DNA from: Mucilaginibacter sp. PAMC 26640
GTDB taxonomy: Bacteria > Bacteroidota > Bacteroidia > Sphingobacteriales > Sphingobacteriaceae
Reading direction: 5' to 3'
Assembly (NCBI GenBank): GCA_001596135.1
Contig: CP014773.1
Location: forward strand, 4,898,001-4,962,000
Length of the DNA: 64,000 bases
A program made the translations under genes and the position numbers. The first letter of the stretch is position 1; each line of letters opens with the position of its first letter. This document shows positions 1 through 64,000 of this stretch, piece by piece. Below the pieces are notes generated by a model. The model worked only from the letters and a program-made list of their open reading frames with translations, was not told where the DNA came from and ran no database searches.

Positions 1-158
1 ATTGTAGCAACTTGCGAAGGATCCAATTTCAGTCCGGTTATAAATTCTTTGTAAACAACGCAATTGGCCGCCTGGTAACGAAACACTTCCAGCGACACCT
101 TGCTAAACTGCTCGGTGTCACCCAAACCAAACACTTGCTCTTTAAACGGTTTATTCAT
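1..158 (-). CDS. LuxE-like acyl-protein synthetase/acyltransferase, N-terminus only
   Basis: A reading frame starts at an ATG (156-158, minus strand) and stays open to the window edge, giving 52 codons. The peptide begins MNKPFKEQVFGLGD and contains VFRYQAANCVVYKEF. This resembles the N-terminus of Bacteroidota LuxE-type acyl-protein synthetases (adenylate-forming, related to phenylacetate-CoA ligase), which typically start with an F-x-Q-x-x-N-x-x-Y-x-x-F pattern. The AMP-binding core lies outside the window, so the family call rests on this short segment. The plus-strand frame across the same bases shows no family resemblance. Confidence 0.6.
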   Translation of the reverse strand, partial: MNKPFKEQVFGLGDTEQFSKVSLEVFRYQAANCVVYKEFITGLKLDPSQVAT

Positions 159-312
159 ACCGGGGCAAAGATAAGGAAGATACACGTGAGATATAACACC
201 TGCTAATTGTAGAAATACCCCATTGGCAATGCTAATGTTAGCACGCAACAATTATTCGATTTTAGAGTTATTGGTACAGAAAAAAACAATAATAATTGAT
301 CAACAAATTAAC

Positions 313-990
313 ATGAAAGCATTAAAATACTTCAGACTACCGCTGTTACTCAGCGCATTTTTCATACTGGCATCTGCCAGATCTACCGAGAAAGGAACGG
401 CAAAAATACAGGAGGCTACTAACGTTTTAAAAGAATTTGCTAAAATGAAGGAAAGCATCCCCGGCAAACTGCTGGAAGAATATGAAGGCATTGTGGTGAT
501 CCCGAAAATGATCAATGCCGGTTTTGTAGTTGGCGGCAAACGCGGTCAGGGCCTTGCTATGGTAAAAATGGCCAATGGCAAATGGAGCGACCCGGTTTTC
601 GTAACCCTTACCGGCGGCAGTATTGGCTTACAGATCGGCGTACAATCGGTAGATCTGGTTTTGGTATTCCGCAACAAGGGCGTACTGGCCAAGGTTAAAA
701 ATGGCGATTTTACCATCGGTGGCGATATTTCTGCAGCAGCCGGACCCGTTGGCCGCAGCTCCACAGCCAGTACCGATCATAAATTGGAAGCAGAGATCTA
801 CTCCTACTCGCGTAGCAAAGGCTTGTTTGCCGGTGTAAGCGTTAACGGTTCAAACCTGGCCATTAACAAAAGTGCCAATGCAGATTACTACGGATCTGAT
901 ATTTCATCTGAGAAACTGTTTGACAGGGCTACCGATAAATCTGAAGCGGTTACCGAATTGAAAAGCACGCTGAATTTGTTTAAAGAATAG
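313..990 (+). CDS. SYLF-domain (Ysc84/DUF500) lipid-binding secreted protein
   Basis: 225 aa when started at the ATG at 313. An upstream in-frame start at 223 would place 30 residues before the signal peptide, so it was not used. The N-terminus (MKALKYFRLPLLLSAFFILASA) is a Sec signal peptide. The rest matches the SYLF fold: IPGKLLEEYEGIVVIP, then glycine-rich GGSIGLQIGVQS and DLVLVF, then GPVGRSSTAS and IYSYSRSKGLFAGVSVNG. SYLF proteins bind phosphoinositides in eukaryotes; bacterial secreted members have no firm role. It stands alone with its own terminator just downstream. Confidence 0.85.
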   Translation: MKALKYFRLPLLLSAFFILASARSTEKGTAKIQEATNVLKEFAKMKESIPGKLLEEYEGIVVIPKMINAGFVVGGKRGQGLAMVKMANGKWSDPVFVTLTGGSIGLQIGVQSVDLVLVFRNKGVLAKVKNGDFTIGGDISAAAGPVGRSSTASTDHKLEAEIYSYSRSKGLFAGVSVNGSNLAINKSANADYYGSDISSEKLFDRATDKSEAVTELKSTLNLFKE

Positions 991-1011
991 TTTATTCAAG
1001 AGTACTATTGA

Positions 1012-1046
1012 AGCAGGCCAGGAAAAGTTCCGGGCCTGCTTTGTTT
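1012..1046 (+). terminator. Intrinsic terminator after the SYLF gene
   Basis: Hairpin arms AGCAGGCC (1012-1019) and GGGCCTGCT (1032-1040), extended inward past one mismatch by GGAA/TTCC. A T-rich tail (TTGTTT) follows. It lies 22 bp after the SYLF stop codon and before the toxin-antitoxin promoter region. Confidence 0.75.
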
Positions 1047-1083
1047 AAGAGGAAGTATGTGATCTACTGAACCATTTTTTACT

Positions 1084-1091
1084 TATATTTG
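1084..1091 (+). promoter_or_regulatory. Candidate Bacteroidota -7 box for the toxin-antitoxin pair
   Basis: TATATTTG fits the Bacteroidota -7 consensus TAnnTTTG and lies 36 bp upstream of the antitoxin ATG. I see no clear -33 TTTG at the expected distance, so this is only a candidate. Confidence 0.4.
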
Positions 1092-1126
1092 TTAGTAAGG
1101 CGGATTTAAATCAATTTCTACATAAA

Positions 1127-1342
1127 ATGGAAACAGTTCTGTTGCAAATAAATAATCGTAAGGCTTACAGGCTGCTTGAAGACCTGGAAGACCTTGATAT
1201 TATCAAAGTCTTAAACAAAAGCATAGCGCCGAAGCAAAAACTTTCAGAGAAATATGCAGGCAAACTACCCTCAGATGTAGCGGATGAACTTCAACAATAC
1301 GTAGCCCAAAGCCGCAAGGAATGGAACAACCGCAGTATCTAA
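1127..1342 (+). CDS. Putative antitoxin of a type II PIN-domain toxin-antitoxin pair
   Basis: 71 aa, charged and predicted helical, with no obvious DNA-binding motif that I recognise. Its C-terminus overlaps the PIN-domain gene by 22 bp in another frame, the arrangement expected of an antitoxin-toxin operon. The antitoxin role is inferred from size, order and overlap, not from sequence family. It probably binds and inhibits the downstream nuclease and may autoregulate the promoter. Confidence 0.6.
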   Translation: METVLLQINNRKAYRLLEDLEDLDIIKVLNKSIAPKQKLSEKYAGKLPSDVADELQQYVAQSRKEWNNRSI

Positions 1343-1710
1343 TCGATACTAATGCTGTCATAGACTATCTTGGCAGAAAAATGTCACCTAGCGCTATGGT
1401 ATTCATGGATTTGGTAATTGATGCAGTGCCACATTTGTCCGTAGTATCTAAAATCGAAGTATTAAGTTTTAATGCGCCTGAAGAACATTACGAACTTCTT
1501 ACTGATTTCATGGCCGATGCCGTTATCTATGACCTATCCGAAAATGTAATAGACCAAACTATCCAGCTGCGAAAGCATCATAAAACGAAGTTACCAGATG
1601 CTATTATCGCTGCAACGGCGCTTGTTTATGATCTAACACTGATATCCCGCAATATTGCCGACTTTAGATATATAACTGGACTAAAGTTAATTGATGCGCA
1701 CTTACTATAG
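1321..1710 (+). CDS. VapC-like PIN-domain ribonuclease toxin
   Basis: 129 aa PIN domain of typical length. The acidic metal-binding residues are present: D9 in YLIDTN, E46 in SKIEVL, D93 in KLPDAIIAATA and D114 in RNIADF. PIN toxins cleave tRNA or rRNA in a Mg2+-dependent way when freed from their antitoxin. The start codon lies inside the 3' end of the antitoxin gene (22-bp overlap), so translation is probably coupled. The exact RNA target cannot be read from sequence. Confidence 0.88.
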   Translation: MEQPQYLIDTNAVIDYLGRKMSPSAMVFMDLVIDAVPHLSVVSKIEVLSFNAPEEHYELLTDFMADAVIYDLSENVIDQTIQLRKHHKTKLPDAIIAATALVYDLTLISRNIADFRYITGLKLIDAHLL

Positions 1711-1771
1711 TTACTGTTAAATAAATAAGCTGCAGTGAACGATCCAATTCCGATTTAACAAGTGTTGCATA

Positions 1772-2116
1772 TCACTTCATCTCCTTCTCAAACACCTTTT
1801 TCACCAAAAAACCTGAAAGCGACGACATCCCACCAACTAAGCCACCTATCAAAACAGTAACCGCCAATAGCAATAACCAGTTTGGCAATTGGAATAAGTG
1901 TGCTACCCTCGTTGCCAGGATATTTTCGTTCGGGAAGCTCTTTAGCATAGCCAAAGCCAGCCAGGCCAAACCCAGGCCCGCGAAACCCGACCAGAACGCC
2001 TGCCGTGAATGCCTGCCCAAAAACAGCGCCACCGCAAAGGCAAAAATACAGGCGGCCCACCAGGGTAAAATAAAACCGCTAATGAGTGCAAACAATAATA
2101 TGAGGGCTAAAAGCAT
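1772..2116 (-). CDS. Small integral membrane protein downstream of the amidase
   Basis: 114 aa, strongly hydrophobic, with about three to four membrane segments (residues ~2-34, 44-60 and 78-100) and a short basic tail (KKVFEKEMK). Family not recognised. It starts 3 bp after the stop of the penicillin-acylase-like gene on the same strand, so the two are almost certainly cotranscribed. A role alongside the amidase is possible but not shown. Confidence 0.7.
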   Translation of the reverse strand: MLLALILLFALISGFILPWWAACIFAFAVALFLGRHSRQAFWSGFAGLGLAWLALAMLKSFPNENILATRVAHLFQLPNWLLLLAVTVLIGGLVGGMSSLSGFLVKKVFEKEMK

Positions 2117-2119
2117 GAC

Positions 2120-4546
2120 TTATCGATTTAGGGTTAAGGTTGATTTGATCCGGGTTGATTTTTCCGTTGGGGATTGCAGATACAGCAACTCGTTTAGTTT
2201 ACCGTCTTTCCAGGTTTGCAGCATATCGTCGTAAAAGAAGCTGCCCGGGTTACCGCTTTGTCCGCCGGGAATAATACCGTAGCCTTTTACCTGTGGCCCT
2301 AATTGCACCACCATTCGCCAGGACGGGCCATGACCATCGGTCAACGCATTTACGGTAGATCCGGTTCCGCCGGAGGCAAAATTGCCCGAGCCAAAACCCG
2401 GCAGGTTGGCTAAGTGCCGTACTTCAAACTTTTTAACCTTCCCCCATTGCCAGTTGCCCGGCTTACCCTGTTGTTTTAGCAAGGCATCCACAGTGAGGTT
2501 GAAGGTACGGCTCAATAGATCTGCAGCGGTTTCCTTTACCGGCGTGCGCTTGTTGTCAAACCAGGCAGCATTTGGTTCTTTTAATAGCAGGGCTTCTGTA
2601 CGATCCATACTGGGGAAATTAAGCGTAAGTGTAGAGTCGCTAAAGTTATCCCGCCAGGTAGCTTTGTAAAAGCGGCTCCACCAGGTGGAAAAAACGGACG
2701 CACCTTCGGACTTCACATCAAAATTCTTATCCCATTGCTTAACGATCTTTAGTGCTGCCAGCTGGTTTTCGTCGAGTTTACTGGCATCTATATATTTTAG
2801 CATCGTAGGTAAAATATCCTGTGCGCGGATGCTGTAAGTATCAGTTTGTAAAATACGCATACTATCGGCAGTGGCTTTTTGCATCGCGCCGAGGCGGTCG
2901 TTAATTCTTTTACCTCGATGGTACGGCGCAAACTGCCAGTTGATGTAGTAGGGATAAGTTGGATCGGTAGCGGACTGGTTGGCCGAACTTACAAATCCGC
3001 GCGGCGGATTTTTCACTGTGGGATTTTGCTCAAAAGGAATAAAGCCATGCCAGTCGTTAGCCGGGTCGCTGCCATCCATGATGAATTTACCCTGGTCTTT
3101 GTATTTCAATGGCAATCTGCCATTTGGTGTGATGGCGATATCGTTATCCGCAGAAGCGAAAACAAAGTTCTGCGCCGGGGCGCTGTAGTAACTTAACGCC
3201 TTGCGGTAATCGGCATAGTTACTGCCGCGGTTGAGCAGGTAAAAGGTTTTAAACTCGTCGCTTTCCTCATGCGCCACCCATTTAAGGGCATTGCCTACGG
3301 GGATATTATCGCGGCCCTTAGCCATGCCGGCATTATCATAAACCACCGGGCCGAAACGGGTATACAATACGGTATCAGCCAAGTCTGCTTTACCTTTTCT
3401 TTTGATAACTTCTATGCGGCGGGTAACTTTTAGCCATTGGTTATTGTACCAATATTCGTTACGGGCGGCATCTTTAAACTTGATCTGGTACCAATCCAAT
3501 ATATCGGCATCTACATTGGTTACGCCCCAGCTGATCTTGTTGTTGTAGCCAATCACCACACAAGGCGCGCCGGGAAGCGATGCACCGTAAACGTTTACAC
3601 CGGGTGCCGACAATTGCACCTGGTACCAGATGGACGGGAAAGTAAGATCGAGATGGGGATCATTGGCGAGTATAGGATAACCTGTTGCCGTTTTGCTGCC
3701 GCTGATGGCCCAATTATTACTACCAATACCTTCTACCCTATCCCTTGTTTTCATGCCAGCCATCAGCTGCGCTTTAAAAGCAGGAGGCGGCACCGGAACA
3801 GGCAGGGGTTTAAAATCCCACTTGGTGCCCACGGGGATAATAGGGCTCTCGTGCATGGGGTAATCCGGAAAAAGATCATTGGTTACTTTTGCACCAAAGC
3901 GGTTCAGCACGTTCGTCATCGCCAGTTCATTAGAACCACCGGCCAAAGTTTCCGACATCAGCTTCAGCAGGAACGCGCAATTGATAGGCTTCCACTCCTC
4001 CGGCGCATAATCCAGCAGTTTAAACTCTATCGGGTAATCACGAGGAGATAGGCTGTGGATATAGCCATTCATACCCTCAGTATAAGCATTGATCACGTTG
4101 CGCATCACCGGGTCTTTCATAATGCCTTTCAGGGTATTTTCTGCACCGTAAACCATGCCCATACGGCGATGATAGCGGTCAACCTCTAAAGCTTTATCGC
4201 CAACTACCTCTGCTAATCTGCCGGAGGCACTCCGGGTTTGGATATCCATTTGCCATAGGCGGTCGCGGGCAGTGAGGTAGCCCTGGGCATAATACAAGTC
4301 GTGATCGTTCTGCGCGAAAATGTGCGGAATCCTGTTCTCATCAAACCGGATGGTAACTTTGGCCTGCAAGCCCTTAAGTTTGAGGTCTTCATCTGTAGTA
4401 GGGTTCTTGCTTTCCGCATTTTGCCAAAAACCGGTTGCGGGGTTTAAAAATTTGCCCAACGGCGGCAGGATAGCGATAGGAATTTGCAATGCCCAAATCA
4501 GCGCAATGGTTAGGGCAAGGGAAATAGCTGCCTTGAAGATCTTCAT
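2120..4546 (-). CDS. Penicillin-acylase-family Ntn hydrolase (S45)
   Basis: 808 aa, normal length for a penicillin amidase precursor. The N-terminus is a signal or anchor helix (residues ~5-28), implying periplasmic location. The alpha-chain motif RIPHIFAQNDHDLYYAQGY and the beta-chain start SNNWAISGSKTATG are clear. S276, in GIGSNNWA, should be the N-terminal nucleophile released by autocatalysis, and NDPHL follows as expected. The family cleaves amide bonds of penicillins, cephalosporins or acyl-homoserine lactones. The natural substrate here is unknown. It leads a two-gene operon with the small membrane protein. Confidence 0.92.
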   Translation of the reverse strand: MKIFKAAISLALTIALIWALQIPIAILPPLGKFLNPATGFWQNAESKNPTTDEDLKLKGLQAKVTIRFDENRIPHIFAQNDHDLYYAQGYLTARDRLWQMDIQTRSASGRLAEVVGDKALEVDRYHRRMGMVYGAENTLKGIMKDPVMRNVINAYTEGMNGYIHSLSPRDYPIEFKLLDYAPEEWKPINCAFLLKLMSETLAGGSNELAMTNVLNRFGAKVTNDLFPDYPMHESPIIPVGTKWDFKPLPVPVPPPAFKAQLMAGMKTRDRVEGIGSNNWAISGSKTATGYPILANDPHLDLTFPSIWYQVQLSAPGVNVYGASLPGAPCVVIGYNNKISWGVTNVDADILDWYQIKFKDAARNEYWYNNQWLKVTRRIEVIKRKGKADLADTVLYTRFGPVVYDNAGMAKGRDNIPVGNALKWVAHEESDEFKTFYLLNRGSNYADYRKALSYYSAPAQNFVFASADNDIAITPNGRLPLKYKDQGKFIMDGSDPANDWHGFIPFEQNPTVKNPPRGFVSSANQSATDPTYPYYINWQFAPYHRGKRINDRLGAMQKATADSMRILQTDTYSIRAQDILPTMLKYIDASKLDENQLAALKIVKQWDKNFDVKSEGASVFSTWWSRFYKATWRDNFSDSTLTLNFPSMDRTEALLLKEPNAAWFDNKRTPVKETAADLLSRTFNLTVDALLKQQGKPGNWQWGKVKKFEVRHLANLPGFGSGNFASGGTGSTVNALTDGHGPSWRMVVQLGPQVKGYGIIPGGQSGNPGSFFYDDMLQTWKDGKLNELLYLQSPTEKSTRIKSTLTLNR

Positions 4547-4897
4547 TCGGTTGTAGATAGATAAGCAAGATAGGAAATTAGCGGCAAATTAGCGCCGCTA
4601 TAATTACGATGTTTAGTTATATTATTATCAACTGCACCGGTAGGGCCAAAAGTCGATAAACAAGCATGCCGTAGTTTTCTACCGACGTGCCCCCCCATGG
4701 GGCCAAGTCTTAATTTAACGAAATGGATAGGTCGCCATCTGCCAGGCACAAATTGACGGCTGCGATATCGAATTGATCCTAACATTCTGGCGTTTCAAAA
4801 CTTGCCGGGTACTTTCAAATCCGATCGCAGCTATATTCGCATTGGCAAGTCATGTGGCGAAAAGGGGTAAAAAGTAAATTATGCCCAAGTCAGCAAA
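4547..4897 (-). other. 351-bp gene-free stretch
   Basis: Holds the upstream region of the amidase gene on the minus strand. The only long frame (4543-4785, minus) has no signal peptide, no ribosome binding site and no recognisable family. No tRNA, clear hairpin terminator or repeat was found. Confidence 0.5.
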
Positions 4898-5466
4898 TTA
4901 AAACGCTATCGTATCCCGGTATTTCAATCTCCGCCTTCTGTAATGGCGTTTTATTTTCTTTATCTTTTTACTTGTAGTATCTGTACGCATTTGCTTTGCT
5001 TCTTTCCGGAAGTTCCAGGGTGGTGTTGGGTTGGCATCCTGCCACAGGCCCAATCGTTGTTCCCGGGCGCGTTCCTCTATTAAAGCCAACGCCATATCTT
5101 TGGAGTAAGCACGATATTGCCAGGCATATCCATTTTTTACGATTTCGTAGTTGAGGATCTTGCCATCCTCCAATTCTATTTTGGCTACCGTTCGTCCGTA
5201 GCGGTCATGCTGGTTACCCAGCAGCTTTACCATTTTGCCAAAGCAAAGGCTTGTGTAAATTGCTTCGCCGCCTGCCCGAACGCCTGGCTTTTTTCTGGGC
5301 AGTCAATTTCCGCCAGGCGCACGGTGATATTCTGATGGTCGGGCGAAAGAAGTTCGATGGTATCGCCGTCTTTAATTTTAACTACCTTGTATAGTGTTTC
5401 TTCTTTACGGTTACAGGAGAAAAATACAAGAAGCAGTACAAGGACGAGAAGCGGCTTTTTAAACAT
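4898..5466 (-). pseudogene. Thermonuclease (SNase-like) lipoprotein gene split by a -1 frameshift
   Basis: Two adjacent minus-strand frames make one staphylococcal-nuclease-like protein of about 190 aa. The first (5466 down to 5227) has a lipoprotein signal ending LVFFSC, then KIKDGDTIELLSPD and VRLAEIDCPEK. The second (from 5233) continues with DRYGRTVAKIELEDG, NGYAWQYRAYS and AREQRLGLW. Catalytic Arg and Glu equivalents are in the first part and the second Arg (RYGRT) in the other. The frames meet at GCAAAATGGTAA near 5230; one extra A would rejoin them. It could be a decayed gene, a sequencing error in a short A-run, or translational slippage or re-initiation at the overlapping ATG. Confidence 0.78.
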
Positions 5467-5673
5467 AGGGCGAATTTAGCAGAATGGCGCAGAATGATCG
5501 CAATGAACACCAGGAAGAAAAAGTAAAGTTTGGCGGAAAGCTAAGAGATGCTGGCGGGTATAAGCCATTTTTGAAACCAGCTATAGCATTATCAAAATCA
5601 ATCCTAGAACGTTGTTTATTATTATGATGGTTATTAGCGGGGCATCCTTTAACTTTGCTGCTCATTTAACATC

Positions 5674-6327
5674 ATGAGTAAGATAAAAGCCTGCATTTTC
5701 GATCTCGACGGGGTAATAGTTGATACCGCCGTATATCATTATCAAGCCTGGAAACGCCTGGCCAATGAACTTGGGTTCGACTTTACCGAACACCAAAATG
5801 AACAATTAAAAGGCGTTAGCCGCATGGCTTCGCTGGAACTGATCCTGGGCTGGGGTAACGTAACCGGTACAACCCAGGCCGAAAAAGAAGAAATGGCTAC
5901 CCGTAAAAACGATTGGTACACGGAGATGATCGGCAAGATGACCCCTGCGGAGATCCTGCCAGGCGCAAAGGAATTTGTGCAAAGCTGCCGAGATGCGGGG
6001 ATTAAAACCGCTATCGGCTCGGCCAGCAAGAACACGCCGACTATTTTGGAGAAATTGAATCTGATGCCACTGTTTGATGCCATCATAGACGGCAATAGTG
6101 TCACCAACCCCAAGCCGGACCCTGAGGTATTTTTAAAAGGTGCAGCAGCCGTGGGCGTTACCCCTGCCGACTGTGTTGTATTTGAAGATGCCGTTGCCGG
6201 GATTGAGGCTGCATTAAACGGAGGGATGAAAGCCGTGGGTATTGGATCACCGGATATGCTTACCAAAGCCAATATTGTGGTAAGTGGTTTGGATAAATTT
6301 GACCTGGAGATGCTGGAGAAATTGTAA
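5674..6327 (+). CDS. pgmB: Beta-phosphoglucomutase
   Basis: 217 aa HAD-superfamily enzyme of the usual length. The nucleophile motif FDLDGVIVD (D10, D12) and the subfamily-specific KGVSR loop at ~47-51 identify beta-phosphoglucomutase rather than a generic phosphatase. GSASKN, NPKPDPEVF and VFEDAVAGIEAA supply the remaining HAD motifs. It interconverts beta-glucose 1-phosphate and glucose 6-phosphate in the cytosol. The usual maltose or trehalose phosphorylase partner is not next to it. A sugar-phosphate phosphatase is the main alternative. Confidence 0.9.
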   Translation: MSKIKACIFDLDGVIVDTAVYHYQAWKRLANELGFDFTEHQNEQLKGVSRMASLELILGWGNVTGTTQAEKEEMATRKNDWYTEMIGKMTPAEILPGAKEFVQSCRDAGIKTAIGSASKNTPTILEKLNLMPLFDAIIDGNSVTNPKPDPEVFLKGAAAVGVTPADCVVFEDAVAGIEAALNGGMKAVGIGSPDMLTKANIVVSGLDKFDLEMLEKL

Positions 6328-6365
6328 AGCGTTGGAAAGGTTAGATGAGCTATAAAAGTTAAAAA

Positions 6366-7106
6366 GTGAAATTAAAACTGTTTACTTTTTGTGTGATGCT
6401 GTTTAGTGCAGCTTATGCCGAAGCACAGCCTTTGCCGAAGATGACCATTAAGCCGCTGACCAAAAATTACTACGTGGTTACTTCTTATGGCTACCCGGGT
6501 AAAGGCGAACCGCCCTTCCCGGCCAACAGCCTGTTTGTGGTTACCGATGCCGGCATTATACTCATTGATACCCCATGGAGCGAGGAACAAACGCGCCAAT
6601 TGGCAAACCTACTGCAAAGCACTTATCATAAAAAGATAGTGCTTTGCATAGCCACACACTTTCATCCCGACCGGACCATTGGGTTCGACGTGCTTAAAAA
6701 GCAAGGTACAAAAACCTTTACCAGCCAGCTAACCTACAAACTTGCCAAACAGCATGGCGAAAAGCTGCCGGAATTCACTTTCGCGCGAGACACTACGTTT
6801 AACATTGGCGGCGTTACGCTTAAAACCTTTTACCCCGGCGAAGGACATACACAGGATAATATCGTGGTTTGGTTCCCTGATCGCCTGATTTTGGTTGGGG
6901 GATGCCTCGTAAAAAGCCTGGAAACAAACAGCAAAGGCTACACAGCCGATGCCAGCCTGAAGCAATGGCCGGTGAGCATCAAAAAACTGATCCGCCGGTA
7001 TGGCCGCGCCAAATATGTTATTCCCGGCCACCAGGGCTGGCAAGGCGGAATATCAGCATTGAGCCATACAATTGATGTGGTAAACGGGACAACGCCAGAG
7101 CCCTGA
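6366..7106 (+). CDS. Subclass B1 metallo-beta-lactamase
   Basis: 246 aa from a GTG start, needed to keep the whole signal peptide (cleavage after AYAEA, ~residue 20). All B1 zinc ligands are visible: H98, H100 and D102 in THFHPDRT, H161 in GEGHTQDN, C180 in VGGCLVKS and H222 in PGHQGW. The Cys ligand separates it from B3 enzymes and general MBL hydrolases. Such enzymes hydrolyse penicillins, cephalosporins and usually carbapenems in the periplasm. It follows pgmB on the same strand by 38 bp and is probably an intrinsic chromosomal gene, since no mobile element is near. Confidence 0.92.
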   Translation: MKLKLFTFCVMLFSAAYAEAQPLPKMTIKPLTKNYYVVTSYGYPGKGEPPFPANSLFVVTDAGIILIDTPWSEEQTRQLANLLQSTYHKKIVLCIATHFHPDRTIGFDVLKKQGTKTFTSQLTYKLAKQHGEKLPEFTFARDTTFNIGGVTLKTFYPGEGHTQDNIVVWFPDRLILVGGCLVKSLETNSKGYTADASLKQWPVSIKKLIRRYGRAKYVIPGHQGWQGGISALSHTIDVVNGTTPEP

Positions 7107-7140
7107 GCAAATGAATAGGTATAAGTAATTCGGCATTTAT

Positions 7141-7168
7141 GTGCGATAGGGATATTCTACTATCGCAC
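7141..7168. terminator. Hairpin between convergent genes, candidate bidirectional terminator
   Basis: Perfect 9-bp arms GTGCGATAG (7141-7149) and CTATCGCAC (7160-7168) around a 10-nt loop. It sits between the stops of the converging metallo-beta-lactamase and lipoprotein genes. Neither side has a good T-tract, so termination strength is uncertain. Confidence 0.5.
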
Positions 7169-7176
7169 AAAGAGCC

Positions 7177-7557
7177 CTACCGCCCCTGTTCTGCGTTAAC
7201 TTTAGCTTTCTGTTCAGTAACCGCTTTAGCCGCTTCTGCGAGCAATGCCTTACCCGGCTCATCCAGTTTCGTGACGGCGTTGCCGTTGTACTCATATTTA
7301 ACTCTGCCTTTATCGTCTCCTTCTGCTTTTATCTTTTGGCCGTTATGCTCATATTTCAAAAAGCCACCGTCAGAAATATAATCAATACCGGTTTTTTGCT
7401 CATCAAAAACCACTGTGCCCGAATATTCAACCTTTTGTATGTTCCCATTTTCGTTAATAGAGATCACCGTTCTGCGATGCCCGGGTTGGCGGCAGGAAGT
7501 CGATGTGCTTAATATTGCTACGGACAATAAAGCAAAAACCAGGTTTTTATAGCTCAT
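7177..7557 (-). CDS. Small lipoprotein of unknown function
   Basis: 126 aa started at the ATG at 7557, preceded by an A-rich TTGAAAAAA. The 10-residue upstream extension to 7587 would spoil the signal peptide. The N-terminus MSYKNLVFALLSVAILSTSTSC is a lipoprotein signal with the Cys at ~residue 22. The mature part carries short beta-type repeats (KVEYSGTVVFDE, LKYEHNGQKIKAE, VKYEYNGNAVTK), suggesting a small beta-sheet surface protein. No family recognised. Confidence 0.75.
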   Translation of the reverse strand: MSYKNLVFALLSVAILSTSTSCRQPGHRRTVISINENGNIQKVEYSGTVVFDEQKTGIDYISDGGFLKYEHNGQKIKAEGDDKGRVKYEYNGNAVTKLDEPGKALLAEAAKAVTEQKAKVNAEQGR

Positions 7558-7778
7558 TTTTTTCAAATTGATTGAATTAATAAACAAATATAAACATTAC
7601 ATAGTAATATGCAATACATAGTACTATTTTAATTAAATCAATTTTCACATTTGCGTTTAAACCTAGAAACTACTTGCAACAGTTTCCAATTCGGCTATTG
7701 TATTTCACCCTGATATCAATATATTTAGTGATTGCTAAATAAACCTGCTTAAAAGCTCTCATTCGCTGAATATAATTC

Positions 7779-8990
7779 ATGTATAATAAAAAACTACTGT
7801 TTTTAATACTGTGCCTGTTGCCTGTTGCGGCTATACTAACACAATGCTTAAGTGAAAAAAAAGCAGCAGACCCACGTGGTCCCGAATATGCAGGGCAGGC
7901 AACCTGCAACAGTTGCCATAAAAATATAGGCAGCTCTTACCTGCACACAGCACACTATATGGCCTCGCTGCCAGGTGATGCCAAAAGTATCCAGGGCAGC
8001 TTTGCAAGCGATAGCAATACCGTAATTTATAACGACCACACTAAAATCAAATTCCAAAAAACTGATAGCGGCTATTACCAAACCAGTTTTGTTAATGGTG
8101 AAAAAACACAAAGTGCTCGCATGGATATTACCATGGGCGGCGTAAAAGGAGAAAGCTATTTATATTGGAACGAAAACGAGCTACTGCAGTTACCAGGATC
8201 GTACGACAATAAAAAACGCCATTGGATCATTAGTCCGGGGTACGATACCACCATTGCAAGTTTCGACCGGATGATAACGCAGCTCTGCATGGAGTGCCAC
8301 GCTTCGTTTACACGTACCGAAGCAGCAAAAGTGGCCAGCTTTGGAGGGGATGTTGTAGGCTTTGAAAAAGGATCGGTTATCTTAAGCATCGATTGTGAAA
8401 GGTGCCATGGCCCGGCAGCGCAACATGTGAAATTTCACCAGGACAATCCGGCAGAAAAAAAGGCTAAATATTTAACGGTTATCAGCGCTTTGAGCAGGCA
8501 GGCCAAAATTGATTTGTGCGGCACCTGCCACTCGGGCACCAGTACCATTACATCAAAGTCTATTTTTGATTTTAAACCCGGCGATAAACTGGCAGATTTT
8601 AAGAAGCATGCCCCATCCGCCACCCCGCTAGACTATGCGCATATAGATGTTCACGGCGACCAGATGGATATGCTCAAAACCAGTAAATGCTTTATCAGCA
8701 GCCAAATGGACTGCTCTACCTGCCATAACACACATCAAAATGAACGCAACAATTTAACTGCCTATACAAGCCGTTGTTTAACTTGCCATACAACGGCAAA
8801 ACACAACCTCTGCAAGCTGACAGGCAAGGTGGATCAGGCCATCCTTAGCGCAAAATGTATCTCGTGCCATATGCCGGCGCTTCCGTCAAAAGCAATTATT
8901 AACGAGTCGGAATCGGTATTAGTGAATACCCATCATATTGCCATCTACCCGGATGAAGCTAAAAAAGTGTTGAACTATTTAAAAAAGTAA
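7779..8990 (+). CDS. Seven-heme c-type cytochrome lipoprotein
   Basis: 403 aa. The N-terminus has a lipoprotein signal (AILTQC, lipidated Cys ~23). Seven CxxCH heme-attachment motifs are visible: CNSCH (43-47), CMECH, CERCH, CGTCH, CSTCH, CLTCH and CISCH. The opening pattern EYAGQATCNSCHKNI with a following HTAH is typical of cytochrome c554-like multiheme proteins. It should sit in the periplasm or on the outer membrane and carry electrons. It converges with the FG-GAP/haloperoxidase/SusCD gene set with only 29 bp between stops, so it is a neighbour rather than an operon member. The electron partner is unknown. Confidence 0.9.
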   Translation: MYNKKLLFLILCLLPVAAILTQCLSEKKAADPRGPEYAGQATCNSCHKNIGSSYLHTAHYMASLPGDAKSIQGSFASDSNTVIYNDHTKIKFQKTDSGYYQTSFVNGEKTQSARMDITMGGVKGESYLYWNENELLQLPGSYDNKKRHWIISPGYDTTIASFDRMITQLCMECHASFTRTEAAKVASFGGDVVGFEKGSVILSIDCERCHGPAAQHVKFHQDNPAEKKAKYLTVISALSRQAKIDLCGTCHSGTSTITSKSIFDFKPGDKLADFKKHAPSATPLDYAHIDVHGDQMDMLKTSKCFISSQMDCSTCHNTHQNERNNLTAYTSRCLTCHTTAKHNLCKLTGKVDQAILSAKCISCHMPALPSKAIINESESVLVNTHHIAIYPDEAKKVLNYLKK

Positions 8991-9012
8991 GGCGGTAATC
9001 AATATTACCGCC
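8991..9012. terminator. Bidirectional terminator between convergent units
   Basis: GGCGGTAAT (8991-8999), loop CAAT, ATTACCGCC (9004-9012). It begins at the base after the cytochrome stop codon and lies 8 bp from the stop of the opposing gene. Read on the minus strand, the arm is followed by TTACTTTTTT, a fair T-tract. Confidence 0.75.
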
Positions 9013-9019
9013 CTGCTAA

Positions 9020-10564
9020 TTACTTGGTTATGTGATTTTCCAGCACCACAAAAGGTGTATGTTCATCCCAGTTTGGCATAAAGTTGGGCTGAAATAAAAA
9101 CCCTGCGGCGTAATTGCCGAGTATAATATCCGGTTTACCATCTTGATTCAGATCGCTGACATTCATAGTCATCCAGCGTCCGTTCTTGCTCACCGGAACA
9201 CCGTGTGGGATAAATTTTGAAGCACCTGTTTGTTCAAAGTAAATAAACTCTTCGGCCGGATTATTCTTCATGTCAGCAAAAAAGGCAATAGTGGCGATAT
9301 CAATATCACCGTCTCCGTCAAAATCTTGAGCAATGGCTTTGGTACAACCGTTTACAGGATAAAACCAGGTTTGCTTAAAATTAAAGTTGCCGGTATTTTT
9401 AAAGATATACAGCCCATGGTAGGGTTTCAAAATGCGCGATTCCCGGAAATTATAGCCGCAGGTATAAATTAAATCTAAATTACCGTCGTGATCTATATCC
9501 GTTAACTGGAAACTGGTAGAACCATTTACCGGTGGAAATTTGAGTAATTCATGCGCAGCAAAACCGCCATGTTTATTGTTTAGGTATAGGGTAAGGCCCT
9601 CATCAACCGCACCGTATAAGATCATCATATCCAGCCACCCATCGTGGTTGTAATCGACTGTTATGGCCTGTACGGCACCGGGGCGCTCGTTGATAATGGT
9701 TTGCTTAAATGATTTACCATCTGTAGTTGGTTTAAATTGGTATAAACCGCCTTTAGTGTTCCCCGCTGCCAGTACAATAACCTCTTTCCGGCCATCCTTA
9801 TCAAAATCAGCATTTACCGTTTGTACAGGTCGCGGCAGGTCGCTTTGGATCTGTACGAGTTCACCCTTCCCGCTAAGGTTTGTTTTAAATACTTTTCCAT
9901 TCGGAAAATCAATGGCATCTAAACGGCCGATGCAGGAAACAATGGCCTGGCTTAAACCCGCAGAATCAGTATCAAAATTAACGTCGACAGCTGCTGAGGG
10001 TAACCCAATTGCTGATGTTGTTTTGAATTGAGCATCCCATCCGGTTAAGTTAAGGGCTACGGCATCACCCGTGTAAATTTTCGATCCTTTAGGGTCAGCA
10101 GCTACTACCGTAGTAAAACAGATGTCGTTTTTGCGCGGGGCTTTTTTAAGCGTAAAACCAGCCCAGTCGTTTACCAGTGGCATTGGCCTTTTTGCGGGCA
10201 TCAGCGTATCAGGCGCCAGCTTTTTGTAGTAGTCAACTATAGCACCCCAATGCTGTAGTGACAAGCCGGAGGTATCATTGTCTGTTTTATAATAATCAAT
10301 ACCATAAGTTTTGATACCGAAATATTTCGCCATCAACGGCAGGGTATGCACCGTCCAAACTTGTTTAGTGAGGGCACCGGCAGGTACCAGCGAATGGCAT
10401 TTGGTGCAGTGCTGCTGCACCAATGCTTTCCCATCGGCAAGGGTATCACCGGTTAATTCATAAACCCCGGCGGGTTTGCTTTTACATCCGTTAAGTACGG
10501 TGCTCAACGATAACGCCAATACACCCGATAATATAAAAGAAGTAACTAAAAAGGTCCTTTTCAT
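9020..10564 (-). CDS. Lipoprotein with cytochrome c domain fused to FG-GAP (VCBS) repeats
   Basis: 514 aa. A lipoprotein signal ends at LNGC (Cys27). A single heme motif CTKCH (53-57) lies in a small cytochrome c-like domain, followed from ~residue 170 by FG-GAP/VCBS repeats with Ca-binding loops such as DFDKDGRKE, DYNHDGWLD, DIDHDGNLD, DFDGDGDID and DLNQDGKPD. These repeats normally form a beta-propeller. It is the last gene of the minus-strand set, 27 bp after the haloperoxidase-like gene. A role as a surface electron acceptor or donor is inferred from the domain pairing. Confidence 0.87.
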   Translation of the reverse strand: MKRTFLVTSFILSGVLALSLSTVLNGCKSKPAGVYELTGDTLADGKALVQQHCTKCHSLVPAGALTKQVWTVHTLPLMAKYFGIKTYGIDYYKTDNDTSGLSLQHWGAIVDYYKKLAPDTLMPAKRPMPLVNDWAGFTLKKAPRKNDICFTTVVAADPKGSKIYTGDAVALNLTGWDAQFKTTSAIGLPSAAVDVNFDTDSAGLSQAIVSCIGRLDAIDFPNGKVFKTNLSGKGELVQIQSDLPRPVQTVNADFDKDGRKEVIVLAAGNTKGGLYQFKPTTDGKSFKQTIINERPGAVQAITVDYNHDGWLDMMILYGAVDEGLTLYLNNKHGGFAAHELLKFPPVNGSTSFQLTDIDHDGNLDLIYTCGYNFRESRILKPYHGLYIFKNTGNFNFKQTWFYPVNGCTKAIAQDFDGDGDIDIATIAFFADMKNNPAEEFIYFEQTGASKFIPHGVPVSKNGRWMTMNVSDLNQDGKPDIILGNYAAGFLFQPNFMPNWDEHTPFVVLENHITK

Positions 10565-10591
10565 CGTCAGATCAAAAAATTACTTGTTCGC

Positions 10592-11911
10592 TTAGTTTTG
10601 CAGCTTTAATTTATTCCAGATATAGTCCCCGATTTTGCGGCCCTGATCAGCACCTGCATCTACACTATTGCGGTAATGGATGCCCCCATAAAAACGACTG
10701 ATAGACGTTTCATCAGATGCTTTCATAAATGATTTAAAATGCCGCTGCATACCGATATAACGCAGGTCGCTGGTATCATCATATTCGAAATTGTCACCAA
10801 ACAGGTGGGTAAGTATCACCGCAGAGGCCGCACTGATATCACTATGCCCGCTAGGGTACTCAGGGAAAGGCGGCGTTTGCAGCATGGGTAACCATTTCTG
10901 GTCAATTTTATCATTGATAACCGTAACCGGGCGAATGTATTTGGTATCGTACTTCACCTGCCAGCCACAAATAAAAGCATCAAAAAGGGCAATTGCAGTT
11001 AAGGCATATGCTTGGGCCGTTTTTACAGCGCTAGCGTGCGTTTTCTTGCAGGCAATTGCGGTGATGCCGATCCAGTGGCCCCCGGGAGTGATCTTTTTGT
11101 TCACAAACATCATGTGCCCGTTATGCTGTATCACAAAAGGGTTATCATCCCAAAAGCGCGCTATTTGCACCTGCTCCTCTGTAAGGTTTTTGCTCTGCTC
11201 ATAAACTTCTACATTTTGCTTAAAGTACTCGCTGGTTTTATCTTCGCTATACGGCGGCGGCGGCGGCAGCTTAAACTGGGCGGACGAATCCAGCACAAAG
11301 GTATGCATGGTTCCCCAGCAGTATTCTACGCCATCCAGGTAATCCGGCGCGGTTGGGCGCCATTGCCCGTTGTCATTGCTACCCAAAAACCGGGGTTTGC
11401 CACGCGTTTGCGGGTAATTGTCTACCGCGGCGCGGGCCATAATTGCTTTCCCAATCTTCTCCCCAAAATCTACCGATCGGGAAAAGGTGGCCGTATCCAG
11501 GTTGTCCTGGTACATGGCAAATACTTTATCCTCGTACTTCTTCAGGGTATCTACCGAAAAGGTAATCTTATGCGCCACCGTAAAAAACGCTTTGGTGGCG
11601 GCAAGCGCGTAATTATATTTAAGGCCCTTTGCAGGCTCGGGCATTTTTTTGAACCCGTTTAACTGGTTTACAATTGAAGCGTATTTCGGATCGGCATGGC
11701 GCATGGCTTCGTAGGCAGCAAGCGATGTGTAGCCATAGATGCGGCTGGCTACCGGGGGAGTAAACACATCATAAATGATCACCTGGGTTAGCTGGTCAAC
11801 ATTTTCATGCAACACTTCGGCATCACTCTTTAATGCAATTTTAGGGGTCTGCCGACAAGCGCCGAACGAAAGGCATAGCATAGCGGCAATTAGTACATGA
11901 AAGTATCTCAT
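10592..11911 (-). CDS. Vanadium-dependent haloperoxidase/PAP2-family lipoprotein
   Basis: 439 aa. A lipoprotein signal ends at SFGAC (Cys19). The vanadate/phosphate site is complete: K320-x6-R327-P328, P353-S-G-H356 in EYPSGHSDIS, and S405-R406-x5-H412 in SRFYGGIHYR. Spacing and total length fit the bacterial vanadium haloperoxidase-related family rather than short PAP2 lipid phosphatases. If vanadate is bound it would oxidise halides with H2O2; a phosphatase activity remains possible. It lies 19 bp downstream of the FG-GAP/ASPIC gene and 27 bp upstream of the cytochrome-propeller gene, which indicates cotranscription. Confidence 0.85.
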   Translation of the reverse strand: MRYFHVLIAAMLCLSFGACRQTPKIALKSDAEVLHENVDQLTQVIIYDVFTPPVASRIYGYTSLAAYEAMRHADPKYASIVNQLNGFKKMPEPAKGLKYNYALAATKAFFTVAHKITFSVDTLKKYEDKVFAMYQDNLDTATFSRSVDFGEKIGKAIMARAAVDNYPQTRGKPRFLGSNDNGQWRPTAPDYLDGVEYCWGTMHTFVLDSSAQFKLPPPPPYSEDKTSEYFKQNVEVYEQSKNLTEEQVQIARFWDDNPFVIQHNGHMMFVNKKITPGGHWIGITAIACKKTHASAVKTAQAYALTAIALFDAFICGWQVKYDTKYIRPVTVINDKIDQKWLPMLQTPPFPEYPSGHSDISAASAVILTHLFGDNFEYDDTSDLRYIGMQRHFKSFMKASDETSISRFYGGIHYRNSVDAGADQGRKIGDYIWNKLKLQN

Positions 11912-11930
11912 AGTTCAATCATTGCAATAA

Positions 11931-14900
11931 TTAGTTTAAAGGTATATCTCGTTTGTGGCCAACATTATCGGTTATAGTTACCGACTGCATTGAGGCATCA
12001 ATATTAAAAAATCTAGCCGACTGTGACAAGAAGGATTGCCCATTATAAAATTCCTGTTTTGCGCTGGTACCGTTCTTATATTTTATGGTGGCAAACATAT
12101 CCGCAGGCAGCAATTTGAAAGTTTTAACCTGCCTTTTCAATTCAAATACCTTCATCGCATCTTTATATTGCGTGGCAGCTATTAAATATCTCCCTTTTGC
12201 ACTACGCAACTTCACAAGGGCCTTACCATCTCCGGGGATATAAATGCCACTCTGCATGATACTTAGGGGTTTAAAGCCTCCTTTTCCGTTCCCTTTCAGC
12301 AGCAATCCATTAAAGGCATCATAGCGGCCGGTGGTTACTTCGGTACCAAAATCATTGCCGTTCAGCAACACATCCAGGTTACCGTCGCCGTCAAAATCGT
12401 CTATCACTATACCACTCAACTGTGATAGCTGCGCCTCGGCCGGCAGCGGGATCATGGTGAACTTACCCTTACCGTCATTGCGCAGGTAAACAGACCCCAG
12501 CATATTCGCCTTTAATCTGATCGCCCCTTTGCGCATCTCCGGGGTTAATACGGAATCCATTGTACTAACAGCAAACGACTTATAATTTTGATACTTGATC
12601 CGCATGCTGATCATTTGCTTAATGATGTCATCCCTTGTTTGCGCAGGAAATTCCTGTAACACGCCTTCTTTATCTTTCAGGAACACCGAAGGGATGGCAT
12701 CGTAGCTGCCATTGTTATCAAAATCCTTGGCTGTGATGTAGATGGGATACTTATCGCTGGCTTTATAAAAGGTGTTGGTGCCGGTATTACCTACAATATA
12801 ATCGATGTCTCCATCGTGGTCAAAATCGCCGCCGGCAATGGTATTCCACCAGCCCAGTTTATCGGCTACACCTGTATTTCCTGTTTGGTTTTTAAAAACA
12901 CCGTGGTCGTTCTTTAAAAAGGTAACCGGCATCCATTCCCCGGTAATCACCAGGTCGGGCCAGCCGTCGTTATCATAATCTGTAAAAGTTGCATCGCATA
13001 CCAGCCCTATCTTATTGAGGCCCCTGGCAGCTACGGGGGTGGCATCGGTAAACTTAATCTGCCCGTTTTTGCTGTCGTTCCGCAAAATAAAGCTAGATAC
13101 CGGTTTAGGGTAGTTCCATGGCTCAACCCTGCCGGAAACAAACAGATCCAGCGAACCATTTTTGTCATAATCTACCGCCTTTACGCATAATTTACTGGTG
13201 AAATTTACGGGCAAGGCATTGGGCTGCAAGGTAAAGTCGCCTTTCCCATCGTTAGCATAAACCCGGTCCTGGTAGGATTTTGACCCCGGTTCGTCCTCAT
13301 ACCCACCGCTTGCGGCGTAAAGGTCTAAATCACCATCGCCATCTGCATCAAATAAAAGTAGGCCCTCATCCTTGTACCGGTCGGCAGATGCAATAGCGGT
13401 AAGTAAATTTCGCTGCATGAACTTACCGTTAGCCTGCTGCAATAAAAGTTGCGCAGGGTATTTTGCGGTACCGCCTATCACCATATCGTCGAAGCCATCG
13501 CCGTTTACATCGCCCACTGCAACGGCCGGCGTATACTCCGAAAATTTATGCGGAATCAGTTTCTGGATATTAAAATCTATAAAATCGTCGCTTTGATGCA
13601 GGTAGTTGATGCCAAGCGATTTGGTCACTTCGCTAAAAAGCGCCCCATTATTAACTTTAGGCGATTGGAAACTATAGGGCTGCGCAGCATTTGCTATACT
13701 GACCGTAAGCAGTTGATCTGCTTTTACATTTCTGAGGGTTTGCTGGCGGCCATTTTGCCATTTGATCACCACAGAATCCAGCCCGGATACTTTACCCAGG
13801 CCAAAATGCGCACTGTTTTGAATGGTACTAAGGTAGCCGCGGAAGGGCGTATTCTCATATACCTGGTGTTTGCCGTGGTCGTAATAAATATCTGCCCAGG
13901 CACCTATCCCATCTTTGTTCTGCGGGTTACCTGCAAATTTTACCTGCAGGTAATGATTGGCCTCTTTATCCTGATCGCGCGAGGTGTTGCGGTATAAAAA
14001 AGCCTCATCATCAATATTGTTGATCACCATATCCACGGCGCCATCATTATCCAGGTCGGCATAGGCGGCGCCGTTTGAGAATGACGGGATATCCAGCCCC
14101 CAGCTTTTGGTAACATCATCAAAGCCCAGGTTGCCATTATTCTGAAAAGCGTAATTGGGTATTTTAACAACCGGGATCTGCTCCAGCACCTGCTTTTTAG
14201 TTGCCACCGCAAAAGACTCGTTCCGGAAGGCGATGAAGTCATGATCCGTAACATCGCGTGGATACCCGTTGGTAATTACTATATCTCTGAAACCATCATT
14301 ATCAAAATCGGTGATCATCGGCCCCCAGCTCCAATCGGTTTGCGCAACTCCGCTATAAAAGGCTATCTCGCTAAAGATAGGCGCTCCAACAGAATCGTTC
14401 TGGCCCAAACGAGGGCCCTGGTTCAGTTGCAGGGTGTTATGATTATATTGATACTGGTAGTTGTAACGATCAAAATTTTGGTAAAGCTGGTAGGCTGTGC
14501 CCGGTACAAACATCTTTTTGCGATAGTTGTCCTCCGGATCCATATCCAGCTCAAAAACATCGGCAAGGCCATCATTATTAATGTCTTCGATATCCTGCCC
14601 CATAGCGCTGGTAGCGGTATGTTTAAAGTACTCCCGGGTACGGTCGGTAAACGTGCCGTCGTGGTTATTGATGTATAAAATATTATTGGGTAAAAAATCA
14701 TTCGTCACGTAGATATCCTTCCAGCCGTCGCGGTTAATATCTACGGTGGTGGTAGCATGGCCGTAGCCTTCAATCAATACGCCTGATTGTTTGGATACAT
14801 CCTTATACACGCCATGTTTGAGTGCAGGGTCATACTCGTTACGGTACAACCGGCCTGTACTGCGCGCCGATCCGTCAACGGTAAGTGGCCGGAAAGAACT

Positions 14901-15503
14901 GGTATTATCATTCGGCTGTACTTCATTCACCGTTAGGTACATATCCAGATCCCCATCGTTGTCGTAGTCAAAAAACGATGCCATGGTAGAGTGGATGTTG
15001 ATATCCAGCCCGTAGGCTTTAGCCTCTTCTTTAAAATGCGGAACGCCGTTCTTATCAGCCCCCTGGTTAATATACAGCAGGTTCATTCGCTTAACCGGGC
15101 TGTTTAAAAGCGTATTGCAAACGTAAATATCTGCAAGTCCGTCGTTATTGATATCTACAACTGCTACGCCTCTGCCCCAGCCCCCTTTGCCACCCACACC
15201 GGCAGCTTCGGTAACATCATCAAATTGCATGTCGCCTTTGTTGAGGTACAGCTTGTTGTATACCTGGTTGCCTATGAAATAAATATCCTGCTTGCCATCA
15301 TTATTAAAATCGCCGATGCCTACGCCGCCGCCATTATAGATATTCAATTTATCTAAGGGGTTGATGGAATCGTTTTCGGTTACCAAATTATTGAATTTGA
15401 TACCGGAGTGAGAGGAGTCGATCTTTTGGAAAAGCGTGGATTTTTTACAGGAGAAAAGCAAGCAGGGTAAGGTTAGAAAAAGCAGAAAGTAAGCGCGTCT
15501 CAT
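11931..15503 (-). CDS. Giant FG-GAP/VCBS lipoprotein with ASPIC/UnbV domain (CRTAC1-like)
   Basis: 1190 aa. The lipoprotein signal ends at LFSC (Cys19). A first block of FG-GAP repeats runs ~55-500 with loops such as DFNNDGKQD, DINNDGLAD, DYDNDGDLD and DINRDGWKD. An ASPIC/UnbV domain occupies ~535-602 (FRGYLSTIQNSAHFGLGK, VVIKWQNGRQQ). A second propeller-like block follows from ~640 to ~1090. The protein is probably anchored on the cell surface and binds calcium. ASPIC/UnbV proteins often lie beside SusC/SusD pairs in Bacteroidota, but their function is not established. A terminator-like hairpin separates it from susD upstream. Confidence 0.9.
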   Translation of the reverse strand: MRRAYFLLFLTLPCLLFSCKKSTLFQKIDSSHSGIKFNNLVTENDSINPLDKLNIYNGGGVGIGDFNNDGKQDIYFIGNQVYNKLYLNKGDMQFDDVTEAAGVGGKGGWGRGVAVVDINNDGLADIYVCNTLLNSPVKRMNLLYINQGADKNGVPHFKEEAKAYGLDINIHSTMASFFDYDNDGDLDMYLTVNEVQPNDNTSSFRPLTVDGSARSTGRLYRNEYDPALKHGVYKDVSKQSGVLIEGYGHATTTVDINRDGWKDIYVTNDFLPNNILYINNHDGTFTDRTREYFKHTATSAMGQDIEDINNDGLADVFELDMDPEDNYRKKMFVPGTAYQLYQNFDRYNYQYQYNHNTLQLNQGPRLGQNDSVGAPIFSEIAFYSGVAQTDWSWGPMITDFDNDGFRDIVITNGYPRDVTDHDFIAFRNESFAVATKKQVLEQIPVVKIPNYAFQNNGNLGFDDVTKSWGLDIPSFSNGAAYADLDNDGAVDMVINNIDDEAFLYRNTSRDQDKEANHYLQVKFAGNPQNKDGIGAWADIYYDHGKHQVYENTPFRGYLSTIQNSAHFGLGKVSGLDSVVIKWQNGRQQTLRNVKADQLLTVSIANAAQPYSFQSPKVNNGALFSEVTKSLGINYLHQSDDFIDFNIQKLIPHKFSEYTPAVAVGDVNGDGFDDMVIGGTAKYPAQLLLQQANGKFMQRNLLTAIASADRYKDEGLLLFDADGDGDLDLYAASGGYEDEPGSKSYQDRVYANDGKGDFTLQPNALPVNFTSKLCVKAVDYDKNGSLDLFVSGRVEPWNYPKPVSSFILRNDSKNGQIKFTDATPVAARGLNKIGLVCDATFTDYDNDGWPDLVITGEWMPVTFLKNDHGVFKNQTGNTGVADKLGWWNTIAGGDFDHDGDIDYIVGNTGTNTFYKASDKYPIYITAKDFDNNGSYDAIPSVFLKDKEGVLQEFPAQTRDDIIKQMISMRIKYQNYKSFAVSTMDSVLTPEMRKGAIRLKANMLGSVYLRNDGKGKFTMIPLPAEAQLSQLSGIVIDDFDGDGNLDVLLNGNDFGTEVTTGRYDAFNGLLLKGNGKGGFKPLSIMQSGIYIPGDGKALVKLRSAKGRYLIAATQYKDAMKVFELKRQVKTFKLLPADMFATIKYKNGTSAKQEFYNGQSFLSQSARFFNIDASMQSVTITDNVGHKRDIPLN

Positions 15504-15530
15504 AGATCAATACTACACAAATAACTAAAA

Positions 15531-15567
15531 TAAAAAAAGAGGAGAAGATACAGATCTCCCCCTCTTT
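15531..15567 (-). terminator. Intrinsic terminator/attenuator between susD and the FG-GAP gene
   Basis: AAAGAGGAGA (15536-15545) pairs with TCTCCCCCTCTTT (15555-15567) with a small bulge. On the minus strand the stem is followed by a T-run (TTTTTTTATTTT). It lies just after the susD stop and would end, or partly attenuate, transcription before the downstream redox genes. Confidence 0.7.
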
Positions 15568-15584
15568 ATAAACATTATAAACCT

Positions 15585-17435
15585 TTAGTAATTAGGGTTT
15601 TGTTTTAATGTACCTTTTGATAAATCAATTTGAAATTGAGGTATCGGGTAAACTTCATTTTTGTTAGAACCGAATTTGGCTACTTTCATAACTGCTGAGG
15701 TAAAAGTGTCGCCAAAGTCACGTGTATTTTTTAGGAATTTCTCAATTTCAGTGGTCATGATATTTCCTGCAGGTCCGCCATTAACAGCATCCCAGCGTGA
15801 AAGGTCAAAATAACGGTGTCCTTCCATACCCAATTCGATTTTTCTCTCAAAATAAACTGCTTTGCGAGCGTAAGCCACACCATTAGCTGTGAATTGACCT
15901 GTATACAATCCTACCTTATAATTAGCAGCAAATTGCGTATTGTCAACAAGTGGCTTAGTTGCATCAGGTTCACCTTTATCATTTACGCCGTAACCAGTTA
16001 GCTTACCTTTAACCCAACCGGTTTGATCAGCCGCACGAGATCTAACCTGGTTAACCAAATTTTCTGCAACCGCTAAAGTACCCGTTTCTACATTACACTC
16101 TGCCGCCCATAACAACACATCAGCAAAACGAATCGCATTATAGCTGTTTGATGTTGCCTGGTTTGCTGCCCAGCCACCGTAAGTGTCTGATGTAGTTGCT
16201 TGTGCAGCTTTGTAGTAAACGTTTTTGATTGGCAGGTACGGTCCACCGTTTGGCTGATCACGTGCCCAGGCAGCTCCCGGGCAAATTCCCCAATCCAAGT
16301 ATGGAATACCACGGCGACCAACTGACCAGTCTAACCTTGCATCAAGCAATTCATTTCCAGGAGTAAATATAGTTGCTGCTGCTACAGCCTGATCATTTTT
16401 GATATACCCGTTCTGATAAGTATCGAGCAAAGGCAAGCCATTAGCATCAACTTTAAATGAATTTACAAAATCAAATGTCGGCTGGAAAAATCCGCAGCAA
16501 CCTGCGGGACCACCAGATGGAAAGTTTAAAACGCTACCAGCGTTACCATTTAATCCGTTAGCACCATCACCTACAGATGTTTGTACGACAAACACGCCTT
16601 CAGGTCCGTTTTTGGTTGATGGATTAAAGTTATTAGCATAAGCACCCAAGGCATATTTAGCTCCCGAAGCTGTAACACCATTAGCAATCACATCGGTTAA
16701 GATCTTCAATGCGTCAGGATACTTGTGCTCAAACATCATCGTTTTTGCTTCGAAGGCTAAAGCCGCCCATTTGTTTGCACGGCCAACCTGTGGCTGGCTG
16801 TTCGGCAATACTGCCGCTGCTGCAGCAAAGTCAGCCTCTATTTTATCCCAGATAGGCCCGCTGTTAGGCACATTATAATTACCAGCTGCGTACGTGATGG
16901 TCTCATCAACATATGGTACATTCTTCCAAATCTTAGCCGCTTCCAAATGATAAAAGGCACGTAAAAATCTAGCTTCAGCTATGTATTGCTTCTCCTGATC
17001 GGCACTAACCGATCCATCCTTTACGGTAGGTAAAAGGCGCAGAACATCGTTTGCACGCTGTACACCAGCGTAGCAAATACGCCATTTATGATCCAAATAA
17101 TCATTGGCTCCCGTTGCGCTAAACGCTTCAAGATTAGCTGCAGCCGGTTGGTCACCAGGGTTAGATCCTTTAAAAGCGTCACCCGCTACCACACTACCGT
17201 AAACCCAGTTATCGGTCCCGGTTTCCCAAGGAGAACCCGCCTGGCCATCAAACACACCGTCCACCAGTGAATATGCACCGATTAGCAAGCCATCTACACC
17301 TGTACGAGTTGCAACAACTTCCGGGATCAAAGAACCGATAGGAGCTTGTTCCAGGTACTTCTTGCAAGAATAAGTCGACCCAAGCATTAAAAGTGCTGCC
17401 GGGATCAATACTTTTATTTTAAGACTTTTTTTCAT
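15585..17435 (-). CDS. RagB/SusD-family substrate-binding lipoprotein
   Basis: 616 aa, typical SusD length. The lipoprotein signal ends at STYSC, followed by KKYLEQAPIGSL, the usual SusD mature start. The body shows TPR-like helices (RWRICYAGVQRANDVLRLLP, QYIAEARFLRAFYHLEAAKIW) and a C-terminal signature (RYFDLSRWD, YPIPQFQIDLSKGTLKQNPNY). It forms the lid of the SusC channel and binds ligand at the cell surface. It starts 31 bp after susC. The ligand cannot be deduced: no glycoside hydrolase lies in the same unit. Confidence 0.95.
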   Translation of the reverse strand: MKKSLKIKVLIPAALLMLGSTYSCKKYLEQAPIGSLIPEVVATRTGVDGLLIGAYSLVDGVFDGQAGSPWETGTDNWVYGSVVAGDAFKGSNPGDQPAAANLEAFSATGANDYLDHKWRICYAGVQRANDVLRLLPTVKDGSVSADQEKQYIAEARFLRAFYHLEAAKIWKNVPYVDETITYAAGNYNVPNSGPIWDKIEADFAAAAAVLPNSQPQVGRANKWAALAFEAKTMMFEHKYPDALKILTDVIANGVTASGAKYALGAYANNFNPSTKNGPEGVFVVQTSVGDGANGLNGNAGSVLNFPSGGPAGCCGFFQPTFDFVNSFKVDANGLPLLDTYQNGYIKNDQAVAAATIFTPGNELLDARLDWSVGRRGIPYLDWGICPGAAWARDQPNGGPYLPIKNVYYKAAQATTSDTYGGWAANQATSNSYNAIRFADVLLWAAECNVETGTLAVAENLVNQVRSRAADQTGWVKGKLTGYGVNDKGEPDATKPLVDNTQFAANYKVGLYTGQFTANGVAYARKAVYFERKIELGMEGHRYFDLSRWDAVNGGPAGNIMTTEIEKFLKNTRDFGDTFTSAVMKVAKFGSNKNEVYPIPQFQIDLSKGTLKQNPNY

Positions 17436-17466
17436 AACTATTGATTTTATATGAAGTTAGCTATTA

Positions 17467-20400
17467 TTAAAATGTAAGGTTTACACCAAAAATAAACCTG
17501 CGTTCGTTGTTCGGGTAGTTACCTAAGTCGATGCCCGGGCTGTTACGATCAACTGATTGCAACTCGGGGTCTGGTCCTGTATATTTGGTAGCGGTGAACA
17601 GATTAGTACCTTGAACATAAACATGTAGTTTATCAACACCTATCATTTTCAACCCTGCAGGTGAAAAGGCGTAGCCAACCTGTACTGACCTTAATTTCAG
17701 GAACGAACCACCTTCTACATAATAAGAGCTGATCGCATCTGCGGTACTGAAGTTGGTTGTTTTTTCTAAAATCGGCGTTTTAGCATTTGCGTTTTGGGCT
17801 GCGGTTTTTGAAGGATCCCATGCGTTGTTCAACAGGTCGAGACTTTTGTTACCGGTTTGTGAACCGTAAAAGTTAGTCCAGTATTTAATTGAATTATAAA
17901 TATCACCGCCGTGCGAGCCATAGAATACTGCTGCAAAATCAAAATTTTTGTATGCAAGATTCATGTTTACACCATAAGTAAAATCTGGGTTTGGGTTACC
18001 AATTTTCGTACGGTCGGCATCGGTTATGCGGCCATCGCCGTTTACATCAGCGTATCGGAAGCGGCCCGGAAGTGCATCTTGTTGATATACTGGTTTTGCG
18101 CCAAATAGATCGGCTTTTTGTGCAGCATTCAATGCATCTATTTCTGCTTGTGTATTCCAGTAACCTTGTACTTTATAACCATAGAACTGGCCTATAGAAC
18201 CACCAACCTGGTTGTATACAACGCTACCATTACGTATGCCTGTAGTGAAGAAAGGAGCACCTAATTCAGTAATTTTGTTATTAATAGTAGCTAAGTTAGC
18301 ACCAATGCTGTATGTTAAATCACCTGTTTTTCCATGGTAGGTAGCACTGATATCTAAACCTTTGTTAACAACTGTACCAAAGTTAACTGTAGGCCATGCA
18401 CTCTCCAACCCACCTACTAAGGCTGATAATGGAACCTGCACAAGTAGTTTAGATGTTGTTTTCTTGTAATATTCAACGGTCAGATCCAAATGATTGAATA
18501 AAGATGCATCAAAACCTACGTTAAATACCTTATCATTTTCCCAAGTGGTGAATGGGTTACCGATAGAATTAGAGAAATACCCAGGAACAACAGAACTGGA
18601 AGATCCTGTAATTGGGTAAGAAGATGAACCAGCACCGCCGCCAAATGCAGAATAAGCACTGTTTACACCCACGTTACCATTGTAACCAGATACACCATAA
18701 CTACCGCGGATCTTTAAGTCGTTAACAAATTTAACATCTTTAAGGAACTCCTCCTGTGAAACGCGCCAGGCTGCTGAAACCGCAGGAAAGGTGCCCCATT
18801 TTTGACCTGTTGAAAATAGTGAGCTACCATCACGACGAACTGTAGCGCCTAAGATATACCTGTCATTGAACGTGTAATCTAAACGGCCAAAAAATGACAT
18901 GATCTTATTTAGACCGTTGAACGTACTGTTTGCAGTTGTTTGGCCTGCTTGTCCATTGGAAATGTTAGCATAAAAAGGATCAAGTGAGAACAGGTTTTTG
19001 GCATTGGCATTGATATTACGTCCACTATAGCTTCTCTGTTCGAAACCGCCTAATAAATTTAGGCTGTGTTTGCCAAATACTTTTTTGTAAACCAGCGTAT
19101 TGCTAAAGTTGAAATTGGTATTGTAAGACGCCCCTTCGCTATAGCTATTGTTACCTCCGTGTGCTTCACCGCTATCATATTGACGATAGCCGATATTGTA
19201 GTAATAATTATTTGCTACATCAGCACTGAAAGAGGTTCGTGCTGTAAAGTGTTTTAGGAAATCAACCTCGGCGAAAGCAGTACCTTGCATACCGAATAAG
19301 TTGGTATTGGTGGTTTTTTGACGCTCCTGGATACCAACCGGGTTAAGCGCGTTACCTAAAGCAGCCGGACCGGCATAAGTACCACCCAAATTACCTGCAA
19401 TATCGCGCACAGGGATGATAGGAAGTGTACGGTAAGTTTCAGAGATCGGGTTACCTTCGTTTTGGTTACCACCATTTGCTAAACCACCACCACCATTAGG
19501 CGACTGGATGTAGAAAAAGCTGAAATTCTCGCCTAAACGAACATGATCCTTAACGTTGAAGGTGGTGTTTACGCGCGATTGGTAACGTTTAAAATAAGTA
19601 TTAATCAGCGTGCCTTGTTGGTTTGTATAACCTAAAGATAAGAAATAAGCATTTTTGTCGTTTGCGCCACTCGCACTTATCGAGTGCTGTTGTATTGGAG
19701 CTGCTTTAAAAATCTCATGATACCAATCAGTTCCGGCACCTTTAACAAATTTTTGGATGAGATAATCCTTAGTCGGATCATTATCCAGGTGATAGTTAGG
19801 CAAAAAGTTACTTGCATTTGCCTGATTAAATACACCTTTTGAGCCAGCACCCGACTGATAACCGTAATCGTAAATTTTACCGTTATTATCCTTTATTAAA
19901 TCATTTCCAGGGTCAACCTTGTTTAACAACTGCTCGTACTGATCAGCGTTAAGTGTGTTGAAAATGTTACCACTTAATGGGCGGGTTGTACCGTAGAAAG
20001 CATCATAGGAAATGGTTGCCTTGCCGGATTTACCTTTTTTGGTAGTTACCACAACAACACCGTTACCACCGCTTACACCATAGATAGCTGCAGCACCGGC
20101 ATCCTTTAACACCGAAATAGATTCGATATCATTTGGATTGATGTTTGAGATACTACCTGTTTGCAAACCATCAACAACATATAGCGGCGATGAATTACCA
20201 AAGTTACTGGTACCACGGATAATAACTTGTGCGCCGGCACCCGGTGCACCCTGTGTAATAACATTAACACCTGCTGCCTGACCTTGTAATAAAGTTTCTG
20301 TACTTACAGAAGGAACAGATTTAGCTGCCGCAATATTTACCGTAGTTACAGACCCTGAGATGTCCTTTTTACGCTGTGCGGTATAACCGGTTACTACTAC

Positions 20401-20724
20401 TTCGTTTAATGCAGTGTTGCTCGATTGCAGTGTTACGCTGATGTTGTCTCCAGCTACGGTAAGTTCCTGAGTGGTAAAACCGAGATAAGAAAATACCAAA
20501 ACGTCTCCGTTATTTACGCTGATGGTAAATTGTCCGTTAACGTCTGTTTGTGTGCCGGTAGTAGTGCCCTTTATTCGCACCGTGGCGCCAACTACGGGCA
20601 GCTTGTCGTCGCTGCCGATAACACGGCCTGTGTGTTTTGTTTGGGCTGAAACTACCAATGAAGACACCAGGCAGCATAAAAGCAGGCAAAGTGCTCTTCC
20701 CTTGAGGAGTAGAGTTTTAAACAT
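17467..20724 (-). CDS. SusC/RagA-family TonB-linked outer-membrane transporter
   Basis: 1085 aa. Signal peptide (cleavage after VVSAQ), then a carboxypeptidase-regulatory-like beta domain (~residues 30-105, GRVIGSDDKLPVVGATVRIK). The TonB-box-like NEVVVTGY precedes a plug domain with PLYVVDGLQ and IESISVLKDAGAAAIYG. The remainder is a 22-strand barrel ending in RRFIFGVNLTF with an aromatic C-terminus. It imports oligomers captured by SusD using TonB energy. It leads the minus-strand set. No sigma/anti-sigma pair or hybrid sensor sits next to it, so its regulator is elsewhere or absent. Confidence 0.95.
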   Translation of the reverse strand: MFKTLLLKGRALCLLLCCLVSSLVVSAQTKHTGRVIGSDDKLPVVGATVRIKGTTTGTQTDVNGQFTISVNNGDVLVFSYLGFTTQELTVAGDNISVTLQSSNTALNEVVVTGYTAQRKKDISGSVTTVNIAAAKSVPSVSTETLLQGQAAGVNVITQGAPGAGAQVIIRGTSNFGNSSPLYVVDGLQTGSISNINPNDIESISVLKDAGAAAIYGVSGGNGVVVVTTKKGKSGKATISYDAFYGTTRPLSGNIFNTLNADQYEQLLNKVDPGNDLIKDNNGKIYDYGYQSGAGSKGVFNQANASNFLPNYHLDNDPTKDYLIQKFVKGAGTDWYHEIFKAAPIQQHSISASGANDKNAYFLSLGYTNQQGTLINTYFKRYQSRVNTTFNVKDHVRLGENFSFFYIQSPNGGGGLANGGNQNEGNPISETYRTLPIIPVRDIAGNLGGTYAGPAALGNALNPVGIQERQKTTNTNLFGMQGTAFAEVDFLKHFTARTSFSADVANNYYYNIGYRQYDSGEAHGGNNSYSEGASYNTNFNFSNTLVYKKVFGKHSLNLLGGFEQRSYSGRNINANAKNLFSLDPFYANISNGQAGQTTANSTFNGLNKIMSFFGRLDYTFNDRYILGATVRRDGSSLFSTGQKWGTFPAVSAAWRVSQEEFLKDVKFVNDLKIRGSYGVSGYNGNVGVNSAYSAFGGGAGSSSYPITGSSSSVVPGYFSNSIGNPFTTWENDKVFNVGFDASLFNHLDLTVEYYKKTTSKLLVQVPLSALVGGLESAWPTVNFGTVVNKGLDISATYHGKTGDLTYSIGANLATINNKITELGAPFFTTGIRNGSVVYNQVGGSIGQFYGYKVQGYWNTQAEIDALNAAQKADLFGAKPVYQQDALPGRFRYADVNGDGRITDADRTKIGNPNPDFTYGVNMNLAYKNFDFAAVFYGSHGGDIYNSIKYWTNFYGSQTGNKSLDLLNNAWDPSKTAAQNANAKTPILEKTTNFSTADAISSYYVEGGSFLKLRSVQVGYAFSPAGLKMIGVDKLHVYVQGTNLFTATKYTGPDPELQSVDRNSPGIDLGNYPNNERRFIFGVNLTF

Positions 20725-21434
20725 GAGATTTGAGATTTAGTTGATTAATATATTTGATTTAAGATCTTGGATTCATCGTGTTAAGTGATACAATAAAATC
20801 TGCGCGGGAAAGTAACGTAAGAAAACTTTAAAACATTTTCTTTTGAAAAAGGGGTGAGATGCCCTTTGGATATGAAAAGATCAAAAAGAAAAAAATGTAA
20901 AAGTTTTATCATCTAGTTAAACTAACCTGTCTAAAAAATTATTTGCCTGCAAGCACCAATTCTAACTTTTAACAATTATCGGGTGCCTATTTATCCTTTA
21001 AAATTTGTTCGCTTTTCCTGCAATAGAAAAGTTTATAATGGTAATCATCTAATATAAATAGAGTGTAAAGGTTACACAAGGCCGTTTTGTAGAATTATGA
21101 ATTATTTATTTTTTTACAACTTTATTGTTACAATTTACATTTTAAAAAAATTTTGTTGTATACATTTTAACAAAAGACGCGGTTTACTAAAAAATTATCA
21201 ATGCCAAAAAAACTATCTATTGTGGATTTTGACAGAATTTATCTCCATTTTGTTTAAGCACCGCGCTAAATTCCATTTTCGCAAAATAAAATTAAATAAT
21301 GGGGGCATTTTTACCGTTATGAAATTAAATAACTGTTAAATTTACATTAATTCATATTTTAAGTGATTTGTAAGCCACGGGCAGATACCGTTCAACCGCT
21401 AAAATTTTGTTTCGCGAAAATTTGACATTTGTAT
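20725..21434 (-). other. AT-rich region upstream of susC
   Basis: About 710 bp without a convincing gene between susC and the bglX terminator; it must contain the susC promoter and a long leader. I found no TAnnTTTG box in the right orientation close to susC. A plus-strand frame at 21097-21339 is low-complexity (Phe, Lys, Ile, Asn) and is taken as noncoding. No tRNA or known riboswitch recognised. Confidence 0.5.
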
Positions 21435-21471
21435 AAAAAAAATATGCCTTAGCGTTATGCTAAGGCATATT
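21435..21471 (-). terminator. Intrinsic terminator of bglX
   Basis: Perfect 13-bp arms AATATGCCTTAGC (21441-21453) and GCTAAGGCATATT (21459-21471) around loop GTTAT. Read on the minus strand the stem is followed by TTTTTTATAC. It lies 36 bp after the bglX stop. Confidence 0.88.
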
Positions 21472-21506
21472 CTACCCGTTTTTGTTTAACCGTTTTTTAA
21501 TACATT

Positions 21507-23816
21507 TTATTTAAGCCAATCTACAGCTGCTGTTTGCGTATTGGCAGAACTTGTTCCAATTTCGATTAAAAACCGACCTGGTTCCCAATCGTATTTTAAT
21601 TGGCTGTTAAAAAACTTTAATTGCTCGGGAGTGATCATAAAGCTCACTTCTTTCTGCTCACCAACCTCCAGGCTGATCTTCTTAAAGTCCTTTAATTCCT
21701 TTACAGATCTGGAAATGGTGGCAAACGGGTCGCCTACGTACAGCTGTACAACTTCCTCGCCGGCATAAGAGCCCTTGTTGGTAACCATTACCGTTGCTTT
21801 TAACATTTCGTTACCTTTCAATTTGGTTTTGCTGAGCTTGATTTTGCTATACTCGAACCTGGAGTAGCTTAAACCGTAACCAAACGGGTAAAGCGGGTCA
21901 TTTGAAATATCAAGGTAGTTGGATTTGAATTTGGTTGGCCCGTCAGTATAAGGCCGGCCGGTATTTTTGTGGTTATAATATATAGGTATCTGCCCTACGC
22001 TACGCGGAAAAGTAGCCGTTAATTTACCTGCCGGATTGTAATTGCCAAAAAGCACTTCTGCTACTGCATTACCCGCTTCGGTACCCGGTGCCCATACATC
22101 TAATATAGCGGCAGCATGCTCATCTTCCCAGGTGAGGGTGAGTGGCCTGCCGTTGAACAACACGATCACGATGGGCTTGCCTAATTTGGCCAATGCTTTC
22201 AGCATATTTTTTTGACTTTCGGGAATATCGATATCCGACCGGCTGGATGATTCTCCGCTCATACTCTGACTCTCGCCTACTACAGCTAATATAACATCGG
22301 CCTTTTTGGCGGCTTTCACAGCCTCGTCTATCATTTCCTCGGGCGATCGGCTGTCCAAACTTACCATTCCGGGACCAAAGTTCAACCGTTTCATAAAACT
22401 CGTATCGTCTGTAACATTCGCGCCTTTTGCGTAAACCAATTTTACGTTATCGCCAACAACATGTTTTATACCTTCCAAAACACTTACCGATTTTTCCCAT
22501 TCACCTGCAATAACCCAGGTACCCAGCATATCACGTTTGTTATCAGCCAGCGGACCAACAACAGCAATGGTACCACCTGATTTTTTTAATGGCAGTATTT
22601 GATTTTCATTTTTCAGCAGCACAAAAGAATGCTCGGCTGTAATTCTTGCAGCCTTGCGGTTCTCTTCAGTAAATACGTCTCTTTTCTCAGCTGCGGCATT
22701 TATCGATTTATAAGGGTTATCAAACAAGCCCAGTTTGTATTTTGCCTCCAGCACACGGCGGCACGCCAGGTCAATTTCGGCCTGCGTAACCTTACCCTGC
22801 TGCAAGGATTTTTTCAAAGTGGTCAGGAAGCCCTCTCCTACCATATCCATATCCAAACCAGCTTTCAGGGCCTGGGCCGATACTTGCTGCAGATCGCCAA
22901 GGCCGTGGTTGGTCACTTCGTTCAACGCTGTATAATCGCTCACTACAAAACCATCGAAGCCCCATTGCTTGCGCAACAGATCGGTCAGCAACCATTTATT
23001 AACGGTTGCCGGCACGCCGTCTACCGTGTTAAAGGAGCTCATAAAACTACCAGCACCCGCATCAACCGCTGCTTTGTAGGGTGGCAGGTAATCCTGGTAC
23101 ATCCTGATGCGGCTCATATCAACAGTATTGTACTCGCGGCCGGCCTCTGCCCCGCCGTATAAGGCAAAATGTTTTACACAGGCCATTACCGCGTCGGCAT
23201 TTTTCATGCTGCTGCCCTGGTAGCCTTTTACCATTGCTTTGGCAATTTGCCCGCCCAGGTACGGGTCTTCCCCGCTGCCCTCCGAGATCCGGCCCCACCG
23301 GGCATCACGGGCTATATCAACCATCGGCGAGAATACCCAGTTTAAACCTTCGGCCGTTGCTTCTTTTGCGGCAATATGTGCAGCCTCTTCAATCAGGTCC
23401 AAATCCCAGGTGGCCGACATGCCCAAAGGGATAGGAAATATTGTGCGATGACCGTGTATCACATCCAGCCCAAATATTAAAGGTATGTGCAGGCGAGTAC
23501 TTTTAACCGCCGCATCCTGGGCTTTGCGTACATTATCCGTACCATACAACCCAAAAATCCCGCCTATCTGGCCTTTGCTAATGCCATTATCTATGCCGCT
23601 ATTGGTAACCGACCCGGTAATAGCCATACCGCCGGTAACCAGATTAAGCTGACCTATCTTTTCGTCGATCGTCATCTTTTTCATCAGTCCGCTAACAAAT
23701 GCGTTCATTTTTACGTCAACAGGTTTTTTCTGGGCCAATGCGCCATAACATGGTAATGCCAGCACAGCAGCTGTTGACAGCCTGAGAAAGTTTTTTTTGT
23801 TAAAAATATTTTTCAT
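21507..23816 (-). CDS. bglX: GH3 beta-glucosidase, periplasmic
   Basis: 769 aa with an N-terminal signal peptide ending near GALAQ (~residue 29). The GH3 (alpha/beta)8 barrel carries ATAEGLNWVFSPMVDIARD, RWGRISEGSGEDPYL and KHFALYGGAEAGR. The nucleophile is D294 in GFVVSDYT. The second alpha/beta domain and a C-terminal fibronectin III-like domain (~670-760) complete the BglX architecture. It cleaves terminal beta-linked glucose from oligosaccharides in the periplasm. It is divergent from the Nudix-type regulator 180 bp away, the likely transcription factor for it. Confidence 0.92.
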   Translation of the reverse strand: MKNIFNKKNFLRLSTAAVLALPCYGALAQKKPVDVKMNAFVSGLMKKMTIDEKIGQLNLVTGGMAITGSVTNSGIDNGISKGQIGGIFGLYGTDNVRKAQDAAVKSTRLHIPLIFGLDVIHGHRTIFPIPLGMSATWDLDLIEEAAHIAAKEATAEGLNWVFSPMVDIARDARWGRISEGSGEDPYLGGQIAKAMVKGYQGSSMKNADAVMACVKHFALYGGAEAGREYNTVDMSRIRMYQDYLPPYKAAVDAGAGSFMSSFNTVDGVPATVNKWLLTDLLRKQWGFDGFVVSDYTALNEVTNHGLGDLQQVSAQALKAGLDMDMVGEGFLTTLKKSLQQGKVTQAEIDLACRRVLEAKYKLGLFDNPYKSINAAAEKRDVFTEENRKAARITAEHSFVLLKNENQILPLKKSGGTIAVVGPLADNKRDMLGTWVIAGEWEKSVSVLEGIKHVVGDNVKLVYAKGANVTDDTSFMKRLNFGPGMVSLDSRSPEEMIDEAVKAAKKADVILAVVGESQSMSGESSSRSDIDIPESQKNMLKALAKLGKPIVIVLFNGRPLTLTWEDEHAAAILDVWAPGTEAGNAVAEVLFGNYNPAGKLTATFPRSVGQIPIYYNHKNTGRPYTDGPTKFKSNYLDISNDPLYPFGYGLSYSRFEYSKIKLSKTKLKGNEMLKATVMVTNKGSYAGEEVVQLYVGDPFATISRSVKELKDFKKISLEVGEQKEVSFMITPEQLKFFNSQLKYDWEPGRFLIEIGTSSANTQTAAVDWLK

Positions 23817-23860
23817 TGGTAATATGGTTGGGTAATAATTAACATCAATTAAACCTAAAT

Positions 23861-23989
23861 AATAGCGTACTATTGATTAGGATTAATAATTATAACTATA
23901 ATTGGTTCTTAAAAAAAATAAACTAAGGGTGTAATTGGTACACAATTGTAATTATTAAATTTAAACATTCAAAGTATTATTGTATAATA
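23861..23989. promoter_or_regulatory. Candidate operators between bglX and its divergent regulator
   Basis: Two palindromic elements lie in the 179-bp divergent region. AATAGCGTACTATT (23861-23874) has 5-bp inverted arms. TATTAT-TGT-ATAATA (23975-23989) ends 6 bp before the regulator ATG. Both share ATAATAG followed by a TA-containing core. Position and similarity suggest binding by the adjacent winged-helix regulator, including autoregulation. The region is AT-rich, so chance palindromes are possible. Confidence 0.35.
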
Positions 23990-23995
23990 GTATAA

Positions 23996-24757
23996 ATGCT
24001 GACAAAACAGGAACTTGAAGAATTTTCGGCTGATGCGCAGGCAAATTATCTTGATCATATCTCGATAGATTGCGTGGTGTTTGGCTTTCACGAGGGGCAG
24101 ATGAAAGTACTGATGTTGAAAAGCAACAACGAGAACGGCTGGTTGCTGCCCGGCGGTTTTGTTAGGAAAGAAGAACCAATTGATGCCGCTGCAACCCGGA
24201 TCCTGGAGACAAGAACCGGCATTTCTGAAATATTTTTGCAGCAATTTCATGTTTTTGGAGCCCCCAACCGCAACCGGGAGCATAACGAAATGTATGATGG
24301 ATTTTTACCGAGAGAAAAGAATTTTTTCGCCAACCGGTTTATCTCAATCGGCTATTATGCGCTGGTAGATTTTTTTGATGTTAACCCAACCCCCGATGTA
24401 TTTTCGGAAATTTGTACCTGGCGAGATTTGAGCGACCTGCCCGAATTTCAACTTGACCACCGGCTAATTTTCGATACCGCACTTGATACCCTTCGCCTGC
24501 AACTTAGCTATCAGCCAATAGGCTATAACCTGATGCCTAAGGAATTTACAATGCCTGAGCTACAAAAGCTTTACGAAACTATCCTTGGCAAAAAGCTGGA
24601 CCGCCGAAACTTTCAGCGCCGCGTACTGGCATTCGGAATTCTGAACAAACTGCCTCAAACCCGCAAAGGCGGCGCACACAAAGCCCCATACCTTTATTCA
24701 TTCGACCTGGAAAACTACCAGGCGGCATTAAAAGAAGGATTGAATAGCGGCTGGTAA
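23996..24757 (+). CDS. Nudix-fold transcriptional regulator (NrtR/AraR-like)
   Basis: 253 aa with an N-terminal Nudix domain (~25-150) and a C-terminal winged helix (~185-245: MPKEFTMPELQKLYETILG, DRRNFQRRVL). The Nudix box GGFVRKEEPIDAAATRILET keeps the fold but lacks the RExxEE residues needed for hydrolysis (RILETRTG instead). The domain therefore probably senses a ligand rather than cleaving one. Bacteroidota relatives regulate sugar-use genes. Its divergent position makes bglX the likely target, with a sugar or sugar phosphate as effector. Confidence 0.85.
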   Translation: MLTKQELEEFSADAQANYLDHISIDCVVFGFHEGQMKVLMLKSNNENGWLLPGGFVRKEEPIDAAATRILETRTGISEIFLQQFHVFGAPNRNREHNEMYDGFLPREKNFFANRFISIGYYALVDFFDVNPTPDVFSEICTWRDLSDLPEFQLDHRLIFDTALDTLRLQLSYQPIGYNLMPKEFTMPELQKLYETILGKKLDRRNFQRRVLAFGILNKLPQTRKGGAHKAPYLYSFDLENYQAALKEGLNSGW

Positions 24758-24886
24758 AATCAGCTGATAGCTTTTTAATTGGCAAAAAACACTTAAGATG
24801 CAGCGCATGTGCTACGGCAAATTAAAAACGGTTTGCAGCCAAACAAATAAAAAAAACTATCTTAAGCCCACATCCTTACTATTAAT

Positions 24887-25744
24887 ATGAAATACAAATC
24901 TGCCATAATTGATACTACTTTAATTATCCTTGGAATATTCTCTGCGGGAATGGGCCTTAAAGGTTTTTTACTACCAAGCCATTTTATTGACGGTGGTGTA
25001 ACGGGGATCTCAATCCTGGTAGCAGATATTACCGGCTTACCCCTGTCCATCTTAATATTCATTATCAACCTGCCCTTCCTTTTTTTAGGCTACCGCAAAC
25101 TGGGATCCGGATTTGCGTTACGAAGCGCGCTGGCTATTGCAGGCCTTTCGCTGGTACTGGCTTTTATGAAATTCCCGGATGTTACGCCTGACAAGCTCTT
25201 AACTGCCGTTTTTGGCGGGGTATTTATAGGTGCCGGGATAGGATTGGCCATGCGTGGCGGTGCTGTACTGGATGGTACAGAGATAGCGGCCCTGCTAGTC
25301 AGTAAAAAAACACAGATCGTTCGCGTAAGCGATGTGATCCTCATACTTAACGTATTCATTTTTATCACCGCCATATTTATTCTTGGCGTAGAACCTGGCT
25401 TATACTCTATCCTTACCTATCTGTCGGCATCCAAAATGATCGACCTGATTTTAAACGGTTTGGAGCAATACACCGGCATTACGGTGGTATCTGCCAAAGG
25501 CGAGGAGATCCGCATGGCGATTACCCAATCACTCGGTCGCGGTGTTACCGTTTACCAGGGTAAAAGCGGGTACGGAAAAGACGGACATATCAATGCCCCG
25601 CGGGAGATTGTATTTACGGTAGCCACCAGACTTGAAGTACCGGTTATAAAGCGTGAAATTTTGAAAATAGACCCCACTGCCTTTATTGTGCAGCAAAGTG
25701 TAGATGATACCACAGGTGGCTTGTTGAAACGGAAGAAGCATTAA
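24887..25744 (+). CDS. YitT-family (DUF161/DUF2179) membrane protein
   Basis: 285 aa. About five membrane helices fill residues ~8-195 and include the family signature FLLPSHFIDGGVTGISILV and GAGIGLAMRGGAVLDGTEIAALL. A soluble DUF2179 domain follows (GRGVTVYQGKSGYGKDG, ~225-275). The family is widespread in bacterial inner membranes; its transported substrate or sensing role is unknown. It is followed directly by terminator-like direct repeats, so it appears to be a single-gene unit. Confidence 0.88.
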   Translation: MKYKSAIIDTTLIILGIFSAGMGLKGFLLPSHFIDGGVTGISILVADITGLPLSILIFIINLPFLFLGYRKLGSGFALRSALAIAGLSLVLAFMKFPDVTPDKLLTAVFGGVFIGAGIGLAMRGGAVLDGTEIAALLVSKKTQIVRVSDVILILNVFIFITAIFILGVEPGLYSILTYLSASKMIDLILNGLEQYTGITVVSAKGEEIRMAITQSLGRGVTVYQGKSGYGKDGHINAPREIVFTVATRLEVPVIKREILKIDPTAFIVQQSVDDTTGGLLKRKKH

Positions 25745-25852
25745 GCGAGCCCCCCGGCCCCCTGAAAGGGGAATTTTTGATTGGCATGGCTGAAAGCGGC
25801 GAGCCCCCCGGCCCCATGAAGGGGGAATTTTTGATAGGCATGGCTGAAAGCG
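25745..25852 (+). repeat. Two direct copies of a 54-bp terminator-like repeat
   Basis: Copies at 25745-25798 and 25799-25852 differ at only a few bases. Each contains a CCCC-x5/6-GGGG hairpin followed by AATTTTTGAT, which looks like an intrinsic terminator, and ends GGCATGGCTGAAAGCG. A third, truncated start (GGTGAGACC) follows. The array begins at the base after the YitT stop codon. Confidence 0.85.
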
Positions 25853-25895
25853 GTGAGACCCACAAACTTTTCGGTTTTTGATTGTTTGCACCTAT

Positions 25896-26633
25896 ATGCC
25901 GGAAGGACCAATTATTGTTATCTTAAAGGAAGCTGTACAGCCGTTTATAAATAAAAAAATTGTTGCGGCAAGCTGCAACAACGGAATGATCGATGCTGAT
26001 TTACTGTTGGATCAAACCATCACTGATTTTAAAAGCTGGGGCAAACACTTTCTGATCTGCTTCCCCAAATTCACTATCCGGGTGCATATGATGATGTTTG
26101 GGTCCTATCGTATTAACTCACATACCGACAAATCAGCCCGGCTGCATTTGCAATTTGAAGATGGCAGCGAACTTAACTTTTATGCCAGTCAGTTGAAGCA
26201 GATTATCGAACCATTGGAGCACGTTTATGATTGGTCGGCTGATGTGATGAGTGATGCCTGGGATACCAAAAAAGCGATCCAAAAGATGAAAGCAATACCG
26301 GAACTAATGGCTTGCGATGCGCTGATGGATCAGCAACTATTTGCAGGCGTAGGCAACATCATCAAAAATGAAGTACTTTTCAGGATAAAGGTGCATCCGG
26401 AAAGTTTAATAAGCGCCCTTCCACTAAAGAAACTGAAAGAATTGATCACCGAATCGATCAATTACAGTTTTGAATTCCTGGAACAGAAAAAGGCAGGCAC
26501 GCTTAAAAAGAACTGGCAGGCTTACAGTAATAAGGTCTGCCCCAGAAACAACATTGCGTTTATTAAGCGCGACACCGGTCAGTCGCATCGCACCAGCTAC
26601 TACTGCGAAGCTTGTATGGTTAAATATGAATAG
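25896..26633 (+). CDS. Fpg/Nei-family DNA glycosylase with altered zinc finger
   Basis: 245 aa started at the ATG at 25896 because the mature enzyme must begin MPEGP (catalytic Pro2, Glu3); the frame's six extra upstream codons would mask Pro2. The H2TH region is present (DALMDQQLFAGVGNIIKNEVLF). The C-terminal finger reads VCPRNNIAF...YYCEAC, so the second Cys of the first CxxC pair is Asn. Fpg/Nei enzymes excise oxidised bases and cut the strand by beta,delta elimination. It may be an alternative lineage with a modified finger. A second family member lies at 61073. Confidence 0.85.
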   Translation: MPEGPIIVILKEAVQPFINKKIVAASCNNGMIDADLLLDQTITDFKSWGKHFLICFPKFTIRVHMMMFGSYRINSHTDKSARLHLQFEDGSELNFYASQLKQIIEPLEHVYDWSADVMSDAWDTKKAIQKMKAIPELMACDALMDQQLFAGVGNIIKNEVLFRIKVHPESLISALPLKKLKELITESINYSFEFLEQKKAGTLKKNWQAYSNKVCPRNNIAFIKRDTGQSHRTSYYCEACMVKYE

Positions 26634-26721
26634 GAACGATTCGGGTTTATAAAAGTGATCTTAGTCATTTTGGAAACTTATCCCACAATGTGTTGTTAGC
26701 ATTGAACAACACCTTAAAAAC

Positions 26722-26913
26722 ATGAAAACAATATCAGTAGCAGGAGACCCAACAACCATGTCAACTATCATGGTTCCAAAAACCGACACCCCGCTTTACC
26801 ACGAACACGAAACCGTTACCCTGCATTCATCGGAAGGCAATGAAGCAGTACAAAAAACCATCTTCCGCATTGTGGATGCAGGAGACGATCAATGGGAACT
26901 GCAATTTGAGTAA
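26722..26913 (+). CDS. Small hypothetical protein
   Basis: 63 aa, acidic, soluble, no signal peptide or membrane segment. The C-terminal half (TIFRIVDAGDDQWELQFE) looks like a small beta-sheet element. No family recognised. It lies 89 bp after the Nei-like gene on the same strand and converges with the serine hydrolase, 7 bp from its stop. An ATG with a modest A-rich upstream sequence supports translation. Confidence 0.55.
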   Translation: MKTISVAGDPTTMSTIMVPKTDTPLYHEHETVTLHSSEGNEAVQKTIFRIVDAGDDQWELQFE

Positions 26914-26920
26914 TTGCGGC

Positions 26921-28237
26921 CTATTTTTCTTTTGTAAAAACGAATTGCCCGCCGCCTTGCTTTAGTGTAAACTGGCTGGTGGCCGGGCTAAACTCCATTA
27001 CCACACCTGCTGCATCAAATACAAACTTATCGGCCGTTGTGGTTGCATCCAGCGGAAATGCCGACTGGCCCGTGGCTTGTGCAATAAGCGAACTGCCCTC
27101 TTTAGTAATCGTGATTTTAATAGGTAATCCCGGGCTGGCGTATATACCGGTATATTGATCGAGGTCCCCTGCTTTGGCCGTCGTAAAGCTAGGTATCGTA
27201 TAAGGCTTGTTAAAATAAATAGAAAGAACGCCCGCCAGGATATTATCGGGCGAGTAAAAACCCCCGTTTTTGATATAAGATACGGCAAGTTTATCGGCTG
27301 GAAAATAAGCCAGCGACGATAGGAAACCATCAATAGCACCGCCGTGGCCAAGGCCTGCTTTATCCGTAATCGGCATTTTATGCATCGCCATACCGTATTT
27401 TTCAGTAGTCGGTTTCATTTGCTCCAGGCTGGCGGCGCTGATCAGCTTTCCGGCAAAAAGTGCCTCGATGAATTTATCCAGGTCGGTCGGGCTAGATACC
27501 ATGCCACCTGCACCTGCTGCTAAAGTCATATCAATTTCGGGCAACAGTTTCCAGCTACCGGCATAGTTATAGGAATGCGCCTCGTTGGCCGCTGCATTGA
27601 TCTTACCGCCATAAAAGGTTTCTTTCAGTCCTAATTTATCGATGATGCGTTTCTTCACCACTTCGGCATAAGGCTTACCGGTTATCTTCTCGATGATGTA
27701 ACCCAGCAAAATAAAATTAGTATTACTGTATTCATATTTCGCGCCGGGTTCGAAATCCGGTTTAAAGGATGCCATCTTCGCCAGCAGCTGTTCGTGTGTT
27801 AGGGAGGTGGTCATATAGGTGGCAATAGCCGGATCGTTGGTACTATTGAACATACCGCTGTGATGACTCAGCATCTGCGCTATGGTGATCTTCGCGGCGT
27901 TAGGCATTTGCGGATAATACTTGTCAAGAGTGGTTTCCAGCGTAAGCTTCTTTTCCTCGATCAGCTGGAAGATGATCACACCGGTAAAAACCTTACTAAT
28001 AGAGCCGATCCGGTATTTGGTCTGCGCATTAGCCACAGTTTTCGCCTCGATGGAACTATACCCTACCGATTTTTGGTAAACCACTTTTCCGTCTTTAGAT
28101 ATCGCCAGACTACCCATGGTTTTGTTGTTGGCAGCCAGCACATCCAAGAGGCTATCCAGCTTTGCTTTATTAATTGTTTGGGCATTAGCTGATATCGTTA
28201 CCGCTAAAAAACTGAAGGTGAGTAGTCTTTTGATCAT
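26921..28237 (-). CDS. Class C beta-lactamase-type serine hydrolase
   Basis: 438 aa with a signal peptide (cleavage after ISANAQ, ~20). Family motifs are intact: S79-I-S-K82 in RIGSISKVF, Y170-S-N in YEYSNTNF and HGG in GLGHGGAIDG. A C-terminal ~100-residue beta domain (DQYTGIYASPGLPIKITI) resembles the extension found in many S12 peptidase-like hydrolases. It probably acts in the periplasm as a peptidase or esterase. True cephalosporinase activity is not implied by these motifs alone. Confidence 0.9.
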   Translation of the reverse strand: MIKRLLTFSFLAVTISANAQTINKAKLDSLLDVLAANNKTMGSLAISKDGKVVYQKSVGYSSIEAKTVANAQTKYRIGSISKVFTGVIIFQLIEEKKLTLETTLDKYYPQMPNAAKITIAQMLSHHSGMFNSTNDPAIATYMTTSLTHEQLLAKMASFKPDFEPGAKYEYSNTNFILLGYIIEKITGKPYAEVVKKRIIDKLGLKETFYGGKINAAANEAHSYNYAGSWKLLPEIDMTLAAGAGGMVSSPTDLDKFIEALFAGKLISAASLEQMKPTTEKYGMAMHKMPITDKAGLGHGGAIDGFLSSLAYFPADKLAVSYIKNGGFYSPDNILAGVLSIYFNKPYTIPSFTTAKAGDLDQYTGIYASPGLPIKITITKEGSSLIAQATGQSAFPLDATTTADKFVFDAAGVVMEFSPATSQFTLKQGGGQFVFTKEK

Positions 28238-28340
28238 AGGAGTAGATTTTGGAGTCTGCTGTTGGAGTTAAATCACAATCAGTTGTTACAAGAATAGCAA
28301 ACAATAATATATAATTGCCCTTGCATTAGTTAGTTATTGA

Positions 28341-28526
28341 GTGAACACGAATTTCACGAATACTATTATTTATTTTTCGCATCTAAATGTATAATTTATG
28401 GTAGTGCCTCTACGTCTATTCGATTCTATTGGTGTCATAAATGTTCACTCAATTAAATATAATCAACAAACGCCATACATCGAAATTCGTCTCATTCGAT
28501 CCGTGTCGCGAAATTCGTGTTCTCAC
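28341..28526. repeat. Imperfect palindromic element, upstream of ftsK
   Basis: The left end GTGAACACGAATTTCACGAA (28341-28360) is nearly the inverse of the right end CGCGAAATTCGTGTTCTCAC (28507-28526). The intervening ~145 bp is AT-rich and noncoding. A related element lies after ftsK at 31250-31349. Confidence 0.6.
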
Positions 28527-28596
28527 CATCGCACCTGTCCGTACCCATCCAAACAATCAAAAAACGATATAACCCCAATTCAAAAATTATTAACTT

Positions 28597-28604
28597 TATA
28601 TTTG
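28597..28604 (+). promoter_or_regulatory. Candidate -7 box for ftsK
   Basis: TATATTTG matches TAnnTTTG exactly, 25 bp upstream of the ftsK ATG. No clear -33 TTTG is seen at the expected distance. Confidence 0.4.
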
Positions 28605-28629
28605 CAATTATAACGTGCGGAGATAGCAA

Positions 28630-31218
28630 ATGGCAGTAAAAGGAAATCAGTTCAGAACAAATAGTTTTAAGGATGACGATGCGCCGCGCAAACCGGGAGT
28701 TAAAGGCGAAAAAGCCCGTCCGCTGAGTAAACCCACGCTATCGATCCCCAAATTCAATATAGAGGATGAGCGTGTACTAAAGATAGCAGGGTTATTTTTC
28801 CTGGTACTTTCTGCGTTTTTCATGATCGCTTTCACTTCTTACCTGTTCACCTGGGAACAGGATCAAAGCTATGTTTCGCCAATTAACGGTGGCTGGCACA
28901 ACCTTTTCAAAACCTCAAAAGAGCTCCTGGAAAGCGGCGTTAACAGCCCTGTAGTTGATAACTGGCTTGGGAAATTTGGCGCCTTGTTGGCCAACCAATT
29001 CATTTTTGAATGGTTCGGCATCGCCAGTTTCCTGTTCGTGTTTATCTTTTTTGTGATTGGGGCACGCCTGCTGTTCAAAATAAAATTATTTGCCATTGCC
29101 AAAATGCTGGCTTACAGCTTTTTTGGGATTATATTCCTGTCAATCACCATCGGCTTTTTTCATGGGATGATGATCGATTATCCGCATTTTCTGGAAGGGG
29201 AATTCGGTTATTGGAGCAACCGCCTGTTAAGCGCCCAGGTTGGCCATGCCGGTACAGGTGGCGTGCTGGCGTTTGCCGGTTTAACCATCTTGATCATTGC
29301 TTATAATATCGATTTTAAATTACCACAGCGCAAACAACAGAGTGCCACTGAAGTTGCAGTGCCCAATGTATCGCCGGAGGCGGTTGACCTGGTAGAGGAA
29401 GAAATTTCTTTACCTGTTGAGTGGCCAAGGAATGGCAGTCGCCCCCGGGAGAACGCACTGAAGGAGGATATTGTGCCTATAGTAGCGCCCGAACCGGTTA
29501 AGCAGCAACCAATGGCCCAAAATTTAGTGGTGCATGAGCCCGTTGTTTTAACACCGGAGCCATTTGTGGCCGACGAAACGGAAGAACAACTGCAGGATGA
29601 GATCCCGCTAACCATTGACGTGGTACGCCCTACCCCTGAGCTGAACATTGAAAAAAGTGATGATGATAAAGCGCAATCGCTGGTTGATCAGTTTGGTACT
29701 TACGACCATAAGCTTGATCTGGCCTCCTATAAATATCCAACCCTTGACCTGTTGGAAAACTACGGATCCAACAAAATTGCGGTAAATACCGACGAGCTGG
29801 AGGCCAACAAAAACAAGATTGTTGAAACGCTGAACCATTACAATATCGAGATCGATAAGATCAAGGCCACCATCGGGCCAACGGTTACGCTGTACGAAAT
29901 CATCCCAGCTCCTGGTGTGCGGATCTCCAAGATCAAAAACCTGGAGGATGATATCGCGCTGAGTTTGGCGGCCCTGGGCATCCGTATCATTGCGCCTATG
30001 CCGGGCAAGGGCACTATAGGGATCGAAGTACCAAACCAGCACCCGGAAATGGTGTCGATGCGGTCGGTACTCGCTACCGAAAAGTGGCAGAACAATACCA
30101 TGGATCTGCCCATCGCTTTAGGTAAAACCATCTCTAACGAGGTATTCATTGCAGATTTAGCCAAGATGCCCCACTTACTGGTTGCCGGGGCCACTGGTCA
30201 GGGTAAATCGGTTGGTATCAATGCCATCCTGGTATCGCTGCTCTATAAAAAACACCCGGCAGAACTAAAATTTGTACTGGTAGATCCTAAAAAGGTGGAG
30301 CTTACCCTCTTCCGCAAAATCGAAAGGCACTTTCTGGCTAAACTGCCAGATGAGGCGGATGCCATTATTACCGATACTAAAAAAGTGGTGAACACGCTGA
30401 ACTCTCTTTGTATCGAAATGGATCAGCGTTATGACCTGCTTAAAGATGCGCAGGTACGTAACCTGAAAGAATACAACCATAAATATGTTAACCGGAAGAT
30501 CAGCGATCCGGAAAAACACCGATACCTGCCATTTATCGTACTCATCATAGATGAGTTTGCCGATTTGATGATGACGGCCGGTAAGGAAGTAGAGCAGCCG
30601 ATAGCCCGTATTGCCCAGCTGGCCCGTGCCGTGGGGATCCACCTGGTTATTGCAACGCAACGCCCGTCGGTAAACGTTATTACAGGTACCATTAAGGCCA
30701 ACTTCCCGGCGCGTTTAGCATTCAGGGTACTCTCTAAAATTGATTCAAGGACTATTTTGGATGCCGGTGGTGCAGATCAGCTGATCGGTCGCGGAGACAT
30801 GCTAATGTCAACCGGCAGCGACCTGATCCGTCTGCAGTGCGCCTTTGTGGATACGCCCGAAGTGGAGCGGATCTCTGATTTTATCGGCAACCAGCGGGGC
30901 TATCCATCTGCCATGCACCTGCCGGAATATGTTGGCGAAGGTGAAGCGAGCAGCAGTTCAAAAGAATACGACCCGGATGACCGCGACCCCATGTTTGAGG
31001 ATGCAGCGCGTTTGATCGTACTCCATCAGCAGGGCTCAACCTCCCTCATTCAGCGCAAGATGAAACTGGGCTATAACCGTGCAGGCCGCATCATTGATCA
31101 GCTGGAAGCAGCAGGTATTGTAGGTCCGTTTGAAGGCAGCAAAGCGCGTGATGTGTTATATCCGGACGAGTATAGCCTTGAACGTCACCTGGAAAGCCTG
31201 CAAAAACCACGCGATTAA
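28630..31218 (+). CDS. ftsK: DNA translocase FtsK
   Basis: 862 aa. Four N-terminal membrane helices lie within ~50-225, followed by an acidic/proline-rich linker (~235-345). The motor has Walker A GATGQGKS at 520-527 and Walker B with D641-E642 in IDEFADLMM. A C-terminal winged-helix gamma domain follows (LIQRKMKLGYNRAGRIIDQLE). It anchors at the division septum and pumps chromosome ends, activating dimer resolution. The linker is short compared with E. coli FtsK, as is usual in Bacteroidota. lolA follows on the same strand. Confidence 0.96.
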   Translation: MAVKGNQFRTNSFKDDDAPRKPGVKGEKARPLSKPTLSIPKFNIEDERVLKIAGLFFLVLSAFFMIAFTSYLFTWEQDQSYVSPINGGWHNLFKTSKELLESGVNSPVVDNWLGKFGALLANQFIFEWFGIASFLFVFIFFVIGARLLFKIKLFAIAKMLAYSFFGIIFLSITIGFFHGMMIDYPHFLEGEFGYWSNRLLSAQVGHAGTGGVLAFAGLTILIIAYNIDFKLPQRKQQSATEVAVPNVSPEAVDLVEEEISLPVEWPRNGSRPRENALKEDIVPIVAPEPVKQQPMAQNLVVHEPVVLTPEPFVADETEEQLQDEIPLTIDVVRPTPELNIEKSDDDKAQSLVDQFGTYDHKLDLASYKYPTLDLLENYGSNKIAVNTDELEANKNKIVETLNHYNIEIDKIKATIGPTVTLYEIIPAPGVRISKIKNLEDDIALSLAALGIRIIAPMPGKGTIGIEVPNQHPEMVSMRSVLATEKWQNNTMDLPIALGKTISNEVFIADLAKMPHLLVAGATGQGKSVGINAILVSLLYKKHPAELKFVLVDPKKVELTLFRKIERHFLAKLPDEADAIITDTKKVVNTLNSLCIEMDQRYDLLKDAQVRNLKEYNHKYVNRKISDPEKHRYLPFIVLIIDEFADLMMTAGKEVEQPIARIAQLARAVGIHLVIATQRPSVNVITGTIKANFPARLAFRVLSKIDSRTILDAGGADQLIGRGDMLMSTGSDLIRLQCAFVDTPEVERISDFIGNQRGYPSAMHLPEYVGEGEASSSSKEYDPDDRDPMFEDAARLIVLHQQGSTSLIQRKMKLGYNRAGRIIDQLEAAGIVGPFEGSKARDVLYPDEYSLERHLESLQKPRD

Positions 31219-31249
31219 ACCAAGCTAGATTGAATTGGTCTATAAATGA

Positions 31250-31349
31250 CTGAACACTAATTTCGCGAAGAGAATTAATTTTAAGAATCAACTAAAACAA
31301 ATTGGTATAATTCATGTCCTTCAATTCTTAAAATTAGTGTTCGCTGAAC
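31250..31349. repeat. Palindromic element between ftsK and lolA
   Basis: Left arm TGAACACTAATTTCGCGAAG (31251-31270) followed by TAATTTTAAGAAT. The right arm ATTCTTAAAATTAGTGTTC (31324-31342) is the inverse with an internal deletion. It shares TGAACAC(G/T)AATTTC(A/G)CGAA with the element upstream of ftsK. Confidence 0.65.
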
Positions 31350-31368
31350 GCTACCCTATAATAAAAAC

Positions 31369-32049
31369 ATGAAAAAAATCTGCCTAATAATATTAACCTC
31401 AATATTTGCTTTTACAAGCGCTTTCGCCCAAAAAGATAAAGAAGCTACAGCAATTTTAAATAAGCTTAGCCAGCAATACCGCACGTATGATGCCGTAAAA
31501 ACCGACTTTTCCCTGCTGATTGATAATGAGCAGGCCAAGATCAAACAAACCCAGACCGGTACGTTACTGGCCAAATCTAAAACCAATAAGTACAAGGTTA
31601 CCATTTACGAAAATGGCTCTGCTGCCAAATCTAATGTTACGCAAGAGATTATCAGCGATGGTAAAAGCCAGTGGACCTATCTGAAAGATGCCAACGAAGT
31701 TCAACTAGCCGATGCCGATAATAGCGAAGAAGGGTTTAACCCGGCCAAAATTTTCACGATGTACGAAAAGGGATATAAATACCTATATACCGGCCAGCAG
31801 AAAATAGGCGCAAAAATTTACCAGGTGATCGATCTTACCCCCGAACAAGCCGGCAAAACCTTTTTTAAAGTAAGACTGATGGTTGATAAAGTTAAAAATC
31901 AGCTGTATAGCGCTATGATCTTTGATAAGAACGGTAGCCATTACACTTATACGCTTCGCAGTTTTGCATCTGTTAAATCGGTGAGCGATGCGTCGTTCGC
32001 TTACAATAAAAAAGACCACCCCGGTGCGGAATTGGTTGATTTGAGGTAG
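31369..32049 (+). CDS. lolA: LolA-like outer-membrane lipoprotein carrier protein
   Basis: 226 aa with a signal peptide (cleavage after SAFAQ, ~21). The mature protein has the LolA pattern: repeated amphipathic strands beginning AILNKLSQQYRTYDAVKTDF, then TGTLLAKSKTNKYKV, IISDGKSQWTYLKDANEVQL and the later LMVDKVKNQLYSAMIFDKNGS. It should shuttle lipoproteins across the periplasm from LolCDE to the outer membrane. It follows ftsK, a gene order common in Bacteroidota, which supports the call. Many lipoproteins in this window would be clients. Confidence 0.88.
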   Translation: MKKICLIILTSIFAFTSAFAQKDKEATAILNKLSQQYRTYDAVKTDFSLLIDNEQAKIKQTQTGTLLAKSKTNKYKVTIYENGSAAKSNVTQEIISDGKSQWTYLKDANEVQLADADNSEEGFNPAKIFTMYEKGYKYLYTGQQKIGAKIYQVIDLTPEQAGKTFFKVRLMVDKVKNQLYSAMIFDKNGSHYTYTLRSFASVKSVSDASFAYNKKDHPGAELVDLR

Positions 32050-32050
32050 C

Positions 32051-32070
32051 GGTTAGCGGTTAGCGGTTAG
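32051..32070 (+). repeat. Heptamer microsatellite after lolA
   Basis: Three tandem copies of GGTTAGC (the last one a base short), immediately after the lolA stop and before the 91-bp repeat array. Confidence 0.85.
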
Positions 32071-32072
32071 AG

Positions 32073-32640
32073 AATTATCGCTCGCAGAATTGACTCACCC
32101 CGGGTTCGCTTCGCTGCCCGACCCTCTCTTTGCTACGCAAAAAGAGGGTTAGATGACCACTTCAATTATCGCTCGCAGAATTGACTCACCCCGGGTTCGC
32201 TTCGCTGCCCGACCCTCTCTTTGCTACGCAAAAAGAGGGTAAAACGATCATCTCAACTGCAAAAGAGGGTAAAACGATCAACTCAACTATTGCTCGCAGA
32301 TCAGAATCACCCCGGGTTCGCTATGCTTCCAGACCCGCTCTTTGCTACGCAAAAAGAGGGTAAAACGATCACCTCAACTATTGCTTGCAGATCATAGTCA
32401 CCCCGGGTTCGCTTCGCTGCCCGACTCGCTCTTTGCTACGCAAAAAGAGGGTTAGACGACCACTTCAATTATCGCTCGCAGAATTGACTCACCCCGGGTT
32501 CGCTTCGCTGCCCGACCCTCTCTTTGCTACGCAAAAAGAGGGTTAGACGACCACTTCAATTATCGCTCGCAGAATTGACTCACCCTCGGTTCGCTTCGCT
32601 GCCCGACCCGCGCATTGGTACGCAAAAGAGGATTAAATTG
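32073..32640 (+). repeat. Tandem array of six ~91-bp repeats
   Basis: Unit starts fall at 32073, 32164, 32285, 32376, 32467 and 32558. Spacing is 91 bp except for the second unit, which is 121 bp because of an internal 30-bp duplication (GCAAAAGAGGGTAAAACGAT). Each unit has CACCCCGGGTTCGCTTCGC and a hairpin with arms ACCCTCTcTTTGC and GCAAAaAGAGGGT around TAC. The last unit is degenerate and incomplete. Plus-strand frames through the units encode a repetitive THPGFASLPDPLFATQKEG-like peptide, but starts, signals and family resemblance are lacking. Confidence 0.9.
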
Positions 32641-32722
32641 GCCTTACCTATCTCGCCCTCTTCCCCTATTAAATCCAAAACAATATACAACCATATCCCC
32701 CGTTTAAACGTTATCTTAGCGT

Positions 32723-33601
32723 ATGAAGGAAGCGGAAATAGAACGTCTCATCAAAATAAGTAAGGAACGGCCCCTGATGCCCGAAACTTACGTGCCCTGG
32801 AAGGAAGTTGCCGGCCCTGATGATCTGTATCTCCCCGAGAAGCTGACAACACTGGAAGGTTTGCCGGTTTATAACACCCTTACAAAGCAGCAAAAAGCCG
32901 ATTTGGGCAGGCACGAAGTGGTGCAAGTGCTTTATTCTTATGGCTGGGGAGAAGCTCTTTTTTGTGTATTTATGGCTAAACATCTGTTGGAATTACCGCC
33001 CACCAGTGCCGAACACCGCTTCCTGATCAGGGAAATTATTGAGGAGTACCGCCACCAGGAAATGTTTGCCCAAGCCATTGCGCTTTTAAATGGTGAACCT
33101 GTTAAACAAAATGCTTTGCATAAATTGTCGGGTACCATCAGCACAAAATACTTGCCTGCAGATTACCTTTTTATGGGTAGCCTGTCTGTAGAACTTATCA
33201 CGGATGTATATGGTAATGGAGCAAGGAGGGCGCCTGAAATTTATGTGGTACTGAGAAAAGTATTTGAATTGCACAATATAGAGGAGGGCCGCCATATTCA
33301 CTTTACCAAAGGCTTGCTTAAAAAGTACACTGACAAAGCCGGCATCATTAAGAAGAGCCTGTATAGCTTTGTTATCCTCATGAACATTTGCTTTGTGCGT
33401 ACGATGTACGTGCGTAAGGAGATCTACGAACGCATCGGCTTGAAAGATGCTGATGCTGTATATAAAGCTGCTTCCAAAAATTTCAGGGACAAATTCACAC
33501 AAAACTGCCTCGGCGATATTATTGAATTTGTGGATAGCTGGGGCGGTTTCAACACCTTAACCCGCTGGGCGTGGCGATTCGTGCTAGGAGCTAAAGTGTA
33601 A
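32723..33601 (+). CDS. AurF-like diiron oxygenase
   Basis: 292 aa, helical. Two ExxH motifs in suitably spaced helices, E108-x-x-H111 in EIIEEYRHQEMF and E188-x-x-H191 in NIEEGRHIHF, suggest a ferritin-like diiron centre. Together with overall length and SKERPLMPETYVPW-type N-terminus they suggest the p-aminobenzoate N-oxygenase AurF family. Members oxidise aryl amines or similar substrates; no biosynthetic cluster is adjacent, so the substrate is unknown. It stands alone after the repeat array. Confidence 0.72.
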   Translation: MKEAEIERLIKISKERPLMPETYVPWKEVAGPDDLYLPEKLTTLEGLPVYNTLTKQQKADLGRHEVVQVLYSYGWGEALFCVFMAKHLLELPPTSAEHRFLIREIIEEYRHQEMFAQAIALLNGEPVKQNALHKLSGTISTKYLPADYLFMGSLSVELITDVYGNGARRAPEIYVVLRKVFELHNIEEGRHIHFTKGLLKKYTDKAGIIKKSLYSFVILMNICFVRTMYVRKEIYERIGLKDADAVYKAASKNFRDKFTQNCLGDIIEFVDSWGGFNTLTRWAWRFVLGAKV

Positions 33602-33733
33602 AACCTGGTAGGCCTATTCATCACCCATTCTGAACTTGTTTCAGCATCCCATGGCAAAGTTTCAGGCATTAGGCACCTTTCAATCCGTCACCAGAAATAA
33701 ACCGGCAGGACGGATTGAAAGGGCCAGAACGGT

Positions 33734-34867
33734 TTAAACCCTGATATAAATATTCTTCTTTTCCAGCAGTTTACCTACCAGCCAGCAAACCAGCATATAG
33801 CTAATAGCGAAAAGCAATGAACCGACAGGCCCAGGTGCAATTACCTGGTAAACGGACCCGTTAATGGCATCTAACAGGTTTTTGCCGCCCAGCGGAATCA
33901 TCCAAAAAGCGATGATCAGGATCTCCGAAAGGATGTAGATCGGCAGCGGGTTTTTACCTACCGTTGTGAAAAACGCGGGCCAGTTAGCAGCAGTCCATTT
34001 TCGCACCTCAACGATGTAGATCAGTGCAGAGATGATCACGAGATCCAAACCTACGGTAAGCAAGGTGAAAGGGCTAGACCATAATTTCTTCCCGATGGGG
34101 AAATTAATGTTCCAGCAAATTGCAATAAAGATAAACAGGTAGCCAACCAGCAGTATTTTGGCCAACGCTTCATATTCCTTGCCTTTTTGCTGGATAAACT
34201 TGCCGGCAAAATAGCCGCAGATCACATTAACTATGGCAGGCAATGTACTTAGTATTCCCTCCGGATCAAAGGCTACACCCTCGCCATGGTAGAGGTGATT
34301 ATCACCCAATACGAATTTATCAAAGTACGTACCTGCATTGGTGAGCATACCATAAGGGGCAGCGGGATCACCGAAAGCTAATAGTAAAATCTGGTAGCCT
34401 AACAGCAGCAATATGCTGATAATTAAAATAGCCCGGAAAGACTTAATAAAATAAACAATTAACGAAGCAAAGAGATAACAGAGCGCGATACGCTGCAATA
34501 CCCCCATCACCCGGGTGGTAGCAAAAGGCTTAAGTCCCCAAACGCCATTGTGTGGCTCGAAAAACGGGAACCAGTACATCAGATAACCTATCAAAAATAT
34601 CAGGAAAGCGCGTTTAAAGATCTTTGCCAGCGCAGCACCGGTGCCCATGGCCTCAAACTTGCGCGACGTAAAACTCATGGCGTTACCCACTGCAAACAGG
34701 AAAGATGGAAATACCAGGTCTGTGGGTGTGAAGCCAAACCAGGCGGCATGCTCAAGCGGCGCAAAAGGATGTGCACCGCTGCCGGGTGTGTTCACGATGA
34801 TCATAAAACAAATCGTCATTCCGCGAAATACATCCAGCGAAAGAAACCTGTCTGGCTTTTGAATCAT
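33734..34867 (-). CDS. HGSNAT-like membrane acyltransferase (DUF5009/DUF1624)
   Basis: 377 aa with about ten membrane helices. The start RFLSLDVFRGMTICFMIIVN and the following HAAWFGFTPTDLVFPSFLF are hallmarks of the heparan-alpha-glucosaminide N-acetyltransferase-like family in Bacteroidota. The family moves acetyl groups across the membrane onto terminal glucosamine; the bacterial acceptor is unproven. Single-gene unit with no sugar genes next to it. Confidence 0.88.
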   Translation of the reverse strand: MIQKPDRFLSLDVFRGMTICFMIIVNTPGSGAHPFAPLEHAAWFGFTPTDLVFPSFLFAVGNAMSFTSRKFEAMGTGAALAKIFKRAFLIFLIGYLMYWFPFFEPHNGVWGLKPFATTRVMGVLQRIALCYLFASLIVYFIKSFRAILIISILLLLGYQILLLAFGDPAAPYGMLTNAGTYFDKFVLGDNHLYHGEGVAFDPEGILSTLPAIVNVICGYFAGKFIQQKGKEYEALAKILLVGYLFIFIAICWNINFPIGKKLWSSPFTLLTVGLDLVIISALIYIVEVRKWTAANWPAFFTTVGKNPLPIYILSEILIIAFWMIPLGGKNLLDAINGSVYQVIAPGPVGSLLFAISYMLVCWLVGKLLEKKNIYIRV

Positions 34868-35257
34868 AAATCAAAATACGTTTAAAGGGTTGGGGACTAA
34901 TTGAGGTACAAGATATAAATTATTTGAAATTAATAACAGCCGTAATACGCAACCGTGGTAAATAGCGCTTTACCACAATGGCAGGACCAGGTTGGCCTTT
35001 AGAAGTTATCACAAACGTTATTTTTTGTAGCGCCAGGTGCGCGCGCTGCATGCCGCAGCCAGAGTTCCGTCTTAGCATCATTGTTAACAGCTTGTTGTTG
35101 ACATGCTGAGGGGAACCGGGGAGGCTTCCTTTTAATAACAATTGCTTTTTCCAGCTACCCCGTATCGATCCGGAATTTTAAAAAGATTTGCCACAGCAAT
35201 CTAAAAAAGCGCCGATGGCATGTTAAGCTTAACGGGTATTTTATTATTTTTGAAAAC
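34868..35257. other. 390-bp gene-free region
   Basis: Between divergent genes. A minus-strand frame (34920-35141) lacks a ribosome binding site and a recognisable family. TATTTTTG at 35245-35252 fits TAnnTTTG but lies only 5 bp before the next ATG, which would give a nearly leaderless message. No RNA gene recognised. Confidence 0.45.
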
Positions 35258-35530
35258 ATGCTTACTGCTACCAACCACACACTTGAGAAATTGGAACTCC
35301 TGTTGAAAACAGCGGGTTACAAGGTGAGGTATGAAAAAGGTAACTTTAAAACAGGCGCCTGCCTGCTGCAAAACAGCCGGGTAGTAGTTGTAAACAAATT
35401 TGCCAACCTTGAGAGCCGGATCGCCGCCGTAGCTGATCTGGCCCGTACGCTGGAAATTGATCATAACCTGATGGACGATAAGCAATCAGCATTTTTACAC
35501 CAGTTAAAACAAACCTCCCTGCAACTGTGA
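35258..35530 (+). CDS. Conserved small protein coupled to the MBL-fold hydrolase
   Basis: 90 aa, soluble, with the pattern LEKLELLLKTAGYKVRYEKGNFKTGACLL and VVVNKFANLESRIAAVADL. It resembles short uncharacterised Bacteroidota proteins found before PhnP-like hydrolase genes. Its TGA stop overlaps the GTG start of the next gene (GTGA), so translation is coupled. Function unknown; a partner role with the hydrolase is inferred only from coupling. Confidence 0.75.
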   Translation: MLTATNHTLEKLELLLKTAGYKVRYEKGNFKTGACLLQNSRVVVVNKFANLESRIAAVADLARTLEIDHNLMDDKQSAFLHQLKQTSLQL

Positions 35531-36288
35531 AAGTAACTTTCTTAGGAACCGGTACCTCGCAGGGCGTACCCGTTATAGCCTGCGAATGCGAAGTATGCGC
35601 ATCAACCGATAGCCGGGACAATCGCTTACGTACCTCTATCCTGATAGAAAGTGAAGATAAAACCATTGTGATAGATTCCGGGCCGGATTTCAGGCAGCAG
35701 ATGCTGCGTGAGCGGGTGATGCATTTAGATGCCATTGTTTTTACCCACGAACATAAAGATCACGTAGCCGGGATGGATGATATCCGTGCTTTTAACTACA
35801 AGCAGCAGGGCGCGGTAGCAATTTACGCAGACAACCGCGTACAACTTGCGCTTAAACGGGAATTCCCTTATGTTTTTGATGACAAGGGTTACCCCGGGAT
35901 TCCGCAGATAGATATGCATCTTCTGGATATGACGCCGTTTGACATCGGTTCAATCCATCTCATACCTATACAGGTAATGCATTATAAATTACCGGTTACC
36001 GGGTTCAGGATAAATGACTTTACTTACATCACCGATGCCAAATCCATATCAGAGCCAGAACGGAAAAAGATACTTGGCACCAGGATACTGGTAGTGAATG
36101 CACTGCAAAAAGAAAAGCACATCTCGCATTTTACATTGGAGGAAGCCAAGGCCTTTGCTAATGATATAGGCGCAGATACAACTTATTTTACCCATATAAG
36201 TCACCGGTTAGGCAAGCACGAAGATATTTCACAGGAACTGCCGCCAAATATAAAATTGGCTTATGATGGCTTGCAATTCGAAATCTAA
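35527..36288 (+). CDS. PhnP-like MBL-fold phosphodiesterase
   Basis: 253 aa from a GTG start that overlaps the upstream stop. The start MKVTFLGTGTSQGVPVI, the cysteine pair in CECEVC, THEHKDHVAG (metal site), VMHYKLPVTGFRI and FTHISHRLG match the PhnP-like branch of the metallo-beta-lactamase fold. PhnP hydrolyses cyclic ribose phosphates; other members act on cyclic nucleotides or RNA ends. It is not a beta-lactamase. No phosphonate genes are nearby, so the substrate is open. Confidence 0.88.
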   Translation: MKVTFLGTGTSQGVPVIACECEVCASTDSRDNRLRTSILIESEDKTIVIDSGPDFRQQMLRERVMHLDAIVFTHEHKDHVAGMDDIRAFNYKQQGAVAIYADNRVQLALKREFPYVFDDKGYPGIPQIDMHLLDMTPFDIGSIHLIPIQVMHYKLPVTGFRINDFTYITDAKSISEPERKKILGTRILVVNALQKEKHISHFTLEEAKAFANDIGADTTYFTHISHRLGKHEDISQELPPNIKLAYDGLQFEI

Positions 36289-36362
36289 CAAGCCGTTTAT
36301 TTCGTTCATACCCATACAGTGGATTTTTTACACTGTAAATTGCATCAAAATTATTTTTTATA

Positions 36363-36785
36363 ATGACAAATCTGGTTTACATCAGCACATCTAAAAGCAT
36401 CCTTGGCGATGATGTACTGTTAAACATACTGGCGTCGGCCCGAAAGTACAATGAAGCACATCATGTTACCGGTGTGTTGCTTTACAGCGATGGTACTTTT
36501 ATACAAGCATTGGAGGGTGAAGCGGAAGATATCGATTTCATCTTCGCGCGGATCCAAAACGACACCCGCCATAAAAACATCCTGGTTATGATGGAGCGGG
36601 AAATATCCGAACGAAACTTTCCAAACTGGTCTATGGGCTTTACAAAGGTAAACAAGACCACCGCTGATGACTTCATCGACAGCATGACGTCGACAAAAAA
36701 TATCTTAAAAAGCCAAAGTGACGATACGTCTATAGCAATGCTCAAAACTTTTATAGAAACCAATAAGCTGGTTGTGGAGCATTAA
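36363..36785 (+). CDS. BLUF-domain blue-light sensor
   Basis: 140 aa, a single BLUF domain with a short C-terminal helix. All flavin-site residues are present with canonical spacing: Y6 in LVYIS, N30, Q48 in FIQALEGE, and W89 and M91 in NFPNWSMGF. It should bind FAD and switch hydrogen bonding on blue light. No effector domain is fused, so output is probably by protein-protein contact. The neighbours are unrelated and a partner cannot be named. Confidence 0.92.
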   Translation: MTNLVYISTSKSILGDDVLLNILASARKYNEAHHVTGVLLYSDGTFIQALEGEAEDIDFIFARIQNDTRHKNILVMMEREISERNFPNWSMGFTKVNKTTADDFIDSMTSTKNILKSQSDDTSIAMLKTFIETNKLVVEH

Positions 36786-36964
36786 GGCCCGGTTACTTTT
36801 TAACAACCCCAAATAAGGTTGCAAAAAATAGAATAAAGTAATCTTTATACTTTAAATAGATTTTTAACAGGCGGGCAGTATTGGCCATAGCTATCAGGAA
36901 GTTACGATTGCTTAATGTTGCAATTAGCAAACCCAAACGCTACAGCCAATTTCCCGCGAATTAT

Positions 36965-37231
36965 TTAGTCTTCTAAGCCGCGGCCAGTTTTGTGCTGCAG
37001 CTCGTCAATTTTTTTGGATGCATCGGCTTTGCTAAGCGTTTCGTCGATCTCTTCTCCCGCCTGGTCTGACAGTGTTTTAAGATACGACTGCTGTGCGCCT
37101 GTCATTGGTTCGGCACCAGTTGTCCACTCATCAGGGTCTTTGATCGTGTTACTGCCTACTAAATTATCGTTATCTGGTGTTGATGCGTTGTCATTCGTCT
37201 TTGCTTGCTGATTAGTTTTATTGGTTTCCAT
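36965..37231 (-). CDS. DUF3072 small protein
   Basis: 88 aa. The N-terminal third is polar and probably disordered. The core DPDEWTTGAEPMTGAQQSYL followed by LSKADASKKIDELQHKTGRG is the DUF3072 signature. Soluble, no signal. Function unknown. Confidence 0.88.
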   Translation of the reverse strand: METNKTNQQAKTNDNASTPDNDNLVGSNTIKDPDEWTTGAEPMTGAQQSYLKTLSDQAGEEIDETLSKADASKKIDELQHKTGRGLED

Positions 37232-37279
37232 CGTATTTAGTGTTTTGATGGAAACTAAGCAATAAGTTTGCCAATATTT

Positions 37280-37726
37280 TTAGTAAAGCTCAATTGCGCT
37301 CACTTCGTTGATTGTTGCACTGTAGCCTTTGGAATTAATTTCAACCCTTCCCCGTAGGGTTACCTTATGGTCATTAAGTTTTAAATAACTTCCGTCTTCC
37401 GACGAGAAAAGCCCTTGCTGTGTACCGGATAGGTACAAGGGGCAATCCTGCGTAAAATTGACCCACAATGAATGCTTATTGCTATGGTCAACAAATGTGC
37501 TGTCGCTTACCAGCACCGATACATTCTTGCCCTCCTGGTACTTACCAGACACCTCCACGTATTGCTTATTATAAAATTTTACGCTGTCGGTTAGATGCGA
37601 CAGGCTTATTTTCTTAAAATGGATATTAGGGTTGCATTCACTAATGTAAAGTTTCTTTTTACCAGAGCAACCAAAATCCAATAGGGCCGGCAATAAAACC
37701 ACAAAAAAAATTAAAGCTTTCCCCAT
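37280..37726 (-). CDS. Hypothetical lipoprotein
   Basis: 148 aa started at the ATG at 37726; an in-frame GTG three codons upstream is possible. Lipoprotein signal MGKALIFFVVLLPALLDFGC, then a beta-rich domain (SDSVKFYNKQYVEVSGKYQ-like, KVTLRGRVEINSKGY) reminiscent of small OB-like folds, which I cannot assign to a family. Monocistronic by spacing. Confidence 0.7.
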   Translation of the reverse strand: MGKALIFFVVLLPALLDFGCSGKKKLYISECNPNIHFKKISLSHLTDSVKFYNKQYVEVSGKYQEGKNVSVLVSDSTFVDHSNKHSLWVNFTQDCPLYLSGTQQGLFSSEDGSYLKLNDHKVTLRGRVEINSKGYSATINEVSAIELY

Positions 37727-37830
37727 TTGTTCCACCCGCTAAATTTTTTACAATTTAAGCAACATGCCAATACGAATGGGTATTTAATTTTATTATTATT
37801 AAGACGTTTTTCAAAAAAACGTGATCGCCT

Positions 37831-38802
37831 TTATTTATTCAGTTTACGCAGCACCTGCCGGATGTAGTCACCCGCCGGCGTCAGCTGATTTTGCTTCCAG
37901 CCGCCGTTTGCGGGGGCACCGGGATGAAGAAGGGCTGTTGTTTCTTGCTTGTCTGTCAAATTCCAGTTAGCCCAGCTGAGCTTGTGGTCTTCCATCCAGT
38001 TTAGCCAAAGCTGGGTTTTCTGCCTATCAAATTCGCCATCACCGGTTGATTCCCCTACCCCCCACTCGCTAACCATAATAGGCAGGCCCATTTGTATGGC
38101 TTTATCGCCTTTTGCGCGTAGGCCTTCCTGGTGATTTTTATCTGAAGCGTAAAAGTGAAAAGAATACGCAATATTGCTGAACCCCCTGATCGGATCTGCT
38201 GCCGCGATATCTATATCCTGATCCCAATGCGGGCTGCCCACCACAATGAGGTTGTCTTTATCGAATTTTCTTATTTCGGGGATGATCTGCAGCGCATAAT
38301 TTTTAACGGTGTCCCAGCTAACGCGTTCCGGCTCATTCCAAATTTCATAGATAACGTTTGGTACGCCAGCATATTTTTGTGCCATCTCAGCAAAAAAAGC
38401 TTTGGATTGAGGAATATGCAGATGGCTGTTATGATCGTGCCAGTCTATCAGCACGTAAACACCTTTCTTTATGGCTTCATCTACAATAGTCCTCATCAAC
38501 TGCTTTTGCAGTAATGGCTCCTGCAGGTAGCCATGATCCGGCTGTACGCCCATGGACGACCGAATGAGCGAAACTTTAAAATCATCTGCCAGCCAGTCAA
38601 CCACCGCAGGGTTGTAATATTTTCGTCCTGCCCAAAGACTCCAGGAAAAGCTTACACCACGCAATTGTGGCGGCACCCCGTGTTTGTTAACAATAATACC
38701 ATCCTTTACGGCGAGCTGGCCATTTCCAACCACCGGCGACTGCGCCGCGGCTAACCCGGTAATGCCGATAAATGAAATGGCTATCCACAGAAATTTTTTC
38801 AT
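37831..38802 (-). CDS. GH5-family endo-beta-glucanase (cellulase)
   Basis: 323 aa started at the ATG at 38802; a TTG three codons upstream is less likely. Signal peptide MKKFLWIAISFIGITGLAAA. The fold shows RGVSFSWSLW, YVLIDWHDHNS, the acid/base E157 in YEIWNEPE and the nucleophile E246 in MVSEWGVGE, typical of GH5 subfamily 2 cellulases. It should cut beta-1,4-glucan in the periplasm or outside. It has no SusCD partner next to it; BglX elsewhere in the window could finish its products. Confidence 0.92.
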   Translation of the reverse strand: MKKFLWIAISFIGITGLAAAQSPVVGNGQLAVKDGIIVNKHGVPPQLRGVSFSWSLWAGRKYYNPAVVDWLADDFKVSLIRSSMGVQPDHGYLQEPLLQKQLMRTIVDEAIKKGVYVLIDWHDHNSHLHIPQSKAFFAEMAQKYAGVPNVIYEIWNEPERVSWDTVKNYALQIIPEIRKFDKDNLIVVGSPHWDQDIDIAAADPIRGFSNIAYSFHFYASDKNHQEGLRAKGDKAIQMGLPIMVSEWGVGESTGDGEFDRQKTQLWLNWMEDHKLSWANWNLTDKQETTALLHPGAPANGGWKQNQLTPAGDYIRQVLRKLNK

Positions 38803-38957
38803 ATGATGCAATGTAAAGTATTTGAGGGTTCCGCGGTCAAAAAGCTTACAATTTCATCATATTTTGGTAGAAAACACTGCGGTCACCCACCAACCTTCAA
38901 ATTAACAGCTTAAGGCAACATTAACGCTGAGGTACCATTATCTTAACCACAATTCCA

Positions 38958-38965
38958 TATTTTTG
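38958..38965 (+). promoter_or_regulatory. Candidate -7 box for the NPP gene
   Basis: TATTTTTG fits TAnnTTTG, 17 bp upstream of the ATG at 38983. No convincing -33 box. Confidence 0.35.
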
Positions 38966-38982
38966 AGGATCAGAAATGTTTC

Positions 38983-40284
38983 ATGAAGAAATACACCTTT
39001 CTCCTTTGCCTTAGCCTGTTTTGTTTAAGTGGATTCAGCCAGGTTGCACTACCAGTTATCGATACCACACAAAAGATCATCGCCGGCCGTAAAAACAGCC
39101 TGCCACAGCAAAACAAGCCCTATGTGATACTCATCTCTGCTGATGGTTTCCGCTGGGACTACACCGATAAATACAACGCTGCAAACTTAAAAAGGCTCCG
39201 CGCGGATGGCGTACAGGCATCTTCAATGGTGCCCTCATACCCATCGGTCACCTTTCCCAACCACTACGCTATGGTAAGCGGCCTCTATCCTTCCCATTCC
39301 GGGCTGGTGAACAATACCTTTTATGACCGCGGCCGGAACGACAGCTACACCATGGGCAACAAGACCAAAGTAGCAGATGGCAGCTGGTATGGCGGCACAC
39401 CACTTTGGGTACTTGCAGAGCAGCAACATATGCTGGCGGCAAGCTTTTACTGGGTGGCATCAGAAGCTGCTATAAAAAACGTGCGTCCTTCCTACTACTA
39501 CGTTTATAACGAAAAGATAGCTATGAGCAACCGCATTAGCGCGGTGGTGAATTGGCTGAAACTGCCTGCCGATGAGCGCCCCCATTTCATCACGTTCTAT
39601 TTGCCGCAGGTTGACCATGCAGGCCATCTCTACAGCCCTGAAGCGCCCGAAACTGCGCATGAAGTACACTTTGTTGATTCTGCAGTAAATGAATTGAATA
39701 AGGCCGTTAAAACCACGGGACTGGATGTAAATTTTGTTTTCGTATCAGATCACGGCATGACCCAGGTTGACACCAAGGACCCGATCAAGATCCCCGCAGC
39801 CATTGATACCACTAAATTTAAAGTATCAGGAGATGGTGTTTTGGTGGAGTTGTACGCGAAAGACAAGGCTGCTATCCAGAGCACTTATGAGGAACTGAGC
39901 AAAGAGGCCAAAGATTACAAGGTGTACCTTAAAACCAATATTCCGGCAAGATTTCATTATAGCGCAAGCGATGACTGGCATAACCGAATCGGCGATATTG
40001 TACTGATTCCTAACTGGCCAAAAGTATTTAACCTTTACAATCGTAAAACCATCAGCCCCGGCTGGCACGGGTACGACCCGACTGTAGTAAAAGACATGCA
40101 TGCTACATTTTACGCCTGGGGGCCGGCATTTAAAAAACACTTAAACATTAACTCGTTCCCTAATGTTAACGTATACAACCTGATCAGCGCAATTTTGGGC
40201 CTGAAGATCAGCGAAAAGGTTGACGGAACCGATGAACTTGCGAAACAAGTGCTGCTGCAAAAGAATGCTAAAAAGAAACGATGA
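38983..40284 (+). CDS. Nucleotide pyrophosphatase/phosphodiesterase (NPP family), secreted
   Basis: 433 aa, signal peptide ending near SGFSQ (~20). The alkaline-phosphatase superfamily core is clear: D54 in ISADGFRWDY, nucleophile T90 in PSVTFPNHYAMVSGLYPS, VDHAGH, FVSDHGM and the late WHGYDP. NPPs hydrolyse nucleotide or lipid phosphodiesters using two zinc ions. It overlaps the next gene by 4 bp, so the small secreted protein downstream is cotranslated with it. Confidence 0.92.
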   Translation: MKKYTFLLCLSLFCLSGFSQVALPVIDTTQKIIAGRKNSLPQQNKPYVILISADGFRWDYTDKYNAANLKRLRADGVQASSMVPSYPSVTFPNHYAMVSGLYPSHSGLVNNTFYDRGRNDSYTMGNKTKVADGSWYGGTPLWVLAEQQHMLAASFYWVASEAAIKNVRPSYYYVYNEKIAMSNRISAVVNWLKLPADERPHFITFYLPQVDHAGHLYSPEAPETAHEVHFVDSAVNELNKAVKTTGLDVNFVFVSDHGMTQVDTKDPIKIPAAIDTTKFKVSGDGVLVELYAKDKAAIQSTYEELSKEAKDYKVYLKTNIPARFHYSASDDWHNRIGDIVLIPNWPKVFNLYNRKTISPGWHGYDPTVVKDMHATFYAWGPAFKKHLNINSFPNVNVYNLISAILGLKISEKVDGTDELAKQVLLQKNAKKKR

Positions 40285-40784
40285 GAAAAATCTTTAGAAT
40301 TACCCTTTTAATACTTCTCCCTTTAACCCTTTTTGCTCAGGGCAACAGCGCGTTAAAAACACAGGCAGATCTGGTTGCGCAAGCTGTTGTCAGTGGCAAT
40401 TACAGCACTGTTATTGATTATATGTACCCAAAGGTGATCCAGATGAGCGGCGGCAAGGCTAAACTGTTACAAATGATGACCACAGGCATCAACCAAATGA
40501 AAACACAGGGCGTTAGTTTTATCAATGCTTCCGTTGGCACACCCGGTAAATTTTATAAGGCGGGTACCGAAATTCATTGCCTGGTACCTGAGATCATCAA
40601 TATGAAGACCCCCGGCGGTACGTTTGCCGTGCATAGCAACCTACTGGCTATCAGTAAAGATAAAGGGAAAAACTGGACCTTCCTCGATCTCAATAAAAAC
40701 ACCATTGCACAAATACCAAAGCTGTTTCCAAACTTCAATAAGGAACTGGTCATTCCGGAGCCTAGCATGCCAGCGATGCAATAA
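40281..40784 (+). CDS. Small secreted protein, first of two paralogues
   Basis: 167 aa with a signal peptide ending near TLFAQ. The mature part is uncharacterised: TQADLVAQAVVSGNYSTVID, then GTPGKFYKAGTEIHCLVPE and NWTFLDLNKNT. It starts inside the last codons of the NPP gene (ATGA overlap). The paralogue at 40925 shares GxxxxxxIxxxYPxxxxxSGG, PGKFYxAGxEIHCLVPE and LPNFNK/FPNFNK. Function unknown, perhaps an NTF2-like small domain. Confidence 0.8.
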   Translation: MRKIFRITLLILLPLTLFAQGNSALKTQADLVAQAVVSGNYSTVIDYMYPKVIQMSGGKAKLLQMMTTGINQMKTQGVSFINASVGTPGKFYKAGTEIHCLVPEIINMKTPGGTFAVHSNLLAISKDKGKNWTFLDLNKNTIAQIPKLFPNFNKELVIPEPSMPAMQ

Positions 40785-40924
40785 TCAGATCCATATTTGG
40801 AGCAACAAAACCGCTGAAACTTGGAAATCTCTGCAATTATTTTGTTAGGAGCCCGTTATAAATTAAGTTAAACAACAGCCCTAAGTGGTTATACCTCTAA
40901 AACGATATCCTTGCCCAAAAATTG

Positions 40925-41434
40925 ATGCGGTTTCTTTGTTTGATCTACTTCGTATTTGCACTTTCTTTCACCGCTAATTGCCAGGATACCGCAATTATTA
41001 AGCGTCAGGCAAATTTAATGGCACAGGCCACATTCAAGGGTGATTATAAAACTACTATCGCTTTTACCTATCCTGCTTTGATTACGCTAAGCGGTGGTAA
41101 GGAACAACTGCAGCGCTTAATCACGGACCGCATGGCCAAATTGAAATATCAGGGTATTACGGGTTTTTCAGGCGGCATTGCTTCTCCGGGGAAATTCTAT
41201 ACTGCAGGGAACGAGATCCATTGCCTGGTGCCGGAAGATATTTATATCCGTACAGCTGCAGGCAGGTATAAAAGCAGATCCTACCTTTTAGGTATCAGTG
41301 CCGACAATGGCCAAAACTGGACATTTATTGATGTTGGCAACATGCCGCCCGAAGTTTTACACCGCCTGCTACCCAACTTTAATAAGGACTTGATCATCCC
41401 TCCATCTGCCAAGCCTGAATTTTTAGCAAATTGA
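40925..41434 (+). CDS. Small secreted protein, second paralogue
   Basis: 169 aa from the ATG at 40925; a TTG one codon earlier was ignored. Signal peptide ending near TANC, possibly a lipoprotein. The body aligns with the preceding protein along its whole length (SPGKFYTAGNEIHCLVPE, NGQNWTFIDV, LPNFNKDLIIPP). It is a tandem duplicate separated by ~140 bp. Function unknown. Confidence 0.8.
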   Translation: MRFLCLIYFVFALSFTANCQDTAIIKRQANLMAQATFKGDYKTTIAFTYPALITLSGGKEQLQRLITDRMAKLKYQGITGFSGGIASPGKFYTAGNEIHCLVPEDIYIRTAAGRYKSRSYLLGISADNGQNWTFIDVGNMPPEVLHRLLPNFNKDLIIPPSAKPEFLAN

Positions 41435-41502
41435 CTTGCTTAACGCGCTAAAGCTTGTTATTTTTCCTAAATTGGGATGGAATTTTATACACCTGCCCCA
41501 TT

Positions 41503-43116
41503 ATGCAAAGAAGAAATTTTTTAAAAACAGGATCATTAGCTGGTTTAAGCTTAAGCACTCTTGTCGCTGCATCCTGCAAGCCCGGCATGCCGGATGCTAC
41601 GGATAAATCTGATAACGCTTTTTCTGACGATTTTGAGCTCAACGAAGCAACTATAGATGACCTGCAGAAAAAAATGAAAGATGGCAGTCATACTTCCCGC
41701 TCCATTACTGATCTTTATTTAAAAAGAATTGAAGCTATTGACAAAAACGGCCCAAAGCTGAACGCAGTTATTGAACTGAATAAAAGCGCTGCAGACATGG
41801 CCGATGCAATGGATAAGGAACGTAAAGCCGGTAAGATCCGCGGACCTTTACATGGTATTCCGGTTCTGATCAAAGATAATATCGACACCGGCGACACTAT
41901 GCATACCACCGCGGGTTCGCTTGCCCTTGGGGATCATTTTGCCAAACAGGACGCATTCATCGTGCATAAATTGCGTGAGGCAGGCGCGGTGATCTTGGGG
42001 AAAACCAATCTGAGTGAGTGGGCCAATTTTCGTTCTACAAGGTCTACCAGCGGTTGGAGCAGCAGAGGTTTGCAAACCAAGAACCCCTATGTGCTGGATC
42101 GTGGGCCAAGTGGTTCCAGCGCAGGATCCGGCGTTGCGGCATCCGCCAATTTATGCGCGGTTGCTGTTGGTACCGAGACTGATGGCTCTGTTGTTTCCCC
42201 CTCGTCGGTAAATGGGCTGGTTGGGATCAAACCAACCGTAGGATTGCTGAGCCGTACCGGTATCATCCCCATTTCTATTACCCAGGATACCGCCGGGCCA
42301 ATGACCCGCACGGTCAAAGATGCCGCTATTTTATTGGGTGCTCTAGCCGGGATCGACCCGCATGATACCTACACTTTAAAAAGCAAACCGCAAAAAGACT
42401 ACACCAAATTCCTGGATGCAAACGGCCTGAAAGGCAAACGCATTGGGATTGAAAAAATAGAATTTCTGCCGCCGGCTGCAAAAGCATTGCTTGATGAAGC
42501 AATAGCCGTTATGAAAAAGCAAGGCGCCGACGTTGTGGAAGTTGAGCTTTACAAGCAGCTTAAACCTGCAGACGGGGCCGAATCCCTGGTATTGCACTAC
42601 GAGTTTAAAGACGGACTGAACAAATACCTCAGCACCGCCGATGCCAAAGTGAAGAACCTGGCCGATGTTATTGCCTTTAACAGTGCAAATGAAGATAAAG
42701 CGATGCCATTTTTCAAACAGGAAACGCTGATAAAATCTCAGGCAGAAGGCGACCTTACCAGTAAAGAATATACCGATGCGTTGGCAAAATCAACCACAGT
42801 AAGCCGCAACGCCATCGATTCTATTTTAACAACTCATCAACTGGATGCCATTTGCGGGCCAACAAACGGTTTTGCCAGCTGCATCGATCTACTAAACGGA
42901 GATTACGATAATGGCTTTTCTTTCTCTACTCCCGCTGCAATGGCAGGTTATCCGCATATCACTGTACCGATGGGTTCCTGGCATGATTTGCCTATGGGCC
43001 TCTCCTTCTTTGGCACTGCATGGATGGAGGGTGAACTGATCACACTGGCATATGCCTACGAGCAGGCATCAAAAAAAAGAAGAAAACCAACGTTTAAGGG
43101 GCCTATAGTTGCATGA
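41503..43116 (+). CDS. Amidase-signature enzyme, Tat-exported lipoprotein
   Basis: 537 aa started at the ATG at 41503. The N-terminus MQRRNFLKTGSLAGLSLS is a twin-arginine signal ending in a lipobox-like AASC. The amidase-signature Ser-cisSer-Lys triad is visible: K124 in VLIKDNID, S205 in GPSGSSAGSG and S229 in TDGSVVSPS. Such enzymes hydrolyse amides. Export folded through Tat to the periplasm is inferred from RRxFLK. It differs from GatA in lacking GatB/C neighbours and in being secreted. Confidence 0.9.
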   Translation: MQRRNFLKTGSLAGLSLSTLVAASCKPGMPDATDKSDNAFSDDFELNEATIDDLQKKMKDGSHTSRSITDLYLKRIEAIDKNGPKLNAVIELNKSAADMADAMDKERKAGKIRGPLHGIPVLIKDNIDTGDTMHTTAGSLALGDHFAKQDAFIVHKLREAGAVILGKTNLSEWANFRSTRSTSGWSSRGLQTKNPYVLDRGPSGSSAGSGVAASANLCAVAVGTETDGSVVSPSSVNGLVGIKPTVGLLSRTGIIPISITQDTAGPMTRTVKDAAILLGALAGIDPHDTYTLKSKPQKDYTKFLDANGLKGKRIGIEKIEFLPPAAKALLDEAIAVMKKQGADVVEVELYKQLKPADGAESLVLHYEFKDGLNKYLSTADAKVKNLADVIAFNSANEDKAMPFFKQETLIKSQAEGDLTSKEYTDALAKSTTVSRNAIDSILTTHQLDAICGPTNGFASCIDLLNGDYDNGFSFSTPAAMAGYPHITVPMGSWHDLPMGLSFFGTAWMEGELITLAYAYEQASKKRRKPTFKGPIVA

Positions 43117-43242
43117 TACAATTGATTGCGCCGAACCCAAGAACGACTGACCCGTTTAATCATGCTGCAGGCAACGATTATCGTTCCGGATCAGGTGCTT
43201 GATCGTTGTATGGCTTCTACCCCTGACATGATTTATTATTCC

Positions 43243-43250
43243 TAAATTTG
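43243..43250 (+). promoter_or_regulatory. Candidate -7 box for the AraC-type gene
   Basis: TAAATTTG fits TAnnTTTG, 19 bp upstream of the ATG at 43270. No clear -33 box. Confidence 0.35.
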
Positions 43251-43269
43251 AGGTGTAAAATAGTCTGCT

Positions 43270-43665
43270 ATGCCTGCTACACCCATCCCAAAAAAGATCC
43301 TTGCCCGCCAGCATGAAATTACTGCGGATTTTTTAAGGGAGATTGATAAACACTTGGACGACCTAATGCACAACCGTGTTATGGATATGTTTGAGATACG
43401 AGATTTGGCAGGTAAACTTTTTATTCACCCCACACACCTCAGCAATACCATTAAACTTACCACTGGCAAATCTCCCTGTTACTTCTTTGAGAAAAGAATA
43501 ATGGATCTGGCCAAAGATCTGCTGCAGCAAAATATCCCGATCAACCAAATAGCGGGTCAACTCACGTTCGATCCATCTAATTTCACCAAGTTCTTTAAAC
43601 GTTTTGAGGGCGTTACCCCGAAACAATACCGGGAACAGGTATATGAGGTGGTGCCGGCGCAATAA
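43270..43665 (+). CDS. Stand-alone AraC-type HTH regulator
   Basis: 131 aa, essentially the two-helix-turn-helix AraC DNA-binding domain. First HTH near EIRDLAGKLFIHPTHLSNTI; second near INQIAGQLTFDPSNFTKFF, ending VTPKQYRE. No sensor domain is attached, so it may work with a partner or by abundance. It precedes a short-chain dehydrogenase gene whose upstream region has two direct repeats spaced 21 bp, the likely target. Confidence 0.88.
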   Translation: MPATPIPKKILARQHEITADFLREIDKHLDDLMHNRVMDMFEIRDLAGKLFIHPTHLSNTIKLTTGKSPCYFFEKRIMDLAKDLLQQNIPINQIAGQLTFDPSNFTKFFKRFEGVTPKQYREQVYEVVPAQ

Positions 43666-43874
43666 TATTATGCTGATTCTGCATAATTGTGGCATGCCGC
43701 AAAAATGAGCGTCAAAAATAATAGCGTATCTATTTAAATCTGCTTGGCAAAAGACGCCAAGTATCACACCTCTACGAAGTAAGACCAAAACCCCATCATT
43801 CTCCGCCCCTACTCTTCTACCTCTGCGATCAAAAAATCAATCCAGCTCATCCTGCCTTCTCCAATATCGGAAAC

Positions 43875-43906
43875 TGTCACCATTTAAACTGAACTTGTCA
43901 CCATTT
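43875..43906 (+). promoter_or_regulatory. Direct-repeat operator upstream of the SDR gene
   Basis: TGTCACCATTT occurs at 43875-43885 and again at 43896-43906, with 21 bp between starts (two helical turns), as expected for AraC-family half-sites. It lies ~53 bp before the SDR start. The adjacent AraC-type gene is the natural candidate regulator. Confidence 0.6.
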
Positions 43907-43958
43907 TTACGGTTGTATTAGCTGCACCTTTGTACCATCATCTTAAAACAAAGAACAA

Positions 43959-44723
43959 ATGGAACTCACTAACAAAATTGCACTGATAACCGGCGGAAGC
44001 AGGGGACTTGGTAAAAACACTGCGCTTAAACTGGCATCAAAAGGAAAAGACGTAATTATAACTTACAGAAGCAAAAAAGAAGAAGCGGAGGAGGTTGTGG
44101 CTGCCATTGAAGCTTTAGGGCGCAGAGCTGCAGCACTTGAATTAGATACCTCAAAGGTTGCCACCTTCGAGAATTTTAAAACTACGCTTACTGAAGTGCT
44201 AAAAAATAAATGGAACCGTAACACATTTGATTTCCTGGTGAACAACGCGGGCATCGATGCCGCAGCACCTTTTGCGCAAACCACAGAGGAGGATTTTGAT
44301 AACCTGTTCAATGTTCACTTTAAAGGCGTTTATTTTTTAACGCAAAAACTGTTGAACGTAATTGCCGATGGCGGCCGCATCATCAATCTTTCTACAGGCT
44401 TAACCCGCTTTGCTACACCGGGCTATGCCGCCTATGCATCCATGAAGGGCGCTATTGAAGTATTTACCAAATACCTGGCAAAAGAATTGGGCAGCCGTGG
44501 CATTGCGGCCAATTTGGTTGCCCCCGGTATCATTGAAACCGACTTTACTAAAAGAGCATTCGACAGTCACCCGGGCATGCACGATTTTATCTCGTCAATA
44601 ACTGCCTTAGGACGGCCAGGGCAGCCGGATGATATTGGCGGCGTGATTGCGTTTCTGTGTTCCGACGATGCGCGCTGGATCAACGCCCAGCGCATAGAAG
44701 CATCGGGCGGTATGTTCTTGTAG
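43959..44723 (+). CDS. Short-chain dehydrogenase/reductase
   Basis: 254 aa classical SDR. NAD(P) motif TGGSRGLG (11-18) with an Arg in RSK after beta-2 suggesting NADP preference, NNAG (95-98), catalytic S145, Y159 and K163 (YAAYASMK). It resembles FabG-like oxidoreductases, but no fatty-acid genes are adjacent, so the substrate is unknown. Regulation by the neighbouring AraC-type protein is inferred from the repeat operator. A strong hairpin terminator follows. Confidence 0.9.
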   Translation: MELTNKIALITGGSRGLGKNTALKLASKGKDVIITYRSKKEEAEEVVAAIEALGRRAAALELDTSKVATFENFKTTLTEVLKNKWNRNTFDFLVNNAGIDAAAPFAQTTEEDFDNLFNVHFKGVYFLTQKLLNVIADGGRIINLSTGLTRFATPGYAAYASMKGAIEVFTKYLAKELGSRGIAANLVAPGIIETDFTKRAFDSHPGMHDFISSITALGRPGQPDDIGGVIAFLCSDDARWINAQRIEASGGMFL

Positions 44724-44762
44724 TTAATGCCTTCGCTGAGCCCTTATTAGTAAATGGGGCAA

Positions 44763-44804
44763 GATCAAAAAGCGGATTGCAGCTCGGCAACCCGCTTTTT
44801 GGTC
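44763..44804 (+). terminator. Intrinsic terminator after the SDR gene
   Basis: GATCAAAAAGCGG (44763-44775) pairs with CCGCTTTTTGGTC (44792-44804), one wobble, with T-rich sequence at the end of the stem and after it. It lies 39 bp after the SDR stop. Confidence 0.8.
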
Positions 44805-44850
44805 TTTCAAACTGTTAAAGAACTCCTATCTTGCCAAAAATATTAGTGAT

Positions 44851-45777
44851 ATGGATTTTGGCCGTGTACCTGCTGAAGAACTTAATTTTGTAGATTTCAC
44901 CCTTCCTCCCGATCCGGATTTTACGCTGGATACGCTGCGGTCTGCCCATACCACCAAACCACTACAGATACATTCCGGATGCGCCAAATGGGGGCGGAAG
45001 GAATGGGTGGGTAAGCTCTATCCGCCAAAAACCAAAGAGGCCAACTTCCTGAATGAGTATGTTAAACATTTTAACAGCATTGAACTCAATGCTACCTTTT
45101 ACAAAACTTACGGCCCGGAAACGATTGAAAAGTGGAAAGAAAAAACTGACAGTAATCCCAACTTTAAATTCTGCCCAAAATTCTCGCAAAGTATTAGTCA
45201 TTACCGCCGGTTAAAAAATGCCGACGAGATTACCACTAAATATTACGAAGGCATTATGGCCTTTGGTGATAAACTGGGTCCGCTCTTTTTGCAATTGAGC
45301 AATAACTATACACCTAAAAGTCTCCCGGAATTAACTGCCTACCTGGAAAAATTACCAACCGATGTGCCGGTCTATGTAGAATTGCGCCATAAAGACTGGT
45401 TTGCTGTGCCTAAAAATAAGGAGGCCGTTTTCAACTTATTTAAACGACTCAACATCGGCAGTATACTCACAGATGCCAGTGGAAGACGCGATTGCCTGCA
45501 TATGATGCTGCCTACCCCTCACGCCTTTATCCGCTTCGTAGGTAACAGCTTGCATACAACCGATTACACCCGTTGCGACGAATGGGTAGACCGTATTGTA
45601 AAGTGGAAAGAATTGGGGCTGCAATCAGTTTGGTTTTTTATCCATCAGCATAATGAGCGCTACAGCCCGGAACTTATCAATTATATCATTGACAAACTCA
45701 ACCAGCGTCTCGGTAGCAATATACCAAAGCCGTTGTTTATAAATAGAGATGAAGAGAAGTCCCAGAAACCTAAATAA
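44851..45777 (+). CDS. DUF72 (YecE-like) protein
   Basis: 308 aa. DUF72 pattern: IHSGCAKWGRKEWVGKLYP, HFNSIELNATFY, FKFCPKFSQSISH, GPLFLQLSNNYTPK and VYVELRHKDWF. A TIM-barrel-like fold is expected. The family is widespread and its biochemical role is not known. An N-terminal extension of ~45 residues precedes the usual start; MDFGRVPAEELNFVDF looks genuine because it continues without a later ATG in good context. Confidence 0.9.
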   Translation: MDFGRVPAEELNFVDFTLPPDPDFTLDTLRSAHTTKPLQIHSGCAKWGRKEWVGKLYPPKTKEANFLNEYVKHFNSIELNATFYKTYGPETIEKWKEKTDSNPNFKFCPKFSQSISHYRRLKNADEITTKYYEGIMAFGDKLGPLFLQLSNNYTPKSLPELTAYLEKLPTDVPVYVELRHKDWFAVPKNKEAVFNLFKRLNIGSILTDASGRRDCLHMMLPTPHAFIRFVGNSLHTTDYTRCDEWVDRIVKWKELGLQSVWFFIHQHNERYSPELINYIIDKLNQRLGSNIPKPLFINRDEEKSQKPK

Positions 45778-45918
45778 AGTTGTGTCATGGCGATGGGAAC
45801 GTACCATCGAGACATGTTTTAAAAGGTGCTGGCAGCAATAGTGCAGGACAGTAAAAACAGCTAGCAAGAGCGGATTAAGGATACCCTGATTAGAGACAAA
45901 GTAATTTAGTTAGATAAA

Positions 45919-46140
45919 CTACATATCCACGGCCCTGGTTCTGCTGCGTTTGATGTAGTTTCGGAAATCTAAAACGATACCGGCAAAAAAGTAAAATATC
46001 AGCGGAAAACCTACCGCCAGGAACGACGTATAAATAAAAAATAACCTGATTTTGGCGATAGAAACGTTGAAACGGTCGCCCAGGTAAGTGCAAACCCCAA
46101 AGGAGTAGCGCTCAAAAAAGGTAAGGATTCGCTGTAGCAT
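45919..46140 (-). CDS. PspC-domain small membrane protein
   Basis: 73 aa. RYSFGVCTYLGDRFNVSIAKIR followed by one long membrane helix (~35-58) is the PspC pattern found in Bacteroidota. PspC-type proteins modulate envelope-stress responses, but this short form has no known partner here. Its ATG is one base after the stop of the DUF2851 gene, so the two are cotranscribed, an arrangement seen commonly in this phylum. Confidence 0.85.
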   Translation of the reverse strand: MLQRILTFFERYSFGVCTYLGDRFNVSIAKIRLFFIYTSFLAVGFPLIFYFFAGIVLDFRNYIKRSRTRAVDM

Positions 46141-46141
46141 A

Positions 46142-47428
46142 TTAACCGGGTTTTAATATTTTAATTCCAACGCCGCACTGCAGGCATTTCTTATAATCGC
46201 AGTAGTTATTTTTGAGTTCCAGCAGCGCCTGCGATTCAAAAGCATTAATAATATTTACTCCTAAGGTAGCAAAATCTGTTGTAATGTGGTTATTTTCAGC
46301 AGGTATATTTTCTAAAAGTTTGAGGGCACGGCTGGTAAAATAATCCTGTTGCATATGTTTACCATAGCTAAACAGAAATACCGCAACCGTATTCAACAAC
46401 AAGTTATCAACAGAAGATTGCCCAAGTTGTTTTCCAACTGTGGGCGATTCTTTATCAAAACGATAATGGTTCTCCCAATAAGGATTCACCGTCACCTCTG
46501 TAAACAATGCCCTTAAAGCTTTCACTTCCTTTGTCTCCAATATTTTGGAAAACAGGTGGCTGCTCTGTATAGTTAAAGCCGCAAATTGCGCCAGCCTTAC
46601 CGTCGGGAAATTTTGTGGCCGCATCCGCAGAAACTTCCACAAGTGGTTTTCCACCGGCGTAAGGTTAAACTTTTTTCGCAGGTAATCATATTCGGCTTTT
46701 AAGCTGCGCGGATAATCATCTGCCGGCTCGCTGTTTAAAAAACCGGCCTGCCCAAACATAAGCGCCTCAATTTGCAGCGGATTGTTTTTATGCTTAGCCA
46801 GGATGTTTTGCGGCAGCGATTTAGCCAATAGTTCAAAAGGCAAAGCATTTGTTTTAAACCCAAAGTTAGCCGCTAAATATTGGTAGAATGTTTCTTCCCA
46901 GTCGCCGCGGTTTTTGATGAGGGCAGCGGTAACCCCTTCGGCGCGTTTTTCTAATCGCTCTACCAAGACCCGTGTTAGCCAGTTTTTCATCGTCAACGGG
47001 TCTACCCGCCTGATGCTCCCCTCGCAGGGTATGATCACCTGGTTGCCAAAAACAAGGTTATGATACCGCTGGTACAGCTCTGGGTTAACCCTTTCTTTCA
47101 ACTCTAGGGTAGGCAAACGGCGGCCGCTCAATAACGTCACCGGCGCATCGTCGCTATATACTACATGCAAGATCACGTTATCATAAGCATTGTTGGTAGT
47201 ATGGCCGTGGCGTTGCCAGTCAGAAGAGCTTAAATGCAGCTCGGCGTTTCCGGCCCAGGTGGTCTCCCCTATCCTGATCCGTGCATTCTGAAAATCGGGG
47301 CCGGCATGGGTGTTGTGCATCCCGGTGGAATAAATTTCTATTTCTTCACCTTCAGTAGTGCGCAGGTCCAGTCTGTCGAACAAGCGAAACTTCCAGATAT
47401 AATGTAATAGGTCTTCGGTGAAAAGCAT
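46142..47428 (-). CDS. DUF2851 family protein
   Basis: 428 aa started at the ATG at 47428; the longer frame adds 16 residues without family resemblance. MLFTEDLLHYIWKFRLFD, GMHNTHAGPDFQNARIRI, TWAGNAELHLSSSDW and the C-terminal cysteine cluster NNYCDYKKCLQC define DUF2851. Soluble, no signal. The Cys residues may bind metal. Function unknown, but its constant association with PspC suggests an envelope-linked role. Confidence 0.9.
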   Translation of the reverse strand: MLFTEDLLHYIWKFRLFDRLDLRTTEGEEIEIYSTGMHNTHAGPDFQNARIRIGETTWAGNAELHLSSSDWQRHGHTTNNAYDNVILHVVYSDDAPVTLLSGRRLPTLELKERVNPELYQRYHNLVFGNQVIIPCEGSIRRVDPLTMKNWLTRVLVERLEKRAEGVTAALIKNRGDWEETFYQYLAANFGFKTNALPFELLAKSLPQNILAKHKNNPLQIEALMFGQAGFLNSEPADDYPRSLKAEYDYLRKKFNLTPVENHLWKFLRMRPQNFPTVRLAQFAALTIQSSHLFSKILETKEVKALRALFTEVTVNPYWENHYRFDKESPTVGKQLGQSSVDNLLLNTVAVFLFSYGKHMQQDYFTSRALKLLENIPAENNHITTDFATLGVNIINAFESQALLELKNNYCDYKKCLQCGVGIKILKPG

Positions 47429-47584
47429 GATACAAGGTAGACAAATTGTTGGAGAACCTTTGGTGACCCTGTTCAAAAGATTTCACCGGTTTTTGAATGA
47501 AACTTGATGGAAGCATTTCATGATGACTACGCTATTCGTGCTCATTATTTTATACCTTGGCTTGTAAAATTTTTCTTCTTAAAA

Positions 47585-48901
47585 ATGCAAACTACTGCTT
47601 TACCTGCTACGCCCGTCACCACAGCTTCGCGCATTAAATCCATCATTGGCGGTTCGCTGGGTAATTTGGTGGAATGGTACGATTGGTATGTTTATTCGGC
47701 CTTTTCGCTTTATTTTGCCGGCTCTTTTTTCCCCTCGGCCAATAAAACAGCCGAATTGTTAAATGCGGCAGGTGTATTTGCTATCGGCTTTCTGATGCGC
47801 CCCCTTGGCGGCTGGCTCATGGGAACTTTCGCAGATAAAAAAGGACGCAAGGCAGCACTGACTTATTCTGTGCTGCTCATGAGTGCAGGCTCACTGATCA
47901 TAGCCATAACCCCGGATTTTAAGCACATAGGCATCGCAGCACCTATATTATTGGTTTTTGCGCGCATCATCCAGGGCTTAAGTGTTGGCGGTGAATACGG
48001 AACCAGTGCAACTTACCTCAGCGAAATGGCCGAAAAAAAGCATCGCGGCTTTTATTCCAGTTTTCAATATGTAACACTCATCATGGGGCAGTTACTGGCT
48101 TTAGGGGTATTGGTATTACTGCAACGGGTATTTTTAACCGATGAGCAGCTAAAACTTTGGGGCTGGCGAATCCCGTTTGCGATTGGTGGGGCATTGGCCA
48201 TCATTACCATGTACCTGCGGCGCAGCCTGCACGAGCCTGCTAATTTTACCAGTAAAGAGAATAAGGCTAACCAAAGCCGGGGTACCATCAAAGCATTATT
48301 ACAGCACCCCAAAGCTGTGGCAACCGTAATCGGCCTTACGGTAGGCGGAACGGTGGCTTTTTATACCTTCACAACCTATATGCAAAAGTTCCTGGTGAAC
48401 ACCAGCGGTTTCAGCAAAAACACGGCTACGCTCATCTCTACTTTTACGCTGTTTATTTTTATGCTGCTGCAACCGCTTTATGGTTTGCTGTCTGATAAAA
48501 TTGGCCGCAAACCTTTGCTAAATGCATTCGGTATTTTGGGTACACTAACCACCGTACCCATCATGATCGCACTCAGCCATACTAAAAATGAATACGTAGC
48601 TTTCGGGCTCATTATGCTGGCTCTGCTCATTGTCAGCAATTATACCTCTATCAACGCTGTGGTTAAAGCCGAGCTTTTCCCGGCGCATATCCGCGCACTG
48701 GGTGTTGGTTTCCCCTATGCCGTTGCTGTATCTGCTTTTGGCGGTTCAGCAGAATACATTGCCCTGCTGTTTAAAAATGCCGGTCACCAGGAATGGTTCT
48801 ACTGGTATGTAACAGCTTGTATAGTGGCATCACTCGTGGTGTACATCAGCATGAATGATACGAAGAAGCATTCGAGGATTGAAGAGGAAAGTCCCGAATA
48901 G
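47585..48901 (+). CDS. MHS-family MFS transporter (KgtP/ProP-like)
   Basis: 438 aa started at the ATG at 47585; upstream in-frame codons to 47504 lack a membrane or family pattern. Twelve membrane helices. The motif GNLVEWYDWYVYSAFSLYF in helix 1, GTFADKKGRKAALTYS in the 2-3 loop and VGGEYGTSATYLSEMA are typical of the metabolite:H+ symporter group (alpha-ketoglutarate, citrate or proline/betaine). Closest by appearance to KgtP, but the substrate cannot be fixed. It is divergent from DUF2851. Confidence 0.9.
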   Translation: MQTTALPATPVTTASRIKSIIGGSLGNLVEWYDWYVYSAFSLYFAGSFFPSANKTAELLNAAGVFAIGFLMRPLGGWLMGTFADKKGRKAALTYSVLLMSAGSLIIAITPDFKHIGIAAPILLVFARIIQGLSVGGEYGTSATYLSEMAEKKHRGFYSSFQYVTLIMGQLLALGVLVLLQRVFLTDEQLKLWGWRIPFAIGGALAIITMYLRRSLHEPANFTSKENKANQSRGTIKALLQHPKAVATVIGLTVGGTVAFYTFTTYMQKFLVNTSGFSKNTATLISTFTLFIFMLLQPLYGLLSDKIGRKPLLNAFGILGTLTTVPIMIALSHTKNEYVAFGLIMLALLIVSNYTSINAVVKAELFPAHIRALGVGFPYAVAVSAFGGSAEYIALLFKNAGHQEWFYWYVTACIVASLVVYISMNDTKKHSRIEEESPE

Positions 48902-48983
48902 TAAGATCACTTACCCCCTACCGGCACGGATAGCTAACACATAAATATCTTGGTTGAAAGAACTTGAGAGAAATGTCCCATTT

Positions 48984-49673
48984 TTATTTTGCAACAAGGC
49001 CCGATATTACATTGATACTTAAAGCTACAATTGCTGTATTAAACGCAAAAGAGATCAACCCATGTGCCCAGGCAATGCGGCGGATCCGTTTGGAGGAGAT
49101 TTCGACATCAGACACTTGGAACGTCATCCCCAGTACGAAGGAGAAATATACAAAGTCCAGATAGTCGGGCTCTTTATCATCACCGGGGAATTCAAGACCG
49201 CCAACCGGGTTACCCTTGCCCTCATCTACGCTGTAATATAAGTGGGCGTAACGCATGGTGTAAACCGTATGCACCAGCCACCAGGAAACAATAACAGCCC
49301 CCATCGACAGGAATACATAAGCCGCCACTTGTTCTTCCGACTGGCCCTTTGATGACTTCAACAGCAGGAATATGGCCAGCAGGCTCACCAGGGAGGCCGT
49401 TGTGACGAATAAAAAAATAAGATAACGGCTACTATCTTCCAATCTGGCAATTTTGCGGATCTCTTTAGGGTGCGCCCAGATAATAATAGCCCAATTTAAT
49501 ATAATGATCGTTAGCGCAAATGCTATCCAGGTTATTAATGCAATAGCCGGTACCGATGATAAGTGCCTGCTGAATAAAAATGCAACGGCACCTGCAAACA
49601 GGGCAATGTACACCCGGTAATGGGCGTCCATACGGAAGAAAAAATTCTTTCTGGGTTCTTTGAGGGGGGCCAT
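48984..49673 (-). CDS. DUF1345 membrane protein
   Basis: 229 aa started at the ATG at 49673. Five or six membrane helices. DYLDFVYFSFVLGMTFQVSD and the closing HGLISFAFNTAIVALSINV are DUF1345 hallmarks. Function unknown. It converges with the transporter gene. Confidence 0.88.
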   Translation of the reverse strand: MAPLKEPRKNFFFRMDAHYRVYIALFAGAVAFLFSRHLSSVPAIALITWIAFALTIIILNWAIIIWAHPKEIRKIARLEDSSRYLIFLFVTTASLVSLLAIFLLLKSSKGQSEEQVAAYVFLSMGAVIVSWWLVHTVYTMRYAHLYYSVDEGKGNPVGGLEFPGDDKEPDYLDFVYFSFVLGMTFQVSDVEISSKRIRRIAWAHGLISFAFNTAIVALSINVISGLVAK

Positions 49674-49776
49674 AGTTGGGTCCGTAGTAGATAGGCCACA
49701 GACCATGGCAATTTACGGGAAGATTTCAAATTCCAATAATTTATTGTCGGACTTTGTATGGCGATGGTATTTGGAC

Positions 49777-49980
49777 TTAAAAATCCTCCTCCACAATCTC
49801 AGCCACGCGCCCTACCTGCCCATCTTCCAGGCGCACTTTGATGCCGCGGGAATGAAACGCGGAACTGGTAAGCAGATCCTTTACAATGCCACGGGTAAGT
49901 TTGCCGCTGCGCTGATCTTTCTTAAGTATAATTTCAACCTCCAGACCGGGGTATATATCTGCTCTGTTTTGTCCGTTCAT
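49777..49980 (-). CDS. YwbE family protein
   Basis: 67 aa. GLEVEIILKKDQRSGKLTRG, IVKDLLTSSAFHSRGIKV and RLEDGQVGRVAEI match the YwbE family (DUF2196) along its whole length. Soluble, small beta-barrel likely. Function unknown. It lies downstream of argH on the same strand, separated by a short-repeat region. Confidence 0.92.
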   Translation of the reverse strand: MNGQNRADIYPGLEVEIILKKDQRSGKLTRGIVKDLLTSSAFHSRGIKVRLEDGQVGRVAEIVEEDF

Positions 49981-49987
49981 GATTTTT

Positions 49988-50073
49988 AAAGTCCGAAAGT
50001 CCGGGAAGACCGAAAGTCCGGAAGATTTTGCAGGGTTATTAAAAGCGTTCGTTCGGACTTTCCGACTTGCCGA
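49988..50073. repeat. Short repeats based on GAAAGTCCG
   Basis: CCGAAAGTCCGG occurs at 49993-50004 and 50010-50021. The inverse CGGACTTTC lies at 50054-50062, inside the last codons of argH. Inverted copies could form a hairpin at the 3' end of argH. A further GTCGGACTTT is at 49746-49755. Confidence 0.7.
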
Positions 50074-51400
50074 TTAAAATCTCTATCGCCTTCTCTACCT
50101 TTTCAAACCCGAAACTTCCAATCACTTTACTCATGGCAGCACAGATCTGCTCATTTTGGAGGTTGCCGATGCTTCCTTCATGAGTGTGGTGGATGTTGTG
50201 ATCCGGGTTAAAGTCGCCTTGCTCTATTGCCAGGCCTACTTGTTTGTATGCATCGCGGAATGGGGTGCCATTAAGCACTGCCCTGTTTACTTCTTCCACG
50301 CTGAAAAGGTAGGCGTATTTGGGGTCAGCCAGAATATTGGTATTTACTTTAATATTTTGCAGCATAAAGGTGGCCATATGCAGGCAATCCAACAGGTCGG
50401 CAAAAGCCGGGAACAATAACTCTTTCAATAGCTGCAGTTCGCGGTGATAACCCGACGGCAGATTGGTCGTCATCATGGCTATATCGTTTGGCAGGGCCTG
50501 CAGGCGGTTGCATTTACCGCGCATAATTTCCCATACATCCGGGTTTTTTTTATGCGGCATAATGCTGCTGCCGGTAGTAAGGTTTTCGGGGTAGCTTACA
50601 AAAGCAAAATTCTGGCTCAGGTACAGGCACTGATCCATTGCCATTTTAGCCATAGTTGCCGCCACCGAAGAGAGTGCCTGGGCAATGATCCGCTCGGTTT
50701 TTCCACGCCCCATCTGGGCATAAACTACGTTGTAATTCAGGCTTTCGAAGCCCAAAAGTTGTGTCGTCATGGTACGGTTGAGCGGAAACGATGAGCCGTA
50801 ACCCGCAGCAGAGCCTAGTGGGTTTTTATTGGTGATCTTCCAGGCAGCTAAAACCATCTCGAGGTCATCGGCAAGGCTCTCGGCATACGCACCAAACCAC
50901 AGGCCGAAAGAGGAGGGCATAGCTACCTGCAAATGCGTATATCCCGGCAATAATACCTCTTTGTGCTGTTCGCTTAGCGAGATCAGTTGTTTAAACAGTA
51001 TTTCCACCTCCTCAACAACTTCTTTTAATTTGTGGCGGAAGAAAAGTTTCAGATCAACCAGCACCTGATCATTCCGGGAACGGCCGCTGTGGATCTTTTT
51101 GCCGGCATCACCAATCCGCTGGGTGAGCAGCATCTCTACCTGCGAGTGCACATCCTCTACCCCATCCTCGATAACAAAATTATTATTTTGTATATCGGCA
51201 TAAATGGCCTTCAATTCCTGTTGAACCAACTCCAGGTCGTCAGCGCTCATCAAGCCAATGCTTTGCAGCATAGTGGTGTGGGCAAGGGAACCCAGCACAT
51301 CAAAAGCGGCCATCTCACGATCAAGCTCGCGGTCGCGGCCTACCGTAAAGGTTTCTACCAGTTGATTTACGTTGGTGGTTTTTTGCCAAAGCTTGCTCAT
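50039..51400 (-). CDS. argH: Argininosuccinate lyase
   Basis: 453 aa. The fumarase/aspartase-superfamily signature GSSIMPHKKNP is intact, with VEDVHSQVEMLL, HSGRSRNDQV and GYTHLQVAMP. It splits argininosuccinate to arginine and fumarate, the last step of arginine synthesis. The C-terminus (GKSESPNERF) runs into the short-repeat region. An argE-like gene lies upstream on the same strand across a broken acetyltransferase; argG, argC, argB and argD are not in the window. Confidence 0.96.
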   Translation of the reverse strand: MSKLWQKTTNVNQLVETFTVGRDRELDREMAAFDVLGSLAHTTMLQSIGLMSADDLELVQQELKAIYADIQNNNFVIEDGVEDVHSQVEMLLTQRIGDAGKKIHSGRSRNDQVLVDLKLFFRHKLKEVVEEVEILFKQLISLSEQHKEVLLPGYTHLQVAMPSSFGLWFGAYAESLADDLEMVLAAWKITNKNPLGSAAGYGSSFPLNRTMTTQLLGFESLNYNVVYAQMGRGKTERIIAQALSSVAATMAKMAMDQCLYLSQNFAFVSYPENLTTGSSIMPHKKNPDVWEIMRGKCNRLQALPNDIAMMTTNLPSGYHRELQLLKELLFPAFADLLDCLHMATFMLQNIKVNTNILADPKYAYLFSVEEVNRAVLNGTPFRDAYKQVGLAIEQGDFNPDHNIHHTHEGSIGNLQNEQICAAMSKVIGSFGFEKVEKAIEILIGKSESPNERF

Positions 51401-51457
51401 GCTGCAAATATAAATTAAATGGGGTTTGTTGGCAAGCTGGCTTGCACCGGAGCGATA

Positions 51458-51989
51458 TTAATCCAGATCGGGGTTATCTAAACTGTAAATAACATACCCG
51501 TTCGCGTCCCCAGGGTTGGGCGCCTGATAGAAGTTGAATTTTTTAAGCAAAATTACTGATCGGGTGTTGTGTGATTTCACCTCAGCAATTACTTTCTTTA
51601 ACTGAAGTGTATTGAAACCGAAGGCTAATAACCCGCTGCAATGCCTCGTACATAACACTTTGCCCCTGGTGAGCAGGCATTAATTCATACCCTATCTCTA
51701 CAACATCGCTTTCTCTATCAATATTTTAAAACAGTATCGTACCAAGTAATTTTGACTGGTTTTTAGAGCTGATCACCCAGAAGAAACCGTCGCCACGTTC
51801 CTGCAGATTAATAATTTTATTAATGTGGGCGATGGCATCGCTAATATGGGTAGCTGTTGGCCGGTCTATCAATTTACTAGTTTCCCCATCCGATCTCAGC
51901 ACGAAGATCTCATCGGCATCCTGCAAGGTTAGCTGCCTTAAAACAAACCTTTCGGTTTCCAAAGAGGTAAACCCAACGTTGTTCAACAT
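51458..51989 (-). pseudogene. GNAT acetyltransferase pseudogene
   Basis: Two minus-strand pieces make one RimJ-like GNAT protein. The N-terminal part (51989-51726) reads SLETERFVLRQLTLQDADEI to LLGTILF and then hits TAA. The same frame continues past the stop as NIDRESDVVEIGYELMPAHQ and EALQRVIS. A +1 shift near 51630 is needed to enter AFGFNTLQLKKVIAEVKSHN and LLKKFNFYQ. A stop plus a frameshift argue for true decay rather than one sequencing error. It lies between argE and argH. Confidence 0.85.
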
Positions 51990-51993
51990 AGTA

Positions 51994-53061
51994 CTATCTG
52001 ACTACTTTTTCCAACATCTCGATATACAACGCTATCCCCTTGCCTATTTCATCCACGTAAATAAACTCATCGGCCATGTGGGAACGTGCCGAATCGCCGG
52101 GACCAATTTTGATGGACTGTATATCTAACAGCGACTGATCTGAAGTGGTTGGTGAGCCGTACGGCGTTCTGCCAAGGCCGATACCTGCCTGTACAAATGG
52201 GTGGTTTTTATCTATCGATGATGGTTTTAATCTTATTGATCGCGCCGTTACTTCACAGCTTACGTGCTGGCGGATAATCTCCAGAACCTCTTCATTGCGG
52301 TAAGCATCTGTTACGCGCACATCAACCGTAAACACACAGGTAGCGGGTACCACATTATGCTGAGAGCCAGCGTTAATAATCGTAACGGACATTTTTATCG
52401 GGCCAAAAACTTCAGATTCTTTGGGGAACTTAAAATTACGGAACCACTCGATATCTGCCAATGCCTTATAGATAGCGTTCTCCCCTTCTTCACGTGCGGC
52501 GTGGCCCGCTTTGCCATATGCAGTGCAATCCAGCACCATCAGTCCGCGTTCTGCAACAGCAAGGTCCATCAGGGTGGGCTCGCCTACTATGCCAAAATCA
52601 AGCTGACCAAGTTCGGGAATAATGAGCTCCAGGCCATTTACGCCTGAGATCTCTTCTTCGGCAGTGGTGGCGAGGCAAAAGTTATATTTTAGCCCCTGCT
52701 GCTCAAAATAATACAGAAATACCGAGATAAGTGATACCAAACATCCGCCTGCGTCATTACTGCCCAAGCCGAAAAGTTTATCGTCTTCAATTTTGGCATC
52801 GTATGGGTCGCGGGTGTACCCGGAATTGGGCTTTACAGTATCATGGTGCGAATTGAGTAATATAGTTGGTTTGGCTGCATCAAAATACTTATTCCAGGCC
52901 CAGATGTTGTTGAGCTTGCGGTGTGTAATTACGCTGTGCTGCTGCAAAACCCGCTCTATCAGATCGGCTGTGCGGTCTTCTTCTTTACTAAAAGATGGTA
53001 TTGAAATTAATTGCTGAAGCAGTGTTACCGCCTGTTGCTGCAAAGCTGTTATATCGGCCAT
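51994..53061 (-). CDS. argE: M20 metallo-deacylase, probable ArgE
   Basis: 355 aa. Zinc ligands and catalytic acid of the M20 family are visible: H72-x-D74 in SHHDTV, D103 in GSNDAGG, E135-E136 in TAEEEISG, then GEPT and the dimerisation domain (~155-265). Gene context with argH supports N-acetylornithine (or N-succinylornithine, used by some Bacteroidetes) deacylation in arginine synthesis. DapE is the main alternative. The GNAT pseudogene starts 4 bp after its stop. Confidence 0.82.
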   Translation of the reverse strand: MADITALQQQAVTLLQQLISIPSFSKEEDRTADLIERVLQQHSVITHRKLNNIWAWNKYFDAAKPTILLNSHHDTVKPNSGYTRDPYDAKIEDDKLFGLGSNDAGGCLVSLISVFLYYFEQQGLKYNFCLATTAEEEISGVNGLELIIPELGQLDFGIVGEPTLMDLAVAERGLMVLDCTAYGKAGHAAREEGENAIYKALADIEWFRNFKFPKESEVFGPIKMSVTIINAGSQHNVVPATCVFTVDVRVTDAYRNEEVLEIIRQHVSCEVTARSIRLKPSSIDKNHPFVQAGIGLGRTPYGSPTTSDQSLLDIQSIKIGPGDSARSHMADEFIYVDEIGKGIALYIEMLEKVVR

Positions 53062-53157
53062 AGGTAATGGTGAAAGTATCCGGTGATGAGGCGGTAAAAT
53101 TAGCTTATTTTCTCAAAGGCAGCAATGTTGAAAAAAACCCGAAAATTTATTCTGCGG

Positions 53158-53511
53158 TTATTTAGATACGGCCGCATCAATGGTACTTAAAATATCCAGC
53201 CGGTTGGCGATGATCTCCAGGCGGTATCTTTTTATCCGCTGCTCATCTACAAAGGAGGTAGTTTGAATTTTTCCCTCTATGTACAACGTTTGCCCTTCAA
53301 CTATCGACAGCGATTCCTGCGTAATGAGTTTTTCAGAAGCTTTGATGTGGTGATATTCTTGGTGCTCTATCTGGTCGTACCCCTTTTTAATGTATTCTGT
53401 AGTGATCAGATCAAAGCACAGGAACTCCTGGTTCCGATCTGTCACATTCAGGAACGGCCCGCTGGTGGTCCCCATTAATATCACCTTGTTAATACCTGTA
53501 TTGCTAAGCAT
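53158..53511 (-). CDS. ssb: Single-stranded DNA-binding protein
   Basis: 117 aa started at the ATG at 53511; the longer frame to 53580 adds 23 residues without family resemblance. GINKVILMGTTSGPF is the usual SSB start, with LIEGKIQTTSFVDEQ-like sequence (VEGQTLYIEGKIQ) completing the OB fold. It lacks the long acidic-tipped tail and probably is a short accessory SSB. The chromosomal replication SSB may be elsewhere. Confidence 0.85.
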   Translation of the reverse strand: MLSNTGINKVILMGTTSGPFLNVTDRNQEFLCFDLITTEYIKKGYDQIEHQEYHHIKASEKLITQESLSIVEGQTLYIEGKIQTTSFVDEQRIKRYRLEIIANRLDILSTIDAAVSK

Positions 53512-53621
53512 AGGATTTTTTTTAATCACCCTGATTACACCCAAATTTTTGAAGCTACTTCGGGAGGTGACTTTTATCAAATATAGGGATATAGTTACAC
53601 CTAATAGTTGTAAAAATCGCT

Positions 53622-54872
53622 TTAGTCTAATAATAATTGGTCTTCCTCATCGCCCAGGCTTAACTGGATCACGTCCGAACCTGCAATACCTTCAATAGAA
53701 CCTTTAATGTGAGCGGCATTCAGCAGCACTTTTTCAAGTTGCTTTTCCCGTGCCTTCCATAATTTCTCCATTGCATCACGCTCTTTTTGGATAGACACCC
53801 GCATACTCATATACCCCTCGCGAATCGCCTTCCACTGTTCGGAGAATTCGCTGCTGGTTAAATAATCATACAGCAGGTGCATCTTATCGCCTTTATTATC
53901 CTGCGCCTTTGCCATATTGGCCAGCTTTACAACGCCATCCCTCAGGATGTAGGATACCGCTTTCACCTCGTCAAAGCTGCAGATCCACACGCCGTCTTTT
54001 TCACCAAAGCATTCCATTCCCTTCGGATAGCATTGCGTTACAATAACCGCCACATCCACATTCATGGCGCGCATATCTTTTTTCAGCTTATCTATCCAAT
54101 CGCCCCCGAAAGCCGAAGTGCGTTTACTTTCATATATGATCCGCCCACATTCCTGCCCAAACTGGTTACGCACGGTTTGCACACAATCTGCACCGCGTAC
54201 GCCTTTGCCTACTTCGCTGATCATATCAAAAGGGAAATACTGGCGCAGCAATTCTTCCAGGATCAGCTCCTGCGCTTCGCCCTGTAACTGCATCGAGCCT
54301 TGCTCGGCACGGCGTTTCATCTCATCAACCAGGCGTTTCTGATCGTCCAGTTGTTTTTCCATTTCTTTTACCTTGAGTTGGTGCTCGGTATCTTTAATGG
54401 CATATTTTTCTATCTCCTGCTTGCGGATCTGCTCTGCCAATTCGGCCCGCTGTTCCTGCATTTTGCGCTGCATGGAAATCTCCATTTCCTCTTCCTTTTG
54501 CTTAAGGGATTGCTCGCGCTGTAAAAACTCAAGTTCTTTCTGGCGCGATTCTTTCAGCTTTTCGGCGCTTGCGTTGACCGAATTCTGCAGCATCAGCAAC
54601 TGATTTTCAAAATCGGAGGCGATAGATTTGCGCAGATTTTCTTCGAGCGTTAGTTGCAGTGCTTTTTTTTCGCCGGCAAGGCGCTGCTCAAACTGCTGCT
54701 GCTGTATTTTTTCACGATTGGAAAAATCGTCTTCTTTTTTGCGGTATTCTTCTTCTTTCTGGCGGGTATAATCCTGCATCTTCAGCCTGAGCTGCTGCTT
54801 GTATTCCTCGGCCATTACTTCCTCAATAGGGAAACCATGTCCGCAGCTGGGGCACTTCACTTCTGTAGCCAT
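53622..54872 (-). CDS. DUF2130 coiled-coil protein
   Basis: 416 aa. An N-terminal CxxC knuckle (VKCPSCGHGFPIEE), a long coiled coil (~30-200, rich in Glu, Gln, Lys), then the DUF2130 domain (~200-340: GADCVQTVRNQFGQECGRI, YESKRTSAFGGDWIDKLK, DVAVIVTQCYPK). The domain resembles PD-(D/E)xK nucleases (E-x-K in YESKRT). Function unproven, possibly DNA-related. It sits next to ssb, which fits but does not prove this. Confidence 0.9.
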   Translation of the reverse strand: MATEVKCPSCGHGFPIEEVMAEEYKQQLRLKMQDYTRQKEEEYRKKEDDFSNREKIQQQQFEQRLAGEKKALQLTLEENLRKSIASDFENQLLMLQNSVNASAEKLKESRQKELEFLQREQSLKQKEEEMEISMQRKMQEQRAELAEQIRKQEIEKYAIKDTEHQLKVKEMEKQLDDQKRLVDEMKRRAEQGSMQLQGEAQELILEELLRQYFPFDMISEVGKGVRGADCVQTVRNQFGQECGRIIYESKRTSAFGGDWIDKLKKDMRAMNVDVAVIVTQCYPKGMECFGEKDGVWICSFDEVKAVSYILRDGVVKLANMAKAQDNKGDKMHLLYDYLTSSEFSEQWKAIREGYMSMRVSIQKERDAMEKLWKAREKQLEKVLLNAAHIKGSIEGIAGSDVIQLSLGDEEDQLLLD

Positions 54873-55039
54873 AGATCAAAGATAAAGAGATTTTAGGATA
54901 GCAACGAAACGGAAATCCGCCTGATCATTATCGAGTAATTACTAATTGGATCGAGTGATGCGAATTGCATGAATTTAAATCTAACCGATCAGCCGGTCAG
55001 TTTTAAGAGTATTAGGTTAATTCTAAGAGTTGGAGCTGA

Positions 55040-56680
55040 TTAAAAATCGTGATACAGATTCCGGAAGGTGGTTCTTATGCCAAAAGTTAGCACCGCGTTT
55101 TTTTTGTCGCCCAGGGCATTCTTTTCCGATCGGTACAAACCACCCAGTTCCAGGCGCAGGTTGTATTTAGGATTGATGAGGTATGATACCGTGCCTTCAC
55201 CGTAATACCTGTTGGTAGCGACGCCCTGGCCAACTGCCGACCCTGTGTTGGTAGGGATATACGGCAGGTTAATATTTTTACCGTTATTTTCTCCGGTTGC
55301 ATCCAGGCCGTATTTCGCGTAGCTTAACTCACCCTGTAAATCAAACCTGCCGATAGTGTAATTCACCAAGCCGACAAGTTCATTAAGATTGGCGCCCAAA
55401 GGATGTGCAAGCGCATCGCCATAAAAAGTATAACTGTTTAATGCATAAGCATCAGAATAGGTATAGGGTTTAACCGTATTATATTCTACGAGGTAGCTCA
55501 GGTTCTTCACGCCGCCAACATCTCCGCCTCTTACGCCTACCTGGTAACCGCTGCTGCTTTTTGAGGCGCCGGCAGTTTGTTTCTGGTTATCCAGCACCAG
55601 TTGGGCATATACAGCATTCTTATCGAGGAATTTGTACTTACCGGTAAAACCGAACAGCACATTATCCGGAACCGAAGCTGGTCCGTTATTGCTGGTAAAG
55701 AAAAGTGGATTGATTAAGTTTACATCAAAACCTCTGCGGTTACCAGCATTGTCTGCCTCAGCGTAAACAACCGAATTAAAGAAGCCCAGCGACAGGCTGT
55801 TGGTTGCATTCCAGTCGATGTAGTGGTAAAAGGCATATTTACGGCGGTTGCTACCCAGGTCGTCAAACTTAGGGGCTTTAATATCCTGCAGATAGGTCCA
55901 CATCATCATATACTGAACAGGCCCTACATTAGCCGTTACGCGAACAAGAGGATAATTGGCTGCAAAATCAGACAAAAGCAGGGAGCGATAACCATCTCCG
56001 ATAAAGGTTTTGTCCTGGCCCAGTGTGAAATTTAAATATTTGTTGGGTGTGTATGATAACAAGGCCGTAACGTATGAATAGTCCTTTTGCGGCTTGCCAA
56101 AACTGCGGTCATAAGCCAGCCCGGGAACAATGCCACTTGCACTTATATAATCATTGTAATAGGACGGAAATACGGCCTGATTCTCGTAACCACTCGTATA
56201 AAAAGAAAAGTTATCGCCAATAGTTCCACCTACCTGGAAGCCACGCGTATTAATACCCAAATGGGTATTAACCCCAAAGCCTACGGGTTTAAAGGCTGCC
56301 GGGGTAGTGGCCTTGTTTTTCAAGTCGCCAGCAAAATTATTATCGATTAATATATCAGCATAAAAGGTGTAACCTTTGGCTTTTACATCTACCAAATGCT
56401 CGTTTAGTAATTTACGCAAAAACCAGTTTTGGCGGGTAGTATCTACGCCCACACTCATCAGTTCGTTATACCTGCTGTTTAGTGCTGTGTCTATCAAAAA
56501 AGGGCGCAGCGCAGTGTGCATGCTGTTACTTTTTGAGTATACCTGCCCGTTGAATTTTTGGTAAAACTGGTACGATTGCGGCAAATAAACCGACTGGGCC
56601 CTGGTAACCCCTGCACAAAGCAACATGAAACCGGCTATAAGTAAGGTCTTTGCTGACGATGGTAGTAAGTGTTTTTGCAT
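55040..56680 (-). CDS. RemB/Wzi-like outer-membrane barrel protein
   Basis: 546 aa with a signal peptide ending near GVTRAQ. The motif LNFTLGQDKTFIGDGYRSLL followed by LSDFAANYPLVRV is shared by gliding-motility RemB and capsule-assembly Wzi-like proteins. Repeated beta-strands and a C-terminal aromatic (TTFRNLYHDF) indicate an outer-membrane barrel. RemB affects gliding in Flavobacterium; a role in polysaccharide attachment is the alternative. It is divergent from the GT117 gene. Confidence 0.78.
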   Translation of the reverse strand: MQKHLLPSSAKTLLIAGFMLLCAGVTRAQSVYLPQSYQFYQKFNGQVYSKSNSMHTALRPFLIDTALNSRYNELMSVGVDTTRQNWFLRKLLNEHLVDVKAKGYTFYADILIDNNFAGDLKNKATTPAAFKPVGFGVNTHLGINTRGFQVGGTIGDNFSFYTSGYENQAVFPSYYNDYISASGIVPGLAYDRSFGKPQKDYSYVTALLSYTPNKYLNFTLGQDKTFIGDGYRSLLLSDFAANYPLVRVTANVGPVQYMMMWTYLQDIKAPKFDDLGSNRRKYAFYHYIDWNATNSLSLGFFNSVVYAEADNAGNRRGFDVNLINPLFFTSNNGPASVPDNVLFGFTGKYKFLDKNAVYAQLVLDNQKQTAGASKSSSGYQVGVRGGDVGGVKNLSYLVEYNTVKPYTYSDAYALNSYTFYGDALAHPLGANLNELVGLVNYTIGRFDLQGELSYAKYGLDATGENNGKNINLPYIPTNTGSAVGQGVATNRYYGEGTVSYLINPKYNLRLELGGLYRSEKNALGDKKNAVLTFGIRTTFRNLYHDF

Positions 56681-56978
56681 CGGAACAAATTAAGTATTAT
56701 TTATTGTAAGATTAAAATGCATCGGCCATTTAAATGCCGGGACAATGCGGATGTCAAATTTTGAGCAACCGGATTCGGTTGTGAGATGATCAATCAAGGT
56801 GATTCCACCATTTTGTGAAACGATACCGCCCTGTGATGACTCAGGAAGTTGAAAAAAGGTTAACACAAATAATCGTCATCCGGTTAGCTGCTGTTAAAAT
56901 TTGTTAAGCCAATACTTAATTATAAAATAAAACATATAATTACTGATATTTGCGCAGCTCATCAGCTACTCTTAGTAC

Positions 56979-59900
56979 ATGCAATACAATAAAATCAACA
57001 ACCTTTTAGGCTGGCTTTGCTTTGTTATAGCCTCTACCACCTACATTTTAACTTTAGAACCATCCGTTAGCTTTTGGGATTGCGGTGAATTTATTTCCTG
57101 TGCATTCCGCTTACAGGTATCGCACCAGCCGGGCTATCCAATGTTTGCCATGCTGGGCAAGGTATTCTCTTTACTATCATTCGGTAACAATGCAAAAGTG
57201 CCTTACTTTACCAATATGCTGTCGGCTATTGCCAGTGGCGCAACGGTAATGTTTTTGTTTTGGACCATTACCGCAATGGCCAAAAAGTTGGTCAACAACC
57301 GCGAAAAGGATTTCGGGGATGCTAAAGTTTACCTTATCATGGGCGCCGGCCTAGTTGGTGCGCTTGCCTTTACTTATACCGATACCTTTTGGTTTTCGGC
57401 TGTTGAAACTATTGTATTTGCGCTTTCCTCGCTTTGTATCGCCACTATTTTTTGGGCTATATTGAAATGGGATGCCCATGCAGATGAGCCCGGTGCCGAT
57501 AAATGGATAATCTTTATTGCCTATGTATTAGGCTTATCCATCGGTATCCACCTGCTAAATTTATTAACTATCCCGGCAATTGCGCTGGTTTATTACTTCC
57601 GCCGCACTAAAAAAGTTACTACCCAAAGCGCATTGGTGGCTTTCCTGATCAGCGTTGTTATTTTGGGTGTGGTACAATACGGCATCCGGGGTTACACGGT
57701 TAAATTTGCCGCCCTGTTCGATCTGTTTTTTGTAAACACACTTGGTATGGGCTTTGGTACCGGTGCAATTTTCTTTTTACTGCTGCTTATCGGCCTGATC
57801 GTTTTCGGAATCGTTTACAGCATCCGTAAGCAAAAGCCGGTACTCAACCTTATTATGCTTTGCGTGGCTTTTATCTACTTCGGTTATGGCTCGTTCGCTT
57901 ACATTCCAATCCGTGCCACGGCCAACCCTGATTTAAATAACTCGCATCCGGATAATGCCTTTACCATGTATGGTTATTTAAACCGCATCCAGTATGGTGA
58001 AAACCCGCTTATAACCGGCCAGTATTATGATGCGCAGGTTACAGACCAAACCGAAGGTAATACCATTTACTGTAAAGGAGCTACTAAATACGAGGTAGCA
58101 GGCAAACGTCCAAACTACGTTTATGATCATACTACCTTTCTGCCGCGCATGTACAGCACAGATGCGCAGGACGTGAACTTTTACAAGCAATGGCTGGATA
58201 TCCCCGAAGGGCAAAAACCAACCTTTGCGGATAATATGAAATGGATGTTCAGCTGGCAAATTTACCAGATGTACGCCCGTTACTTTTTATGGAACTTTGT
58301 TGGCCGCTACAACGACCAGGACGGTCAAACGAGTACCGAAGGCATTGATGGTAACTGGACTAGCGGCTGGCGCGATGGTGGCAAACACCTGCCACAATCG
58401 TTATTGCACGACCCAAGTTACACCCCGCTTTACGCCCTTCCTTTTGTTTTGGGCCTCATTGGAATGGTTTACCAGTTCCAATACAAAAAACGTGACGCCC
58501 TTATTATTACCCTGCTGTGGTTCTTCACCGGCCTGGCCGTGGTACTGTACGTTAACCAGGCAAATGTGCAGCCCCGGGAAAGGGATTATTCATACGTGGG
58601 ATCGTTCTATGCCTTCGCTATCTGGATAGGACTGGCCGTGATTGCCATCGCAGACCTGATGAGCAAGAAGCTTAACACCCGCACCGCTGCGCTTATTGCT
58701 ACCGTAATTTGCCTTTTTGCCGCCCCAGTGCTGATGGCCAAACAGGAATGGCGCGGACATGACCGATCTACCAAAATGACGCCGCATGATATGGCTTACA
58801 ACTACCTCATCTCCTGCCCGCCCAATGCCATTTTGTTTACTTATGGCGATAATGATACTTACTCATTGTGGTACGACCAGGAAGTTGAAGGGATACGCCC
58901 GGATGTACGCATTGTTAACCTGAGCCTGTTCACCGGCGACTGGTATATTCGCCAGATGCAAAAGCCGATGAATCAAAGTGCGCCGCTGCCAATCACCATG
59001 CCTTTTGACAAGTATAAAGAAGGTGTGCGTGATGTGATCTATTACAGCGACAGCAAAATACCGGGCTACACCAGCATTAAAGATGTTTTCGATTTCATTA
59101 CATCTGATGACAAAAATATGCAGGGCCAAAGCCAGGGTGGAGAATTTTTAAACTACTTGCCAACCAAAAGCTTTAAACTGGATGTAGATGTAAATGATGT
59201 GATGAAAAACCATGTGATAACGCCCGAACAGCACAGCAAACTGGCTAAAACCATGGAGTGGAAATACACATCCAATTACGTTACTAAAGAGAACCTGGCC
59301 ATTTTTGATATCCTTGCACATAACAACTGGAAAAGGCCTATCTGCTTTACTACCACTATTGGTAACGAGAACCTGATAGGTTTGCAACCCTATCTGTACA
59401 AAGAAGGGTTCACTTACCGGTTATTGCCATTGCAATCAGATACCGCAAATCACGACCAACTGGGCAAGGTGAACACTGCGGTAATGTATGATAACGTAAT
59501 GAACAAGTTCAAGTTTGGCAACTATAAAACAGCCAGGTACCTGGATCATGAATCTGTAAATATGTTTTACCCGGTAATGGTAACTACCTTTTTAGAACTC
59601 GCCCAAAGCCTGGAAGCCGAAGGCAAAGGTGAACTAGCTTTAAAGGTATTGCATAAGTATGATGCAGAATTACCCGACTTGAACCCGTACATTGATGTGG
59701 AAGGACGCAAAATGTATATGGCAGCCATAGCCTACCGACTAGGCGATATCACGTTAGGCAACAAGATCACCAATACAATTAACAAATACCTGAAAGACCA
59801 GCTGGATTTTAACTACAATAACCTTAAGGAAAATCAGGCGTTGTTAAACCAGCGTGATGTACAAATCAGCTTGCAAGTGCTTAATGGCCTGATAGAATAT

Positions 59901-59999
59901 ACCCAAATGGGCCACCAGGATGCGCTAAGCAAAACTTTAGCGGCGGAATTGAAGGACTACGGAACAAAATTCGCCCCGATAATGAGCCGCGGCCAGTAA
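56979..59999 (+). CDS. DUF2723 membrane glycosyltransferase (GT117-type)
   Basis: 1006 aa. About twelve membrane helices fill residues ~8-600; the DUF2723 signature PSVSFWDCGEFISCAFRLQ and HQPGYPMFAMLGKVF lies at ~28-62. A C-terminal soluble domain (~600-1006) contains LFTYGDNDTYSLWYDQEVEG. These proteins are thought to transfer sugars to proteins or lipids across the membrane in Bacteroidota, a GT-C-like role. A strong terminator follows; single-gene unit. Confidence 0.9.
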   Translation: MQYNKINNLLGWLCFVIASTTYILTLEPSVSFWDCGEFISCAFRLQVSHQPGYPMFAMLGKVFSLLSFGNNAKVPYFTNMLSAIASGATVMFLFWTITAMAKKLVNNREKDFGDAKVYLIMGAGLVGALAFTYTDTFWFSAVETIVFALSSLCIATIFWAILKWDAHADEPGADKWIIFIAYVLGLSIGIHLLNLLTIPAIALVYYFRRTKKVTTQSALVAFLISVVILGVVQYGIRGYTVKFAALFDLFFVNTLGMGFGTGAIFFLLLLIGLIVFGIVYSIRKQKPVLNLIMLCVAFIYFGYGSFAYIPIRATANPDLNNSHPDNAFTMYGYLNRIQYGENPLITGQYYDAQVTDQTEGNTIYCKGATKYEVAGKRPNYVYDHTTFLPRMYSTDAQDVNFYKQWLDIPEGQKPTFADNMKWMFSWQIYQMYARYFLWNFVGRYNDQDGQTSTEGIDGNWTSGWRDGGKHLPQSLLHDPSYTPLYALPFVLGLIGMVYQFQYKKRDALIITLLWFFTGLAVVLYVNQANVQPRERDYSYVGSFYAFAIWIGLAVIAIADLMSKKLNTRTAALIATVICLFAAPVLMAKQEWRGHDRSTKMTPHDMAYNYLISCPPNAILFTYGDNDTYSLWYDQEVEGIRPDVRIVNLSLFTGDWYIRQMQKPMNQSAPLPITMPFDKYKEGVRDVIYYSDSKIPGYTSIKDVFDFITSDDKNMQGQSQGGEFLNYLPTKSFKLDVDVNDVMKNHVITPEQHSKLAKTMEWKYTSNYVTKENLAIFDILAHNNWKRPICFTTTIGNENLIGLQPYLYKEGFTYRLLPLQSDTANHDQLGKVNTAVMYDNVMNKFKFGNYKTARYLDHESVNMFYPVMVTTFLELAQSLEAEGKGELALKVLHKYDAELPDLNPYIDVEGRKMYMAAIAYRLGDITLGNKITNTINKYLKDQLDFNYNNLKENQALLNQRDVQISLQVLNGLIEYTQMGHQDALSKTLAAELKDYGTKFAPIMSRGQ

Positions 60000-60014
60000 G
60001 TGGTCACGCCAAAG

Positions 60015-60052
60015 AAAAAAGCCATCTCTTTTAAGAAAGGATGGCTTTTTTT
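60015..60052 (+). terminator. Intrinsic terminator of the GT117 gene
   Basis: AAAAAAGCCATC (60015-60026) pairs with GATGGCTTTTTT (60040-60051), 13-nt loop, running into T-rich sequence. It is 16 bp after the stop. Confidence 0.88.
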
Positions 60053-60277
60053 ATGGTGTTGGTATTTATTTGGGTCTTAAATAGAGTGCGGTATCCTTCA
60101 AATCGTGATTGATGATTTTAATTCATGTAGCAGAAAGTTACAGCACACTACCTCTACAGATCGCACCATTTCGCTTGCTGAGCTCCAGGGTGCGCAAACC
60201 TTTAGTGGATTTCCATTTGCCTGCTCTGGTGCCTTGAGAAGTTTGATTTACATGATCAGTCCACATTGGTTGGCCTC

Positions 60278-60610
60278 TCAATCGGAGAAAATACTAATAA
60301 GTACCTTTGATACTTTGCTCCTGATCACACTATTTACAGAACCTATTTTGCGCAATATGATGCTTTTATCTGCGGTGAACATTCGTGTTGGTCGTATGTA
60401 TGATGACACTGGTAAACTTCCGGCTTCAAAATCTGCGGAAGTCAAATGAATGGCGTATAAATCCGCACTATTTTGACTTGTAATCTGACATAGGATGATG
60501 TCATTACCGGGAAGATCTGCTAAGACCAAAGCTGGACGCTTCTTTGAGCCTGACAAATCGGAAAAGGGAAATGGAATAACTATAACATCCTCTTTTACAA
60601 ATTTTGCCAT
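60278..60610 (-). CDS. MazF/PemK-family endoribonuclease toxin
   Basis: 110 aa. DVIVIPFPFSDLSGSKKRPALVL is the MazF/PemK start, followed by ILCQITSQ and YIRPTRMFTADKSII, a full-length compact beta-barrel toxin. It cleaves RNA when free of the antitoxin. Its start overlaps the 3' end of the antitoxin gene by 16 bp. The opposite strand holds a 114-codon frame that I treat as a shadow. Confidence 0.88.
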   Translation of the reverse strand: MAKFVKEDVIVIPFPFSDLSGSKKRPALVLADLPGNDIILCQITSQNSADLYAIHLTSADFEAGSLPVSSYIRPTRMFTADKSIILRKIGSVNSVIRSKVSKVLISIFSD

Positions 60611-60813
60611 GCAGTATCTTCTTCTGGTTTAAGCCAATCTTCTGCTAAAATCTTTTCACTGGCAAAATGAGTTAATGTTGGTTCGTTAGCAAGATCTATT
60701 ATTTGAGTCTCCGCTAAAGTAAACGCGATAACCTCTACCTGCTGGCCAATAAAATCTTCAGGAACATCTATTGATATCGTTTTACCTAGCGGCTTTACAA
60801 TCGTTCTTACCAT
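60595..60813 (-). CDS. MazE-like antitoxin
   Basis: 72 aa started at the ATG at 60813; a TTG two codons earlier was not used. The N-terminal half (RTIVKPLGKTISIDVPEDF, then GQQVEVIAF) resembles an AbrB-like swapped-hairpin element, and the acidic C-terminus (ILAEDWLKPEEDTAWQNL) is typical of toxin-binding tails. The position upstream of mazF with a 16-bp overlap supports the call. Likely autoregulator of the pair. Confidence 0.75.
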   Translation of the reverse strand: MVRTIVKPLGKTISIDVPEDFIGQQVEVIAFTLAETQIIDLANEPTLTHFASEKILAEDWLKPEEDTAWQNL

Positions 60814-61072
60814 AATCAAAAATACAATTTTAACAAAGGTTTTTTATATGATATAACTTATTACAGGCAAATCAATTAAATTTCAGCGAAAGTAGATAAA
60901 CTTAATTTTACCAATTGCCGAAATCTCTTTTTTGTTAAAAAGATAAACAATTAGAGACCCTTTTTGCAATGTTGCTTCTCTTGTAAATTTGCGTGAACCT
61001 ATTCAGCAATTGCCTTTTAAATTTTCAAATCCTGCTTAACTTCAATAGGTTTGTAAGTAAACGCCCAACATC

Positions 61073-61849
61073 ATGCCCGAATTGCCCGATCTGCAAGTCT
61101 TCAGCCGAAACCTCGATAAAAATCTGGCGGGTAAAACCGTTAAAGAAATTATCGTTCATAACGCTAAAAAATTAAACGTCAGTGAGAAAGAATTACAGAA
61201 TAAGCTAGAGAAACAGAAGCTAAAACATGTTTACCGGGATGGTAAAGAACTCTACCTCAAATTCAGCACCGGCGATATATTGGCCCTGCACCTGATGCTG
61301 CACGGAAAGCTATTTTTGTTTGAAGGTGAAAATACCAACAAGTACAGTATTTTAGAACTGGTATTCGCAGATAACACCGGCCTGGTATTAACCGACTTCC
61401 AAAAGGCCGCCACGCCTACCCTCAACCCAGAAGAAAAAACAGCCCCGGACGCTGTAGATAAAAAAGCGAATTTTGCTTATCTGAAAGAAAAGCTGGGCAA
61501 GACCAAAACCAACGTAAAAACCCTTTTACTGGATCAAAGGGTTATCCGCGGTATTGGGAATGCATATGCCGATGAAATTTTATGGGATGCCAGAATTTCC
61601 CCATTCTCCACTAGTAATAAAATCCCCGAAGCGAAGGTTAAAGACCTGGTGAAATCGATCCGTTCGGTTTTGGAAAATGCCGAAAAGCAGATATTAAAGT
61701 CGAACCCAGATATTATTAACAGGGAGGTACGTGATTTTATGAAGATCCATCATGTAAAGCAGGAAGAAAGCCCAACGGGATCGGAAATTTTAATTAAAGC
61801 GGGCAGCCGTAAAACTTACTACACGGAAGAACAGGTGCTGTTTGAATAG
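61073..61849 (+). CDS. Fpg/Nei-family DNA glycosylase without zinc-finger cysteines
   Basis: 258 aa. The mature start MPELPDLQ keeps Pro2 and Glu3. The H2TH region contains LLLDQRVIRGIGNAYADEIL. The C-terminus (GSEILIKAGSRKTYYTEEQ) replaces the four-Cys zinc finger with a Cys-free hairpin that still has the arginine and aromatic residues, like the zincless finger of NEIL1-type enzymes. It probably excises oxidised bases. This is a second, distant family member besides the one at 25896. Confidence 0.88.
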   Translation: MPELPDLQVFSRNLDKNLAGKTVKEIIVHNAKKLNVSEKELQNKLEKQKLKHVYRDGKELYLKFSTGDILALHLMLHGKLFLFEGENTNKYSILELVFADNTGLVLTDFQKAATPTLNPEEKTAPDAVDKKANFAYLKEKLGKTKTNVKTLLLDQRVIRGIGNAYADEILWDARISPFSTSNKIPEAKVKDLVKSIRSVLENAEKQILKSNPDIINREVRDFMKIHHVKQEESPTGSEILIKAGSRKTYYTEEQVLFE

Positions 61850-62019
61850 ATATGCCCCAAACATGTACTAATTAGTATCCAAATCCACGGTTTGGGAAAA
61901 TTGTTCCATGTTAAAAATTTCCATCAATTTTAACTTATACATAAATACGCCCAGAGGTTGTAAGGCACAGCAATTGCAAATCGTTTGTTAACTAAAAGCT
62001 AATTAAATTTCAAACGAAT

Positions 62020-62280
62020 ATGCATTTATTAAGCACAGCTCTACACCTTTTCGTTATTGGAGCAATGGTGGCGTTTATTGTTGGTTGTACGTCTGCCCTA
62101 ACGGGTTCTTATGATCATTGGGGCAACCGCTATGTTTTAAACCCACGCCGCAGCCAGCTAATTCGCCGAAAAGCAGCGCTTGTCCGTAATCACAGCTTGC
62201 AAGGAGCGAATGTTACCCCATACCGTGTAAAAAAGCCAAATAAAAATAGTAGGGTCTTCATTGCGAGAAATGCGGCATAA
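62020..62280 (+). CDS. Small membrane or lipoprotein-like hypothetical protein
   Basis: 86 aa. One hydrophobic N-terminal helix ending IVGC (MHLLSTALHLFVIGAMVAF then IVGC), which could be a lipobox, followed by a basic tail. No family recognised. It lies 47 bp before the DUF2383 gene on the same strand and may share its message. Confidence 0.6.
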   Translation: MHLLSTALHLFVIGAMVAFIVGCTSALTGSYDHWGNRYVLNPRRSQLIRRKAALVRNHSLQGANVTPYRVKKPNKNSRVFIARNAA

Positions 62281-62326
62281 CGTTTGACTTAGTTACCTTA
62301 ATTAAGCAAAACTAAACTAAACTACT

Positions 62327-62815
62327 ATGGGAACATTACAACATATTCAGCACCAAATTTCTGGACTGAATGATCTGATAAAGATCAATAACGATCGTAC
62401 AACCAGCTATCACAAGGCAATTTTGGACACACAGGATGCTAGTTTAAAATCGGTGTTTGAATCATACGCTGACCAAGGCAAAGGTTATGTTAACGAATTG
62501 AACGATTATATTCATCAATTGGGTGGTTCGCCTACCGACGGTACTACATTATCCGGAAAGTTAACACACACCTGGATGGATGTTAAAGCTGCCTTGGGTA
62601 CGCCAAGCAATTTGTCTCTCTTGTCAAACTGCGAACATGCAGAAGATATTGCTAAATCAGCCTATCGCAAAGCATTGGATGATAAAGAAATGATTTGGGA
62701 GGATGAAAAACTAGTGGGGTTATTAAACAACCATTTAGATGGACTGAAAATGGCGCATGATGCAATTAAAGCGCTTCGTGACACGGTTGCATTAAAAGAA
62801 AAACAAGAAGCTTAA
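62327..62815 (+). CDS. DUF2383 four-helix-bundle (PA2169-family) protein
   Basis: 162 aa, all-helical. LNDLIKINNDRTTSYHKAIL, CEHAEDIAKSAYRKAL and NHLDGLKMAHDAIKALRD match the PA2169-family four-helix bundle, related to ferritin-like folds. Metal binding is possible (H and E/D residues in helices) but not proven. It is 2 bp from the next gene, so the two are cotranscribed. Confidence 0.88.
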   Translation: MGTLQHIQHQISGLNDLIKINNDRTTSYHKAILDTQDASLKSVFESYADQGKGYVNELNDYIHQLGGSPTDGTTLSGKLTHTWMDVKAALGTPSNLSLLSNCEHAEDIAKSAYRKALDDKEMIWEDEKLVGLLNNHLDGLKMAHDAIKALRDTVALKEKQEA

Positions 62816-62817
62816 AA

Positions 62818-63141
62818 ATGGATAGTCCCGATCAATCATTTGTAAAAGCCTTCGGCCCCATACATGTACCACACAAGTATGAGGCCGGGGCTTCTTTACA
62901 GGATAATATTGTTTACGCACTTGCCCAGCTGGAGCATGCTACTGCGCCGGAGGTTGCCAATAAGATGGCAGAATTTGAGCCAGCAACTGATTTGGCAATC
63001 CACAAAAAAAACGCCCAGGAGATATTGAGCGAACTATTTGAAAAAGGCCGGATAAAAGGTGATGATAATGCCGAAAATAGAGCTTTTAATCTGAGTAAGA
63101 TCTTAACTCAGAATTCCGGCAAAGCGGATGAATTATTTTAA
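62818..63141 (+). CDS. Small conserved hypothetical protein after DUF2383
   Basis: 107 aa. No signal or membrane segment. Helical pattern with VYALAQLEHATAPEVANKMA and AQEILSELFEKGRIKGDD resembling a winged-helix element. Function unknown. Two bases separate it from the DUF2383 gene, so it is in the same operon. Confidence 0.7.
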   Translation: MDSPDQSFVKAFGPIHVPHKYEAGASLQDNIVYALAQLEHATAPEVANKMAEFEPATDLAIHKKNAQEILSELFEKGRIKGDDNAENRAFNLSKILTQNSGKADELF

Positions 63142-63229
63142 TAATATTAACCGCTTGACTATCGAAGCAAAAGCAGCTATCAGGCGTTAACTAACGGATT
63201 CCAAATATAAATTTAATTCACACCCGGGG

Positions 63230-63619
63230 TTACGGCGCCACCGGGGTAGCGGGTGTGGCAGTCATTACGCTATCTACCACATATTCACTTACTCCCCGCC
63301 ACGGCAAGGTGTGAAGGTACTCCTTGTAATGCAGTTCCAGCACGGCACCGGCGTTATGATTTAGCTTATCAGCTACTTTCTCATCGGTTACCGAAAACAT
63401 AAATTCGTTGGAGGATATATTTCCCTGGGTTTGGCTACGGATGCCACTCTGGATGAGGCGCCCTTCATAGGTTTTAAACAGATAGCCTTTTTTTACGAAA
63501 TAATTCATGGTGCCTGCCTTTGTACCTTCGCCAAAAACAAAGTAGTACCGGTAATAAAAAATACCAATTAAAACTACTAACAGTACTAATCCTATTATCG
63601 TAAATATCCGGCCTTTCAT
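63230..63619 (-). CDS. Single-pass inner-membrane protein, conserved hypothetical
   Basis: 129 aa. N-terminal membrane helix (IFTIIGLVLLVVLIGIFYY), then KGYLFKTYEGRLIQSG and EFMFSVTDEKVADKLNHN, a soluble periplasmic or cytoplasmic domain. Similar short proteins occur in Bacteroidota, without an experimental role known to me. It lies 39 bp downstream of the HAD gene start region's stop on the same strand. Confidence 0.72.
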   Translation of the reverse strand: MKGRIFTIIGLVLLVVLIGIFYYRYYFVFGEGTKAGTMNYFVKKGYLFKTYEGRLIQSGIRSQTQGNISSNEFMFSVTDEKVADKLNHNAGAVLELHYKEYLHTLPWRGVSEYVVDSVMTATPATPVAP

Positions 63620-63658
63620 ATTTTATTGTTGTTTTTGTAAAGCTAACACTTGCCTGCC

Positions 63659-64000
63659 TTATAAGTTTAAAAAATATGTGCTTAAGGTATTAAAATCATC
63701 AAACTTGAGATCATAGTCATCGGTCTGGCCAAAACCGTAACTAACAAACACAAACGGGATCCCTGCCAGCCTGCTTTGTTCGCCATCACCGGCCGTATCG
63801 CCAATATAATATGGATTTTTAAGGTTATGCTTATCAGCAAGCAATTTGATATTGTGCTGCTTGGGCATAAAATTTACGCCGTACGCCAATTCGTCTTTAA
63901 TGTGCGCATCAATTCCAGCCCAATCTATAAACTGCCGGATAACGCCTGCAGCGCAATTGCTCAGGATAAACAACTCATATTGCTCTGCGAGCAGCTTTAA
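63659..64000 (-). CDS. HAD-family phosphatase, C-terminal part
   Basis: The frame is open to the right edge of the window, so its start is outside. The visible part has motif II FILSNCAAG, the motif III lysine (NFMPKQHNIKLL) and motif IV YIGDTAGDGEQSRLAG. This fits a Gph-like phosphoglycolate or related phosphatase. An internal TTG at 63973 is not the likely start because the in-frame upstream sequence continues with LKLLAEQYE. Confidence 0.8.
   Translation of the reverse strand, partial: LKLLAEQYELFILSNCAAGVIRQFIDWAGIDAHIKDELAYGVNFMPKQHNIKLLADKHNLKNPYYIGDTAGDGEQSRLAGIPFVFVSYGFGQTDDYDLKFDDFNTLSTYFLNL

Follow-up and report, generated by a model that had tools for sequence, protein, structure and literature searches.

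A predicted sugar-regulated SusCD uptake locus with haloperoxidase-type and cytochrome c genes in Mucilaginibacter

Genes and features of the block

We analysed a 64,000-nucleotide stretch of DNA from Mucilaginibacter sp. PAMC 26640, hereafter the window. The original prediction had placed six genes here (SusC, SusD, FGU, VHPO, cytFG and cyt7). All six reading frames are open at the coordinates below, and profile scores pass the cut-offs for SusC, SusD, FGU, VHPO and the FG-GAP part of cytFG. To map genes we combined a longest-ORF script with BLAST against the window proteins, in place of a gene caller; start codons, and with them the nucleotide counts before FGU, may be off.

7779..8990, plus strand: cyt7, seven-heme cytochrome, predicted lipoprotein, convergent (open ORF; seven CXXCH)
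8989..9014, minus strand: terminator-like hairpin closing the minus-strand block (hairpin scan)
9020..10564, minus strand: cytFG, predicted lipoprotein with a cytochrome c domain and an FG-GAP propeller (FG-GAP_3 97.7 bits; one CXXCH)
10592..11911, minus strand: VHPO, vanadium-haloperoxidase-type PAP2 protein, predicted lipoprotein (PAP2 33.8 bits, cut-off 27.2; 4cit/4usz 1.2e-122)
11931..15503, minus strand: FGU, FG-GAP/ASPIC-UnbV protein, CRTAC1-like, predicted lipoprotein (UnbV_ASPIC PF07593 69.9 bits, cut-off 23.4)
15536..15567, minus strand: terminator-like hairpin, probable attenuator, in the SusD/FGU gap (hairpin scan)
15585..17435, minus strand: SusD (SusD_RagB PF07980 111.8 bits, cut-off 23.1)
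17467..20724, minus strand: SusC (TIGR04056 817 bits, cut-off 368)
20725..20760, minus strand: conserved AT-rich leader immediately 5′ of the SusC start (12-mer ATTAATCAACTA; footprint)
21063..21079, minus strand: operator-like site TTGTGTAACCTTTACAC upstream of SusC (GTGT-N7-ACAC pattern)
21439..21473, minus strand: terminator-like hairpin 3′ of GH3 (hairpin scan)
21507..23816, minus strand: GH3 beta-glucosidase, BglX-like (NF011678 987 bits, cut-off 666)
23929..23945, minus strand: operator-like site TTGTGTACCAATTACAC between GH3 and the regulator (GTGT-N7-ACAC pattern)
23996..24757, plus strand: NrtR/AraR-family regulator, Nudix plus winged helix, divergent from GH3 (family scores)

SusC and SusD both pass their family models and are adjacent (31 nt apart). 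The following gaps are 81 nt (SusD-FGU), 19 nt (FGU-VHPO), 27 nt (VHPO-cytFG) and 29 nt (cytFG-cyt7). As cyt7 is convergent, it would not share a transcript with the SusC-cytFG block. Rfam gave nothing above threshold in 7000-25000. A scan for sigma-70-type sites found 34, against 33.8 in shuffles, so we claim no promoter.

Performing PDB searches with VHPO, we found a match to the Zobellia galactanivorans vanadium iodoperoxidase (4cit/4usz) that covers residues 8-437 of 439, and each of the 12 distinct PDB sequences matched bears the name haloperoxidase, chloroperoxidase or NapH. The window protein carries the strict vanadate-site motif (K-x6-RP, [PS]GH, SR-x5-H). With the window included, 31/41 proteins are strict and 40/41 agree when Ala is allowed; Ala takes the place of Ser within [PT]SGH in L071, L075-L078 and L080, and L060 has no motif. 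The retained motif and the full-length homology bear out the haloperoxidase-like label. VHPO has both features in common with the Zobellia enzyme, and by this homology it is predicted to bind vanadate and oxidise halide. The PAP2/haloperoxidase motif is also common to acid phosphatases.

FGU combines a UnbV_ASPIC domain with FG-GAP repeats (FG-GAP_3 201.6 bits; curated cut-off 26.9, which also applies to cytFG), as expected of an ASPIC/UnbV protein. This is the domain set of CRTAC1, its PDB match (9etn, 3.1e-12). Unlike CRTAC1, FGU is twice as long, is a predicted lipoprotein and lies behind SusCD. Its structure model has a pLDDT of 28.6, too low for any reading.

In cytFG, the CXXCH motif and M78 are invariant (16/16 aligned proteins), and we infer that M78 serves as a heme ligand. 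The N-terminus scores below the curated Pfam cytochrome c cut-off (Cytochrome_CBB3 16.8 vs 27). The closest solved fold to the propeller is aldos-2-ulose dehydratase (4a7k/4a7y/4a7z; Z 31.8, rmsd 3.0, 349 residues), an enzyme that acts on keto-sugars. The likeness is one of fold only, at 12% identity, and cytFG has an added heme domain. Propellers are common; the next fold match of cytFG is LGI1 (Z 29.4).

Seven CXXCH motifs are present in the window cyt7 and in 10/10 locus homologues from the first 40 loci. With the single CXXCH of cytFG, these retained heme motifs uphold the reading of both proteins as cytochromes. An OmcA/MtrC or DmsE decaheme identity for cyt7 was rejected, as the scores (25.7 vs 209.3 and 37.8 vs 192.2) fall below the NCBIfam cut-offs and there are seven CXXCH, not ten. 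Surface-exported lipoproteins of Bacteroidota carry an export signal of acidic residues that follows the lipobox Cys. By a crude lipobox rule, an acidic residue at +2 to +7 was absent in 34/37 FGU, 32/38 VHPO and 32/38 cytFG proteins, but it was also absent in 10/38 of the SusD control.

Conservation and exchange of genes

We fetched 60 Mucilaginibacter loci, a selection from the listed VHPO matches, mostly on long contigs. SusC-SusD-FGU-VHPO-cytFG was contiguous in 49 of the 60. The last slot of these 49 core loci held a second cytFG (cytFG2) in 32, a convergent cyt7 in 15 and neither in 2. GH3 lies directly upstream of SusC in 42/49 core loci, usually beside a divergent NrtR/AraR-family regulator, and GH2 lies near the last cytochrome in 28/60 loci. 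The earlier statement that no glycoside hydrolase is included thus proved wrong, GH3 being the next same-strand gene upstream of SusC.

Four loci with VHPO above 60% stand outside the 60-locus count: L098 has VHPO without SusCD, L100 has GH3-FGU-VHPO without SusCD and cytFG, L121 has the full core, and L125 belongs to another genus. Partial sets were also seen in L119 (GH3 and regulator without SusCD), in L117, L123 and L124 (SusC-SusD-cytFG2 without FGU or VHPO) and in L170-L173 (SusCD-FGU-VHPO without cytochromes). VHPO adjoins FGU in nearly every locus that bears it. We rejected a fixed six-gene unit because cytFG2 replaces cyt7 in most core loci and because VHPO, FGU, cytFG or SusCD is absent from some loci. 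The broader claim that the genes form a conserved unit was supported by the 49/60 count together with the common operator-like site described below.

We compared the genes in quick trees without bootstrap, leaving out L043, L079 and L080 (also from the hairpin counts); the SusD of L050, which is split, was dropped from the SusD alignments made gene by gene. In 38-row trees, the window SusC and SusD fell among loci that bear cyt7 (support values 100 and 99), apart from one row, L052, that has neither cytochrome. The window FGU, VHPO and cytFG (99, 99 and 98) and GH3 (91) grouped with cytFG2-bearing loci. This pattern hinted that the SusCD type and the last cytochrome were tightly coupled and had been swapped jointly. 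With 51 rows, the last-cytochrome label changed 6 times on the SusCD tree and 7 times on the redox tree, so a general coupling is unsupported. Two tree-based results stand: the last cytochrome has been exchanged several times, and the window is a mosaic.

Beyond the genus, collinear SusCD-FGU-cytFG occurred in 5 of the 20 phylum loci read, and VHPO is missing in 3 of these 5, all in other families. No SusC, SusD or FGU match was found in 7/20 phylum loci carrying cytFG-like genes. VHPO as a necessary centre could not be maintained, given the 3/5 collinear loci and the VHPO-less L117, L123 and L124. Several cytFG-like genes sit well away from SusCD; the one in L148 neighbours aminotransferases and an amine oxidase. 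Where cytFG-like genes of other genera lie behind SusCD, they stand alongside GSDH-cytochrome c, GH26, GH5, GH18 or GH3.

Operator-like sites, regulator and hairpins

The GTGT-N7-ACAC pattern was present in 39/39 SusC upstream regions and 33/35 GH3/regulator gaps, with 3 matches elsewhere in the 719,899 bp of these loci. The gaps of L062 and L077 lack it; they are short because the script picked an early GH3 start. In loci outside the discovery set, we found the site in 13/13 SusC upstream regions and 12/12 GH3/regulator gaps, with 2 matches elsewhere in 367,126 bp. Genome-wide, with one mismatch allowed, the pattern was at chance level (8 vs 7 in the control). The 12-mer of the AT-rich leader occurred in 39/39 SusC upstream regions; the conserved-footprint alignment was restricted to upstream sequences of 650-900 bp.

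The regulator scored above the cut-offs for NrtR_WHD (83.7; 27), AraR_C (41.8; 23.8) and NUDIX (31.9; 21.1). Its closest solved relative is BtAraR (5bs6, 1.3e-40), whose crystal DNA has the GTGT-N7-ACAC form (PMC4666351). We counted residues in 31 regulator proteins found by pattern among 39 rows. At the BtAraR DNA contacts, R180 and N181 are identical and K179 and K184 are Arg (each 31/31), while R183 and K204 are replaced by Gln and His. In the arabinose pocket, R86 and H131 are kept in 31/31 and R34 is never Arg (31/31). We therefore rejected AraR proper, which is L-arabinose responsive, and did not file the regulator as AraR; its effector and DNA binding are predictions in view of the R34, R183 and K204 changes. 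Compared with the AraR regulon of Bacteroides (PMC4666351), the regulator family, the operator form and R86 and H131 are the same, whereas R34 and the target genes differ.

GH3 and the SusC operon are probably regulated jointly through the common operator-like site. GH3 lies 782 nt from SusC and has its own terminator-like hairpin. The hairpin between SusD and FGU was found in 38/38 loci, window included; in a further comparison the stems are paired by construction.

Proposed reading and alternatives

The gene set, its conservation, the common operator-like site, the post-SusD hairpin and the heme and haloperoxidase motifs are read directly from the DNA. We propose that they make up a SusCD uptake locus that is under sugar control and includes a module for oxidation and electron transfer, and we put the probability of this reading, mechanism included, at about one half. 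The layout would be a regulator divergent from GH3, then SusC, SusD, the hairpin, FGU, VHPO and cytFG, ending in a second cytFG or a convergent cyt7, often with GH2 near. The NrtR/AraR-type regulator would repress both the GH3 and SusC promoters until released by a sugar, probably not L-arabinose, upon which GH3 and the SusC operon would be made together. Owing to the hairpin 3′ of SusD, FGU-VHPO-cytFG may be made at a lower level than SusCD. SusCD would import a glycoside, which FGU, a CRTAC1-like propeller, may bind or process. The cytochrome c-propeller protein would take electrons from glycoside oxidation and pass them to the last cytochrome. VHPO, with peroxide (and halide), may oxidise the substrate or remove peroxide, and periplasmic hydrolysis of the product would fall to GH3, plus GH2 where present. 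In favour of this reading, besides the features listed above, are the gene contexts of cytFG-like genes behind SusCD in other genera and the closest FGU paralog of the window's own genome (62.9%), which lies beside a cytochrome c gene and two 3-keto-disaccharide hydrolase genes. This scheme lacks an electron donor, as the window's block contains no dehydrogenase. Also counting against it are the hairpin and 782-nt spacing of GH3, the partial sets of L119 and L100, the cytFG-like genes far from SusCD, the R34, R183 and K204 changes of the regulator and the chance-level operator pattern genome-wide.

In a rival scheme built on the original prediction, VHPO would oxidise or halogenate an extracellular polymer or aromatic compound, with SusCD importing the fragments, cytochromes carrying electrons and glycosides beside the point. 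The good haloperoxidase homology, the close association of VHPO with FGU and the cytochrome-less L170-L173 would suit this scheme. We consider it unlikely, however, given the conserved GH3 with its common operator-like site and AraR-family regulator, the nearby GH2 and the collinear phylum loci without VHPO; the gene context points more toward glycosides. Equally improbable to us is a protective or competitive role, in which VHPO hypohalite acts on rivals, or VHPO and the cytochromes clear peroxide met on plant or algal feed, and the uptake substrate is not processed. VHPO is optional across the phylum, as that role would allow, and in PMC9296495 a Zobellia vanadium iodoperoxidase, vIPO3, is up on A. 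nodosum vs alginate and is discussed together with algal halogenated defence. Yet the operator-like site connects the operon with GH3 and with a sugar-type regulator, not a peroxide regulator, and cytFG-like genes occur in sugar-oxidation contexts. Very unlikely, in our view, is that the PAP2 protein is a phosphatase acting on phosphorylated glycans or lipids: the motif common to acid phosphatases, the Ala replacements and the motif-less L060 would fit, but the full-length iodoperoxidase match and the uniformly haloperoxidase-type names of its PDB relatives speak against it.

Returning to the glycoside-uptake reading, SusCD loci are known mainly for hydrolytic glycan uptake. The present locus resembles a polysaccharide utilization locus in its SusC-SusD pair, co-located GH3, adjacent sugar-type regulator and common operator-like site. 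It differs in that the operon consists mostly of FG-GAP, haloperoxidase and cytochrome genes instead of glycoside hydrolases. Literature searches did not find the combination described in titles or abstract openings among the matches listed, most subscription papers being outside the coverage. Haloperoxidase and SusD as whole words returned a genome note only, Mucilaginibacter with haloperoxidase no match, and UnbV with SusC unrelated matches only.

The sequence comparisons suggest that Mucilaginibacter couples oxidation chemistry to sugar uptake. If so, a SusCD unit that carries UnbV/FG-GAP proteins and exchangeable cytochromes under an AraR-type regulon would tie nutrient import to electron transfer and, with VHPO, to peroxide and halide chemistry. 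Bacterial UnbV/FG-GAP proteins and haloperoxidases would also gain a first regulatory entry point, in an environmental genus that can be cultivated, and the question of their substrate would become directly testable. A bolder extension, which we regard as speculative and on the improbable side, is that FGU and the heme-bearing cytFG represent a new Bacteroidota class that performs or supports oxidative, keto-sugar-type glycoside cleavage at SusCD. Electrons would leave through exchangeable cytochromes, and an optional haloperoxidase would use peroxide. This would be a phylum-wide oxidative parallel to hydrolytic polysaccharide utilization loci.

Gene order of the locus

The six genes named in the original prediction are a SusC-SusD pair, an FG-GAP/ASPIC-UnbV gene (FGU), a vanadium-haloperoxidase-type PAP2 gene (VHPO), a cytochrome c gene with an FG-GAP propeller (cytFG) and a seven-heme cytochrome gene (cyt7). 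All six are open where it had placed them in the window (4,898,001-4,962,000 of contig 2; genome 5.6 Mb), and model scores confirmed their families. A VHPO relative, paralogs counted, is present in 100 of 120 genus genomes, and the window's own genome holds seven VHPO matches. A search with cytFG led to the named relatives Mucilaginibacter pankratovii, M. psychrotolerans and M. gilvus, and we accordingly assign the window to Mucilaginibacter.

Regions of at most 20 kb spanning selected VHPO orthologs were retrieved in two rounds, first 40 and then 60 in total. SusC-SusD-FGU-VHPO-cytFG was contiguous on one strand in 36/40 first-round loci (37/40 with L050, where SusD is split in two ORFs) and contiguous in 49/60 loci of both rounds. 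GH3 lies directly upstream of this core in 42 of the 49. GH2 occurs near the last cytochrome in 18/40 first-round and 10/20 second-round loci; it was not found there in the window.

Loci departing from the five-gene core
L043: FGU and cytFG absent
L050: departs only through the split SusD
L079, L172, L173: additional FGU-like gene, cytFG absent
L170, L171: SusC-SusD-FGU-VHPO, no cytochromes
L080, L174: VHPO alone, other core genes absent
L167: only FGU adjoins VHPO; SusC (28% identity) distant
L169: locus interrupted by a contig end

SusC is only 32-34% identical in L170-L173, and we therefore regard these loci as a different setting. Reduced loci were also seen: GH3-FGU-VHPO without SusCD and cytFG (L100), GH3 and the regulator alone (L119), and minimal blocks of SusC-SusD and a second cytFG without FGU and VHPO (L117, L123, L124). 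L117 retains GH3, the regulator and two GTGT-N7-ACAC sites.

The last cytochrome and the possible history of the locus

Conservation in order held for the five-gene core, but not for the convergent cyt7: after cytFG, the 49 core loci carry a second cytFG (32 loci), cyt7 (15) or neither (L052 and L076). The cyt7 gene is encoded on the strand opposite to the minus-strand block. Searching 120 genomes, we found a cyt7 match in 76; the best 18 matches, the window's own among them, all adjoin a VHPO ortholog when the coordinates are compared by eye. Matches of 48% or less mostly lie away from the locus; in three cases the distance to VHPO is about 21 kb. The gene adjoining the locus in L166 carries a stop along with six heme motifs. 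To account for the swapping of cyt7 and the second cytFG, a quick FGU-VHPO-cytFG tree needs seven changes (51 rows; shuffled mean 13.9) and a quick SusCD tree six (51 rows; shuffled mean 14.2). That two unrelated cytochromes repeatedly replace each other suggests an equivalent role.

Beyond the genus but within the family, we examined 12 cytFG-like loci (L125-L136): nine have a SusC or SusD match within the stretch, where none was found in L130, L132 and L134; FGU and VHPO occur only in L125. Three of the 12 were scanned further and between them have genes for ThuA, a ThuA-GSDH-cytochrome c fusion, GH26, GH5, GH18 and an esterase close by; a GH3-like gene occurs in L126. Across a phylum sample (E <= 1e-60), a cytFG-like gene is present in 36/395 genomes and 22/170 genera, six of these genomes belonging to the window's own genus. 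Outside the genus we read 20 loci, drawn from 17 genomes. Collinear SusC-SusD-FGU with cytFG was found in five (L139, L140, L142, L145, L150), two of which include VHPO (L140, L150); eight match SusC, SusD or FGU but are arranged differently, and seven have no match to any of the three. L137 neighbours include GH127 and a GFO/IDH/MocA oxidoreductase. In L148 the neighbours include aminotransferases and an amine oxidase, which are at odds with a sugar-related function.

UnbV has 10 matches in the genome of the window, nine of them above the cut-off. The nearest FGU paralog is 62.9% identical and the others 33-48%. The nearest one lies in L084 (C2:4737000-4756999), where SusC-SusD-FGU is followed in order by a 3-keto-disaccharide hydrolase, a cytochrome c and another 3-keto-disaccharide hydrolase. 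L082 combines SusC-SusD-FGU-VHPO-cytFG with a DUF7133/HEAT/cytochrome c protein and a hybrid two-component regulator; two FGU genes adjoin a GMC oxidoreductase in L083, and VHPO adjoins GH65 in L086.

SusCD-FGU-cytFG may be an older kernel to which VHPO was added later. Alternatively, FGU-VHPO and cytFG may be separate modules that combine, a reading favoured by L170-L173 and by L117.

Regulator, operator-like sites and hairpins

The gene beyond GH3 encodes a Nudix/winged-helix regulator (NrtR_WHD 1e-23, AraR_C 1.3e-10), one of five NrtR_WHD proteins in this genome; its best solved relative is the Bacteroides AraR regulator, BtAraR (5bs6, 1.3e-40). A sequence footprint revealed an inverted repeat that is conserved before SusC (38 loci), and the GH3/regulator gap holds a similar repeat (35 loci). 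With the window counted, GTGT-N7-ACAC occurs in 39/39 SusC upstream regions and 33/35 GH3/regulator gaps, with three matches elsewhere in the same loci (719,899 bp). Loci not used for discovery gave 13/13, 12/12 and two elsewhere in 367,126 bp. The pattern TTGTGTAMNNNTTACAC, itself written from the two window sites, matches exactly only these sites in the genome; allowing one mismatch it finds eight places genome-wide, no excess over seven in the reversed control. In PMC4666351 the DNA crystallised with BtAraR is GCAAAAGTGTTACTTTTACACCCATGC, which contains GTGT-N7-ACAC.

Comparing 31 regulator orthologs with BtAraR, we find the R180 and N181 positions identical, Arg at K179 and K184, Gln at R183 and His at K204. 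Of the residues that contact the sugar, R86 and H131 are retained in 31/31, but the R34 position is never Arg. According to PMC4666351, the BtAraR R34N mutant still bound DNA at 0.5 mM arabinose. From these residues we predict an effector sugar other than L-arabinose.

The SusD/FGU gap has a stem-loop and T run in 38/38 loci, window counted. A stricter second test within the gap retained it in 35/38, with 24 distinct arm pairs; in 34 of these 35, only 12-46 nt separate it from the script-chosen FGU start. Given this short distance, we read the stem-loop as a putative attenuator, which would lower FGU-VHPO-cytFG relative to SusCD. GH3 carries a terminator-like hairpin of its own. Directly before the SusC start, an AT-rich stretch (20725-20760), possibly a translation leader, is nearly identical in 39/39 upstream regions, unlike the variable remainder of this long region.

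Proteins and proposed mechanism

VHPO matches 4cit/4usz along its whole length (1.2e-122); PMC5064120 identifies 4USZ as the vanadium iodoperoxidase of Zobellia. The strict haloperoxidase motif is present in 31/41 orthologs, and in 40/41 when Ala is allowed for Ser. The motif Ser is replaced by Ala (TAGH or PAGH) in L071, L075-L078 and L080, a change that may alter or abolish the binding of vanadate. In cytFG, CXXCH and Met 78 are invariant (16/16), although the Pfam cytochrome model scored below its cut-off. The cytFG structure model has a pLDDT of 69.8 and a poor heme region; its propeller part best matches aldos-2-ulose dehydratase (Z 31.8, other propellers close at up to 29.4), a likeness in propeller fold of a predicted model. 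FGU is CRTAC1-like by sequence.

With the gene set, its conservation, the shared operator-like site, the hairpin and the heme and haloperoxidase motifs established, we propose that a sugar would jointly derepress the locus. Glycosides would be imported, with GH3 and GH2 carrying out hydrolysis; electrons from substrate oxidation would pass through cytFG to the last cytochrome, and VHPO would consume peroxide. This scheme is at its weakest over the electron donor: the window's block has no dehydrogenase. A literature search with subscription papers largely missing found, among the papers listed, no description of the SusCD-FGU-VHPO-cytochrome combination.

Beyond the cyt7 side lies a subclass B1 metallo-beta-lactamase gene (6366-7106, plus strand; NF033088, 244.8 bits vs 200), near a penicillin acylase gene (2120-4546, minus strand; PF01804, 728 bits). 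Metallo-beta-lactamase matches adjoin the locus in 4/40 first-round relatives. A HAD-family hydrolase (5674-6327; PF13419, 93 bits), which we take to resemble beta-phosphoglucomutase, has a similar protein adjoining the locus in L055.
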